64,000 nt of DNA from Styela clava (lineage: Eukaryota > Chordata > Ascidiacea > Stolidobranchia > Styelidae), in NCBI RefSeq assembly GCF_964204865.1, contig NC_135260.1, positions 8,122,001 to 8,186,000 of the forward strand, given 5' to 3'. This document shows, piece by piece, positions 1 through 64,000 of this stretch. Position numbers and translations under genes: made by a program. Numbering within the stretch: the stretch's first letter is position 1; every line of letters begins with the position of its first letter. A model generated the notes under the pieces. That model was given only the letters and a program-made list of their open reading frames with translations, did not search any database and was not told the origin of the DNA.

Positions 1-165
1 TTTGGAAAAATTCTTGCTCCTGTCAGCAAGCGTTTAAAACAGTTTCAAAATTAAACTGATTCTGCTGGTAAGCATACTGTGTCGAACTAAATAACCACCA
101 ACAACACACTATTTCTCATCGACAAAATGCTGATCCAAATCATTCGTCAAATATTATAATTTGGA

Positions 166-271
166 CCTCCTGAAGTATGCGCACCAAGATGGCGCACAAC
201 CTAAACTCAGGTCGTGATACCAGGTTAGGGTTCAGGTTATGCGACATCTTGGTGCGCATACTTCAGGAGTG
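166..271. mobile_element. Short palindromic MITE, family A
   Basis: The ends are near-perfect inverted repeats: CTCCTGAAGTATGCGCACC at the left and its complement ending CTTCAGGAG at the right, about 25 bp each, around a short middle. The same ends bound a 100-bp copy at 24884-24985, and similar ends bound copies of about 200 bp elsewhere in the window. It carries no coding capacity. It looks like a deletion derivative of the longer form. Confidence 0.7.
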
Positions 272-624
272 CCTATAATTTAATGCATCATTCTAAACTT
301 TCAGAATGTCATTGGTTTATTGTTAAGGTGTTAGTGTACCATTTAGCTACGCCAAAAGTATTTTCTCTAAAATTCAGTTATTTAGATATAACAACCTCAC
401 AGTTGTTTCCGTGACCGCCATGACTAGAACTTCTTCAAGTATCCCGTCAGTGTAGAGTTACTGAATCGTGATACACCACATATTGAACCTATTCAATTTA
501 TCGGCAGTCCGTATATCTGCTTATACAATTGAGTTTCCTCCATTCCTCAATGAGTGCGTGTGACTTTATTTTCGGCAATTATCTTTAAAAAAAGCACAAA
601 TAACACATATATACATACTTTCAA

Positions 625-928
625 TATGACATGGGCAAATTAGGGCCCGCGGGCCAAATCTAGTCCGTTAGATAATTCAATCTGGCCAGCCCGATGCTGC
701 CACAATCAAACTAAAAGTTTGGTGTTTTAGCTAAAAATATCTCAAGGAACTTGTCGAGATTGCGATTAAATTTAGGTTTGAGCAGAAGGCTTATTGTTTT
801 CCACTTTTGCCTTTGTAACACTGCAAATATTGTTTATAAAATATAACGTTTTACGTCCCACTTACATGGCCCGCCAGTCTAGGTGGGCGAAATGTTGGCC
901 CCGGTCCAAATACATTGCCCACACCTTG
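625..928. mobile_element. Decayed hAT-like non-autonomous element
   Basis: The two ends carry imperfect inverted sequences (left TGGGCAAATTAGGGCCCG, right GGCCCCGG..CATTGCCCACACCTTG) of the GGGCAAAC-GGCCCGCGGGCC style typical of hAT non-autonomous elements. No clear target-site duplication is visible, so the exact ends are uncertain. Confidence 0.5.
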
Positions 929-1596
929 ATTTAGATGAATGTTTTATGAAATATAACCTGTGATAGCAAAAATGAAATTAGTATCAATAATTTAATAGTA
1001 CTAGCGACCTAGTATCAATATGCGTTATATAAATATCGTTAGCCATGCCACAACACGTGATAAAAAATATTGAAGAATTATAGGTTTTTGAACCGCGGAT
1101 TCATATCCTTTTGACATGATACGAGAGTCCTCATAGCACTTAGTTTGCCGACAAAATTAGCACTAAAGTATGACAAAATAAAAAATGTTGTCATTGAATT
1201 GAAATAAAACAGCAAATCTTTAGGTGAAATATTAGCCCCCCTGGAAGGGATTGGGAGGAGATTTATTTCATTACGTGCGGGGAAAAAGTGAATATTCTCA
1301 GCAACAAAATCAATACCGCCAACAAATACAACAAAGACTGACAACGGCAACTTAGCAAAACGACCCATAAGTTCACTTTGTGCCCAATTATACCCGCCTA
1401 ACCCTTATTCTGTAAAACCAATTGTTTATTTATTAAGAAATACCATGTGCCACAAAGATTTTGATATTAAATATAAATTGTACTTGCAGCCTGAGAATTG
1501 TTCCCTGCTATTCTGATTTGAAATTTCATTTGTGTTTTTCAGGAAATATTGAAATAAAATCACCGTATTTTACAAATCATAATGCGCACCAGGTTG

Positions 1597-1686
1597 CAAG
1601 GCGCACCGCCAATAAAATGGGGTTTTTCCGTGCATAAGGCGCAAGGCGCACCGCCAATAAAATGTGGTTTTTCCGTGCATAAGACG
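1597..1686. repeat. 45-bp tandem duplication
   Basis: Two adjacent, nearly identical 45-bp units begin CAAGGCGCACCGCCAATAAA. The period is a multiple of three, so the surrounding 67-codon frame (1582-1785, forward) reads as two 15-residue repeats (QGAPPIK.GFSVHK). I see no support for that frame being a gene. Confidence 0.8.
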
Positions 1687-1885
1687 CAACGGTTTTTAAG
1701 GAGTTGGTTGTTGTACAAACAAAAACTCAATATTTTTCATGGGTTTTGTATTCGTAGAAAACGTAAAACGGCGGTTTGTTTGTAAAACAATAGTACCGTA
1801 ACTGGTTTTGAATGTAGGCAGTAAAAATGAAGCAGTATCTAATCCATACATCAGATTTTTGATAAAAATAAAAGCATTTAAAGCG

Positions 1886-2064
1886 TGCCTATTTTGTTCC
1901 CCTATTTTACATCAAGTTGTGTAAAGGAACTGAAACTTATGAGTAGGGGAATATTCACTTGGCTAACACAGACAGTCCCCGAACTCGTAATAGAATTACA
2001 ATATGGAAATTCGGAATAAAATCATGGTCTAACCTTAACCTGGTACACATACGACAGCAGTACC
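1886..2064 (+). mobile_element. MITE family A, left-truncated copy
   Basis: It shares the internal blocks of the long family A copies (an ACATCAAGTTGTGTAAAGG block, then CAGACAGTCC.CGAACTCGTAATAGA, then GGTACACATAC near the right end) but lacks the left inverted terminus. It is non-coding. Confidence 0.6.
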
Positions 2065-2677
2065 AAATGAACTGCAGGTGTTCACAAGCTTTAAATACTT
2101 TTCAGTATTCTATGGAAGGTAGTACCACTTAGAACATCTATTTGATATATCAGTTGAGGTTATGCAAAAGTTTTTTACAATTTCAGATATATTTAGAAAA
2201 TAAAATTTGTCACAAGTTACAAAACCTCAAAACCTGATTCTAATTATTTATATATATATATATATTAATTTAAAATTCGCCGTGAATTTTTGATTGAGGG
2301 CAAGATCTAATAAAGATACTTTTGATTCAAAAGTCGTATGAACTATGTTCAATATAAAGCAGATTCTACAAAATTGTGTTCGTGAAAAATGGGTACAAAA
2401 ACAGGTGAACGCAACATTAATGAAACAGTACGTTAATCGAGGTATACCCTCCATTCATTCATTGCACCTTTAGTGACAAATTTTGACAAATAATCAATTT
2501 TAAATAGAACGAACGGTATAAAAAAATATTCTTTGCAGATGATGATCCTTGCATGAGGGACCTTTTGACCGACAAATCATACTTAGATGTTCATTAAGGA
2601 GCAAATAGTTCTCGACAACAGTATTTGCTACATCTGTTTGTCATTAAATACTGAAGTAAAACAACACAAACTAATTA

Positions 2678-2761
2678 CTATCTCGACAAGGCTGTGAATC
2701 ATTTGTGTCTTTTAAATCACTATCTCGACAAGGCTGTGAATCCTTTGTGTCTTTTAAATCA
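2678..2761. repeat. 42-bp tandem duplication
   Basis: Two head-to-tail units, each starting CTATCTCGACAAGGCTGTG, differ at about one position. This is a recent local slippage or duplication in non-coding DNA. Confidence 0.8.
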
Positions 2762-2979
2762 TTATGTCTAAAATACGAACTGAGTCTATTTATTAAATAA
2801 ACCCAATCACGTTTATTAGAGATGTCACGGTAAATGATATATCTATTACTATGGCAAGCAAGCTTAGAAATAGTAGCGGTACGTGGTTGGCTTTTTGGTA
2901 TATTTTGGTCGAATAATTTTAGACTGTGGGTAGAAAGCTTAATAATTTCAAATCATATGAACAGGTTGATTATTTGGCG

Positions 2980-3185
2980 CTCTAGAAGTGTGTGTGTACC
3001 AATATGGAGGTAACTAATTTTGTCCGCCTACTTTACATCAAATTGTGTAAAGGGAATGAAACATATGGTATATTCACATGGCTAAAACAGACAGTCCGCG
3101 AACTCGTAATAGAACTAAAATAGAGAAAAAATCGAAACGAAATCATGGCCTAACTCCAATGTGGTACACACACTACGGGTGTACC
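2980..3185 (+). mobile_element. MITE family A, full-length copy
   Basis: This copy of about 206 bp begins CTCTAGAAGTGTGTGTG and ends with the complementary ACACACTACGGGTGTACC. The interior matches the copies at 1886, 7841, 17034, 27592 and 30986. There is no reading frame. Confidence 0.65.
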
Positions 3186-3673
3186 TAATATTTTATATAA
3201 TTATATCATAAAATAATAGATTTCTCTTGCTTATAAGGTTGTTTGTTAGTAATTAATTATTGATCAACTACAATTAACTGATCACAAGCAGCGTAACGTC
3301 CATTCCGTGGAAATACTTGATAGATACCGCAAGGTGTAACTGATGGTTATACGTCGTTGACTTCTTATTCGTGAAAACCTTGATATGATAATATAGTATA
3401 GGCTATTTTCATTAAATGTAAATGATATAATTTGAGGTAGTAATTTTAAACAATAGTATCAGCATTATCGAATGTTGGCAATTTTTTTTTATCACAATTA
3501 AAGATAAAAAGTCTCGTTGTAGAATTGTATCGATCCTAACATTGTGCTCAAATCACAGAATTTTGTCACATTTGGGCAACAAATAATATTAGAGAACTAG
3601 CAAACTAACATGACTGATAAGTCAATGCAAATAATACTTTAGACATACAAAAATTTTCAGTGGTTAAATAAAT

Positions 3674-4663
3674 ATGCAAGCAGGTGCAATAAACACAAAT
3701 AAGACATTGTCAATTATTGAATCTTACCACGGACATCAAAACGATGCTTATTCTGATGACGAAACAAATGAAAATAGTGATCTGGAATCAACGTCAGTGA
3801 TCAAAAACACACAAGAAGAAAAAATAAAATCAGAAGTCAGAGAAGGCTCAGTTCAAAAAGCCAAAACCTTGTGGGAACAAAAAGTGAAGAAAAATTCACT
3901 CGAAAACAATATTAATCTAAAAGATAGATCGTCATCCTTAAATAAAAACGAAACGCAAGAGGAAAAACTCAAACGATGGGCAGCGTCGGAAAAAAAATAT
4001 TGGGAAGGACAAAAAGCTACTAAAGAAAAAAAATATCAAGAGAGGAAAGTTATTTCAGAAAGACAGAAAACTATAAGAGATGGCGCTGATCAGGAAGGAA
4101 ATATAACAATAAATAAGAACGAAAATGAACAAGAGAAACTAAAACGATGGGCAGCGTCGGAGAAGAGATATTGGCAAGATCGACAAGCTGCTCAAGAAAA
4201 GCGATATCAGCAAAGAAGAGATATAGAAGAACGTCGGAGAGCAATACGAGATGAAATCAGCGATATCACGTAGGTCAGTGATGGCGATGACCAGAAACAA
4301 AAGATCGATGGAAATATTGGTTTTGAAGACGTAATCAATGTCGGATTCAATATTATAAATGACAGTCACGATACAGTATGTTGCGAATCCCATGATGATT
4401 ATTCAGAAACTGATACGTACGAAGAAATTAGTGTCAACTTCACTGGTGCAATGGATAGTGACAGCAACTTTTCAAACTCAACGGATAAACGTACAATTTC
4501 AAACAAAAATATAAAACACGAATTTGACGATAGTTTCCAAAACTCAGTAGTAGACAGTAGTACCAATACGACCGAAAATTTTTACGAAAGTGACGAAGAC
4601 ACAAACTATTTTTGTTGTAACATTCACACTATATGTTGCGTGGTATGCCGTTCGTCAAACTAA
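3674..4663 (+). CDS. Charged coiled-coil-like protein, interrupted by one in-frame TAG
   Basis: I do not recognise this protein. The frame opens at ATG 3674, just after a good splice acceptor (TTTTCAG at about 3660), so an upstream untranslated exon is likely. It runs 199 codons to TAG at 4271-4273. The same frame then stays open for 129 more codons to a final stop at 4661-4663. Residues 90-138 and 147-194 are two copies of a unit with a 57-residue period (EEKLKRWAASEK.YW...), rich in Lys, Glu, Arg and Gln, and predicted helical or coiled coil. The part after the TAG is acidic and Ser/Asn-rich, and ends in a Cys-rich tail (FCCNIHTICCVVC) that could be lipid-modified. No splice pair I tried removes the TAG and keeps frame. 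It could be readthrough, a recent nonsense allele, a sequencing error or a young pseudogene. Similar charged repeat proteins are common and say little about function. Confidence 0.5.
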
Positions 4664-5624
4664 TTCTCTGGCTATATGCCGTCGATGTAATATACAGTGC
4701 GCAACTTCCACAGTTGTAGTGCCGGTGGCTAAATAACGGTATTCCATATGAACCCCTTTTTGAGAGTCGCCAAACCATCTCAACAAAACATTTTCAGAAA
4801 TATGCACTTAATACTTTAGAACTCTGATGTCGCACGGGCTTCTCAAAGATTGATGAATACGAGATAATACAATAGATGAATACAATAGAGCCGCCTTAAA
4901 TTCCCAACATGACATGTATTTCATCACTTCTGTTTAAAAGTATCCATCCCACCACCTACTTTTAGTTTTAAATTTATTCATATCATGCCAATATCCAATG
5001 TATTTCTTACAATTTTTAGCTACTTTATATAATTTGAATTGAATTGATGAATTGTTTGTGCCATTTAATGTTGCTTCGATATTTCTAATAAAATTACTAT
5101 TACTAAACAATGAGAAAAACAACTTCCCCACATAGCTTGCGTCGCTCTGCATGGTTACTGTTCATTTACAGGGTCGTCGTAGCTCACTGAAAGGCGGAGT
5201 CAAACATCAAAACGCATGTCTGGTTCCGTATGGGTGTGAGAGCTGAGTTATCACTGTGCCCCATGTCCCACGGTGGCCCGCTTTCCCCTACTGTCAGTTG
5301 TTAATGCATGGATCAAAGACATTTTATTTTGGGGCTCAAAGAACCGGACACGACTTCAGTTACACTCTGAAACTCGGAGACATAGTGGGAAATACAGGCT
5401 TGTCCATGGAAAACGTCCCATGGGATGGGATGGGACAGCATACATTTGTATTTCCCATGGGACACGTGGGACACGAAAACCGTATGATTTTTGGTGAAAT
5501 GATGGTAAAACATTTCGTTATGGATTTCGTGACCATATATTTGAGCATAGTCCTCTTGTAAGTTATAAAGAGCAAAACATATTCAGCATTAAAAATATAC
5601 TTCGTGAAAGGGCTGATGGACACA
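4664..5624. other. Intergenic stretch with a palindromic G/C-rich segment
   Basis: No gene is seen. At about 5255-5485 the sequence contains repeated CCCATGGGA and GGGACA/TGTCCC words in both orientations, like a small inverted-repeat element. The open frames there on both strands are by-products of that palindromic content. Confidence 0.4.
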
Positions 5625-6113
5625 TGTATAATAGTTATGAATATGAAATTAAGAAATGTAATATAGTGACCTTTGACCCGTGTCCGTTCATGTCTGAAGG
5701 TGACTTCTAAATTCTGTGCTTATCACGTGTACTGTGTTACATTAGCTGTTATGAGTTGGTACTCTGTGCATTAACGGTTTTAAGTTTATCTATCTGGAAT
5801 GTGTTCTGTTTCAAATGTGAATAAAGTCTACAAATGCAATATAATTGTGCGTGTATACACGCCACTATACATTGGCGACAAGGATGAAGCAACGGCAACA
5901 GTTAACGTTAACCTAAGTGGTAAAGGAAGCTGAGTGCAACCTCGAATACGGGAAAAATCTACGGAACTTAGTGTGAAGTAGTGGTCAACGGAAGTCAAGA
6001 GTCAACTAAGTGTTGTACAGTTTCAAATGCTAAGAAACATTCCATAATTCTATACTGCATTCCTAAGTGGTCTAAACTGTTTTATGTTTATCTATCTGGA
6101 ATGTGTTTTGTAA
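5625..6113 (+). mobile_element. LTR retrotransposon remnant (LTR, primer-binding site, partial second LTR)
   Basis: A 247-bp candidate LTR (5625-5871) starts TGTATAATAG and ends CACTATACA, so the termini are inverted TGTATA/TATACA. It has an AATAAA signal near 5819. Immediately after it lies TTGGCGACAAGGATGAAGC, which resembles the primer-binding region found after many Gypsy-type LTRs. About 180 bp later (6056-6113) a piece of the LTR recurs (TTTATCTATCTGGAATGTGTT), then stops abruptly where lectin pseudogene sequence begins. All coding sequence is gone. Confidence 0.5.
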
Positions 6114-6115
6114 CG

Positions 6116-7310
6116 TAAGTTTTGTCCTCTCCCTTGAATGGTGCGCTATTTATATCCCCATGATTTGAACACATCAGGATCGGGGTAGTTGATTTGTTCA
6201 CTCTAAAAAAAATTGTGAAAAAATTGTAGCGTTGTATGATACAAATTTAAATGCATTTGAAAGGTTAATCAATATTTCTTGCTGAACGTACAGTCAAGAA
6301 ACATTATTGTTCCATGAAAAAAGTATCCAGATCGTACAAACGGATTTCTTTTGGTTTAAGTGATGTTGCGCTATACTAAGTAAAATAAAAATATGAAATG
6401 AAAACAAATCTCACCCTTGGATTAACCCTGATTCCAAGACATGCATCCACATATTCGGCCCGTACTTTTGGAATTCTTTTGTTCAGACTGGCACGAACAT
6501 CACCGTAAACAGATCGATTAGGTATGATAGCTACAGTTTTTTTTTTTTACATATTTCCTTCGTGGCTGAGTATGTTAGGGTGTGAGAATAGGTAGCATAT
6601 GTCCAGTAGCATGCATCATTGCGACGTACTTCACGAAGTTCTGGCAAAAATATTCATGTTTTCTAAGTTTGTCGTGAAATAAACATATGTTTTAAAAACT
6701 ACACCATTAAACAAAAGCATTGTTGCTCAACGCAGTTATATATAAAATAACAATCTAATTGAAGTTAATACTCGAATTCGAATATAGCTTTCTGATTTAC
6801 TAGCTTCTACTAGAGTGGAAGTTGAATGGTATCGTCTCGCTTATATAATATACTATATCCTGATTCAATTAAATAAATGTCATAATGCCGATGAAGTAAT
6901 TTTCCCAGTGGCCGCAAACGACTAAAATAACACTCTGCAGAAAAACTCCATTGGTATTTGGCGAGAATATTTTGTTATCCATGCTGGTATAGAAGTCGAT
7001 ATTGTTGGTTGATGAAGAGACTTTTTCATTTATGAAATTGGAATAAAACAAACTCGATCGTTCACTAGAATTTTTGTATAAAAGATATATATCATCGTTG
7101 ATTACCAATATTTATTGTGAGAATGAATTGTGAAAACTCTAATGCAATAAAAGTTGCCGTCATAAAATTTATCTGTTCGAGCTGGACAATCTTTTGTTTT
7201 GTTGAAAAGAATAATTTCTTTCACTTCCTCTTCCATTGCTGTTGTCGCATTTTTAAACTGCTGTTTTAATATCTTTCCTCGATCCTTAAAACGATGTCAC
7301 ATTTCAATGC
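6116..7310 (-). pseudogene. Broken copy of the four-exon CTLD-like gene
   Basis: Read on the reverse strand, this matches exons 2, 3 and part of 4 of the intact gene at 19155-20980. The exon 2 copy (about 7150-7310) keeps its splice acceptor (TCTTCAG) but has CGA changed to TGA in the MRHRF motif. The exon 3 copy (about 6416-6650) has a 4-base loss in a run of 12 A, which shifts the frame after the second cysteine. The exon 4 copy has TAG after WGYK and is cut off at about 6120, where the LTR remnant begins. No exon 1 was found upstream. The intron segment at 6869-7108 is also shared with the intact gene (19886-20209). With at least three separate lesions it cannot encode the full protein. 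Confidence 0.8.
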
Positions 7311-7840
7311 GCCATTCCTTCATAACTGAAGAGAAAAATATCATTATGTATCACATATAATAACGATTCAAACTATTCTGCACCCAAACCTGCACCTTGA
7401 CTGATTTTTGACTCCCCATATGTAACATGTGACAAAAACATATAGTTGTACCTTACATTAAAGTGTATTTACTATTTGTTTTACTTAGTTTAGTAATGAC
7501 ACTCAAATTCAGAATTTTTTTCATTCGATGACAATACAAGAAAATACATAAAATACATTTAATAAGATTTATACACGTACATGAAATAATTGCCAGTGAA
7601 ATCAAGAAAAAAATTAATAAAATACCTTGATTACCTTGATGTTATGTCTGCTAACAAATTTTTCAATTTTAAGGTTGTTTACAATAACTCGAACTTCGTC
7701 ATGCAATGCATGCTTAAAACAGCGTATGGCTTTCCAGATGAACGCATGTTTCATTCGAGTCATGCACGTACAGCAAGCTTTATGTTATCTGTGAAAATAA
7801 TCTAAAACAATATTGTGTTTATTGTAAGATTGTTGATAGC

Positions 7841-8066
7841 CTCGTAGTATGTGAATCAAGATGACGGACACCGGAACGTACTATGTGTACCAAGTTAGGG
7901 TTAGAACATAATGTCTGGTACAAATACTACGGGCAAACACAAAACTGTAGTCCTCAAACTCGTAATAGAAATAAACAAGAAAAATTGGAATAAAATTATG
8001 GCCCAACCCTAACCTGGTGCTATGTTCCGCTGTCCGCCACCTTGGTTCACATACTATGGGAGCACC
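7841..8066 (+). mobile_element. MITE family A, full-length copy
   Basis: It begins CTCGTAGTATGTG and ends CACATACTATGGGAG, so the ends form an inverted repeat. The interior includes the shared CAAACTCGTAATAGA and AATAAAATTATGGCC blocks. It is non-coding. Confidence 0.65.
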
Positions 8067-8417
8067 AAATTGTTATCTATAGATTTAAATAATTGTTGGG
8101 TCTATATAACGACTTTTTCTCTATTATTTCAGATAATTTCCATCTTTTCAACTATTCTAGTAATGCAGCTGATGGTAAGTACCCTTTAAAGCGTACGTAG
8201 GAATATTAAACAAGACGTAACTTCAATCTAATAAATTAACCATGACTACAATCCCGCGTCTTTATACCTTGCAAAAGCTTGCTATAATTACTAGTCTAAC
8301 AAATTAACTATAAGCATTGAATGAAGACTTGACCTGATGTAATTCAAACCCCAATGTTAAAAAATCTTATTTCTTCTTGACATTATACACGCACGCATTG
8401 AAAGATTGAAGTCTCTT

Positions 8418-8585
8418 CTGCAGCTCGGTGAATGAATTTTCCCAAAATAATGTCACGGAGCAATCGTTATAGTTTACACGATTTTACATGATTCAACGAT
8501 ATTGGTGGCATTTATTACAATCAGATATTCACAAACATTTACAGAAAAAGCTTAATCTTCAGTGCCAGCGGAAATACCCTATGTT
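8418..8585 (+). repeat. Dispersed repeat B, copy 1
   Basis: About 170 bp containing GTCACGGAGCAAT, GGTGGCATTTATTACAATC and ACAAACATTTACAGAAAAA. It is clearly related to 18606-18755 and more weakly to 17570-17700, all in the same orientation. Its nature is unknown; no terminal repeats are visible. Confidence 0.55.
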
Positions 8586-9495
8586 GCAATTTTGCAGTGT
8601 ACAGTGCTTTTGTGCTATTAGGACTAATTGTGGAGCGTTCACACACAATAACAAAATAAATATTTATCATTACCTCGCTACAGAAGATAGACATATGTCA
8701 GAATTGCATTGAAAAAATATGGCTACAATAATAAAAAATTGGACAATTCAACCTCGACCAATGGCGGAAAGTAAAAACCAAGAAGGCGGCGATTCGAAAA
8801 CTTTTCTCTGAACCAGTTCGAATAATTTATGATTCAAATATTGAATTCGAATTTATTTATTCGAATATTCGATTTAAATTGCCCAACCCTACTCGTTTTC
8901 AAAAAGATGTTGTTTTGTTATAAAAGTTGTGCCGATGGAAAGGGCGAAACGGTGAAGGTAAAATAGCAACATTGGTGATCCAGAATTTGAGATACTGTAT
9001 CGAAAACATTAGTGGCTCAAGTCATAAAATCATAGATTTCAACCTGCTGTCAGTTCAACCTACCCAGTATAAAAGCATTTGCCCAGTGTGTTACAGAAAC
9101 AGTGATACGATATGTAAAAGCGGTAAAGCGCTATGTTAAAGTCGTCGACGGGTGATGATATTTTTACTCCGCCATGAAATATTATCTGTCTGTGAAATTT
9201 TAACGTGCCCTGATTTCTCATTCATTTATGTTCAGTTATTATATTCAACTTTTCGGAAAAATGAGCTACGTTTTATTAGTAGATGATACATAAAATACCG
9301 TTCAAGCAAATATTCAGGTTCAAAACCCCGAGGTTTGTAATGACAACTTCAGATACTTGGAAGTCAAAAGCGTCTAAAAATAAGGTCATACGGAGGTACA
9401 TCCAAGCGCGTGACGTCTCTCATTGACTGGTCCTATAAAACATTTTATCTGCGCAATACTACACATAAATAAGCTATTCTATAAATAGTCTGAAT

Positions 9496-10473
9496 CAGGG
9501 GTCTCAAACTCAATTTACTTGAGGGCCGCTGGGGCAGAGTCTGGATGAGTTCGGGCCGCATCGAGTTTTCCACAATAAAAGCTTAGCAACTCGTTTAAAT
9601 TGTATTCTTTGTGCACTGCAACTTCAACTGTGCAGATAAAACATGTCGGGATGCTCCTATGCTTAACAAAGAAATGTTGCATTTCCCAGTTTTTTGAAAT
9701 TGTCTGTGCTCATTACCAACCTTTCTGTTTACTGAAACTTCACTTCCAACGACACGTTTAGGGATGTGCGAAATTATAAAATTCCATCTTGTAATAACTG
9801 TTGCGCTGATGTTTCAATCAAGCATTTAGTCGATGGACAGTGATGTTTGGCCACATGGGAAACATGGTTACAATTTATCAAGATAAATCTAAACGTTAGT
9901 GATTGTGGCGTCAAAATCATAGAACACTGTTTTTAAATTATTTTATGCGGTCCCTCGATCGAATATCAGGTCTACAGATATGGTACTGGTAGGTTACTGC
10001 GCCGCATATTTCTTTCAGGGGATAGATGATAAAATATTTTGTTTTGCCCTACGTGAGAGTTTCCTTTTTTCAGTCACGAAACACTTACACTTTTTATATC
10101 TCCTCGTGGAACACCAAAAAATGAAAGGGTCAAATTGATAAAGAAAAACGGTGCAATGTAGCGGTTACTTTAGGCCGACGGGGACGCGATTTTAAATGCG
10201 CAGTTGGGCAACAACTTCATGATTCTCAGATCGCAATGACGACTAATTTAGATGTATTTTTGATTCCTATTCCACGCAACACTCGGGAGATGCTCGCGGA
10301 ACATTAGTGTTCCGAGGAACACAGTTTGGGAAACGCTGTTATATTAAAAGCATTATTCATGCTAACTGACTTGCGGGCCGCACTCACATTAAACTTTAAT
10401 TCCAAGGCGGGGGCCACAAACTATCATCCCGCGGGCCGCAATTGGCCCGCGGGCCGCGAGTTTGAGACCCCTG
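9496..10473. mobile_element. Complete 978-bp non-autonomous hAT element with 8-bp target duplication
   Basis: The terminal inverted repeats CAGGGGTCTCAAACTC (9496) and GAGTTTGAGACCCCTG (ending 10473) are perfect over 16 bp. They are flanked by identical 8-bp target duplications GTCTGAAT (9488-9495 and 10474-10481), the hAT signature. The subterminal regions are rich in GGGCCGC. No transposase frame survives, so it would need an enzyme supplied from elsewhere. The intact ends and target duplications suggest fairly recent movement. Confidence 0.92.
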
Positions 10474-10639
10474 GTCTGAATTTTGAAATTTTGATATCTG
10501 CTTTAAATTATAGTTATTTTTACATATTTAATCGGCTTCGAAATAGAAATACATATAACACAACAAATTCACAAATCCTTCGCCGAACCCATGGTACAGC
10601 CCCACCGAACCCAGGTTCAGAAACACTGATGTAAGCCGT

Positions 10640-11405
10640 TTTCTAGTCAAAATCACATCATATTCATGAACCGATTTTACACTCCAGCTACTTTTTGTGT
10701 AACGAAGATACCAGACTATGTGGCACAACAATGACTAACAGAAGACATTTTTCAAAAATTAATATAAAAGAGAAGAATGAAATTGAAAAAGGAGAATCAG
10801 ACGTTTTATACAATAGCAGTGTCGGTGCAATTGCACGGCAAGACAAAAAAACAATATATTTTATTACAACGGCATTTTAAATTTGCCGAACACGCAGATC
10901 CGAAGATATGAGCCAGCGCAACGGAAGACGGTTAAAATTACATGTCCAGTAGCAGTTAAAGCTCACAATTCGTTCATGGGAGGAACGAACAAAAATGGTC
11001 AAATGACATGTCTCCAAAAGTGCAGAAGGCACTACAAATGGACGAGGCGACTGGTTATGAAGGTTTTCGTGTGGGCGACCTACAACTCATACGTGCTAAT
11101 GAATTTTGTTGAGCCTCACAACATGAGAGTCTATTCACTTTCCACAATTTTCTCGAGCAATTATTTGAAGAGCTCGCTGGAGAAAGCAAAATGTTGACGC
11201 CAAAAAATGCAAGATTGTTCAACATCAGGAAGTATTGACTAGTATAAAAGTACTTCAACTAAATGTACGCCATGACGTGTATAAACCATGAAATGCCATC
11301 TCTAAGAACAGATGCGTGCGTCGTGTGCCGCAAAATTTACAAAATTGCGAAAAAAGTCAAGCCTGCCGCTAAAGACAAAGAGTCGCCCAAACAATGCAAG
11401 ACGAT
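10640..11405 (+). pseudogene. piggyBac-type transposase remnant
   Basis: Pieces in different frames match the C-terminal half of piggyBac (DDE_Tnp_1_7) transposases. At about 10695-10880 there is a GTTMTNRRHF segment followed by ESDVLYNSSVGAIARQDKK. At 10883-11197 comes the family's CP-V...N-MGG...MTC...RRHYKW region followed by the NSYVL block. At about 11285-11400 a Cys-containing tail (CVVCRKIYKI) matches the position of the C-terminal zinc-finger region. Stops and frame changes between the pieces, the lack of the N-terminal half, and no visible TTAA-flanked ends mark it as dead. The MGG motif is followed by TN instead of the usual VD. Confidence 0.7.
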
Positions 11406-12763
11406 ACTGCGATGAATACCCATGCATGGAGAATGAAACCAACAATCATTGGTACAATTAGCATAACAAAGTGCAATATCGGGTTTAGAATGTGTAGCAG
11501 TCTCTTCTCCACATAATAATCGTGCGTGACGAGACGAAGCGTTACGTCGATGAAAACGTCAGGTTGGCGTAGCGATGCAGTCAAAGCTACAGAATTTATA
11601 TATTTGGCTATGAAATTTGAATACATCATCATACAATCGTTCCGAAAGTCCCTATAGAAAGACATTCAAATACTCCAGATATATTGTTGATTGCATATGT
11701 GTCTATTCAAAAAAGAATTCGAATATTTTTGATATTTAATATTTGTTGTCATATAACAATTTTATACGCACTTTGATTTGCCAAATTTACTAAAATATCG
11801 TATAATAGAGCCTAAATATCTACAGTGTAAATATCCCCAATAACTAGCTTTCATGCAATTTAAAATTTATTTAAATACTCATTATGGTTCTTGAAATATG
11901 AGATTATAAATTTGATTGCTCCTGGCACGAAAAGCAAGCCGAAAACCGGCTTGACGGGTTCAAGCGGTTTAGATAAGCGCTTCTGTTCGTAAGCAAATTA
12001 TATATTCGCCGTCGGCCGTGATAATGTTGTTATTTGTGGAATGGCAGTGAAATACTAACAGTGTAATCTTACAGAATATGAACTGAAATACTGAGATAAT
12101 CAAATGAGCTTTCAAAAATTGATTTTCTACATATAAAAAAAAAAACAAATACAATAGTAACGCTGAAAACCTTTGTAGAAAATGAGGTATTTTGATAATA
12201 TTGTTGAAAATTGGGATTGCAGCTATGTATAGTCAGGATTCTAAAAATCCATTCTCGGTTGAATTTTGTTTCATGTGATCTAAATAGATTTTTAGCAATA
12301 AAATCTTTATATTTATTTTATGCATTTATTAAGCAGTCATATTTACTATAAATCATATTTTCACTGAAAAAATGGAAAATTTCACAAAATGGTAGTTATT
12401 CTGTTTTCTTTAAAAACACTTTCCACTGGGAATGGTTCAGAATTTCTAAATATCCCCATCATCATTTCGAAATACATCATTAGTGACTTTAATATTGCGG
12501 CGCAATGAATATGAAACTAATTAATATTAATAAAAACGCTTTAATTGTTAGATTGGAGTATTGTTTCTAAACACAAAGCATTCAACTTTGCCTCTGTGGC
12601 CACACGATGTGGCTATTTGTTCATATGACATTTGTTGTACAGGGCATTTTAAGTTACTTTTCTAATATTCGAAATAAGAGACGATAGTGAAGACACAATA
12701 TGATAATAAAACAAGTTATTTTTCCTCTGCAGATTTGTACAGTGTAAGCTCTTGAACCGTAAA
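11406..12763. other. Upstream region of lectin 1; outer end of left duplication arm
   Basis: From about 11970 the sequence matches, in reverse complement, the region ending near 23733. It probably holds the promoter and an untranslated first exon of the lectin at 12764: a strong acceptor (TTTCCTCTGCAG) ends at 12732, and the region around 12170-12250 is well conserved between the arms. The reverse frame at 11369-11665 faintly resembles transposase, but I cannot support it. Confidence 0.45.
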
Positions 12764-13279
12764 ATGAAAATTCTCGAGATCATCACTGCCGTTGTATTAC
12801 TTACTGGTGTAGATGCAAATCAATCATGCCCAGGCCATGCTTTTTCCCGTTTGGACGAAGGTTGGGCTGTGGCAGGGAACCAATACCGTTACCTTGTTAG
12901 CAGGAAAGGAATGACTTGGAGTGATGCCGATGAGTTATGTAAATCCATGGGAGCCTCGTTGGCTACAGTAGGAATCAGAGATGAAGTTATCTTCGAATAT
13001 TTGCACAAGAACTTCTTGCCACAAGGTGAAAGCATGTGGGTTGGACTCACAGACATCGAAAATGAAGGGTCTTGGAAGTGGACTGATGGTGTCACTGCTA
13101 TATCAAGCAATACTCCGTGGGGGGATGGTCAGCCAGATGATTATAAGCCAGGCCAAGACTGTGCGTGCATGAGAAAGACCGTGTCATCGACTAATTATAG
13201 ATTGCAGCGTCTAGATGACTGCGTGTGTTGGTCGACCTATCGAGCCTTGTGTGAGCTTCCACCAAACCGATTTGTTTAA
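12764..13279 (+). CDS. Secreted C-type lectin, QPD type (lectin 1)
   Basis: 171 residues: a signal peptide (about 1-18, MKILEIITAVVLLTGVDA) and then a single C-type lectin domain filling the rest. Recognisable landmarks are YRYLVS...W.DA.ELC (41-59), WVGL (92-95), WKWTDG (104-109), QPD at 123-125, and the final Cys in ALCEL. In this family QPD predicts galactose-type sugar preference where calcium is bound. The usual WND calcium motif reads LDD (150-152), so binding may be altered. Two CxC pairs (CAC, CVC) are unusual. I chose the ATG at 12764; the acceptor TTTCCTCTGCAG just upstream implies a 5' untranslated exon. The coding part is a single exon. An AATAAA signal lies at 13436. Lectin 2 (22864-23385, reverse) is its inverted duplicate. 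Confidence 0.88.
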   Translation: MKILEIITAVVLLTGVDANQSCPGHAFSRLDEGWAVAGNQYRYLVSRKGMTWSDADELCKSMGASLATVGIRDEVIFEYLHKNFLPQGESMWVGLTDIENEGSWKWTDGVTAISSNTPWGDGQPDDYKPGQDCACMRKTVSSTNYRLQRLDDCVCWSTYRALCELPPNRFV

Positions 13280-13435
13280 AAACAAACGTTTATAGAAGGC
13301 TACTATCGCCTAATTTTTTGCATTTGGAAAACTATTTTCTCAATGAAATGGGCACTCATAATTATATCAAAATGATTGTTTACTAATTTTGTGTACAATG
13401 CTTGATTTATATTACAACATTGAAGTCGCAAATTG

Positions 13436-13441
13436 AATAAA
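13436..13441 (+). terminator. Polyadenylation signal of lectin 1
   Basis: AATAAA lies 157 bases past the stop codon. A corresponding signal is present on the reverse strand beyond lectin 2 (22678-22688). Confidence 0.55.
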
Positions 13442-14459
13442 ATTCCAGTGCATGTTATTCCCGTTAATTTGCAATGGGCACGGTCAAAGATAATAAATAA
13501 AATGTGAAAAATGTCATGTAAGAAAAGTAGCAAAGCAGTTGCGATGAACGTATGAAGTATCATGTTAACGTATTAGCATAACGTTAAAAATGAACCATTC
13601 CTAGTTGAGACCAGAAATGCTAGTTTGCAAGACTTCCGGAATACATACATAACTAAAGTATCGTATAAAACACTTTTGACATAAAAGTATTCCTGACTGA
13701 TTGGTACGTTGGCGCGAACGTCTGGGACACGTTGAATGTTTCGTAAAAGGTTCGTGCTTGTAGGGTTTTAGACGCAAGTCGACGTTGGCGGGTTTCCAGG
13801 TTTTCATGGTTCAAGTTAAAAAAAAAAAATTAAGTTTACTAAATGGTCCTAACAATCTACAAAGGAAGGCTTGAGTATGGTAAATGTTTTGTTGCAAATA
13901 TTTAATTTCCTCGAGAGGCCGGTCGGACTCTGGGAGGACAAAGTTTCAATGTGTTTTTGAACACGAAGTGGACATACGGAGCATTTTGCAACACAGTTGT
14001 TTTTGTTTCAGTTTTTGGGTTGTTATTGTGAAATTTTACTAGACTTATCCACCACCAAACACTGCGCTTAACTCGCAAATCCCGACTTGAGGGGCTGCCC
14101 TACTAAACAAAGTCATTAGAAATGAAATTTACCTCCAAATTCATGAACCTCATGATGAAATGTCTTTTCGTTTTGGAAGTCTGATCGTTGCCTTAAACCA
14201 TAAACTGGTGTTTGACCACTGGTTTTAGTAACCGTGAATACTATGTTGTATGTAGTTTCTCATTATAATTCTAGTCCCCAATAATACACGCAAATATCTG
14301 CCCGAAAAAAACTAATTATTCGCTTAAACTTTCATGATGTATGTATTATATACTAAAATCGACAAATTAAGGGTGTTTGTGTCATTAATTTTGAATGCTT
14401 TAAAAAAAAATTGAATTGAAAGTATCATCCTGACTGTTATTTGATTAAAGTTTTATTTA
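13442..14459. other. Non-coding part of left duplication arm
   Basis: No gene is seen. The sequence is mirrored at about 21620-22680. The short open frame at 13601-13807 on the reverse strand is not preserved as a frame in the mirror copy. Confidence 0.5.
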
Positions 14460-16225
14460 GGTCTTCATTATCACATTTTTAATCTGACACTCAACACCGT
14501 CAGTATATGACGTATAGGTTTCTTGTTTCTCATTCCGTAAAAACGTGGAGACGAAAACAGGTAGATGTAAGTTTTTTCTTCCCTTCCGAGGGCGGTGTTT
14601 TTTTGTATGCCCATCTGAACATTTCCGGATCCGGATATGTAATTTGGCCACTCTGGAATCAAATGATATTTTTAGTAATTTTTTGAATATTTATAGCTAG
14701 AACGTATATCTAATCGGATTTCCCTAGTCTCATGGAGTTGAGCCAGTAGTTAGTTGGTTATTCATCTTAGGTTTTGCACAAGAGAACAATGCTCAAATAC
14801 ATGGACACGTATGTCACAAAAATGAGTGATTTTTGTTGAATCAGAACTACATTTTCACTTTAAAATGAAAATATTTGGACTTTTATTCTGTCCACAAATA
14901 TGAAAGTACTTTACAAAAATATAACAAAATCACAATCCCGTACGGCTGCCCACCAATAGGTAGCGTTCAATTACTTGAAAGCAAAGCAATAACATATTTT
15001 GAAACATTAGAATTTTTTTAAAGATTCGGTTCCAACCAACAAATTTATCGAGAATTTTTCACAATATCCAAAAAATATTTCAAAAACTCCATTCCAATTT
15101 TAATAATAAAATTAGGTATATATAGTGAATTATTGGTATTCTTACTCTTAGATCGACTCTCATTCCAAGCCATCCATCTATATATCCTGCCCCTACGCTC
15201 GGTATTCTTTTGTTTAGATTGGCACAAACATCATCGTAAACACATCGATCAGGTATGATAGCTACAGTAGAATTCTTGCTTTTACATATTTCCTCCGCTG
15301 CCTGATATGTAAGGCTGTGATAACGGGTTGAATATGTCCAATAACAAGCATCATCCCGACGCACTTCACAGAGTTTTGAAGATAAAGTAATCATTGTCAA
15401 AATAAAATTCTCACCAAGATATATATATCAGGTAAATTTAATCATTTTACAGCATCATCTAAGGCTACGTAAGATGTATCGATGAGGTCAAGGGTATGTG
15501 ATGAACTACTGAAAATTGTTTGTTATGAGTTATATTATACGCGTCGATTTTTGTGAGCAATCAGGGCATAGGATTCATCTATGTAGATATCACAAGTTAG
15601 GAATAGACGGTTCACCCATTCTACCAAAAGTAAATATATTAGGCGGTAAATAACGAAGTGATTTCCATTCCTTTCGTACCAGTGTGACCCGTACGCATGC
15701 ATTTGGGGAATAGCGGCAGCCCTTCTGGGAAGAGCGTTTTAGTTAGTGAGTTAGTTGACTAGTTTGTTCAATTTAATGTATATATAACAACAACTACAAT
15801 TTGTTTATGAGTATGAGGGGCATCATTATCAGAAACTCGCCCCGGGCAGCAAAAAAGATTAGCATGCCCCTGCTTGCACGTATATGTGCTGTCATTCATG
15901 GGAGTTGTTCGTCAGGCGTGAATCATCGGCTAGGTCTTAATTTGTATCAGATCAGCAAGAAGACGAATACATAATTTGATTGTGAAATAGTGGAACTTCT
16001 GAATCTCAGGATGCTTCACAATGATAGGACGAATAAATACTATTTTATCAAACTTTACCGTCAGGAAATTTATCTTTTCTAACTGGACAATCTTTCGTTT
16101 TGTTAAAAAGAACAACCTCTTTCAATTTCTCTTCTATTGCTGTTGTCCCATTTTCAAACTGCTCTTTTAATATTTTTCTTCGATCCTCAAATCGATGTCG
16201 CATTTCAATGCGCCATTCCTTCATA
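14460..16225 (-). pseudogene. Broken copy of the four-exon CTLD-like gene (left arm)
   Basis: On the reverse strand, the exon 2 copy (16059-16225) and exon 3 copy (15146-15375, exactly 230 nt as in the intact gene) still read open: LCEVRRDDACYWTY and AAEEICKSKNSTVAII are clear. However, the acceptor before exon 2 has become TTTTTG instead of TTTCAG, and the acceptor before exon 3 has become TTCAA instead of CCAG. The exon 4 copy (14460-14652) keeps its acceptor but needs two frame changes to follow the intact protein (WPNYI.., then FSSPRFYGMRN, then TSYTDGVECQI). No exon 1 was found up to 17 kb. It therefore appears dead, although exon 3 could be a donor for gene conversion. Confidence 0.8.
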
Positions 16226-17033
16226 ACAAAAATAAAGTTTAAATATATCTAAATCTGAACATATCTAAATATATAAAATCTAAATATATCATGACAAATA
16301 TGGTATTCAGTCTCCAATTGTTCGACCTGATGACTATCTTATATAAAAATATTTGTGTTTAGTTTGTAGAACGAGATTCTGCGAAGATGTTGCTATAAAT
16401 TCTTTAATTCATTTTGTTCAGCAACTCTGTGATTGAGACCCGCGTTGCCACGCAATATCATGTATATTGATACTATTTGTTCGTTATTTTTTTTTTTTAT
16501 GATGAATGAGTTCACATTTCTCCTCGGTGGCGTATAGAGATAAGACTGACAACTGAATATTTTTGTATAACTTTTTCCATATATAAATTCGAAGATATTA
16601 GAAAAGCTTCTATTCTGTATTTGTATGGCCTAGTTGTAATATTGCACAAAAATTACTATAAAATTACCATACTATCATGTATTTGTATGGCCGCAGTCGG
16701 AGAAAACCCAAAAGTTATCAAGTGATTATGTATTACGTATATATTTTAAGTATTCTACGTATTACGTATTTAATTTTGTCAATGTCCTCGTCACAAATTT
16801 TTTGATCTGTTTTTTTTTTTTTTTTTTGGATAACTCAGAAATACGACAATGACTTAGGATATCCTAGCTTATTCCAGCCTAATACGAGTCAACAACAAGA
16901 TGAACTAAATTAAAAAAAAAGATTATTGACACTATTACGGGTTGATACCATTTTTTCCCTATAAGCCGCGGTGACTCAAAGCTGGTTGTCAAGCAGCGAC
17001 ATCCAAGGTTCAAAAGATCGAAAAAAATTTGCG

Positions 17034-17217
17034 CTCTAGAAGTATGTGGGGTAACTAATTTTGTTCGCCTGTTTTACATCGAGTTGTGTAAAGGGACTGA
17101 AACCTATTCACTTGGCTAATACAGACAGTCCCCGAACTCGTAATAGAACTGACATAAAGAAAATCGGAATGAAATTATGGCCTAACCATAACCTGGTACT
17201 TATACTACGGGAGTACT
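17034..17217 (+). mobile_element. MITE family A copy
   Basis: It begins CTCTAGAAGTATGTGG and ends TATACTACGGGAG. The interior has ACATCGAGTTGTGTAAAGG and CCCCGAACTCGTAATAGA as in the other long copies. Confidence 0.65.
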
Positions 17218-18605
17218 AGAAATTTAGCTTCGGAAGTGCTTTTATTGTCAGTGAAAACCGTATAGTTTTGGCAAATCACCCAACGAACATAACAGGAGAT
17301 AATTATTTAACAATATGTTAAATAGTTACCTGACCAAGAGATTTACAGGCTATCTAACCTCACAAAACCGAAGAGCTATTTGAAGATTACACAATAACGC
17401 TGTATCTGAAAGCATATGTGGCGCAATAAAATGCGTTCGTATTGTGTTGGGCATTAGATTTAGATTATACTCACAGCGATAATAGCTGCAAATCGTCGAT
17501 TCTACATTCAAACGCTTGCAAACTATATAGTGCTCTTGCTATCACGTTTATCTGAAAAATTACCTCGCGGTAGAGTCCCGGAGACGAATAATAGTTTCCA
17601 ATTTCAAATTATTATTTCATATTGGCAGCATTTGATGCAATTTGATATGAAATAATGCGGCACAGATAGCTTAAGGTCTTTTTATGGAAATAACCCTATT
17701 CCGGGGGCAATTATATCAGACACCGACAAAGTGTACCTTCTTTTAACATTACAATACAATCCAAGTGGAAAGACAAATAAAATTATTATACATACTATTT
17801 TAGTTCAATGAACATTCGTTTATTGGAACATCAATTTATACAGATTCATAATAAATGTAAAAGTACCTCAATAGGAAAATGAGTAGACGGAAATTGCTGT
17901 ACCTGATTCAACAAAGTTATAAAGTTGCAAATAGCTGCAAATGTACCTTGCTGGTTTTGATAGTTTCCTGTGTTATGTAATTAGTATTTTACTGTAAAAT
18001 ATGACTTTTTTTCATCAAATCTCATGCAATCAATATTATACAAAAATTTCCCAAAAGCGAACATCTTATATTTTTTATTCTCATTTATGTGCAAACAATA
18101 AATTTGAAACTGTATTTTGCTGTATATACTTTTGGTGCTTTGTTACCCTCAAAATGCTCGATTGGTGAAATCGGAAACTATCAAAATCTCCGCGATCTTG
18201 CAATTATCGAAAACACTCAAAGGACCTTTTATATTAGGAACACGTACAGTTTAGCATGATACTACTTACGTCTATTCATCTTCATGCTTGTTTAGTAAAA
18301 CAGTTTAAAAATTAAATATATTATTTTAATAAAATTCGAAAATTACCAAACATTAAGACTTCTGCTCCAACTTCCAAATTTCTGACATTTTTGAGATATA
18401 ATTTTGGAGATAGAGTTGATATGATTGTAAAAATAAATAGAATATTATAGGTACACAAATAATTATAAAAGCGTAGAATGGTTACTACACGTTGGTTTGT
18501 TTGTAAGCTCAACTGATACAAACAAGGACACGGGTGTAAAAGCATCGTGCATTTTGAAAAATAAAACCATAAAGCGGTAATTAAGTAATTTGTTAAAATA
18601 TACTA

Positions 18606-18755
18606 AAGTCAGCTCGGTTCCCAAAATAGGGTCACGGAACAATTGCTATAGTTTCCGATTTCAAGTAATTTTCCTATATTGGCGGCAATTATTGCAATCT
18701 GATATTCACAAAAATTTACAGAAAAAATTTTATCTGATGGAAATACCCTCAAGCA
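18606..18755 (+). repeat. Dispersed repeat B, copies 2 and 3
   Basis: It contains GGGTCACGGAACAATTGC and TTATTGCAATCTGATATTC, matching 8418-8585. A weaker copy with TTTCATATTGGCAGCATTTG lies at 17570-17700. All three run in the same direction, although the neighbouring lectin copies do not, so this repeat spread independently of the lectin duplication. Confidence 0.5.
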
Positions 18756-19154
18756 CCTTAAGCGTTTCAGTGCGTGAACAACGATTGGAATAAGAAATAG
18801 GGTTTTGTAACATTGGAGATACATCACATCTGATCACGTCTTTATTAAATGCTTAAATAAGTTGCTAGATTGATATTAACTTCATTGCAGCCTAGATACA
18901 AGGGACTATGGTCATAGCAGATTCATTAGAATCAAGATATGCAGCTTTCATATCGAGTATGTCTACATTACTACAATAGTTGAAAGAATGAAAAACAAGA
19001 GAATAGAAAAAGATCTCCAACGCTTATCCAACAATATTACAAATTTAGGCGACAAAAAAAAATAAATTAACGCGTAGTATAGTTTCAGATTATTGTTGCA
19101 GATTTAGATTAGAGATTGCTATACCTTCACAATAATTCTGATCTAAGTTAAAAT

Positions 19155-20980
19155 ATGTGTTCATCCGTTAAATCTTACGTTGTTCCGCTCCTACCTATAA
19201 TGACGTTGCTGCTATTACGAAGCGTTGACTGTGAACAGCGTATTTGCTTCGAAGTGCCAGACTCGACATTGAACGACGAAGTTCGAGTTTCTGTGAACTA
19301 TGGCAAAATTGATAAAATTGTTAGCAGACATATTGATCAAGGTATTTTATTGGTTTGTTTATAGACTTTACTGATAACTGTTTTCGGTAATATATGAAGA
19401 TGCATATTTTATATTTATTTTTTGAATAGACAAATTTTTTGAATGTTCACATTTTTGAGTTGAACTTCAATTGCTGTTACTGGACTTAGTAAATCAAATA
19501 GTAAATAAACTCGTTAAAATCAAGTAATAGAATTTTTGTGTGGTGTACAAAGGTATGTTATTGCGGCATAAACTCAAGCAAGATATCATTCGTCGTATCA
19601 AATTTGGGTTCAAAACTAGTTTGGATCGTTTTTCTTTGCAATACATAATGACATTTTTCTTTTCAGTTATGAGGGAATGGCGCGTTGAAATGCGACATCG
19701 ATTTGAGGATCGAGGAAAAATATTAAAACAGCAGTTTAAAAATGCAACAACAGCAATGAAAGAGAAATTGGAAGAAGTTATTCTTTTCAACAAAACAAAA
19801 GACTGTCCAGTTCGAACAGATAAATTTTCTGGCGGTAACTTTTTTATTACATTAGAGTTTTTACAATTCATTTTCATAGTAAATAATGGTAATCAAAGAT
19901 GATACATATCTTTTATACAAAAATTTCAGTGAACGATCGAGTTGGTTTCATTCTAATTTCGTAAATGAAAAAGTCTCTTCATCAATCAAAATATCGACTT
20001 CTATACCAGCATGGATAACAAAATATTCTCGCCAAATACCAAAATTAGTTTTTCTGAAGTGTTATTTTAGTCGTTTAGGGCCTCTGGGAAAATTACTTCT
20101 TCGACATTATGACATATCTTCAATTGAATCAGGGTCGTCAAGCTCATATATATACCAAACAATTCAACTTCTACTCTCGAATGTTAGTAATTCTGAAAGC
20201 TGTATTTAAATTCAATAAGTATTAACTTCAATAAGTTTATTAATTTGACTATAACTCCATATTTTGGCTATATTTTACTGCGTTGAGCAACAATGCTTTT
20301 GTTTTATGATGTACTTTTTAAAACATCTTTTTATTTCACGATGAACTAGAAAATGTTAATGTTTTTCCAGAACTTTGTGAAGTACGTCGCGATGATGCAT
20401 GTTACTGGACATATGCTACCTATTCTCACACCCTAACATACTCAGCAGCGGTGGAAATATGTAAAAAGAAAAATTCTACTGTAGCTATCATACCTGACCG
20501 ATCTGTTTACGATGATGTTCGTGCCAGTCTGAACAAAAGAATACCGAAAGTACGTGCAGGATATGTTGATGCATGGCTTGGAATCAGGGTTGATCCAAGG
20601 GTGAGAATATTTGTTTTCATTTCATATATTCATTTTAATTAGTAGACTATAGAGCAACATCGGTAAAACCAACAGAAATCCGTTTGTACGATCTGGCTAC
20701 ATTTTTCATAGAACAATAATGTTTCTTGACTGTACGTTCAGCTAGAAATATTCATTGACATTTCAAATGCATTCTTATCATATGACGTACGAACAATTAA
20801 TTTTTTTAGAGTGGACAAATCACCTACCCCGATCCTGATGTGTTCCATTCATGGGGATATAACGCACCATTCAAGGGAGAGAAAAGCACTCAAGTGTTTC
20901 TGTTTTCGTCGCCCGGATTTTATGGAATGAGAAACAATGCCCCAACAAGTTACCAAAGCGGGGTTGTTTGCCAAATATAA
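19155..20980 (+). CDS. Secreted CTLD-like protein, four exons, intact
   Basis: Exons 19155-19341, 19667-19834, 20371-20600 and 20810-20980 join in phases 1, 1, 0 with standard GT/AG sites to give 251 residues. Exon 1 encodes a signal peptide (about 1-26, MTLLLLRSVDC end). Exon 2 encodes a charged helix likely to be coiled coil (MREWRVEMRHRFEDRGK..). Exons 3-4 carry a diverged C-type lectin-like fold: C129-YW, AAVEIC149, STVAIIPD, DAWLGIRV, FYGMRN and a final VC249QI. There is no EPN/QPD or WND calcium motif, so sugar binding is doubtful; ligand and role are unknown. It is the only intact member of a family with two pseudogene copies in the window (6116-7310, 14460-16225) and an extra last exon (21430-21612). 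AATAAA at 21611 may serve as its polyadenylation signal. Confidence 0.75.
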
Positions 20981-21429
20981 CTACAAATCTTGGAAATGTA
21001 TTTGATACAATGCATTGTATACAATTCCCATAGACTCCAATACCATTAGTATTATTCAATTGAACGGAACTGTGTTTAGAGTGAATACGTTTATTTACAT
21101 ATTATTAGACCCTTTGAATTTTGTGATTCAAATTTTCGAATGTACAAACATGATTTGACAAGTGAAAAAATTGTTTTTATTTTGTTATATTTCTTTAGTA
21201 TCTTGGTGAAGAAGGATTTGAACGTTGACTATATCTAAAAATCGTGTATCTTTTAAAGTGAACGAATTAAACTATAATTCTAATTCAACAAAAACTACTC
21301 ATGTTTGTGATATATGTGTCCATGTATACGAGCATTGTGCAGAAACTTACATGGATAATTACTGACTAAACTTCATGAAACTAGTAACCTAAAACTAGAT
21401 AAATATTTGAAAGGACTAAAAATATCATT

Positions 21430-21612
21430 TGATTCCGGAGTGACCAAATTTTATATCCGGACATGTTCAGACCATGAGCATCCAAAAAAAAAACGCCCTC
21501 GGATAGGGAGGGAAAAAGTCAGGTCTACCTGTTTTGTTTTCCACGATTTTACGGAATGAGAAACAAGAAACCTACGTCATATACTAACGAGGTTGTGTGC
21601 TAAATGTGATAA
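21430..21612 (+). pseudogene. Orphan second copy of the CTLD-like last exon
   Basis: It starts after an acceptor-like ATTCCGG and matches exon 4 (TTTTACGGAATGAGAAACAA, then CCTACGTCATATACTAACG). A run of ten A and further indels break the frame, and the final Gln codon after the last Cys is replaced by a stop (GTGTGCTAA). It corresponds to 14460-14652 in the left arm. Its place 450 bp past the intact last exon suggests a tandem exon duplication that preceded the inversion. Confidence 0.65.
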
Positions 21613-22863
21613 TAAAAAGTTATATAAAACTTATACTTTCATCAAAGAACAGTCAGAGTGATAATTTCAAATTCAAAATAATTTCAAAGCATTTAATACA
21701 AATTATATTATCGTAATTTGGCCATTTCTATATATAATACATCCATTATAAAAGTTCAAGAAATAACTATCTTTATCAGGGCAGATTTTAGCGTGTAAAA
21801 TTGAGGACGGGTAAGACCCGAATTATGATGAGAAACCAGCACTTACAACATAGATTTTACGGTTTCTGAACCCAGTCCTGGAGAGTGGTCAAACAACAGT
21901 TTCTGGTTTAAGGCAACGATCAGACTGCCAAAACGAAAATATATTTTATTTGGTAAATTTAGAGGTACATTGCATTTCTAATGACTTTGTTCGTTAGGGC
22001 AGCCACACAAGTTCTGATTTGCGAATCAAGCGCAGTGTTTGGTGGTGGATAAGTCTACAAAAAGTTCACAATAACAACCCGGAAACTGGAACAAAAACAA
22101 TAGTGTGGCAACTGGCAACATGCTCCGTTGGTCCACTTGAGTTCAAAAACATATTGGAACCTTTGCCCTCCCAGGTTTCCGACTCTCGAGTCCGCCCGGC
22201 TTTACGAGGAAGTTGAATATTTGCAACAAAAAATTCGTCATATTCAAGCCCTTCTTTGTAGATTGTTGAGACCATTTAGTAAACCTAACTTTTTGATTTT
22301 AACTTTGTTTATCACCATGAAATCCTGCCAACGTCGACTGGCGTCCTAAACTCTACAGTCACGAGCCTTCCATGAAACATTTTACGCGTGAACGTTATCA
22401 ACGTGTTCTAGACGTTTACGACCAATGTACCAATCAGTCAGGAATACTTTTATGTCAAAATATTTTTACATGATACATTAGTTTTGTATACCGGAGGCAT
22501 TTAAGGTCTCAACTGGGAATGGTTCAGTTCTAACGTAAGGCTGGCACGTTAACATGATACTTTTATACTTTCATCGCAACTGCTTTGTGACTTTGCTTTT
22601 GTGGCATTTTTACATATTTCATTGAATGTCTTTGACCGTACCCATTGCAAATTAACGGGAATAACATGCACGGAAATTTTATTTTATTAAATTTGCAACT
22701 TGCAACTAACAAATTTGCAACAATGTTGTAGTATAAATCAAGCATTGTATACAAAATCAGCAAACAATCATTTTGATATAATTATGAGTGCCCATTTCAT
22801 TGAGAAAATAGTTTTCCAAATACAAAAAATTAGGCGATAGTAGCCTTCTATAAACGTTTGTTT
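21613..22863. other. Non-coding part of right duplication arm
   Basis: No gene is seen. The sequence mirrors 13280-14460. The 60-75 codon frames at 22019-22349 are not conserved as frames in the mirror copy. Confidence 0.5.
22678..22688 (-). terminator. Polyadenylation signals of lectin 2
   Basis: Two overlapping TTTATT words (AATAAA on the reverse strand) lie about 180 bases past the lectin 2 stop, matching the position of the signal downstream of lectin 1. Confidence 0.5.
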
Positions 22864-23385
22864 TTAAATAAATCGGTTTGGTGGAAGCTCACACAAGGCT
22901 CGATAGGTCGACCAACACACGCAGTCATCTAGACGCTGCCATCCATGATTTGACGCTGACACGGTCTTTCTCATGCACGCACAATCTTGGCCTGGCTTAT
23001 AATCATCTGGCTGACCATCCCCCCACGGAGTGTTGCTTGATGTAGCAGTGACACCATCAGTCCACTCCCACGTTCCTTCATCTCTGACGTCGGTGAGTCC
23101 AACCCACATGCTTTCACCTTGTGGCAAGAAGTTCTTGTGCAAATATTCGAAGATAACTTCATCTCTGATTCCTACTGTAGCCAACGTTGCTCCCTTGGAT
23201 TTACATAACTCATCGGCATCGGTCCAAGACATTCCCTCCCGGCTTACAAGGTAACGGTATTGGTTCCCTGCCACAGCCCAGCCTTCTTCCAAGCGAGAAA
23301 AGGCATGGCCAAGACCTGGGCATGATCGATTTGCATCTACACCAGTAAATAAAACAACGGCAGTGATGATCTCGAGAATTTTCAT
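22864..23385 (-). CDS. Secreted C-type lectin, QPD type (lectin 2)
   Basis: 173 residues, nearly identical in plan to lectin 1: signal peptide MKILEIITAVVLFTGVDA, then one C-type lectin domain with WVGLTD, WEWTDG, GDGQPDD, the two CxC pairs (CACM, CVCW) and a final CELPPN. It differs by a two-residue insertion after SCPG (LG), by GWQRLDD where lectin 1 has YRLQRLDD, and by scattered conservative changes; the frame is fully open, so both copies look functional. I place the start at the ATG at 23385; the frame runs 45 codons further upstream, but that part spans the intron acceptor (TTTTTTCTCGGCAG) conserved with lectin 1 and is untranslated. In CTLDs QPD predicts a galactose-type preference; LDD in place of WND leaves calcium binding open. 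Confidence 0.87.
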   Translation of the reverse strand: MKILEIITAVVLFTGVDANRSCPGLGHAFSRLEEGWAVAGNQYRYLVSREGMSWTDADELCKSKGATLATVGIRDEVIFEYLHKNFLPQGESMWVGLTDVRDEGTWEWTDGVTATSSNTPWGDGQPDDYKPGQDCACMRKTVSASNHGWQRLDDCVCWSTYRALCELPPNRFI

Positions 23386-24550
23386 TTTACAGTTTAAGGG
23401 TTTACACTGTACAAATCTGCCGAGAAAAAAGAAACAAAAATTAATCGGAGATAGATTTTTAGAATCCTGACTATACATAGGTGCTATCCCAATTTTCAAA
23501 AATATTATCAAAAACCTCATTTGCTAAAAAGGTTTTTGGCGTTGCTGGTTTGTTTGTTATTTGAAATATATAGAATAGTTATTTTTGAAGATTCATTAAT
23601 TATATCATTATTTCAGTTCATATTCTGTAAGATTACACTGTTACTATTTCACTGCCTTCCTACGAATGACAACATTTTCGCAGCCTACCGGCGAATATAT
23701 AAACTGCTTTTTACCAAAAGCGCTTATCATTTAATGTATATTAATACAAAATAATCCTATCCATCAACATTGTAACCCCATTTTCAGAAAAAATAGGTTA
23801 ACCGTGCATATTTGGAGTGAACAAACAGATTACAAATGATAAATTTGAAAGCTCGAAATAGGTTTCTAAAAACAATATGATTATTTGAGATCTGACCTTT
23901 TTCACAAACCCATCCATCAACATTGTAATTCCTTTTGAGATTAAAAGATTCCCAGTGTATAATATTCACACTCAAAAAATTAACATCCATTGAAATTAGT
24001 AGCTGGAAATCCGTTCCCACAAACGATATGTCTAAATCATATCCTTTTCCACCATAAATTCGGGCAGAAAATATATCTATCAAAATTATAATCCCGTGTA
24101 TCGGAATGAAAGATTTTCAGTGCATCGTCTGCGGTAATAAACAAATTAGGTATGATTGAATTAGTAGATCGGAATTTATTTTCAAAAATGCATATAATTA
24201 GGATAAAGTTTTTTTTTATTAAAGACAGATATACAACAACTCTAAATGCTTCAAATAAATCAAACCGTAATCCTAAATTTCATTAAATAAAATGCATTTT
24301 AAAAAGAGATTTCATATTTTGACATTAAATTTTTGTTTTTTAATAGATTTTGATTGGGATATATGATACAAAACGTCTGTTAATAGTAAATTACACGAAT
24401 CGTTGTTGTTTAATACGCTATCATTGATCATTGGTGTTTTGGCTAATTAATGAGAGAATATTAACTTGACCTGTATACAGAAGAGTGTTGTTTCATAGTT
24501 ACCGCATATTGTGGACTCTGGTCGATTTGTGCCACCGATGTTTAATAATC

Positions 24551-24753
24551 GGTGACCGTACATTTGAACCCATGTACATTTGAACCCATGCGTATATCCA
24601 CGGGTTCAATCTATATGCGGGTGCTAAAACCCATGGGTTAGGGTTAGTATGGGTTTAACTATCCATGAAACAAAAAAAATTCCATAGGTGCAATAGCATA
24701 CAGGTGCAATTGTCATGGGTTCAAATGTACGTGGGTTCAAATGTAATGGAACC
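24551..24753. mobile_element. 203-bp MITE with 9-bp target duplication
   Basis: Each end carries the word TACATTTGAACCCA twice (or its complement TGGGTTCAAATGTA twice), making a compound inverted repeat of about 40 bp. Identical TTAATAATC sequences flank it (24542-24550 and 24754-24762). A 9-bp duplication is typical of Mutator-like elements; the superfamily is inferred from that alone. Confidence 0.8.
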
Positions 24754-24883
24754 TTAATAATCGCATGAGTATATTATTGTATTCTTCTAAAATAAAATAT
24801 TCCATCAAATCTTATAATCTTGACCGAGTACCAGCTTTCTTGATTATTCACGAACAATTTCGGCTAAAGGAAAATTTCCCGAC

Positions 24884-24985
24884 CTCCAGAAGTATGTGCA
24901 CCAAGATGGCGCACAACCTGAACATAGTATGTGTACCAGGTTAGAGTCCAGGTTGTGCGTCATCCTGGTGCACATACTTCGGGAG
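24884..24985. mobile_element. Short palindromic MITE, family A
   Basis: The ends CTCCAGAAGTATGTGCACC and GGTGCACATACTTCGGGAG form an inverted repeat. The whole is a close relative of 166-271. Confidence 0.75.
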
Positions 24986-26456
24986 CGCCGCATAAACAAC
25001 ATATATGAATCGCTTGTGACGAAATCTTCACAAAAGTTTCAATGTTTCAACATTTTTTTATTGTCTAATCGGGGTTGCGCTTTTTGATGGAGTATTCGAG
25101 CTAACACTCGGAACTTTTCCCTCTAACGTATTTTCGATTGTGAACATTGGCTCGTTTTTGTCGTTTTGAATGTTATTTGTTAGTTTCTAGTTATGTTTCC
25201 AAAATTGAGGTATATATCACATTACTCGATTATCATTTGTCTTCTTGAGTGTTTTATTTAGTTGCTGTAATCAAACTCTTCCAGTTAACACTATACCAAG
25301 CTGTTAGTACTTTTGAATGACAGTTGCTTTAATATTTTAGGATGGAATAATGATTTTTCAAACCAGTTTTCACGGCAAAATAGGCATTGAAATTTTTTAA
25401 ATGGTGAAGTATAGAAAGAATTTTAAATCAAGCGTCGGGAAAAGTATATTGTCACACACGTATACCAGCTCAATATGAAGTGATGTCACAGTGCATAAAT
25501 TCGACCGGAGATAATCGGAGCAAGGAATACTTAGCCATAAGGTTGTTAAATGTGATGTGATTCTGCCCGCGGCCCCTGGCCTCGTTAAGTAAATTGCTTG
25601 CCATATATGTCGATTTTATTGCTACAATTTTTAATTTATGGAATCACCTCAAGGCGTTGTTTATAATTACTGGAATAACATGCATGTGTTATTCAGTCGT
25701 AGGCAATGAGGTATCCCTGCAATATTGAATGATTATTTACGCAAAGGCGTGTAATATTTTACACCCACTGGACTTGAGATAATAGAAGCATTACATTGGT
25801 GTTCTTTTCTGTTTGTCAGGATTGAGAGACGTTGGAAATATATCGAATTCGGAAATATTTAGACTTTGGAAGTATTTCGAGAAAACTAATGACTCGAATA
25901 TATATATATTATATCATAGGCAACACCATGTGCAGTAGCAGAAAGTGAATATATACGTAATTACATGGAATGAGGCGCTGCACTGATCATTGAAGAGTTG
26001 GCGCATGAATATAAGAGAGCAATTGAGTAACTTTGATTTTGATGTCAATCACAGAATGGAGAAACCATCTATATTGGTCGTTGTTTTTTCTTTTTTTCAG
26101 AAAATTCGACTATATTTAATACCCAATGATATATGTTAAAATTTCGTCTAGGACAAAACTTCCTAAATCATGAATCATCCGTAACTAATCTATTATTGAG
26201 TGTGTAGCGAAGCATATTGCAGCAAAATATGCTCAACATATTATGGTAATTAAGATTAGTTATGGAAGCGAAAATGTTATTTTTGAAATTATATTAAATC
26301 GACACCCATCATCACTCATCATAAAAATCAGGGACTAGGTATTATTTTTAATTCATTTTTGCTTTAATACCTAGCGTCTTAACTTCACAACAGCATAATT
26401 TTGTAACTGCTATCTTCGAAATTGCTGTATAGTTCTCGTGAAAAGGTGTCACAAAT

Positions 26457-29400
26457 ATGCTGATTCTTCCCGACGTTACTTGGATAATACTAAACAATTG
26501 GAGTATAATTTTGTGTCTTCTAACGAGCACTGTATATTCGTTATACACGTTCATCAAAAGACCAAGAAATTTCCCACCTGGTCCAAGAGGAATTCCTATT
26601 TTAGGAGTTGCACCGTTCGTAGGGAGTAGACCAGAAGTTACTTTTGCGGTGAGTATTGGCAGTGCTATCATGTAATTGCATGAGAATGTTTAGTTCGTCG
26701 TATTAAACGGACTCCCATTTTAAATATAATACCAGTGCATTTTTTCGAAGCCCTGATGTCTTACCAAACCGATTAAATAACGTTTGTCATCATTAATAGA
26801 TTTTGTCGGCTGTATACTCGATCACAATGAGTGGACTCTTGAACAAACTTGCGGATTTCAAATTAAATTTAAAATCCGATTTCGCCTTACAACTATTTGA
26901 AACAATATATGTAATCTTTTATTTCGTATTTTAGAATTAATCACAATGCTTTTATAATTCCACAGTAGTTATGATAGGGCGCAAATTCAGGTGCATAATT
27001 TCATTAATTAAATAACTTAATTAACGGATCAACGTTTTAACAGTCGGAATCCCATAAAAATACATTTTATTATTGATAATAAAATTACAAAATACTTTTT
27101 TGAAAGTTTTATATTTGATGCAATAATATTAGAAATTTGCATTTTGTAGAAATGGAGCGAAACATACGGAGATATCATTGGTTTTAAACTGGGAAGCGAT
27201 TACACAGTTGTTTTGAACAGTTACGATGCGATACAAGAAGCTCTAGTTAAAAATTCCTCCGTGTTCAATAACAGACCAGATAATTTTATTATAACAGAAG
27301 TTTTGCATAAAAAAGGTAAAATCTATATATCATTTTTTTGTGCTATGTACTTGTTTATACAGACTTCAATCAGTCAATGAATTGCTAATTTTAATCGAAA
27401 TTTGAGTGGATTTGTTGTTGTTCTAAAGAAGATTTACAACTGAATACTTGGAATTTAACGTTGCCTTTTGACTAATCTTCGATAAATCGGTTATGCACTG
27501 TGGTCATTACAAAGCCACACGTGTGATATATACGTTCAACTAGTTTATTTTGAGTGTCTAGTTCCCAACTAACATTAAATAAACGTTCTGTGTATTCACT
27601 TGGCTAACACAGACAGTCCTCGAACTCGTAGTAGAGCTAAAACAAGAAAAATCGGAATAAAATTATGGCCTTACCTGGTACACATACTACAGGGGTACCT
27701 TATTACGTGTACATGAATAGGTACTGTATTGATAATAAGGACCTGAAGAATAGTAATACTGCAGCAATTATAAATAAGATTTTCTTCGCCAAAATGGCGG
27801 AATCCTTCTTTGGGGAGAACTTTTCCAATCCGTCGGTGTAGCCTGTATATTCAAATATTTTGTTTGCATTTGAGCATTATTCTGTTTCTGAGGTTTCGAG
27901 AACATATTTTCGCTGTCTTCCAGGCTACGTTTAAAAAGTTATTGCGAGAGTCTGGGCAAAGATATACGACCACATAACTATTGCTTGAGGTTTGTTGTCT
28001 GTTTAATCTCGTGATAATAGAAGCTCAGGGCTGGAAACTACTTTACCAATTGCGTATATGTATTACAGTATTAGCCTACGTATTATCACATCACTCACTT
28101 TGGTATTGTAAATGAAATCAATCATAATTTTGTTCCAAGGAATAACGATGAATGATTATACACCTGATTACATCGTCGAAAGAAAATTTGCACAAACATC
28201 TCTTAGCAAACTTGGATTCGGGAAATCAGCGATTGAAAACTCCATTTTGGTAAGACAATATTTGAGAAGCAAAATAATGTTTCATTGTAACATGTGTTAG
28301 CTCGAATACGAATCTTTTTTTAATTAATAATAAAACAAGTTAGACAGTATGGTGTTTTCGGTCGCGAAAGCTTGGTGGTTTTGGTTAATCTTTATGATTT
28401 CATGGAATTGCTACAATATATAGATGTCCAAATGATATACTGAATAATTTTCGATTCACTTCGGTATGCGATCTCAGCGGTTGTGTAATCTTAGTGATTT
28501 TAGTATTAACCTAACCCTAACCCAACGATGATAGAGTAATGGTTGAAGCTGAATTCTATAAGGATGTCTTCATGGAATTAAGATTGAGATCACGTTAAGC
28601 AAGTGAGCTCACTCACCAATATGTTTTATAAATCTGGATTCGTATACCAAAGTACACGGTTTCGTACACCTAATTTTATTCCATCGATGAAGGGGCCCGT
28701 TTTTTACTCTGATTTATTATACACCCCGTAGCAATAGCTCGGACTAACAAAGATGCCCACAAAAAGCTTATCGTTTTTAATTTTATTATTTTTTATTCAG
28801 TTTGAAAAATACGTCATTTGTAATTTCAGGACGAAGCAAAACGGCTTATGAAATTATTTGGAAACAATGACGTTGAACTGAACGATTATATAAAAGTAAT
28901 CTTTTTCTTTTTGTATTTTTTATTATTTTTTTTCAGGTAAAAGGTATTCATTCATCCTAATTTATTTATCATTTCACAGAAGTAATCAATGCAGATAAAT
29001 AATTGCAGTAACTTGCTGATCATAATGTATAACTCAATATTGCAACCAGTGCTGATAAGTGCACTTGCTTAGTCGGTATACGCACGTTACTATATATCAG
29101 GGATGGCGAACCACTGCGTTTTATTCGTGACCCGCCAAGGCACGAATAAGTTTAAAAAAATGCTAACCTATAAACATTGATGAAACCGGCCTTAAATGAA
29201 TCTAACAATAACTAAAATATTATAATGTACCGTCAGGGCTGCGATCGCTAATATTCAAATTAATTTCTGGACAGGTATGGTAATTATCAAAACCCCTAAT
29301 CTCGTACGCGTTAATCAGCTATTGACTCTGACATCGTCTATGACATAACAATGCAATTGATACGTTCATTTCTCGCAACGTCTTGTCTCTTTTGGAAATG

Positions 29401-32400
29401 CTTCTGCAGACTGTCTTAGGGGTTATACGAGAACTAGATGTTACTTTGCATTTCATTAGTTTTTAGCCTATAATGCCATTGAGAAAATAAAATCTTTCAG
29501 ACTTGAAATTAAAAACCTAAAAATCTGAAATAACAATGGGGCAGTTTAAAAGTGCCTTAATGTTGTTGAAAACCGATCGAAAAATATAACACTATCAGAG
29601 TGGAATTCCATCCCGAACTCTTTGGAACCGTAAAATAATTTGCCGCATCATCCTAAACGTTTTTGGTAATTCATATGTGTGTTTTCTTACACTAATTCAA
29701 TATATTCGAGTGCCATAATAAGTCCCTCATAGAAGTGCCGCATAAGTAAAGCTCTTAAGCTCAAAACACCAGAAACTTATAAGATTTGTTTCAGAAGTTT
29801 CTTAATGATACAAGCATTGATTAAATATCTGTGACCCACTCACTTCTGTTCCGCGATAAAAATATAATTTTTGACCCATTCATTGAAAAAGGTCCGCCAT
29901 CCCTGCTATATATCGTCGTTGATTAACGATATTCAAAACTGGTTCATGTTTAGCTATCTGTGTTGCTATTGTTTTTATAGATCATTTCCTAATTTTTTTT
30001 TCACAGAAAATTATCCTAAACTGTAGCGGAAACATAATCGCCCAAGTTGTAATAGGAAAACGTTTTGAATATGAAGATGATGAATTTGAACAAATTGCAG
30101 ATGGATTTGATATGTTTTTCAAGAAAGGTTCTTTGGCTTACCAGGTATCACAGAAATTCTATTGTTGTTTTTTGCAAATCACTAAATTTCTCTACCGTCT
30201 GCTTTTTCGAGCTTGGTGTTATTAGTGGCAATTTCTTTTCATGCCCTATGCTTTCGCGCAAGTGGATTCAACGAAACGCTACAGAAATACATTTGTCATT
30301 ATAAGGAATGCAAATCTATAAAATTCCTTTAGTCAAGTTTGATTTTTTTTTAATCATGAGCATGTTAAATTTATGATGTCAGTGACATATCAATAAAATT
30401 AACTAACTATACAGTATACTAATACCAGACCAAAATTGACGAACGATCACTTGCACTAAGCATCTACTTTCTATGGGGTTATATAGTTAATCTTTAGATC
30501 TTTAGTACGCAATTGGTAAAAAATATCACATCTCGTTTATTTCGGAAATATACAATTGAATATTTTTCATTTATTTCAAACGCAACTACAGTATTTTTGT
30601 GTAGTGCCCAAAACTATGGAATAATTATTGACTTTTTCGAATACTGATAGTTACGATTTGTACTTTCGAAAATTACGTATTCCGTTTCAATCGCTGCCAT
30701 CATTGTCATTTATATTGATTCGGTATTTATTTCTGCAGATGACAATGGTTATGCCTTGGTTAAGTCAAATTCCACCAGTAAGAGGAAGTGCAATGGCGAT
30801 CAGAAAGGGAATGGAGGCAGTAAGTTGTTGAAAATAAGCACATACTCGTACCATTACCCAAATATATATCTATTTCGTCGTCAAACTTGATGGACATGTA
30901 TACATGTACATTATAATGCGAAGTGTAGTCAAAATTTGTCTCTTCTATTCTTCTACACGCTCGACATTTATGAACAATTTTTGATACTCCCGTAGTATGT
31001 GTACCAGGTTAAGGTTAGGCCATGATTTTATTCCGATTTTCCTTATTTTAGTTTTATTACAAGTTCGGAGACTGTTTGTTAGTCAATTGAATATACCCCC
31101 CGCCCATAAGCTTCAATCCTTTCACACAACTTGATGTAAAGTAGGCGAACAAAGTTAATGACCTCCATATTGGTACAGATACTTCTGAAGCGCCTATTTT
31201 TTGCATCAGGATCATTTAAGCCTTGTATTCTTTTGCATTATCCATAATGCACATTTGTCCAACTCAAGTTTGTCGGAGGTTTAATTTTTTTTTTGTTTAT
31301 TAAACTAAAAAATGCCCGTCCGCTACAAATCGATACTGGTACTAATACGTTGTTCATAAATGCCCGTCCGTTGATGAAGTTTTCAAATGGAAAGTCAAAA
31401 AATGGTGAAATTCTGGAATGTTTTACACTCTGTCATTGATAATTAGTTAAAACATCGTAATTATTATCCCTAACTATTACATCCATAATTCTTATTCAAG
31501 AGTGTTTAAACGGTTTGCATTCGGATTAAGTCAGTCTCCTTCTGGATTGTTACAGGTTAGTAAAATAATGACTCGAAAAATAGATGAACATGAAAGAACG
31601 ATGGATAAATCAAATGTACGAGATTTCGTTGATGAATATTTGGTAGAAATGAAGAAAAGGGAAAACAAATCGGAGCATGGACCTTATAGCAGTAAGTGAT
31701 ATTAATGATATTGAAATTTATGCAAAGGCATTTTAGTGATTGTAATTCAAAATGAAATGAAATGCTTAAAATTATATAACAAAAATATATAGAAATTTAC
31801 CATTTATCTAGAGATTTAAAATTAGCATGTAGAGAATAAAACCCACAATAAAAATATTTTATCAATAAGTTTTGAAAATGCACTTTTACTGTTAACCATT
31901 ACCTAAGTTGTCTAATTAAGTTAAATAACTGACTTCACGTTATTTTTAATTTTAGAAAAAATGTTGGATTGCATGATACGCGATTTATTTGGAGCTGGAA
32001 TGGAAACTGTTCAAGGGACATTGATATTCAGTTGCCTTATTTTAGCAAATAGACCTCATTTGATGGAAAGGGTAAGAAAACTAGTGGAACTGGTATATTA
32101 GGGCAGAAAACGCATCTTTCATTTTACATTTATAAGATATTCCCTACATACAGTATTTCATTTCCCCCAACATCGTGTCTGGGATTTGTGTTCGCCACGT
32201 GTTGCTACTATCTACATAGACTACTAAGTTTGCCGCTTTTTATGACACACATAAAACTAAGCTATCCTGCCGATATTTATTACTGTTCTAAAACACGTAA
32301 AACATAAATACTATGGTTCGCACCTGTGGATTAAGAGAATAAAGAGAATAACATTCATTTTGACATTTACTGCTGCAGATTCATGAAGAAATTGACGACA

Positions 32401-33348
32401 TCATTGGAATTCAAGGAATACCTCAATATTCGTTACGAGATAAGATGCCTTTATGCCATGCATTCTTGAAAGAAGTTATGAGATATAAAACGTTCGCACC
32501 ACTTTGTATACCACATTGCACTTCAAAAAATATACAATTTCGTGGATATGAAATACCTAAGGTGAGAAGAACATACACAAAGCACAAACGGTGTGACTTG
32601 ATCATGAAATCATCCAGAGCTTTACCCCCCATCAATTTGGAAAAGTCATTTAAGCATTTGAAAATTGTGATTTTATTACAGGGAACCACAATCTTTCCAA
32701 ACTTATATGCTGTCCATAACGACTCGAAGAATTGGGAAAATCCTGAAAAATTCAATCCAGATCGACATATAAATGCTCAAGGCCGAGTAAAAATTTCTAA
32801 ATATTTTATGCCGTTTGGAATGGGTAATAAGTTTTGTTAATATTTTCATTTCCGAGATTATGAAAAATGTTTGGTTTGGCATTTCATTATCGTCCACGTA
32901 TTACTGTTGTGCTGAAAAATTACGAACAAGAGAGCAAAACATTAGCATAAACAGTGCCGGTCTGTTGAAATTAGCATTAAGGCACTGTTGATCAATCGTT
33001 GAAAAATTCACGGGGCTCAGTCATAATGTAACTAACTTTCATCTGAACGTTAGATTTTTCCAACTCCCGACTATCCCCAGTTGATGGGATCCTGATCGAA
33101 AACCATTTATCCATAAACTTATCCAATTTTTCTACATTTCAGGTCCGCGTATGTGTATTGGACGATGTCTGGGAGAAATGGAGCTTTTCATATTTTTTGT
33201 GACAATCTTCCAAAAATACAAAGTGGTTCCAACTAATAAATCAGGATGCAAAAGACCTCACGTCAATGAAAATGCTATAAGAACTGGACTCGCAATGTGC
33301 CCCCCACCATACACGCCAGTAACTTTAAAACGACGTGTTGATGCTTGA
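26457..33348 (+). CDS. Cytochrome P450, clan 2 type, 11 exons (gene 1)
   Basis: Exons 26457-26648, 27150-27315, 28140-28249, 28830-28895, 30007-30144, 30739-30819, 31556-31691, 31956-32071, 32379-32561, 32682-32823 and 33143-33348 join in frame to 511 residues, the normal P450 length. An N-terminal membrane anchor (about 10-33) places it in the endoplasmic reticulum. Landmarks are FPPGPRGIP (39-47), I-helix GAGMET (309-314), EVMR (367-370, the ExxR pair), PEKFNPDR (417-424) and haem loop FGMGPRMCIG with Cys448. These fit a haem-thiolate monooxygenase of the CYP2 clan; the substrate cannot be told. The C-helix Trp of the usual WxxxR motif is Tyr (YIVERKF, 130-136). Introns contain MITE copies (27592, 30986) and a hAT element (29098-29905). 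AATAAA lies at 33446. Confidence 0.92.
27592..27699 (+). mobile_element. MITE family A, left-truncated copy in P450 gene 1 intron 2
   Basis: It retains the TTGGCTAACACAGACAGTCC block and the right end CACATACTACAGGGGTACC. It lies within the intron and does not disturb splice sites. Confidence 0.55.
29098..29905. mobile_element. 808-bp hAT element in P450 gene 1 intron 4
   Basis: The termini CAGGGATGGCGAACC and GGTCCGCCATCCCTG are inverted repeats. Identical 8-bp duplications CTATATAT flank the element (29090-29097, 29906-29913). No transposase frame is present. It inserted about 190 bp past the donor at 28896, far from the next acceptor. Confidence 0.9.
30986..31190 (-). mobile_element. MITE family A, full-length, reverse orientation, P450 gene 1 intron 6
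   Basis: It begins CTCCCGTAGTATGTGTACC and ends GGTACAGATACTTCTGAAG. Read in reverse it carries the same internal blocks as the other long copies. Confidence 0.65.
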
Positions 33349-33445
33349 TGTACATTTGGCATGTTTCGGCAGTTTCTATAAAAAAAATTGTATTTGTTTT
33401 GTGTTATATTTTATTTAAAATAGTTATGTAGACAGATAGTAAAGA

Positions 33446-33451
33446 AATAAA
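33446..33451 (+). terminator. Polyadenylation signal of P450 gene 1
   Basis: AATAAA lies 98 bases past the stop, followed by an A/T-rich stretch. Confidence 0.6.
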
Positions 33452-34462
33452 GTTTATTACAATTTCCTGCAATTCCTTTGACATTTATTGGACACGAAAT
33501 GTACCTATGAATCGTTTTGTTATAATGTTGTTGTTCTTATTCTTGTTAGTATTTTTCTTGCTATCGTTATGGAAAAAATGCTGGGCAAATTGCTTTGAAA
33601 TTTTCAGTGGTTGAAGATTGCATTTTTTGCTAGTAAGCTTTCACGTTCATTTATTTCAAAAATTCCCGTAGGCTTTGTAGAATTTGTTTTTTGTGTGCCA
33701 TAACGTCATAGCGCACCTTGTGGCGGTTACGTTAGTCGTGAAGATTGCGACAATTTTCTGTCAGAGATTTCATACCCGTCATATACTTCTTGTTTTACTT
33801 TGATTTTTTACCCTTTTTTGGTGCACTTTGATTCAATTATCTCATTATCAGAGGAAATTCCTTCTTTTCCTCCCAAGTACGTGATATTAGAATAAATTAT
33901 CACTAGCAATATAAGTTTGTGCAACATATGGAAAACTGACTGTGCAAAATGTATTTGTACTTTATGTACATTTGCTCACCTGAGTCGTGACAGGAGCTGC
34001 AACAATTTATTTTAGCAAAACGAAAGCAAATATTATCTTTGGTAAAGAGTGGAGATGAGTAGAACAGATTATTAAATGAAAAGTCATAGTAGTAAATTAA
34101 ATGTTGCGCAATATAACTTTTTATTTGAAGATCATAATCGATAAAAATTTAAAATACGGAAACAATACACGAACATATGGATACAAATAACCAATATGGC
34201 CACTGCAATGAAAATGATGACCTTCCAGCTCTCCTTGAATACATAACTTTTAAATGGATCAGTCAATTAGTTGAAGATAAATTCAACTTTTACATTAAAA
34301 AAGCATGAGAGCAATTCTCAAATATTTGGACACAAGGTCATTGACGAAATGTATACACATAACCTATTCGACTCACTCTGAAATCCTATTTTTGGTAATT
34401 CAAAATCTTCAGATTAAAATTGCAAATCAAATCCTACTGATGTAGCAATTCGGGAAAGTATG

Positions 34463-34553
34463 GATGAGACTGTAGCTCAGCAGTGAGCACCGACTTTTTC
34501 GAAAAGATGTCGGACTGGTATGAGGTTTCACCACGAGGTGACGCAATATTCGC
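34463..34553 (+). repeat. Possible tRNA-derived SINE head
   Basis: It contains a box-A-like TAGCTCAGCAGTGAG, a self-complementary ACCGAC...GTCGGA segment where an anticodon arm would lie, and a weak box-B-like GGTATGAGGTTTCACC. The fit is loose, and no tail or target duplication was found. Confidence 0.25.
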
Positions 34554-35051
34554 AAAAATGGTAAAAAATTTTAATAAATCAGGTCCTATGAGACTCAAAC
34601 GAAATTTGAAAAAAAAAATAATAATGACATGCTTGGGGCTTCAGCCCTTTTATAAGTACTAACAATTCGGTATCGTTTTGTGCATGTTGCGTTGAAAGTC
34701 AATGAATTTTGCTAATAATCATAAATATATATACATCATCTTCAATAACTTGGCACAACGATCCACAAGTACACTTTGTGTTCACTATCGAATGGGAAAC
34801 AAATTGTAGAATAAACAAGATAATGATGTTCAAATATATATATATATATATATATATTTCAGAGCAATTGGTAATTTCAGAGCAATTGGTCCAGTAGTCA
34901 ACTTTCAGTAAAATCGGAAACTTCGAGTAGTATTCTCATACATGAGTATTCATTTGCTTTTAAGAACCGACAGGTGCGATTTGGAACAGTACGTGCCTAC
35001 GAAGATGTTTTGATTTAAACAAGGCATATTTAATTAAAAAGTCGCATTTTA

Positions 35052-35092
35052 ACAAGAGAGCAATGCTCAAATATATGGACACGAAGACCAAA
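35052..35092 (+). repeat. Dispersed repeat C (one of at least five copies)
   Basis: The word CAAGAGAGCAATGCTCAAAT followed by ATATGGACAC occurs here and, slightly varied, at 14775-14815, 34308-34340 and 48388-48425, and in reverse at about 21310-21345. The copies at 14775 and 21310 sit at matching places in the inverted duplication. It may be the conserved end of a longer element whose limits I cannot define. Confidence 0.5.
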
Positions 35093-37164
35093 TCGAAATA
35101 TTCATAATTTATTTTTATTACCTGATTTAGCCGGTTTGCACCGGTTCTATAGAACCGTTTCACGGAATTTTATGAGGTCATCGAACCAGTTAGCATTACT
35201 AACAAAAACATGTAACAGCACGCCCGAAAAAAATGACTTTTGTGATGGAATCGGCTGCCAAAAAATTGAATCCCACCACTGCCGGTACCGATAACTGGAC
35301 TGTCCTCGCAGTACTCTAGTACTCTAGTCTCAGTGTGAATCGAAACACCAAATGATTCAATTCACAACTATAGCATCAAACCTTTTACAGTACAGGTACC
35401 TCACATCATTCAGTCACTGTACGGCATCGCAAAAAATTACGACTTTCGGGTAGCACCGGATCCGTAGTCGCGGAATCACAATTGATTGGTAATTTCTTGA
35501 CGTCCCCTCAAAAAATTTCAAAAGTGAAAAACGAATCACATTTTGGTGACACCAACAATCTTTATTCCCTAAAAATTTCAAATCATTTGGTGCAGTAGTT
35601 TAAGAGAAAAGCAATCTCTTTCTCAACAACACAAAACAACAAAAAATGGAATACCAACAAAATCATAATTACAAACCGATCCATAGGTCCTTATCGGGTC
35701 CAATAATTTTCACTTTATGTAATCAGTTAAATTTTGACTCGGCATAATCGTGACACAAAAAAATCGAGAGCGGTATAACAATATGGCCTCTGGTAACACT
35801 AAATGGTTATGTAACAAAAATGATAGACAATGCAAACATTCGTCAAATCAGCAGATGTAACACGCAACGGCTATCCGTTAAGTATGAAAGATCAATAGTC
35901 CAACTTTAAGTTGACTGTAGTTTACGTAAATTATTATGCAAGTAAAGTTTGAGGAGCCGTTATGCAACAAATTAGAATTTAATGCAATGTTTAGGCTACT
36001 TGCCTTCAGGTAAAGAATTACAAACATTAGCTTCAATAATGTTTATTACATGTTTATTAGGTACGCTTACCATCGACCACACATCAATAGTGCAAAAATA
36101 GTTGTAAATCTGAGCATCTGACATTGCTTTAAAGAACAATTTAAGAGCTTTACCTTTAGAAAGCAAGATGTCACACGCCATCAAAAGTGATAAGCCTTTT
36201 ACTGTGTTTAAATAAGTCCACGAGCAGTTCTTGTGCAAACATATATTGCGTCAAGTCTATCTTCATACAATATATTCATATTCAAGAACACGAACAGAAT
36301 GACTGAAATGTTGCCGTTTCAGTCCCAGTCAGAAAGCATTAATTGCAGCACGAAATTACAAGTCCGTTTATTGTCAGCTATAGGACTACTAAGGATATGT
36401 AGGCTATGGTCGTTTTCTGTTATAAATACAGTATTGTAATATGAACTACAGTGTTCATTAGTATCATTTTGTTTCAGCTTGTATGCCTTCTGGCCAACAT
36501 ATTGCTGCTTGGTTTTAACTTTGTATGATTGGCGTCATAATTGATAACTCTTATTTACTGTGCTATTTTAGTTGTATGAGCCCACCACGCCTGAACTACA
36601 TTTAATGAAATCAATGTTATGAAACACTGTTATGAATAAATGAGGTTCTGTGCCGATACAAAATAAGTCACGTTCTACTCAGTAAATAATGTTGTTTGCT
36701 TGCTGTGTCCTATATATGTTTAATATATTACTTGATCATCTGCTTTCTCCGCATAGTTTCAATGCAAATAAACATTTGTTTATTAGAACGGTTAGTCAGA
36801 GATCTGGTTTACAACAACAAGGAAAGATTCTACGCAATAAATGTATTGCAACATTACAGTGGGAAGTTGTTTACGGTGGAATTCAGCAAATTACTTGAGT
36901 GACATTAGTAAATTATCGAGAGATCAGCAATAAATGAATGATTGGAAGGCAAATTAACGACGTTAAAATAGGCTTGTTAAGTTGAGTATGAGATTTGACT
37001 GCATCCCTCTATGTATCTATCATTATATTATCGGTATGAATTTACCAAATAAAAATAAATGACCTAACTTTACTTTGTATGTTTTTTATGTAATACTATT
37101 TTTTTCAGTTTGAACAGAGTATAGTTGTTATTCCAACATTTACGAACTCTTGCTCTCTAAAACA

Positions 37165-40100
37165 ATGAGCTTTTTAAGCGAATTTGTTTTCGGCGAATGG
37201 AACTATTTAGGTATATTACTATGTTCTATTTTGACAATTATACTGTTTTATCAACTTTCGAAGAGGCCAAAAAATTTTCCTCCTGGACCCAGGGGTATTC
37301 CGTTTCTAGGTGCAGCACCGCTAATTGGCAACCGACCGGAAATAACATTTTCGGTGAGCAAAATTAGTTATTATTTTATATTTGTTCATTTTCAATTAGT
37401 CTCTGTGCATTTAATTTACATGTTTGTTTTCGTCTATGCTTATGTGGTATTCGGTTTTCTAGAAATACAGTCCATTGGACAAATAAACAATGGTTTTTGA
37501 AATATCTAGAATCCAAATTCACGAAAGGAAATTTTCTTACCACAATCTATGGACCTTTTTTACCCACGAACTATCTTGGGACTCCTGCATCAACTTGGTT
37601 TATCTATCGAGAAAAAATAAATTATTATGGATTGTGTCTCGCTGTTCTTGGTGATTTTAATATCGATTTAGCAATGCAAAATAGATTAACAAGAAATGCG
37701 GTTTTGGTAAAAAATCTTTCATTTTAATATAATTTCTTATTTCAGGAATGGCGCAAAACGTACGGTGACATCATTGGTTTTAGGCTTGGAATGTCACATA
37801 CAGTGGTTTTGAATAATTATGAGTTGATACAAGAAGCCTTGGTCAAACATGGATCTTCGTTTAGCCACAGACCTGACAACTATATGTTCAAAGACATCCT
37901 GTTTAAAAATGGTTATGTATTATTTCGTGATATGAAATATAACAAAAAGTTATATAAATTTCTTAACTCACAAGCCAGTTGAGGACGCAGAATGGACAAG
38001 AACCATTATGAATTATCTAGAAATAGGTTACTTTCTCGAACGTATTCTCTAGTTATGGGGCATCAAGACTTGAATGCCTGAATTCGTTCTTCTTTGTATT
38101 TTTTGTTATTAGGTATGAACCTACTTATGATATCAATCACGAATAATACCGATGTAGATTAAATGTATTGTAGCTTTTTTCAGTCAGAAAAGAATCGTCG
38201 AGCAGTTCCTTGTAGGTAATTGTCAGACAATTTTGTCTAGAATTTTATTTGTATATTTATTAAAATTTCAGGTATTACATCACACGATTATACACCAAAT
38301 TTCATTATTGAAAGAAAATTCACACAAACTCTACTGAGTAAACTTGGTTTTGGAAAATCGGTGATTGAGTCTGCTATTTTGGTAAGATCTAGCTAGAGAG
38401 TTTATTAACAAAAATAAAACAATAAGTTTACACAGAATTTAATTTTATATCGTTAACTATCTCAAATGGGGACCCTGAAAATTAGCATATGTTCAATTTT
38501 GAACACCATTAAAAACATGGTGCTTTAATTACAAGAATATTTGCTCACATCATAAACATTAACTTATTTTAAAAAGTATTAAATACAATACATACTCAAA
38601 TACCATTGTTTTTTATTTATATTCGTTTATGTTTCGATAAACATTTTCTCAGTCATGGAGGACATCGAAATTCTTAACTGATATCCCGATTATTCAATCC
38701 GTGAATAAAATTAATTAGGATCTTGATTCTGTTTTTCTTATTTTATCGGGGTCAATTTTCGATACACTTGGCATGATAATTTCAGGATGAGATTCAACAA
38801 CTGATGAAGCATTTTGGAGATAAAGACGTTCAACTTGACGCTACCATTAAGGTATTGCTTCAAAATAAACTTTTATCGTTAATGATTATTAGATTTATTT
38901 ACGTCAAAAAATAATTTTGGAATAACGGCAACGTATTAATCAATGACTGTTTTTTCAACCAATTTATAGTTATTTTTATATTTTATATACCTATCTAAAA
39001 TTCATTTTGTTCTTCTAATATATATCACTGTACTCTCATTTAGAATAACATGATGAATTGTGTTGGAAACGTAGTAGGGCAATTTGTTTTTGGAAAAAGA
39101 TACGACTATGATGATCCCGAACTATTAACATTGCTCGGCGGATACGATGCCTTCTTCAAGAAAGGAACTCTCGCTTATCAGGTATAGAAGGTTTGCACTA
39201 ACATAAGTTCATCAAGGTATTCGTTAACCATAATATTATATTATTTTTATATCATTTCATATATTCACAAACTTTTTTACAGCTAACGACGCTAATACCA
39301 TGGACACGTTACATTGAACCTGTCAAAGGAAGTGTCCTAGCTATCATTGAGGGTCTTGCAAAGGTACTAAAGTATTTTTTATATAAATGAGTTTGTACAT
39401 AATATCTACAAATTACCTAAGGTTTATTTTATCACTCTGTTTCAGGTTAAAAATATAATGATTCAAAAAATAGACGAACATGAAAAATCTATGAATGAAT
39501 TGGACATGAGAGATTTTATCGACGAGTATCTAGTAGAGATGAAACGTGATGGTAATTCGAAGAGAGGACTTTATTCTAGTGAGTATTTAGTATTTAAATC
39601 ATAATTGCATCTTAACACAATTTGGATACCAAACAAATAAAATTAATATAAACAGTCCTATGCTATAACGGAGTTTGTCTGACTAACGTTCCCAAATTTT
39701 ATGTAACTACTGCGTTTCAGTGCATTTAGACTAGATCAAAGTAATTTTTCATATAATTTATATAATTCATTCATATAATTCATCTTACTCATGGATGTTT
39801 CGATGTCAATTACTGGCTATTGGTGAATCGTGTTTTTGACGTTTTTTATTGGATGTAGATGAAACCCAGCTATGTGTCAATTCACATTATTAGTTTGAGG
39901 AAATTTATGCACGTATTTTGCCTGGACTTTTTAAAACTGAATGACATTCTGACAATAAATTTGGCAATAATTTTTGATGCAGCTTATCTTATAAATCCCT
40001 TTTCAGAGTTTATGCTGACTGACATAATTCGTGACTTATACGGCGCAGGAATGGAGACGGTGCATGGAACATTAATATTCAGTTTCATATTACTTGCAAA

Positions 40101-41651
40101 CCGTCCTGAAATATTGAAAAAAGTGAATATAATAATTATATAAATATATATATAATTTTTTTTGCATAATTACAAAGTATGGTAAAATTTGCCCTAATAG
40201 CAACAATGCTTAAGCATGCCAACGCAGAATTTTGTAATTTGATGATTTGGAGAAATATGATTCGAACTAATTGATAACCAATTATGTTTCTTCATATAGT
40301 ATTAATAAAACATACCCCTGCTCTCATATTTTGGGTCTTGCTAATTATTTTTTCACTAACTTGCAGAAAACTATAGCCCCACACTGTGCACAAAGAAGTC
40401 CTAAATATGACCAATACCAACATTTTGTATTCTAACCAGATACAAGAAGAAATTGACGATGTTATTGGAAGTGAAGGTTTGCCTCACTACAACTTGAGAG
40501 AGAAGATGCCGTTTTGTCGGGTTTTCCTAAAAGAAGTTCTAAGATTCAAATCAAACGTACCACTCGCTGTTCCTCATTGCACGTCAGAAACGATAACATT
40601 TCGTGGATACACAATCCCGAAGGTAAGTAATATTCCACATTTTCACAGTCACTTACATTTTGAAGCAAACGTTATACACAGTTACAGTTTGAAAGGTATA
40701 GGAAGATAATTTTGGACTAAATGAGAAGTTTCCAAATGAAAATATGGCGTAGGTCAGTGTGAATTATGATTTCATTGCAATATATATACTATAAAGCAGC
40801 CATTAAAAAAGGGTTGTGGACTCCGTGGGTAAGGTGGTGCAGTGGTGAGAGACTCAAGCATGTTGAACCACAAGTTTCCCATAACTACAACTTCCCCAAG
40901 CAAGGAGGAAACGAATTTGTTCGGCAATGTCGATTCTGCAGTCTTCATTTTCTCATCAATTATCCCCTTCTCATAAATCTAATCTAGTTGCTTGTTCAGA
41001 GTGTATGCGTGAGAAATAGTCGTGAATATGTTACTACATCTACAGGGAACAACCGTTCTTCCTAATATATATGCGATTCACCACGATCCTGAACTGTGGG
41101 ATGAACCAGAAAAATTTAAGCCAGAGAGACATCTCGATTCAGAAGGAAATATAAATATTTCAAAATATTTCATGCCTTTTGGTCTAGGTGAGTAAACTGT
41201 GACAAAATAACAGTACTTTATTCGAGAGTGTATGAAATATTCTTCAAATATATACTGAAACCATTTTCGTTTGGTTATTTTAGAACAATATTAGCTATAA
41301 ATATTTGCTCCAACACCAATACGTTTAGGTAACACAATGAAAACGAAAATAATAACCCCCAAAAGCTATATTGACATTTGATTATTCCTTTATTAGTGGT
41401 TAGTTAAGGATTCCAAAATAATAACCATACAATTGTGTATAGGACCTCGCTTGTGTATTGGACGTCGACTAGCAGAAATGGAACTCTTCATCTTTCTGAT
41501 CTCAATTTGTCAGCGTTATGATGTGATTCCCACTCCACGTCTGGGATGTGAACGTCCCCGCGTTGATGAAGATACCGTACGAACGGGCCTTGTTATGTGT
41601 CCCCCACTGGACACTCCCGTTACCCTAAAACGGCGATGTGTGGAAGACTAA
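37165..41651 (+). CDS. Cytochrome P450, clan 2 type, 11 exons (gene 2)
   Basis: Exons 37165-37353, 37746-37911, 38272-38381, 38786-38851, 39044-39181, 39283-39363, 39446-39578, 40007-40122, 40440-40622, 41046-41187 and 41443-41651 join to 510 residues. Exons 2-6 and 8-10 have exactly the same lengths as in gene 1 (166, 110, 66, 138, 81; 116, 183, 142), so this is a tandem duplicate. Landmarks are a membrane anchor (about 14-30), FPPGPRGIP (38-46), GAGMET (307-312), EVLR (365-368), PEKFKPER, and haem loop FGLGPRLCIG with Cys446. The C-helix Trp is Phe (FIIERKF). It probably acts as a microsomal monooxygenase; the substrate is unknown. Exon 2 uses a weak donor (G|GTTATG). Intron 1 contains a LINE-like fragment. 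Differences in the [20 protein letters not shown] region suggest diverged substrate use. Confidence 0.91.
37497..37727 (+). mobile_element. LINE endonuclease-like fragment in P450 gene 2 intron 1
   Basis: A 76-codon frame includes [12 protein letters not shown] and then [12 protein letters not shown], the order and spacing seen in APE-type endonucleases of non-LTR retrotransposons (the GDFN motif). It is short, has no flanking RT domain, and could be a chance match; the motif is the only support. Confidence 0.4.
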
Positions 41652-44504
41652 GATGTGCGACAGCTGTGCAAATTGAAGGTCCCAAAAACAAAAAACAGAT
41701 AGTGAGAAGTTCAAAAAACATTTCATCCAAATTATGAAGTAAAACACAAAACTTTTTTAGATGATGGATTCGTTTTTAATATAAAATAATATACCAATCT
41801 TACATGTAATTGACTTTGTTGTTATTAATTCAGATAAATACTAAATATCGCATACTAAACATCTAGGTATATTACATACTACAGTGGCACCCTGTTTTGT
41901 ATATATCGAATTGTATAATATTGGTGTTCGCCTAATATTTTTTTGTAGTTAGTTATTTTTTGAAACTTTTTCAGATGTCAGCCTGATTTAGTCGAATGTA
42001 CATTTTGGGTCTGCCATTCGATAATACCCTTACGTGTGAGCAGTCATCTCAGCATACTGAAGTGGAAATCATCACCATATAACCGAAAATACAATTTCAC
42101 AAGTGGTCAAAAGTTCTAAATTATTTTATCTATTTCTTTTTGTGATAGCTGTCACAGCGGAAGGGAGGTGCCCATGAGTGCCCATGAGCAACTTCTTCCG
42201 TATTTAGGTATTGAAAATTCAAAACCGATTCATAAGATGAGGAGAATTTTACTCAAATTACAAAAACAAAAACCCCAACAGCAAGTTTAAACAACAATCG
42301 AGCAAATCGATCCATAGATCAACTTCTACCCAGTCACGAGTTTGGGGTCGCAATATGAAAGTGCCGATAAAGTCCACATATCAACCACAATGTGGCGCGG
42401 TGATACCGTTGTAAACTTTGCCTAACTTCGGCTCATATTACCTTTCATTGGTCGAGTAATATTGAGGTTTCACATGCACGTCACTATGTAACATTTATAT
42501 ACACATTAATAAATATTTGTTCAGGGCGTGTTTGCGAACCGAGACTGAAAGAAGGTCTGACATACTGTACAAAAATATAATTTGTTCAATCGTGTGTAAC
42601 CACCATAACTCTGATAAAGTAATTTTTAATTAGTCATAAAATCAGCGACAGAGAGCTAATAACCTTATACGCCGTAAACATTATATTATATATTTTAAAA
42701 TATCAACACTTCGGATATAACTGATACCGCTATTTTCGATGGGTCATGTGGTGGTTATGTTCATATTATGTAACGCCTTTTGATACCTTAAAAGGGAAAC
42801 ATTTGATATAGATATCAACTTCGACATCAAATCAGGTGATGACTACACGTCATTCATGGACTTCTCATGTTTACTATTGAGACATTGTCTGCTTGTAGTT
42901 CTTTTGTTTGGCGAAATAATATGTCGGTGGATTTCTTAAGCTTTGTGTTTATAAATGCTCATATATACATATTTATATACCGTATATAAAAATGACATCA
43001 CTTTATCTATTCGACATGTCGCAACAACTCATACCTTACATTGTTATACATGTCTTATTTATTGAAAGTATCATCACAAAACTGCATATACAGATTGTAA
43101 TTGAAATAGGTAGTCATCGTCCCAGGTCTGATTACCTGTACACTTTTCTGTAGAAGAAACTAGCCACAGCGGCTGTAAAGTTTGCTTGTATAAGGTTAGG
43201 TAGGTATAGAGACAACATAAACTTTTGCTAGTTTTAAATATATTAAATTATAAATTTCAATTATACAAAGCGTCCTAGAATATTGGAACTTTTTGGTAAA
43301 GTCATATAAAACGAGAGTTCAAGTGAGAACAAAATTAAATAAATTGTCTTTATTGTCGTAGAAGTGATTAGAAATTGATGCGGTTTGTTTTTTTTAAGTA
43401 TTAGTTCCTTTCAACCTCAATGTTTGTTATCGGAAGTAAATTTGATCATTGCAGAATATTTTACGTTTTAACATTCCAAAATGGTCGCTAAGTATTGAAT
43501 GCTGTTATCTTGCGTTGTATACAAGAACTTATATATAAGAACTTGTGTCACTATCAGCTCTACAATTGATTGGTATAGGAATAATAAAAAATATCTGTTT
43601 TATATATATATACCTACTTGATTTTAATATTGACATTGGTTTGAATCTTATATATGGACTGTACGGCAGTTAGTATTATTTTTACTTCAAAAGTTGTTCA
43701 TGTAGAAAGGAAATAAACAGTTTTATCAGCCCATGAATACCTCTAATATTTCTTACAGTAATGATTTCTGTCATGGTTCCTATCAACCTCGTTTTTATTC
43801 TTTAATTTACTTAATATGGCAGATATTCCTATGCACGATGCAGGTATAAATTTCTATAGCTAAATTGACCATGGAAATTGAATTCAGAAAGAAAGAAATG
43901 TTGCTGAAAATATATTTCATCGATCAAAAAAAGAGTTTTATTTAATTTTTCTCAACCAATTACAATTTTGCACAAGCACACGATTAAATTACAATTAGCC
44001 GATGAAATTGTTTTCCAGGTTATTTTGATGTCACGAAATTTAATGCGTTTTAATATATTGTGTGAACAGTGACACTTGTTTTATAATCGTGGATTGCTTC
44101 ACACCATCGCATAACTACATAATTTGATATTTAATTAATAATACATAGCTTCGAAACCAGAACATCTCTTGGACTCAAATTTTACCAATATCATTTCCTG
44201 AAATAGATCACGTAATGTGAAGCTAACCTCCAATGCATTCAAAAAGAGATAACGTCCGGGAAACAGGCCTCTTAATACTGTCAAAACAAGTCTTATTATA
44301 CTCCAATGAGGCTTTACGAACTTTTTTGCCACTCTATTTTTAGAAATATTCCCGTGGCCCTCAAAGAAGAAACACGTAACACAACATCTCAATAATGCAT
44401 TATATTGTTTTAAATGCGATAGGTGAATTCATTTATGAAAATACCATTCCCAAGTTCAAATTAGCTTTTGAATTTGCGTACATCAGTGAGTCGAAATTTG
44501 CTTC

Positions 44505-45590
44505 TATCTGTGGCTGGAGCCGCAAAATTTTTATCCACGGTCATTTTAATTCAGAAGATAAAAATGACAGTGAAAAGCAATGCAAGATGTTTGTAATAAA
44601 ATACGCAATGTTCCGCATTCGTAAAAGTAGAAAGTTAAACATATTATAGAAAGATGATAGGTACCTCCTTAATGACAACCTGATTACTTTGATTATAGTT
44701 TTCTCATTAACCTTTTTCCCTCCTAACGGTGAAATATAGAGGACCCCCCCCCCCCCCCCAGTCCCCCCCCCCCCCCCCCCCCCCTTACCCCAGAGTCATA
44801 ACTGATCCTGAAGTGCTAATCGCATGCTTCTAAATTGTTGTTGCAGCCCTAAGCCGTCGGCTATACAAAATTTATTATTGAGATTATTGAGAATTTTTTC
44901 TGTGTGTTGACCAGGCCTGATTACAGTGCGTTGGCGATTATTACTAATGCCCATAACAGGTTTGATCTCGTAATAATTGGTAAGCTCTACATTCGACCAC
45001 GTGATGAAAGAAAAGAAAGCAGTGATTCTGAAGTTTATATACACGCTTTGAATTCATACAATGGGTTTTAGTATGAGAAAATCTTTGCTATGTGCAGAGA
45101 AAATGTATCTAAGTTATATCCCACAACCTGCAGATGTGTCACTGTTTATATTTACACAAGGAAATAGTGTTTACGTAGAAGGAAGGGACTTTATGGTATT
45201 CTAAACGAACCATGGTGTTATTATAAACACGCAATGCACATTGAAAGATGGTTGTGACGTCATAGAGTGTAGATGGCGAACTACTACAAAGACATATCTC
45301 GTTTGATTTCGATTCAAAATGTCTCGTTGAAATCTGAAATCTTCTATCTTTGGCCGGAGCCACACAATTTTTATCCACCGTCCTTTTTATTCAGAAGATG
45401 AAAATGACAGTGAAAAGCAATGGTAACACGGGATCTAACTTCAAACGTGCGTTGTTGTCTTTATAAACTTAAATACTCAAGATGTTTGTAAAAAAATACG
45501 CAATGTACCGCATTCGTAAAAGTAGTAAGTTAAACATATTATAGAAAGACGATAGGTACCTCCTCAATGACAACCTGATTACCTTGATTA
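44505..45590 (+). repeat. Pair of 200-bp direct repeats
   Basis: The segment with TTATTCAGAAGATGAAAATG / AATTCAGAAGATAAAAATGA, then AATACGCAATGT.CCGCATT and TAGGTACCTCCT.AATGAC occurs at about 44505-44690 and again at about 45345-45590, where about 60 bp are inserted. A faded third copy lies near 54940-55030 in duplication block 2. Confidence 0.65.
44744..44784 (+). repeat. Poly-C tract (16 C, AGT, 22 C)
   Basis: Two runs of 16 and 22 C are separated by AGT. The complementary strand could form G-quadruplexes. Such tracts are prone to length error in assemblies. Confidence 0.9.
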
Positions 45591-45834
45591 TAATTTTCTC
45601 ATTAAGAAAACCAATATCGCGACAGATGGAGTTTTACAACATAATATTACATACTGTTATACACGGGATAGATGAAATTCAAATTCAAACACGTTTTTAG
45701 AATTAGCATACACTTGGTTGTGGAAGCATTGTGTGATTGTTGATTGGCTTTCAAAACCTTATTCCGCTAAACTTCCGATTCTGAAAAGTCGGAACTCGAA
45801 TTTAAAAGGCGTAGCATAAAAGTCAGATGGGGGA

Positions 45835-45935
45835 TGTCAAAATAGGGATGGCGATATGCGGTCGATGAGTGAAAATGAGGATTGCGAAATGCGGGTGACA
45901 TGCAGCGACCGCATTTCGTCATCCCTATTTTGACA
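45835..45935. repeat. Hairpin repeat with 30-bp arms
   Basis: The arm at 45835-45864 (TGTCAAAATAGGGATGGCG..) is complementary, with two mismatches, to 45906-45935 (..CATCCCTATTTTGACA). A third related unit, GACCGTAGTTTGCCATCCCT, follows directly. It may be a small foldback transposon or a palindromic MITE. Confidence 0.7.
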
Positions 45936-46357
45936 TACACCGACCGTAGTTTGCCATCCCTATTTCGCCATCTCTCATATTTCGTCAACTCCGTTATATG
46001 ATTTTTATGCTACCACTAATACGGTTACAATCTACAATATACGCGCATCTGTAAAGTCAAAGGTTGACACGACAAAATCTATTTCGACTTCGAGTCTTCA
46101 ATAGCTTTTATATATAGCTTTTCTGGATCATGCACGGTGCGTTCTTCTGGTATGTTCCCGGGATTTCTTCCTAAACGAGAGAAAAGTATATGAACGCGTA
46201 GATAGCGTGATGCGTCTCATACATACCAAATAATTCGAATCTCACGCAAGGCAATAACTAACGACTTGTCCGTTAAGAACTACTCTTGCAATATTATTAT
46301 TACACGATAAACTACAGATTGAAGGGAAGTAGCGAATAGACAGAAAGCAAAGTATTT

Positions 46358-46674
46358 ATGGTTGTGTATAGTGTTAACATTACCGACGTGGACGGTCGGA
46401 CCTACGCTGGACACAGGACAATCGAGTTTCTATATAACTCCGGGTAAGTGCATATCGAAGTATACATTAATATATGTGCAATATACAGTATATGAGATTT
46501 TGTTCATGTCATCGCTGGCATCTTTCATTGTTATTATACAGGTGATCAATGGAAAGAAAATCACAGAGTTTCAACGTTTTCAAGATTTCCGGAACACTAT
46601 CCTGTCAGCCCAACACGACTGGCATCTTCTGGATTTTACTACACTGGATTTGTTGACAGAGTTAAATGCTTTAA
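46358..46674 (+). pseudogene. Copy of IAP exons 1 and 2 (duplication block 1)
   Basis: The exon 1 copy (46358-46443) lacks 11 bases (AGACCCCCCAG) relative to 55328-55424, lying between short CAG repeats, so its frame ends early at a TAA. The exon 2 copy (46542-46674) is exactly 133 nt, fully open and still encodes the first half of a BIR domain ([14 protein letters not shown]...ASSGFYYTG), with its acceptor and donor kept. No exon 3 follows within the block. As a gene it is broken; exon 2 could in principle be spliced into the downstream gene. Confidence 0.75.
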
Positions 46675-46955
46675 GTTTGTAAGCTTTTCAGTACATTTGA
46701 ATAATGATCGTTGTTGTACTGTACCGCTCGCTGTATTGCCCGTTTCTTGATTACACATAATTGCTACAATCCCGGTAATGGTCGTTTCCTGATTACGCGT
46801 AATTGCGATACAAAATCATCATTTCAACAATCACCAGAATTTTCTCGTAGTGTGTGATTTTCACTGTTTAAAATATTTTGGTTTGTTCAGCTATTACGTA
46901 ATTTTGCGCATAATATGGAGACAATTTTGCCCATTTATGCTGATTAAGATGTGAA

Positions 46956-47824
46956 GTAAAAAAGGGGAAAAATATGATTTGCATATTATGTTGCACCAGT
47001 CGTGTACTACTAGATCGGGTATATCTATGTGTCAGTAATATCTCTAAGTTTTAAGTTACGCTACAAACTATGCTGATTGAATAAGATACGATATCCGGTT
47101 TTCAATACCTTCGTGCACAACTACCCATCTCAAACAAACCGTGGTACGGATTGGACTGTTAAATTAAAAGGGCAGTCCGCAGGTCATACAGTTATGTACA
47201 TTGTACGGTGTGGCAATCTGTCTAGGGAGGAGGGCGTTGTCTTCCAGTACCACTGCTTACTATTGGAAAGTTGGTATAAGTACAACCATACGGTGCCAAA
47301 AACTTACATCGTGTCTGTTCTGTTTGGCTGGCTTAACTACGTAAGATGAATACAAATTGTAATCTGAAATTTAAAATATAGATATGATCAACTTTTCATA
47401 TATAAAAGGAGTGGCCAACACGCCTGAATATACGCCTGATCTTGATTTGCTTCTTATCAAGTATGAAACGCTAAAAGGGGCCAGTTCTTCGTTTTGCGGG
47501 ATCAACTTTGGTGAAATATCTCCAGTGAAATTATTGCATTTAATGATACCAATCAAAAACAATTGTTTTCACTTATACCTATTGTGTAATCGCCAAAACA
47601 ACCTAAACTAGACATCGCCAAAGAAGGTTAAAGCAACAAATTCAAATGCACGCAAATGAGATATGAAAACAGTGATCCTATTATTCGTGCTATTTCCAAA
47701 TTTGATCTAAGCAAATTTACACAGAATATTGAATCTTTCGTTCTTGACCTTATGCATGGCCATAAAAATGCTGTAAAACAACGAACAAATGGCATTGGAT
47801 TAAAGTAGTCGTCCTATTTCTATT
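46956..47824. other. Unassigned stretch with two unidentified frames
   Basis: Two consecutive frames (47077-47349, 90 codons; 47384-47611, 75 codons) lie on the forward strand. The first contains TDWTVKLKGQSAGHTVMYIV and several Trp/Tyr/Cys residues; I recognise neither. Neither shows a signal peptide or a convincing splice link. This stretch has no partner in block 2. Confidence 0.25.
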
Positions 47825-47954
47825 ATAAAAATTCAGATCCGTCGCTCGGTAATAACTAACAAGATATCTGTAGAGGAACTACTTTTGCAAGATTATAATT
47901 ATCGCAAAAAAAAAAAGTTGAATAAGTAGCAAATCGACAGAAAATAAAGTAATT

Positions 47955-48045
47955 ATGGTCATGTATATTATTACCGACGTGGTCGGTAAGACCTACGCTG
48001 GACACAAAGACCCTCCAGGACAAACAAGCTTCTATATAACTCTTG
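47955..48045 (+). CDS. Orphan third copy of IAP exon 1 (possible alternative first exon)
   Basis: ATG at 47955 opens a 30-codon exon (MVMYIITDVVGKTYAGH...) that parallels IAP exon 1 ([19 protein letters not shown]...). It ends in the same phase at a good donor (CTTG|GTAAGC). Unlike the copy at 46358 it keeps the DPPGQ.SFYIT segment and an open frame. About 130 bp upstream are also conserved among the three copies. It could be a working alternative first exon splicing to exon 2 at 55505 (or to the orphan exon 2 only if transcripts were circular or trans-spliced), or a relic. Confidence 0.4.
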
Positions 48046-49031
48046 GTAAGCGTATAATAACAAAGTATATACACCCATTCGATGTGGATCCATTACGCTT
48101 TTATAAATGGGCATTCAATGTTGGGGAGGCACTTAGGATTGTTTCGACTCGAGTTGGACTAGGGGCGCCATTTATCAAACATTCAATATAACTGGACGGA
48201 TGAATAAAATGGATCAGACTGGTTTTCAACTTATATGGCAGTGACATTTGAATCCGTCATTGAATCGACTTCGGACTCGACGCAAGAGCCGGATGACCCG
48301 TGCCTAGGGATGTAAATTTGGAATCGAAGCGAATCGAATCAACATCAATTCGAAGCAATTTTAGATAAAATGGCTTGGTTCTACTTGAAAACAAGAGAGC
48401 TATGCTCAAATATATGGACACGTTTATCGACATTTAAAGACACCAGTTATAACAGTGAATGCAAGCCCCGCTTTTACCAGACAGTTTCGAGTTAGTTCAG
48501 TGTCACCGCTCTGTGTTACGGTACCGGAACTGCTCTATCTTTAGAAGTTTCTGTCTTGTGACAGCGTGAATTGAAATTGCAAGATGGTCTGACTCACAAC
48601 TGTAGTAGCACCAACGATCCGAGTCACTACTGTAATATAAAACCAAGTACCACTATTCGCCATTCACCATTCCTCAAATCTTAGCAAAGCAAGGATTTCT
48701 TTCGAATCTCTTGAAGTCCACAGAAATTTTTGAAATAAGTAAAAGTAATAGTCTTCTGGCTGAACCACTGAAATTTCAAAGCAATTGGTCCAGTATTCGA
48801 AGAGAAAAGCGATTTTATCATGACGAAGAAGAAGAATATAAACAAGAACAACAATATAATATTGAAACGATCGTTATGTACACTGACGTGTCCAACAATA
48901 ACAATTTAAAATTGAACGAAAACACACTAACACATGTTATTTATGCCCTGGAATTGGCGTTAATTGGCTCTGTTACTTGGCGTCAGAATGTGTTTCCTGG
49001 TTTCTGGATTTATCTGAATTGTTGTAGGGTT

Positions 49032-49061
49032 GGGGGGGGGGGGGGGGGGCGGGGGGGGGGG
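49032..49061 (+). repeat. Poly-G tract (18 G, C, 11 G)
   Basis: Runs of 18 and 11 G separated by one C. It is complementary in composition to the poly-C tract 4.3 kb upstream and is quadruplex-prone on this strand. Confidence 0.9.
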
Positions 49062-49289
49062 CAGTTACACAGCAGCTGGATTTTGCTACCCTCAATTGTT
49101 AATTTAAAATGAGATTGTGTTTGAATTTTAAGAACTAGTAACGACTCTATACCAGCCTTATGTACGTATCACAGCAATTATATCTGTTTGTTATTATTAC
49201 ACTCTTGTTGTATATTTTTTTATTTAATAAAGGTAATCAACATAAGAAGAATATTTTTTGGGGGCGTGACATTTGGGTTTCATCTAGGA

Positions 49290-49596
49290 CAGTGTTTTCC
49301 AACCCGAGTCCGCGGTCTTAAATGAGTCGCAATCAACTGCAACCAGAAGGTGACATTTGATGTGCATTGACGAATATAGACCCTGATTCCGACAAACTAG
49401 TGGTGCAAGTTAAAGGACAAGGTTCCCATTCAAATTTGGAAAGGTGGTTAATAAACGGACTTCGTTAAAATTCTGTTGTTTTTGGTTTTATTGCTTCTTC
49501 ACACAAAGTTCAGTTACACAATAACGCGACTTGAGTCCGCAAAGACTTCCGTCGTGGAGAAAATAGTCCGCGACCAAAAAAGGTTTGGAAACGCTG
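49290..49596. mobile_element. 307-bp hAT element
   Basis: The ends CAGTGTTTTCCAACC and GGTTTGGAAACGCTG form an inverted repeat with one or two mismatches. Flanking 8-bp sequences ATCTAGGA (49282-49289) and ATCTAGGC (49597-49604) are a target duplication with one change. It carries no coding sequence. Confidence 0.8.
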
Positions 49597-49604
49597 ATCT
49601 AGGC

Positions 49605-50558
49605 CAACGATGGGCGGACCGCGGCTCGCGGGCCTCATGCGGCTCGCGAGAGTTTTTATGCGGCTCTTCTCGCTATCATCCAAATTTAAATAAGAGAAAC
49701 TATAGTGTAACAGTTTTATAATTTATTAAGCGATTGAAGAAGTTTTCGTCAATGATTAATACAAATTGTGTTTTAGTATGAAAATCGTTGTAGCGTGGAA
49801 TTTTAAATTTAAATCAGTCGAGCAACAAACCTTACTTCACAATGGTGGAATGTTTGTTGTTGCGTTGGTATTATTGCAGCTTGATTGTAGTTAGTCCCAG
49901 TTACAGTGCGTTATGTCCCGCACTGCATTGACTACGTATTGTCCAGACTTTCAAAAACTTACAGATAGGATGGAAACACACAGGTCAACTACTTATAATA
50001 TGTCCTGCCAATATACTTTAAATATTATTTATTGTAATCAGACGTGTTTGTAAAATTCTTTTCTGTTCACGGTTTTCCAATATTAATAATTTCAAGAATT
50101 ATGCGGCTCTCACATATTTTTGACTTGCTGCATCCGTCCCGCGGAGTATATATTATAATCCGGCCCGTGAAGCTTCACTGAATTATAGTAACAAAACAGT
50201 CGACAATTATATTTTTCAAACTAAATTATATTATAACCTAACAAGTATATATATAATTCACAATTACTCGTTTAATGAGACTCTAATTTAATTATAATTA
50301 GACAAATGGCAACAAAACGCAGAAAAGTGGATGCTAAGTGCAAAGGGTTTAATGGCGCTGAAAATATTCAAGTGGAATTTTTTGAAATGCAAGGAGTTAA
50401 TAAATCTATATTCTATTCGAGAGATGTATGGCTGCTTGATTTTTATTATAAAAAGTATCATCCGTTCGGTTTTCAACTTTCTAAAAATATGTGCCGCCCG
50501 CCAATGACTTGCAACCCTTAGATTTAACCCGCGAGCGACAAAAGGTTGCCGACCCCTG
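49605..50558. mobile_element. 954-bp hAT element with transposase remnant
   Basis: It begins CAACGATGGGCGGACCGCGG and ends GGTTGCCGACCCCTG, typical hAT-like termini though the left one has drifted. It is flanked by ATCTAGGC and ATTTAGGA, so it shares its left target sequence with the preceding element: two insertions at the same site. At 50306-50521 a 71-codon frame starts MATKRRKVDAKCKGF, resembling the N-terminus of BED-type hAT transposase relatives of GTF2IRD2, then decays. Confidence 0.7.
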
Positions 50559-52225
50559 ATTTAGGACTCTGCTCAAGCTTAAAATGTTCATGCTCATTAA
50601 AAAAACACATGCGCAATGTAATATGTTATTAGAGCGAACACTGCCTACAACCTTACACCCTCTAACACTGAAAGCTACAGAATAATCAGTACATTGTAAA
50701 TGTGTTAGTTAGTTGACTAACTGGTAGCTTAAGTTGCAGCTGCCTGGAAATCATGTATATATGTTACGCAATATCCCAAGAATATTTGCACCTGATTTGA
50801 AACGTACTTGTCTGTATCTTAAGCCCACTTGCTCTATCACTGCGAACGTCGAAAAGGGCGACATATTGGAAATGTGACCAGGAGATTGAACTTGTGCTGT
50901 GTGGTGATTATTAATATCAGATAAATTTAAATATTCAAATCGAGTTCGAATTCCAGTTCTTTCGCTCTTTTTCGCTACGATCCATTTATCTTTTTTGTGT
51001 TGATTTACATCTGTAGAAGTTATGATGAGCATATGATTATATTGTGATATGATTATATACCAATGGAATGATTGATGGGGCCAGTACGTATTATAGACAC
51101 CAATGTGCATATATATTCAAAATCGTATGTATGTAACAATAATTTTGTGAAATTAGAAAATGCTCAAATACGGTATATAACCACGAAAGTCGCATAGGTA
51201 CGTGCGAGTAAGGCTTATAAGCAACGATTTGATTAAAAAGATCAGCGGACAATCGTGGCGGTGGAGTGAAAGCATGGCAGAATGAGTGTACCCGCTTCAA
51301 TTAGGATTAACAAGAAATTTAGGTGAAATATTAGGTCTCATGAATGGGAAATGGGAAAAAGTAATGGGCTCTTAGCAACTTCTTCCATCTTTGAGCCTTG
51401 AAAATTAAAACCGATTCACTAGAGGGAGGCAATTTTTTCCAAACAAAAACAATAACCCCAACAGCAAGATCAAACAACAGTTCAGCAAAAGTCCACTTCG
51501 TGTCCAATCACGAGAGTCGCATTATGAAAGTACCAGCAATAGGCACATGTCAACCACAAGGTGGCGTGGTGAGACCATTGTCAACGTTGCCGAAACCTCA
51601 GCTCATAACACCCTCCATTGATCGAAAGTTTGTTGCGGTCTTCTTTAACGATTAAACATCGCCATGAAACATATACACACATTAGATATTTGTTTATTTC
51701 GTGAGAGTTTGTTCAAAGAATGTTTCTTAAGTGATCACTGTTACGCCGGAACCTTCCCAATAGATTTCTTCAGGCCAAATTATACAAAGCTAAAACCACT
51801 ATAAAAAAGCTTTAGTAATTTTCGATCGACCATGAAATAAGCGACAGGCAGCTTCTGAACTTATAAGCTGTAAATATATATTTGAAATTTCAATAATGAG
51901 GATATAGCGAATACGGCTAATTTCGATGGGATGGCGAAGGCAACACCTGAACTGATAAAAGCATATAATTTTGATGTTTTATGAAACAAACCATTACGCC
52001 CATGACTGCATAGGCAAATTTTATATGAATCCATCTTAAATACCGTATTATCCATGTTTTCAGTCTTCACAAGTTTAACATTTTACTGATTTGAAGCTTT
52101 TTCTTGTTTCTACATTAAACTCTACTAAACGTACTATACTCAAATTCCTATTGAAGCCTAGCAAACTGTTTAAATAATATTCTATACTTACTTGGAATAC
52201 TTTATTCTGAAAACTTCAAAATCTT

Positions 52226-52711
52226 GAATTACGATTCCTTATCGTAGTTTGAGTATGAAATCAATATTCAATTACTTTAACATAAAATTCAAAACAGATC
52301 GTCAGCTAAGTTAGACTCGGAACACAGATAAATCAATCAAATATGAATTGTTAAATGTTTTTCATGTTTAACTATGAAGTTATGCATATGTTTTCAGTAT
52401 TGATATTGTACTGTTGAGTTTCTTCCCAGTTTACTTGGACAATGTACTGATGTCTGAATGAAGACTATGAATTACGATTCCTTATCGTAGTGTGAGTATG
52501 AAATCAATATTCAATTACTTTAACATAAAATTCAAAACAGATCGTCAGCTAAGTTAGACTCGGAACACAGATAAATCAATCAAATATGAATTGTTAAATG
52601 TTTTTCATGTTTAACTATGAAGTTATGCATATGTTTTCAGTATTGATATTGTACTGTTGAGTTTCTTCCCAGTTTACTTGGACAATGTACTGATGTCTGA
52701 ATGTAGACTAC
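52226..52711 (+). repeat. 243-bp tandem duplication, nearly identical units
   Basis: Units at 52226-52468 and 52469-52711 begin GAATTACGATTCCTTATCGT and differ at only a few positions (for example TTTGAG versus TGTGAG early in the unit). It is very recent, or an assembly artefact. Confidence 0.9.
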
Positions 52712-55206
52712 ACAGATGAATATAAGCGAACGGGCATCCGACAGTACGAAAGGTCAAAAAGAAATAATACATGAAACAACTGATGCAACTAAAAAAGTTT
52801 CAACTAGCTGCCTGTCTATTTGGTGAGCAAATGATCACCATTCGTGAACTTATCCACGTTTATGTTCATATTATGAAACACGTTTAGATGCCTTTAAAAG
52901 CAAACAATTTAAACATGTGTGCGGTTTAGGCGTCACACCAGGTGATACGACGCGTCATTCTCTCCGTATTGTCAGTTTGCTATTGAGACATTGTTTGCAT
53001 CGTAACATGGCGACGGATTTCGTTAGCTTCATATTCGCCCATACATATATGTGGATGATGTAGTAATATACCGTATATAGAATACGACATCATTTTATAT
53101 CTTTCGAACATCGCAACAAGTCATACCTTACAATGTCATACACGCCTTACTTCCACGGTAATCCGGGTATACAAATTGTAACAAAATGGTATGTCTGTAT
53201 GTGCCACTCACTGGAGAAGCAAATTAGACAATTAACATGTGAAGTGTTTTTTCGCAATGTAACATTTGTTAGTTTTAACTTTTTGATTTTTGAATTTATA
53301 TATATACCTAGTCGTTTTCAGTGTTTACTTAACGGAGGTGTCTTTTTATATTTGCGAATTGAACTTCAAGTAGTGAATATATCATGCGTCGGATTGAAAA
53401 TTGCGTTACAATCAACTTCTTAAATGATTTGTATGACAATAAAACATAGATGTGTAAATTTAAAAAAAAATAACGGATATATGCACAACCTACCATCAAA
53501 CTTCTCAAAATTCTTGATATTAGTCTTAACTGAGATAAATATTTATAATCAAATTCAAATTGAAAACTAAATTCAGAAAAGAACATGAAAATGTTGAAAA
53601 TATATTTTTTCAATCAGCATAACTTCCTTTTATTTTTATCAACCAGTTTGAACAGGGCAATGAAACATTTTGCCAATTCATCCTGAATATCAAGAATTAT
53701 AATACGTTTTAAATTCTGTGTAAACAGTGGGCAATATATGGGTCGTTATATAATCGTGTATAGCACCACATCATCGCAATAATCCCATATAGCAACGCCG
53801 AGTTGATAAGTGCGCCGCAATATATTGATTTTCATAATCAGCTATATTGGTACTTCAATTTTTTTTTTCACATTTATTGGGTTTTTACCCATACACTTAG
53901 TGATATTCTTTTGGATTAAACGCCACAGGAAATAAATTTGCGATGACGTAATCATTTTATTTTTGAATGAATTGTACATTATAAAGATGATTTTACCTGA
54001 GATGTAAGTTAACGGTTAAAATAAATCTTGACCGTTAACCATCTAAAATCGGTTAACCGGTTAACCATTCCCAGCTCTATTAAGCATGTATTGGCTGATA
54101 TGCGTTCGAGGAGCCGCCACAAGGTGGCAAATTTAAGAGTAACAGCCTTATAGAGAAAAATTTCCATCTTTTGACTACTTGAAATTCCGAAGCAATTCGT
54201 CCAGTAATCAACGTTTTCATAACGATAACATTTTATGTTAAAGAACAAGTACAACAGCAACATAATAACACAAAACGATCCATAGGTCCACTAGGTGTTC
54301 AACAAGAACATCTTAATAACAAAACGTTCTATGGTTGTACTCCGCGTCCAATAACCGAGTACTTTAAACTGCCTGTCTGGTCACCTCATAAGATTAAGGT
54401 TTCAAGTTTTAATATTACCAGAGATAACTATTGCAAACTATTTATTTCAATGGCTCAATCCGATGTTGCTTTTGTTACTTGGGAACATACAGTATATATA
54501 TATATATATATATTTATTATATGCATATATTTATTTGTTGATTAGTTATCAAGTTGTCAAAATGTGTATAAAAAGTAGTTTAGTACAATAGTACTCACTA
54601 CAGGGGCTTTGTGTAGTCGTCCTCCCATCGAGTTATTGGCAGACTTGCACTGATTATTTATCAATATATCATAGGTTTGAATTTTAGAAAATTCGAAACG
54701 AATGGACAGTTTTGTAACACCGGCAGTGAATCTATGGGCAGTCTAAAGCTCCACTCGGAAAAAGAATCCTGGAATACTGTTCAACTGTGCGTTTGGCGTT
54801 TAGTCACAAGCGGTGAAGTCGAGTCCAGTTAGAGATCAGTCCAGATTTCCTGTAAATTACAAATCGTACAAAACAACTCTGACTCTTGTATATCGTTGTT
54901 CAAATAGGCGACTTTTCAACGTACATAGTTGATTTTCTTAGAAACGTAAAAACTCAAGATTTTTTGTAATAGAATTCTAACGAAGACGCGAAATGTGCTA
55001 CACTAGTGAAAGTAATAAGTCAAACAAACATTTTCTGTGAAGAATAAAGAACGTAACGTAACGCTCTCTCTTGTATCACTTTCTCCTGAACAATTGGCTG
55101 TAAATCTTATATAAACCAGTTAAGTACAGTCGTGTCTAGTATGTTCTTTTTTCCCGAACGAGAGAATATAAACGCGACGCATAGCTCAGAACGTTTCATA
55201 CGCGTC
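52712..55206. other. Non-coding stretch before the IAP gene
   Basis: No gene is seen. It is part of duplication block 2. A TA microsatellite lies at about 54491-54512. The frames of 60-96 codons here are not preserved in block 1. Confidence 0.5.
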
Positions 55207-55327
55207 AAATGATTCAGATCCTTCTCTCGTACTGAAATAACGATCTGTCTGTTGAAGAACTGCTTTTGAGATTATTACGATAAACAGATTGAAGTAAAGC
55301 AGCGAATAGACAGAAACTAAAGTATAT
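55207..55327 (+). promoter_or_regulatory. Conserved segment upstream of IAP exon 1 (likely 5' UTR or core promoter)
   Basis: About 120-130 bp preceding the ATG are recognisably shared by all three exon 1 copies (46228-46357, 47825-47954 and here). Common words include AATAAC, TTGA/TTAAGAACTACT-CTT and AGCGAATAGACAGAAA.CAAAGTA just before the ATG. Whether it is promoter or leader cannot be told from sequence; no clear TATA box is assigned. Confidence 0.35.
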
Positions 55328-58300
55328 ATGGTTGTATATAGTATTAGCAATACCGACGTAGACGGTCGGACCTACGCTGGACACAGAGACCCCCCAGGAC
55401 AATCGAGTTTCTATATAACTCCGGGTAAGTGCATAACGAAGTATATATTAATATATGTGCAATATATATGAGATTTAATGTTCATGTCATCACTGGTTGT
55501 ACAGGTGACCAATGGAAGGAAAATTATAGAGTATCAACGTTTTCAAGATTTCCGGAACACTATCCTGTCAGTCCAACGCGACTGGCAGCTTCAGGATTTT
55601 ACTACACTGGATTTGTTGACAGAGTTAAATGCTTTAGGTTTGTAAGCTTTGCATTTCATTTGTATAATGATCGTTGTTGTACTGTACCGCTCGCCGTATT
55701 GCACGTTTCCTGATTACACCTAATTACAACAATCCCGTCGGTATTGGTCGTTGCCTGATATAGACATAATTGCGATACAAAATCATTATTTCACCAATTA
55801 CCAGAATTTTCTCGTAGTGTGTGATTATCAATGTTTAAAATATTTTGGTTTGTTCAGCTATTACGTAATTATGTGCATAATATGAAGACAAATTTGCTAT
55901 TTATGCTGACTAGGAAGTATTAAAATTGAAATCTAGCAAAATATAATTTGTTTACGTTTTAATTTGCACGTGTCGAGGCACGTGATTTATGCTTCGTCAT
56001 ATGTCCCATAATACCCCTTCCTGATTTCAAGTCATGGGGTCTCAATAGTAGGTTTATGTCCAAATATTCATCTCAAGTTATTTTGTTTGATTAAACATTG
56101 CGCTTTTCAAACTTATTGAATTACGTAATTACGACACGTGACGAAATTTATTTCACTTGACTAAAAATGCAACGTCATATCATATGACCCCACAACTTTG
56201 ACTTTTGCCTAAGTATAAATTTACTTTAACTTTTACAAAACCCGGATCGTGCGTTCTATTCTTAAACATCGACAGTCGATTGAAAGGCAGCCCAAATTAA
56301 ACGGTATTAATATATTTCATTCTTTATTCCAGTTGTGGACTTTGTGTCGAAAACTGGTCAGTAGGCGATGATCCACAAGATAAAAAATGGCACAAAACAG
56401 ATTGCGACTTTGCTAATGGAAGACCAACAAACAACCAGCCTTTGTTAGGTAAGTGTTTGTTTATTCGTTTTGTTTTTTGTTGTTGGTTTACACTAGTATC
56501 CGAAGTCCGAAAAGTCCGTGTACTCTTATACATTAGCTAGCAATAACAAAGAATCAACAGTTGATCAATGTTCGAATAGTCTGGTAATTGAGTCCTAACT
56601 TAATAATATAAATTAATACGAACTAATCACGTGATATATGGAGGTCTTATAATGAAGGTTATGTTTTTAATTTCTAATTAGAGTCTATGTCTATTTAAAG
56701 GTTATAGGTTGTGCAACGCAATCCAACTTGTCATTATTGTTACTAATCTGGTTTCGTTATCATTACCCAGCATATAATACACGCATATTCTCACGTTTAC
56801 AGGTGCTTTTACAAATTTTTTGAAGCGGTCTCCACCCAGAAATAGATGCCAACCTAATTACAATGAAGCTACGGGGTCAAGCCTGTTCAACAACGCACGT
56901 AACGCACTGAATATATCACAAATAGAACAAAATGAACCCGCAGAAACTACACACACACCTACTAATGCAAATGACATATCTCATACTGCACACGCAACCA
57001 GCTTGTCACCTTTACCCTCATTGATTACCTCACAACGAACTTCATTGCCCTCTTCGCCACCTAATGCTACAAATCACGTACAAGCAAGACTACCAGTTGC
57101 TCAAGAAACTTCATCTATTCCTGCCAATGCAACACAAGAAACACGAAACGAACTTTACCCTTGTAGAGCGCCGGTTAACCCACATATGGAATCCGTTATT
57201 AACCGTTTGGAATCTTTTAAACCTCGTCCCGGTTGTCGATGGCCAAGTGACAAATTAAGAGCAACCATTGATGAACTTGTGAATGCGGGATTTTTTTATT
57301 TGGGTGAGTTTTTTTTTCGTTTGATCAATTTAGTGTAACATAGAGTTTATAATATTTGACGTTTGATATGGTGAATTTTACGTTCACGGAGAGTTAAAAA
57401 TACCGGTTACATCCACATGGAGAAAAAAAAATTCTACACCCAAAATATTCAATGATATTTATACTTCTGGTTGCCTGTCTATACATGGCTGTTTTTTATT
57501 CGTGTTCAGCTGCCCATTGTTTGATAGAATTTGATAGCGTATAAAGTCAATATGTGTTCTTCCCCCAAAAATGTTATGAAATTTTCTGGCATCGGAATCT
57601 GTTATATATTTAACTCTGTCCAGGAATAGAACAATGGATGCGATAAATATATACCAATGATTTTCATACAAAAAGTTTGCAGGAACTTGAAATGGAAATT
57701 GCTTTTTCGTTTAAGTCATGAATTTCACTTTCGGTCAATTCAGGATTTTCTTATAGAGGGAAATCCAATTTCCTTGAAATCGTATTGGTGGTTTTACCAG
57801 TGTTTTCCGCGCCGTTCCGCTTCCTGCGTATTACCTATTGAGTTTCACTATCGTCAATCAGGTATAATGCTTCCGACTTGTTGTTGTAAATACAGGATTT
57901 TTCAAGGAATTCTACAGTGAATATTCGCTTTTGTTCGAAGCACATGGTAATTTGGCCAGTCACGAACAGTTCATGTATCGATTATTTTGAAGCGCGACTA
58001 CTTTGATTTATATGTGATTTTGACAATAAATAAATTTTAAAATAAAAATGCAAGATATTTCTCATTTTAGGGGAAAGAGATCGAGTAAAATGCTGGTATT
58101 GTAACGGTGGATTACAAAATTGGGAATACGAAGATTCGCCAATTGTTGAACATGCGAAATGGTTTCCAAGGTAAATGACATTTAATATTTCCTTCTGGTT
58201 AAATAGCAAATATAATTTCAATTCAGATATTTTTTGGTGATTTCCTGAAGATCTCTAAATCAACATCACTTTTATTTTTTTTTTTGCAGCTGTGAATATG

Positions 58301-59309
58301 TTTTACGAATTAAAGGACCAACATTTGTAGAAAACATCGTTGCTGAATTTCCTGACATTGATCGCCCAGCTCCGATAATTAGAACAATGCCGAGGGCTGC
58401 TGTTGCCGGACAACCCCCTACACCACCCTTGCCTATGGATATTCCCCCATCACCCTTGCCCCAACCACAGCCTTCGATACAGTCTAGAACCCCATCTCCC
58501 CCAGCAGTAGAAAACCCACCCCCAGTTTTGAGTACATCGGAAGCGGTCGAGCAAGGATTTTTAGGACTGGAATACGTTAAACAAGCAAGAGAAATGGGGT
58601 TTGACGTTGAAGCAATTAAGACTGTCCTAAAAAGGTAATTTTTTTAGATTTTTTTTTATAAATCTCGAAAATATATTGCCTACAATATAAAACAATTATT
58701 TTTTTTTCATAATCAATAAAAAATCTCTGGTATTTTTAGTTTTTCTTGGATTTTTGTTTTTTGCTTATTTGCCCTCCAAAGTGTGTAATCGATATGTACA
58801 TTAGATAAATTAATATATAACATGGACATGTATTCAATATCTCTTTATTTTAATTTTTACTTTTCATATTTATATTGATGTATAAATTTTACGTGTTGAA
58901 ATCAAATCTTCATTCCTTCAGAAAATACGAAACGAATGGTCAATTTTACAATACCGGCGAAGAGTTTATGGAAGCGCTTTTTGGATCCACTCTTGATAAT
59001 AGGAATCAAACACAAGTTTCACAACCAAACACTCTTCCACAAACATCAACCACCGTACGACGAACTAGTAGTAGCAGCAGAAGTCATTCTCCGCCTTCTG
59101 AAGAAAACCAGGGATCCAGTAACACAGTTTCTGAACTTCGAAGACTTGAACTTGATCGAAATTGCAAAGTGTGTCGGAGTCGACCGTCCAACATTGTTTT
59201 CATTCCGTGCGGCCATCTTGCTTCTTGTGACCAATGTATTACAGACTTGAGAAAATGTCCCTTATGTGCCAGAACTATACAAGATACAATCAAAACCTTC
59301 AGAGCGTAA
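55328..59309 (+). CDS. Inhibitor of apoptosis protein: BIR-BIR-UBA-RING, seven exons
   Basis: Exons 55328-55424, 55505-55637, 56333-56448, 56803-57303, 58071-58170, 58290-58634 and 58922-59309 join in frame to 559 residues. BIR1 (about 41-103) has TFSRFP, GFYYTG and CFSC, but ends HKTDC, so the usual zinc His position (Hx6C) is not matched. BIR2 (about 250-317) is canonical: CWYC...EHAKWFPSC. A Pro-rich linker precedes a UBA domain (about 399-455, [10 protein letters not shown]). The C-terminus is a RING (512-546) of the form Cx2Cx11CxHx3Cx2Cx6Cx2C, ending TIKTFRA. This is the architecture of cIAP/XIAP-type ubiquitin ligases that bind ubiquitin chains, restrain caspases and act in NF-kB-type immune signalling. 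The exon 2 donor (TTTAG|GTTTGT) is weak; a stronger GTAAGC 4 bases on would break the frame. The polyadenylation signal is at 59646. Confidence 0.93.
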
Positions 59310-61665
59310 GAAACCTTTAATCGATTGATTCTTGAAATACGTTGAGCATGTAGTTGGCAAGGAATTTGATCGAATATTTATTACGTCTGTATGGAAAACT
59401 TGTAAGATCATTATTCAAAATTGTTAAATTAAGCTTAAAGCTTCATATATTTATTTGATAGTATTTATGTTTTTTCTTTTCTAATATTTCTGTTTTTTTT
59501 TCATTTCTAAGCGGCAAAGTGTATCTGACTTTTTATACTCTTTTTTTTTCTATAAAATCCATATTGCAGTATTGTAGCAAAGAAGTAAAAAAAAGAAGTA
59601 AAAAGAAAAATTAAAAATAGTTTGTTTTTCATTCGTAAAATCTAGAATAAATAAACAAGATGTATTTATTTTTCGAAATAAATAGTGCGAGACATTGTGT
59701 ATTAAAAACTGTGATTGAACTGTTAAAAAAAGTAGCAAAAAATTTTTTAAAAATTAAAAAAAAATAGTAAATTTGGAATCATCTTGCTGAATTGTTCAAA
59801 TGTAAATAGTTACGTAATCTCTTGCTTAACCCAGCGAATCTGGATTGGTAAACAAATTCCAACGAGTTCGTGGAGGTTGTTCGAGTTTGTTGACAACCGA
59901 ATAGTTACAATCAAGAGAATGACGTAAACTTTTGAGTCATCAGTAATATTACGCACATAAATGGAAATATGTTGTAATGCTTCCTCTGAATAATCATTTT
60001 TTATCCGGTACAAGCATGGTCGAGCTTGTTAGTTCTTAATTGCATTTCAAGTGTAGGAAAGATATGGTCACATGTTATTGATCTGCTAATTCAACAATAC
60101 TAGCTAAGCTGATTTCATATAAAGCCTTTCAAACTCATCATTAATGTGCCAGTCAAATGTGTTTATAAACATATTTATTTTACCAAAATGCATTCCGTGT
60201 GTGTAATATACATATTTAACAAATATACTTATTTAGTTTTTTTCGAACGTTTATTTACCTCCTAATTTGCTTCTTGTATTCCTATTTTTTTTAATTTTAT
60301 AACAATCTGTCTTTTTGTATTTTTTTTCTGATAGTGGTATAATAAAAGATCAGCCTTTTTGAATATGCTGCCTTGCTAGTTGTACTATATACATTGGTAT
60401 TTTTCCTGTCTAGAGTCCCAGCTAAAGTAACTGTGAAATATGTATATAAATATTTATAACATTTTTGTTTTGTTTTCTACAATTCTATATATCTTTTTTA
60501 TAAAGTGGAATAGTGGTGTGCATATTGTCTTTCGAATGCAATTTCTTGTTTCCTTATCTCTGCCTTTCAGCCGCCTCACTTTAACGCACTGCATTTATGT
60601 TATTTTCCATTTCCTTCTACACCATTTGTTTTGTATATTAAATTATAATACTTATATACTACTGTTTGAACGATTTCTTATATCATTGTGTGAAATGCTA
60701 AAATAAAATGTTCGGATTAAAATAAAAACATCCTAAAAATATAGGATTATTAATTACTTACTAATTAATTATTACTGTACATACTTAGTTGACTGTCACT
60801 ACCAGACTAAATTATAATTTTAATGAGTTTTACATGTAATTCATTGTTAAGTGACGGAATAATTGATTGGATATGAAAAAAATCAAAATATAGTTTTGAA
60901 TATATTTTCAAAAAGTAAATAAACTGGACTCCCATATTTAAAAAAAAATTGCGCTATAAATGTGGTGCGCTATAGTGCTAATCGCTTACATTTTAAGGTG
61001 ATTATTTTTTTAGGTTCACTTTTTTAAGTTCATTCGACTACTATAGCAAATAAATTGTGGTCTATTCATACGCAGCATGGCACAAGTTTGAGATAAGTTT
61101 GCGTAATGCCTGGACATTGATCATTATACAGTCTTATCTGATTATTGATGCGTGTATGCTCTGATATCTGTATTTTTATGTCCAAGATGTTATAAAGGAA
61201 TAAGAATTTTCGGGTCAAGTATTTTTTACACTTGGCGATTGATTGATTTTTTGATTTTGATTTATTGATAAAAAATCTGATTTCATTCTCATTCTACGCA
61301 CATTTCTAAAATTGCTTCCTTATGTAATAAAAAAATTGTTGGAAGTAACGCCAAAAATATAAATTTGTCGAAGCATGTTTATTATGATTTAGTGACATCA
61401 GAAAAACGTTTATATCTGAACCAGAAAAGTACATGTGTCTCTTTTTACAATTCAAAAAATTACCATTCGACTTTGTAGTGTTATCTTTAGTTGTACCACT
61501 ATTAAAAATTGAACTGAAATTTGAATAATAAATCAAAATCGCACCAAGAACTGATTTAGTGTCTTAGAGCTCTTTGAAGTGCATACAAATCTATGTTTTG
61601 TGTATAATTTTTTCATTTATGCAATGGTTACCTATTCAGAACATGCGATTTTAACATGTTACGCA
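59310..61665. other. IAP 3' untranslated region and intergenic DNA
   Basis: The first part should be the IAP 3' UTR, ending near AATAAA at 59646 or, less likely, at signals near 60700. The rest is T-rich and A-rich low-complexity DNA with no supported gene. Confidence 0.45.
59646..59651 (+). terminator. Polyadenylation signal of the IAP gene
   Basis: AATAAA lies 337 bases past the stop and is repeated (AATAAATAAA). It is the first good signal downstream. Confidence 0.5.
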
Positions 61666-64000
61666 AATGATACTTGTTATGGTATATTCTCTTGTAAATA
61701 TCATCCATTCCCTGGTACCAAAACATAAGTATTTGGCAAGTGTGGCAATAAACCGATCTGGCCTTAAATTGGCACATTGCGAAACGTGTTGTAACCATAT
61801 TTACGAGGCTGTTCCACCCTCACACCAAACCAATCCCCTTATTGTAATGGTTTGACGCACGTAAGCGGTGGGAGAATTGCCTTGCCTGGCTGCGCCCTTT
61901 ATTGTAACCCGAAGTCCTTTAGCCTGCGTCAGCATTCTGAAAATAGCTCGTTGTTGCGTCGAGCGCCTTAACTGAAGGTTCTTGTGCGTAAACTGCCGTG
62001 TCATGGTTACCCATTACCGAACCAGAATAATCTAGTGCGTTGAAGCGCGTGCGCGCGTGCGTTGCGTGTTTATATTACGCGTTTTGAGAATTGCTTTCAT
62101 TAGTTTTATTGCACACAACGTATATAAATTGGATTTTTCTATTCAGCGCTGTGGTTTCTATGCATTGGTTCAGTGTTTCAATTTCCTTTTTTCCCGCAAT
62201 ATATTCATTTTTGCAAACACAGCATTGCTTCTCATATTTATTTCATTTTTGTTCTTTTCTGTCAAATATATACACCATTTAATAACAGTCAGTCAGCTTG
62301 TTGGAAGGGGTCAGTCGTTAGTGCATGTACTCATTGTACTGTACTAATCTCCAAATTATTGCTGTAGTCATAAATCACGTCATCAATGCGTCATATTTCT
62401 TACGTATGTGCCGGTCAAAGTCCGTGAACATAAATGCAAATCTACCTTAAACAAACTTATAACTGAAACCTGCTCGATACATCGCCATCGCATTTTCATA
62501 CTACGGAATACGTTCCTCGGCAATTTCCCCTTGTTCTGCGTTATTCAATACATTCATTCAACTTCTAACTCCATTCAATATACAATTCCACCGTTCGTTC
62601 GTGCCAATACTTCTTTCCACTTGAGTCAATGAATTATTATTCAAGTCTCAGTTCTGCGTCATTGATTCTGTATGATATGACTAAGCATGAAATTTAAATA
62701 AAAATCCCAAATGTTAATACATTTTCGATCAATTTTTATGAATGGATGAAAAACCTTATCTTTAAACATAATATAAAGCAGTCGTTGAATATTTTGAGCC
62801 ACAACTACAAGAAAACATATCTTGTACCGACTATTGAGACCGGACTGTATGAATAATTGAAAGGTGATTTCCCGCAGTTCCGAGAATCGCCAATTTTGAA
62901 AATTCTTCGCCTGTTCTTCCAATACTAGTGGAAATTTTGTTGGAAAAATACAAATAAAAAATTTTAAACAGTGAACTTATATATTATGTATTATTTTAAA
63001 TTGGACTCGTATTCCGGTAACTGAACCTAGTGAAAGCAAAACATGCCCTGAAGTAACCCAAGCTCGAGTAGCTAACTCGAAATTGAAGCTACGAAAGTGA
63101 CCTAGAAGCAGAAGGTATTTATAATTATCGTTTCTTACTTTTCAAAGCATACCACAAAAATTTCCACAGTCAACTAAAATCGAGAATTCTAATATTCGGG
63201 GAAAATACCAAATATTTGTAGTATTGAACTGATAATGAATTGTTTGCTGAAAATAAAAATATGAAATTTATATGGCAGTTTTCGTAAATATTCCCTAAAA
63301 CTAGTTTATTCTGTCAATGTTAGCTGTTTTCTATTGTCACCGGGCAAAGAATCGGGTGTTTGGGGCGAAATTCCATCAAACTTTTCAGCTGCGCTTACGT
63401 CCTTGTAATGCACTCTTTTGGAAATTACCAAACGAAATATTTTCACACCATTATTTTGATCATAAATTTTCATCAACAGTCAAGATTGCATTTTCGTGAA
63501 TAACAATGACTCGAGAGAATTCAGTCTCTCTTTAACACTATTTCAAGAAAGTGTAGAATCAGTGCACCATTAATCAGGCATCGCACATCATATCGACAAA
63601 TTTTCATTCTATTGCGGTATTTGTTCTCATGTACTAGAAATGTATTTTATGTGAATTAACATCGGTAAAATCATTTTATTTGCCAACAACAGTCATTAAA
63701 ATAATGTATATATCAATATTACGAATTCTTCTTATCCTGCTTTCATACGTTAGTTAGTTTCTTGTAAGATAACTGCATAATATTTGCTTTACTGATAAGT
63801 TTCACGTCCCAACTCATAAAAAAAACTTGATTCATCGAATGTCAATATTTGCCACATTCGATTTGATTGAATTTTTTTTATCTAAAATAAATAATCCAAA
63901 TTCATCATCTATTTTTTTATCAAAATGAAATCGGGCATTCGATCGAGAAGATGTATTAACCAATAGATTTTTTGAGAGTGAGTTGGAAAGTTGTTGTTTG
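61666..64000. other. Intergenic stretch, no gene seen
   Basis: It is AT-rich apart from a distinctly CpG-rich piece at 61855-62070 (including GCGCGTGCGCGCGTGCG), which may be a fragment of a foreign repeat or a regulatory island. No frame above about 96 codons, no splice-linked motif and no RNA gene was recognised. Confidence 0.45.

Follow-up and report, generated by a model that had tools for sequence, protein, structure and literature searches.

A CTLD locus in the 64,000-nucleotide stretch of Styela clava DNA analysed here (the window) was quite probably shaped by several small duplications, in which two four-exon genes, CtlL and CtlR, are older paralogues and an inverted lectin segment was added later. 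What looks like a 4.2-kb palindrome at this locus is a composite, although the inverted arrangement itself is real. On this view the locus shows gene-family turnover of an ordinary kind, apart from a single small patch whose sameness is unexplained.

Extent and geometry of the inverted duplication

The segments that define the duplication and its left border are:

11972..14871, + strand: left arm of the true inverted duplication, with the lectin gene LecL, its flanks, the last exon of CtlL and part of CtlL intron 3
21245..23728, - strand: right arm, from the alignment with the left arm
12273..12718, + strand: 446 bp present only on the left, an indel just upstream of LecL in the arm alignment
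10629..11958, + strand: decayed piggyBac-like element, ending just before the start of the left arm

A preliminary description of the region had reported two inverted arms of about 4.2 kb, 3.4 kb apart, each with a lectin and a CTLD-like gene. Alignment of the two sides indeed gave inverted matches between 11972-16236 and 23728-19656. The main match (12716-14855 with 23433-21269) covered 2245 columns at 79.6% identity including gaps (E 0), and further matches on the left side were at 11972-12272, 15137-15398 and 16055-16236. The inner matches, however, were exons 2 and 3 of the four-exon gene only and stopped close to the exon edges. Continuous homology was confined to 11972-14871 and 23728-21245, about 2.9 kb, and was interrupted by the 446 bp that the right arm lacks. 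The inverted order thus stands, but the true arms are shorter than described and the spacer between them is about 6.4 kb. Each arm contains a QPD C-type lectin gene that is intact; of the four-exon CTLD gene next to it, the last exon alone is included.

Over 2370 ungapped columns the arms were 85.6% identical. The non-coding columns (n = 1854) were 83.5% identical, a divergence of 16.5%, which is not the near identity, non-coding DNA included, of a palindrome maintained by conversion. The longest identical run between the arms today is 94 bp. Hairpin instability, which had been suggested for this structure, is improbable for arms that share 83.5% identity and lie 6.4 kb from each other, and continuing conversion at the present arm divergence is unlikely.

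The 446-bp stretch is perhaps located in a 5'UTR intron. In a search of the repeat-crowded region 8380-17100, with 40 of 3352 candidates scored, no other copy of it was among the matches listed, and on this weak ground a mobile element was set aside. The element bordering the left arm, for which we assume the name piggyBac-like, had four relatives at 80-82% identity on contigs C3, C6, C8 and C14; its match to DDE_Tnp_1_7 (E 0.0011, 18.8 bits) was below the cut-off of 22.4. The GC content of the window was 34.3%, and scans with Rfam (gathering scores) and ARAGORN gave no matches.

The four-exon CTLD genes and the right-hand junction

The four-exon family is represented in the window by the following features:

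19155..20980, + strand: CtlR, intact four-exon CTLD-like gene, 251 aa (exons 19155-19341, 19667-19834, 20371-20600 and 20810-20980)
14480..16227, - strand: CtlL, relic of a four-exon CTLD gene with exons 2, 3 and 4 recognisable
6127..8378, - strand: third, decayed four-exon copy (6127-7708 with introns, plus an upstream piece at 8295-8378), here the 6.1-kb copy
21136..21245, no strand: right junction, with homology to the 3' flank of the contig C10 copy up to 21135 and to the left arm from 21245
21440..21603, + strand: orphan decayed exon 4 of the CtlL type, about 460 bp past CtlR's own exon 4

The CtlR model was built by splice rules from the DNA alone. Its match to Pfam Lectin_C (E 0.01, 17 bits) was under the 22.6 cut-off, and its best PDB sequence match was to CLEC9A, a CTLD (E 0.15). 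Of the two four-exon genes first noticed only CtlR reads through, as had been described. CtlL lacks the acceptor AG before exons 2 and 3, its exon 4 frame is broken, and its exon 1 was not found in a search as far as 17100. The 6.1-kb copy, missed in the preliminary description, is the closest to CtlR; it has a stop in exon 2, a frameshift in exon 3 and truncated exons 1 and 4. An intact four-exon copy occurs on contig C10 (dN/dS against CtlR 0.39 over all exons) and a decayed CTLD relative on contig C8.

CtlL and CtlR match in exons 2-4, which are 86-89% identical. Alignment revealed no clear homology between their introns: CtlR introns scored 30-34 against CtlL, slightly above the best of 20 shuffles (29-30), and the CtlL intron queries, one of which scored 37, carried no shuffle control. 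The CtlR introns scored 73-571 against the 6.1-kb copy (80-91% identical where aligned) and 42-118 against the C10 copy (76-82%).

The dS values, which rest on about 90-117 synonymous sites, were 0.16 for CtlR and the 6.1-kb copy, 0.312 for CtlR and CtlL and 0.317 for CtlR and the C10 copy over exons 2 and 3. Synonymous differences between CtlL and CtlR (23/90) exceeded those between the two lectins (16/117, P 0.03), but not clearly those at lectin sites outside the low-divergence patch described below (13/70); the comparison of CtlR and the 6.1-kb copy with CtlL and CtlR gave P 0.09. These counts would weakly favour a CtlL-CtlR split older than the lectin duplication. Synonymous sites alone cannot make CtlL the oldest branch because CtlR and the C10 copy are equally diverged yet their introns partly align. 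The age difference among the paralogues rests more on the introns than on dS.

At the right-hand junction, an exon 4 and a 3' flank that belong to CtlR itself come before the arm, which begins with a CtlL-type exon. The orphan exon matched CtlL exon 4 at 135 of 156 positions, the C10 locus at 75 of 98 and CtlR exon 4 at 76.6% over 64. The duplication breakpoint lies inside CtlL intron 3, leaving the orphan exon at the right. Exon 4 and the orphan were also considered as alternatives within a single gene. This was set aside because the orphan contains two TGA and one TAA codons and because a comparison of the C10 locus (L039, 9.9 kb) with the window's first 26 kb gave exon-4 matches at one place in that locus only.

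The lectin pair

The two lectins are:

12764..13279, + strand: LecL, QPD C-type lectin, 171 aa, one coding exon, intact frame
22864..23385, - strand: LecR, QPD C-type lectin, 173 aa, one coding exon, intact frame

Both frames read through, in agreement with the preliminary description, and both proteins belong to the CTLD family by Pfam Lectin_C (LecL 56.5 bits, E 5.3e-15; LecR 58.1 bits, E 1.6e-15; cut-off 22.6). For LecR a CTLD fold was found, with Mincle, MGL and ASGPR among the best Foldseek matches. LecL has a signal-peptide-like start as judged by eye, and a splice-acceptor-like site 31 bp before its ATG suggests a 5' non-coding exon. QPD is present in both lectins, and both have LDD at the position where we would expect WND. 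The residue just upstream of LDD is Trp in LecR and in a decayed lectin relative on contig C2, and Leu in LecL. We take QPD/EPN and WND to be sugar-site motifs, and the lectins are putative secreted glycan binders. A piece of the lectin 3' flank also occurs upstream of the four-exon copy on C10 (L039 2794-3189).

LecL and LecR have the same residue at 151 of 171 aligned positions, and their coding sequences are 93% identical with a dS of 0.15 and a dN/dS of about 0.36. The best explanation of this ratio is that both lectins have been maintained by purifying selection, and with the non-coding arms at 83.5% identity selection would account for most of the likeness. Outside the patch the lectin dS was 0.21, and silent divergence there resembles that of the flanks. 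Gene conversion, which had been invoked to keep the pair alike, is therefore not needed for the overall likeness; it would fit one stretch of 295 bp.

A low-divergence patch and its loop island

13084..13378, + strand: low-divergence patch, 295 bp, second half of the LecL coding sequence and about the first 100 bp of the 3'UTR (right counterpart about 23059-22765)
13187..13204, + strand: island within the patch, in the beta3-beta4 loop, with six differences at 13187-13203, five of them amino-acid changing

Of the 130 fourfold and non-coding sites scanned in the patch, 1 differed, against 17.4% elsewhere, a contrast reached in 0 of 5000 permutations in which the scan was repeated. The island corresponds to LecR residues 144-149, preceding LDD in the WND position, and the clustering of differences in these 18 bp was matched in 75 of 100,000 permutations.

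The patch is either an old short conversion or a result of 3'UTR constraint. A past lectin-lectin conversion tract, with the loop left unconverted or selected to differ, would be compatible with a two-event history of the locus and is a tenable reading, though we lean slightly against it. It agrees with the scarcity of silent differences and with the clustering of the differences that do occur in one 18-bp loop, and the patch length fits average tracts of 200-300 bp, mostly from yeast reports, in PMC3924818. The same paper has the conversion rate falling strongly near 80% identity and conversion working best with about 200 bp of identity, shorter lengths being possible; the longest identical run here is well short of this. 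Moreover, the signal comes from the roughly 100 bp of 3'UTR (1/99 differs, P 4e-7), whereas the coding part alone gave 3/47 against 13/70 outside (P 0.10). Two differences at twofold sites of the patch, and another in an altered codon there, are not in the scanned set; of all 46.9 synonymous sites in the patch 3 differ, and a constrained 3'UTR would give the same picture. A further reading, which is rather doubtful, is that once the lectins had diverged a short conversion between the inverted arms evened out the domain's second half and the 3'UTR, with selection maintaining or promoting the five-residue difference in the loop beside the sugar-site motif; the pair would then be one scaffold with two binding loops.

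Proposed history of the locus

From the intron relations and the CtlL-type exon 4 in the right arm, the most likely view of CtlL and CtlR is that they are older paralogues and not the decaying and preserved copies of one palindrome. Initially, the four-exon CTLD gene would have been duplicated; of the copies, CtlL has the introns that diverge most. Some 2.9 kb, comprising the lectin together with CtlL's last exon, would then have been copied in inverted orientation to just past the 3' end of CtlR, which would have produced LecR and the orphan exon 4. The left arm is the probable source because the exon sits in its natural context there. CtlR and the 6.1-kb copy would have split at a divergence similar to that of the lectin-segment duplication. 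Purifying selection would have retained both lectins. Decay affected CtlL, the 6.1-kb copy, the C8 copy and the orphan exon, and the persistence of CtlR and the intact C10 copy is a possible reason for it. Such is the order and direction of events that we infer. Intact and pseudogene paralogues of different age are adjacent and the breakpoint is within a gene, as in an inverted segmental duplication with birth-and-death evolution. The high exon identity of CtlL without intron alignment could reflect intron replacement or exon-wise conversion instead of great age.

The preliminary description implied a single palindrome, formed at once with both genes in arms of about 4.2 kb, after which one four-exon gene decayed and had its introns replaced while conversion kept the lectins alike. 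Such an origin would explain why exons 2, 3 and 4 mirror each other in order and orientation, it could accommodate the patch in the lectin, and the CtlL-CtlR dS is not clearly above that of lectin sites outside the patch. We rejected it as very unlikely because clear intron homology between CtlL and CtlR is lacking, although the adjacent non-coding arm DNA is 83.5% identical, and because a second, CtlL-type exon 4 adjoins CtlR. In addition, the nearest relative of CtlR is the 6.1-kb copy, and beyond the patch the silent sites of the lectins have diverged to roughly the same degree as the flanks. Both gene kinds do occur in inverted order, but one palindrome holding both is not supported. An assembly artefact that set a pair of alleles or haplotigs in inverted order is barely credible: the evidence here is assembly sequence only, yet the 16.5% non-coding divergence and the 446-bp indel, the lack of homology between the outer flanks, the location of both places within one contig of at least 21.6 Mb and the absence of N from the window make misplaced alleles unlikely, and the matches listed included no additional lectin copy at such identity.

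Comparison with known systems

In a decaying gene family, exon-only matches can pass for long palindrome arms; here the intron comparison and the orphan exon distinguish the separate duplication events. No closer case was among the papers listed on inverted duplication, intronless lectins and conversion. In C. elegans the HSP16 and F44E5.4/F44E5.5 loci likewise carry inverted duplicates of genes together with intergenic DNA in one locus; PMC1803023 reports 99.7-100% identity between their arms and spacers of 126 and 414 bp, and conversion was proposed to keep homologous gene pairs in long inverted repeats alike. In the S. clava arms, by contrast, non-coding identity is 83.5%, the spacer measures 6.4 kb, and a single 295-bp patch at most suggests conversion.

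The lectins resemble invertebrate single-domain QPD lectins, for example those reviewed in PMC12842671, in having one CTLD with QPD and a start that by eye is signal-peptide-like. They differ in their extended beta3-beta4 loop, which is followed by LDD where WND would be expected, and may also differ in having one coding exon.

Should the conversion reading hold, the two lectins would offer a small but clean example of selection that preserves a difference in a binding loop although the gene around it has been homogenised. The pair would then be similar to a ruminant CEACAM1 paralogue, described in PMC7042247 as escaping concerted evolution in an immune gene family, in that a differing part persists in otherwise homogenised paralogues. 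The ruminant example involves a multigene family, whereas here there is one pair with one 18-bp island in one genome.

Extent of the inverted arms

The window (C14:8122001-8186000; GC 34.3%, no N) contains the following lectin and C-type lectin-like domain (CTLD) genes.

12764-13279 (+), LecL, QPD C-type lectin of the left arm
22864-23385 (-), LecR, QPD C-type lectin of the right arm
14480-16227 (-), CtlL, relic four-exon CTLD gene, left
19155-20980 (+), CtlR, intact four-exon CTLD gene, right
6127-8378 (-), the 6.1-kb copy, a third, decayed four-exon gene

Self-comparison gave a main inverted match (12716-14855 / 23433-21269; 2245 columns, 79.6% identity including gaps), flanked by another at 11972-12272 / 23728-23431. 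Further in lie two short matches (15137-15398 / 20609-20349 and 16055-16236 / 19838-19656). The preliminary description of a palindrome with arms of about 4.2 kb was partly confirmed: inverted matches are present, but the refined alignment is continuous only between 11972-14871 and 23728-21245, a single inverted duplication with 85.6% identity over 2370 ungapped columns. Identity was 83.5% over 1854 non-coding columns and 92.8% over the 516 lectin coding columns. The left arm alone carries 446 bp immediately 5' of LecL, and it starts just past the decayed remains of a piggyBac-like element (10629-11958), for which four relatives were found at 80-82% identity. Nearby, 9494-10475 belongs to a dispersed repeat of high copy number, with copies on many contigs that mostly share 86-93% identity with it.

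Copies of the four-exon gene

As described earlier, the four-exon gene is intact only on the right. CtlR is open throughout its 251 codons, whereas in CtlL neither exon 2 nor exon 3 is still preceded by an acceptor AG, the frame of exon 4 is lost and no exon 1 is recognisable as far as 17100. The 6.1-kb copy, absent from the preliminary description, matches CtlR at 6127-7708 / 20881-19267 (1662 columns, 79.5%); a stop codon interrupts its exon 2, exon 3 is frameshifted, and both ends are truncated. In the genome (376.6 Mb, 379 contigs, three of them of 23.5, 24.3 and 31.3 Mb; matches on contigs numbered up to C19), an intact four-exon copy on C10 shares 202 of 251 residues with CtlR (dS 0.264, dN 0.104), and C8 holds another relic. 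Upstream of the C10 copy, about 390 bp (positions 2794-3189 of the 9.9-kb locus L039) match the lectin 3' flank (13557-13925, 22195-22565); no lectin near them was among the matches listed. A large cluster of matches to the third exon of the four-exon gene (about 25-39% identity; candidate CTLD genes only) lies at about 21.2-23.6 Mb of C9, a contig with roughly half of the at least 131 listed matches by our count.

Probably two events rather than one palindrome

CtlL and CtlR are 89% identical in exon 2 and 86% in exon 3. The CtlR introns, however, match those of CtlL barely above shuffled sequence (scores 30, 31 and 34; best of 20 shuffles 29, 30 and 30), while scoring 73, 571 and 233 against the 6.1-kb copy (80, 88 and 91% where alignable) and 95, 118 and 42 against C10 (78, 76 and 82%). 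In addition to CtlR's own exon 4 (20810-20980), the right arm contains another exon 4, now decayed, at 21440-21603; it matches the CtlL exon at 87% identity (135/156). Because of this second, CtlL-type exon, and because the CtlR 3' flank is homologous to C10 as far as 21135 and arm homology begins at 21245, we place the duplication breakpoint within CtlL intron 3 in the left arm and in the interval 21136-21245 for the right arm. What was copied would have been the lectin and one exon, CtlR being already a separate paralogue; this speaks against both genes having been carried in one palindrome, and the earlier interpretation is only partly supported.

Synonymous divergence agrees weakly with two events. 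Differences number 16/117 for the lectins against 23/90 for CtlL-CtlR (P 0.03) and 13/89 for CtlR and the 6.1-kb copy (P 0.09 against CtlL-CtlR), but lectin silent sites outside the low-divergence patch discussed below (13/70) do not clearly differ from CtlL-CtlR. Across exons 2 and 3, dS is 0.317 for CtlR-C10, 0.312 for CtlL-CtlR, 0.447 for CtlL-C10 and 0.374 for CtlL and the 6.1-kb copy. Replacement of the CtlL introns is thus a possible alternative to this reading, since CtlR and C10 are as diverged as CtlL and CtlR, yet their introns still align in part.

The lectin pair

Both lectins are intact, as proposed, with complete frames (LecL 171 aa, LecR 173 aa) in a single coding exon and Lectin_C profile scores of 56.5 (LecL) and 58.1 bits (LecR). 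Each ATG is preceded, 31 bp upstream, by a splice-acceptor-like site, which makes a 5' non-coding exon likely. The pair differs by dS 0.151 and dN 0.055 (Nei-Gojobori, 117 synonymous sites). Among the matches listed, the next best (C4, 47% identity) contains a stop; the copy on C2 is a pseudogene. Many of the at least 143 listed matches are confined to the domain's second half, a pattern that would be compatible with multi-exon genes. A LecR model built on a 10-row alignment, some rows partial, adopts a predicted CTLD fold (mean pLDDT 73; 58 for residues 141-150), with Mincle, MGL and ASGPR among its best matches.

Other repeats and genes encountered

1891-2067, 2976-3200, 17001-17224, 27590-27703, 30968-31228, partly also 7949-8021: dispersed repeat, about 110-260 bp, no match to Rfam or tRNA
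46256-46952 and 55235-55918: direct duplication, right part of window, 85% identity
42187-42455 and 51374-51625: direct duplication, right part of window, 73% identity
52225-52467 and 52468-52710: head-to-tail 243-bp repeat, 99% identity
32364-32837 and 40377-40706: cytochrome P450 stretches (Pfam p450), mutual identity 72% over 191 bp
58854-59306: RING finger frame (Pfam zf-C3HC4_3); surrounding frames suggest a putative inhibitor-of-apoptosis gene
L045 1492-2247 (-), C13: collagen-like and C-type lectin single-exon frame (Pfam Collagen and Lectin_C)
L046 1492-2343 (-), C13: same architecture, by eye and alignment
L055 1498-2211 (-), C19: same architecture, Collagen slightly under cut-off

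The last three appear collectin-like and intron-free.

Low-divergence patch and gene conversion

Scanning fourfold sites of unchanged codons together with non-coding sites revealed a patch at 13084-13378 in which 1 of 130 sites differs, equalled in none of 5000 permutations given the same scan. The signal is carried by its 3'UTR part (1/99, P 4e-7); in the coding part, 3 of 46.9 synonymous sites differ, and coding synonymous sites alone give P 0.10 (3/47 vs 13/70). Six of the 11 patch differences fall in 13187-13203 (75 of 100000 permutations), five changing amino acids and one silent. In the model the changed codons would lie between strands 134-139 and 152-156, immediately preceding the LDD that occupies the WND position. 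This loop is longer than in seven of eight aligned relatives and equal in L053. By eye, LecR and the C2 relic share a Trp in this region; at that residue, the change therefore probably occurred in LecL.

The preliminary description proposed that conversion in the palindrome may keep the lectins alike. Outside the patch, scanned sites differ by 17.4%, and we therefore attribute most of the likeness to purifying selection. The sequence is compatible with one short past conversion as a possibility, and ongoing conversion appears unlikely. The longest identical run between the arms is 94 bp; in published experiments, efficient conversion is reported to need about 200 bp of identity, shorter runs being conceivable, tracts to average 200-300 bp, and the rate to drop strongly near 80% identity (PMC3924818). 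The patch merits comparison between species. Overall, we regard the locus as ordinary gene-family turnover through a small inverted duplication. Arms kept alike elsewhere are reported to have 99.7-100% identity and short spacers (PMC1803023).
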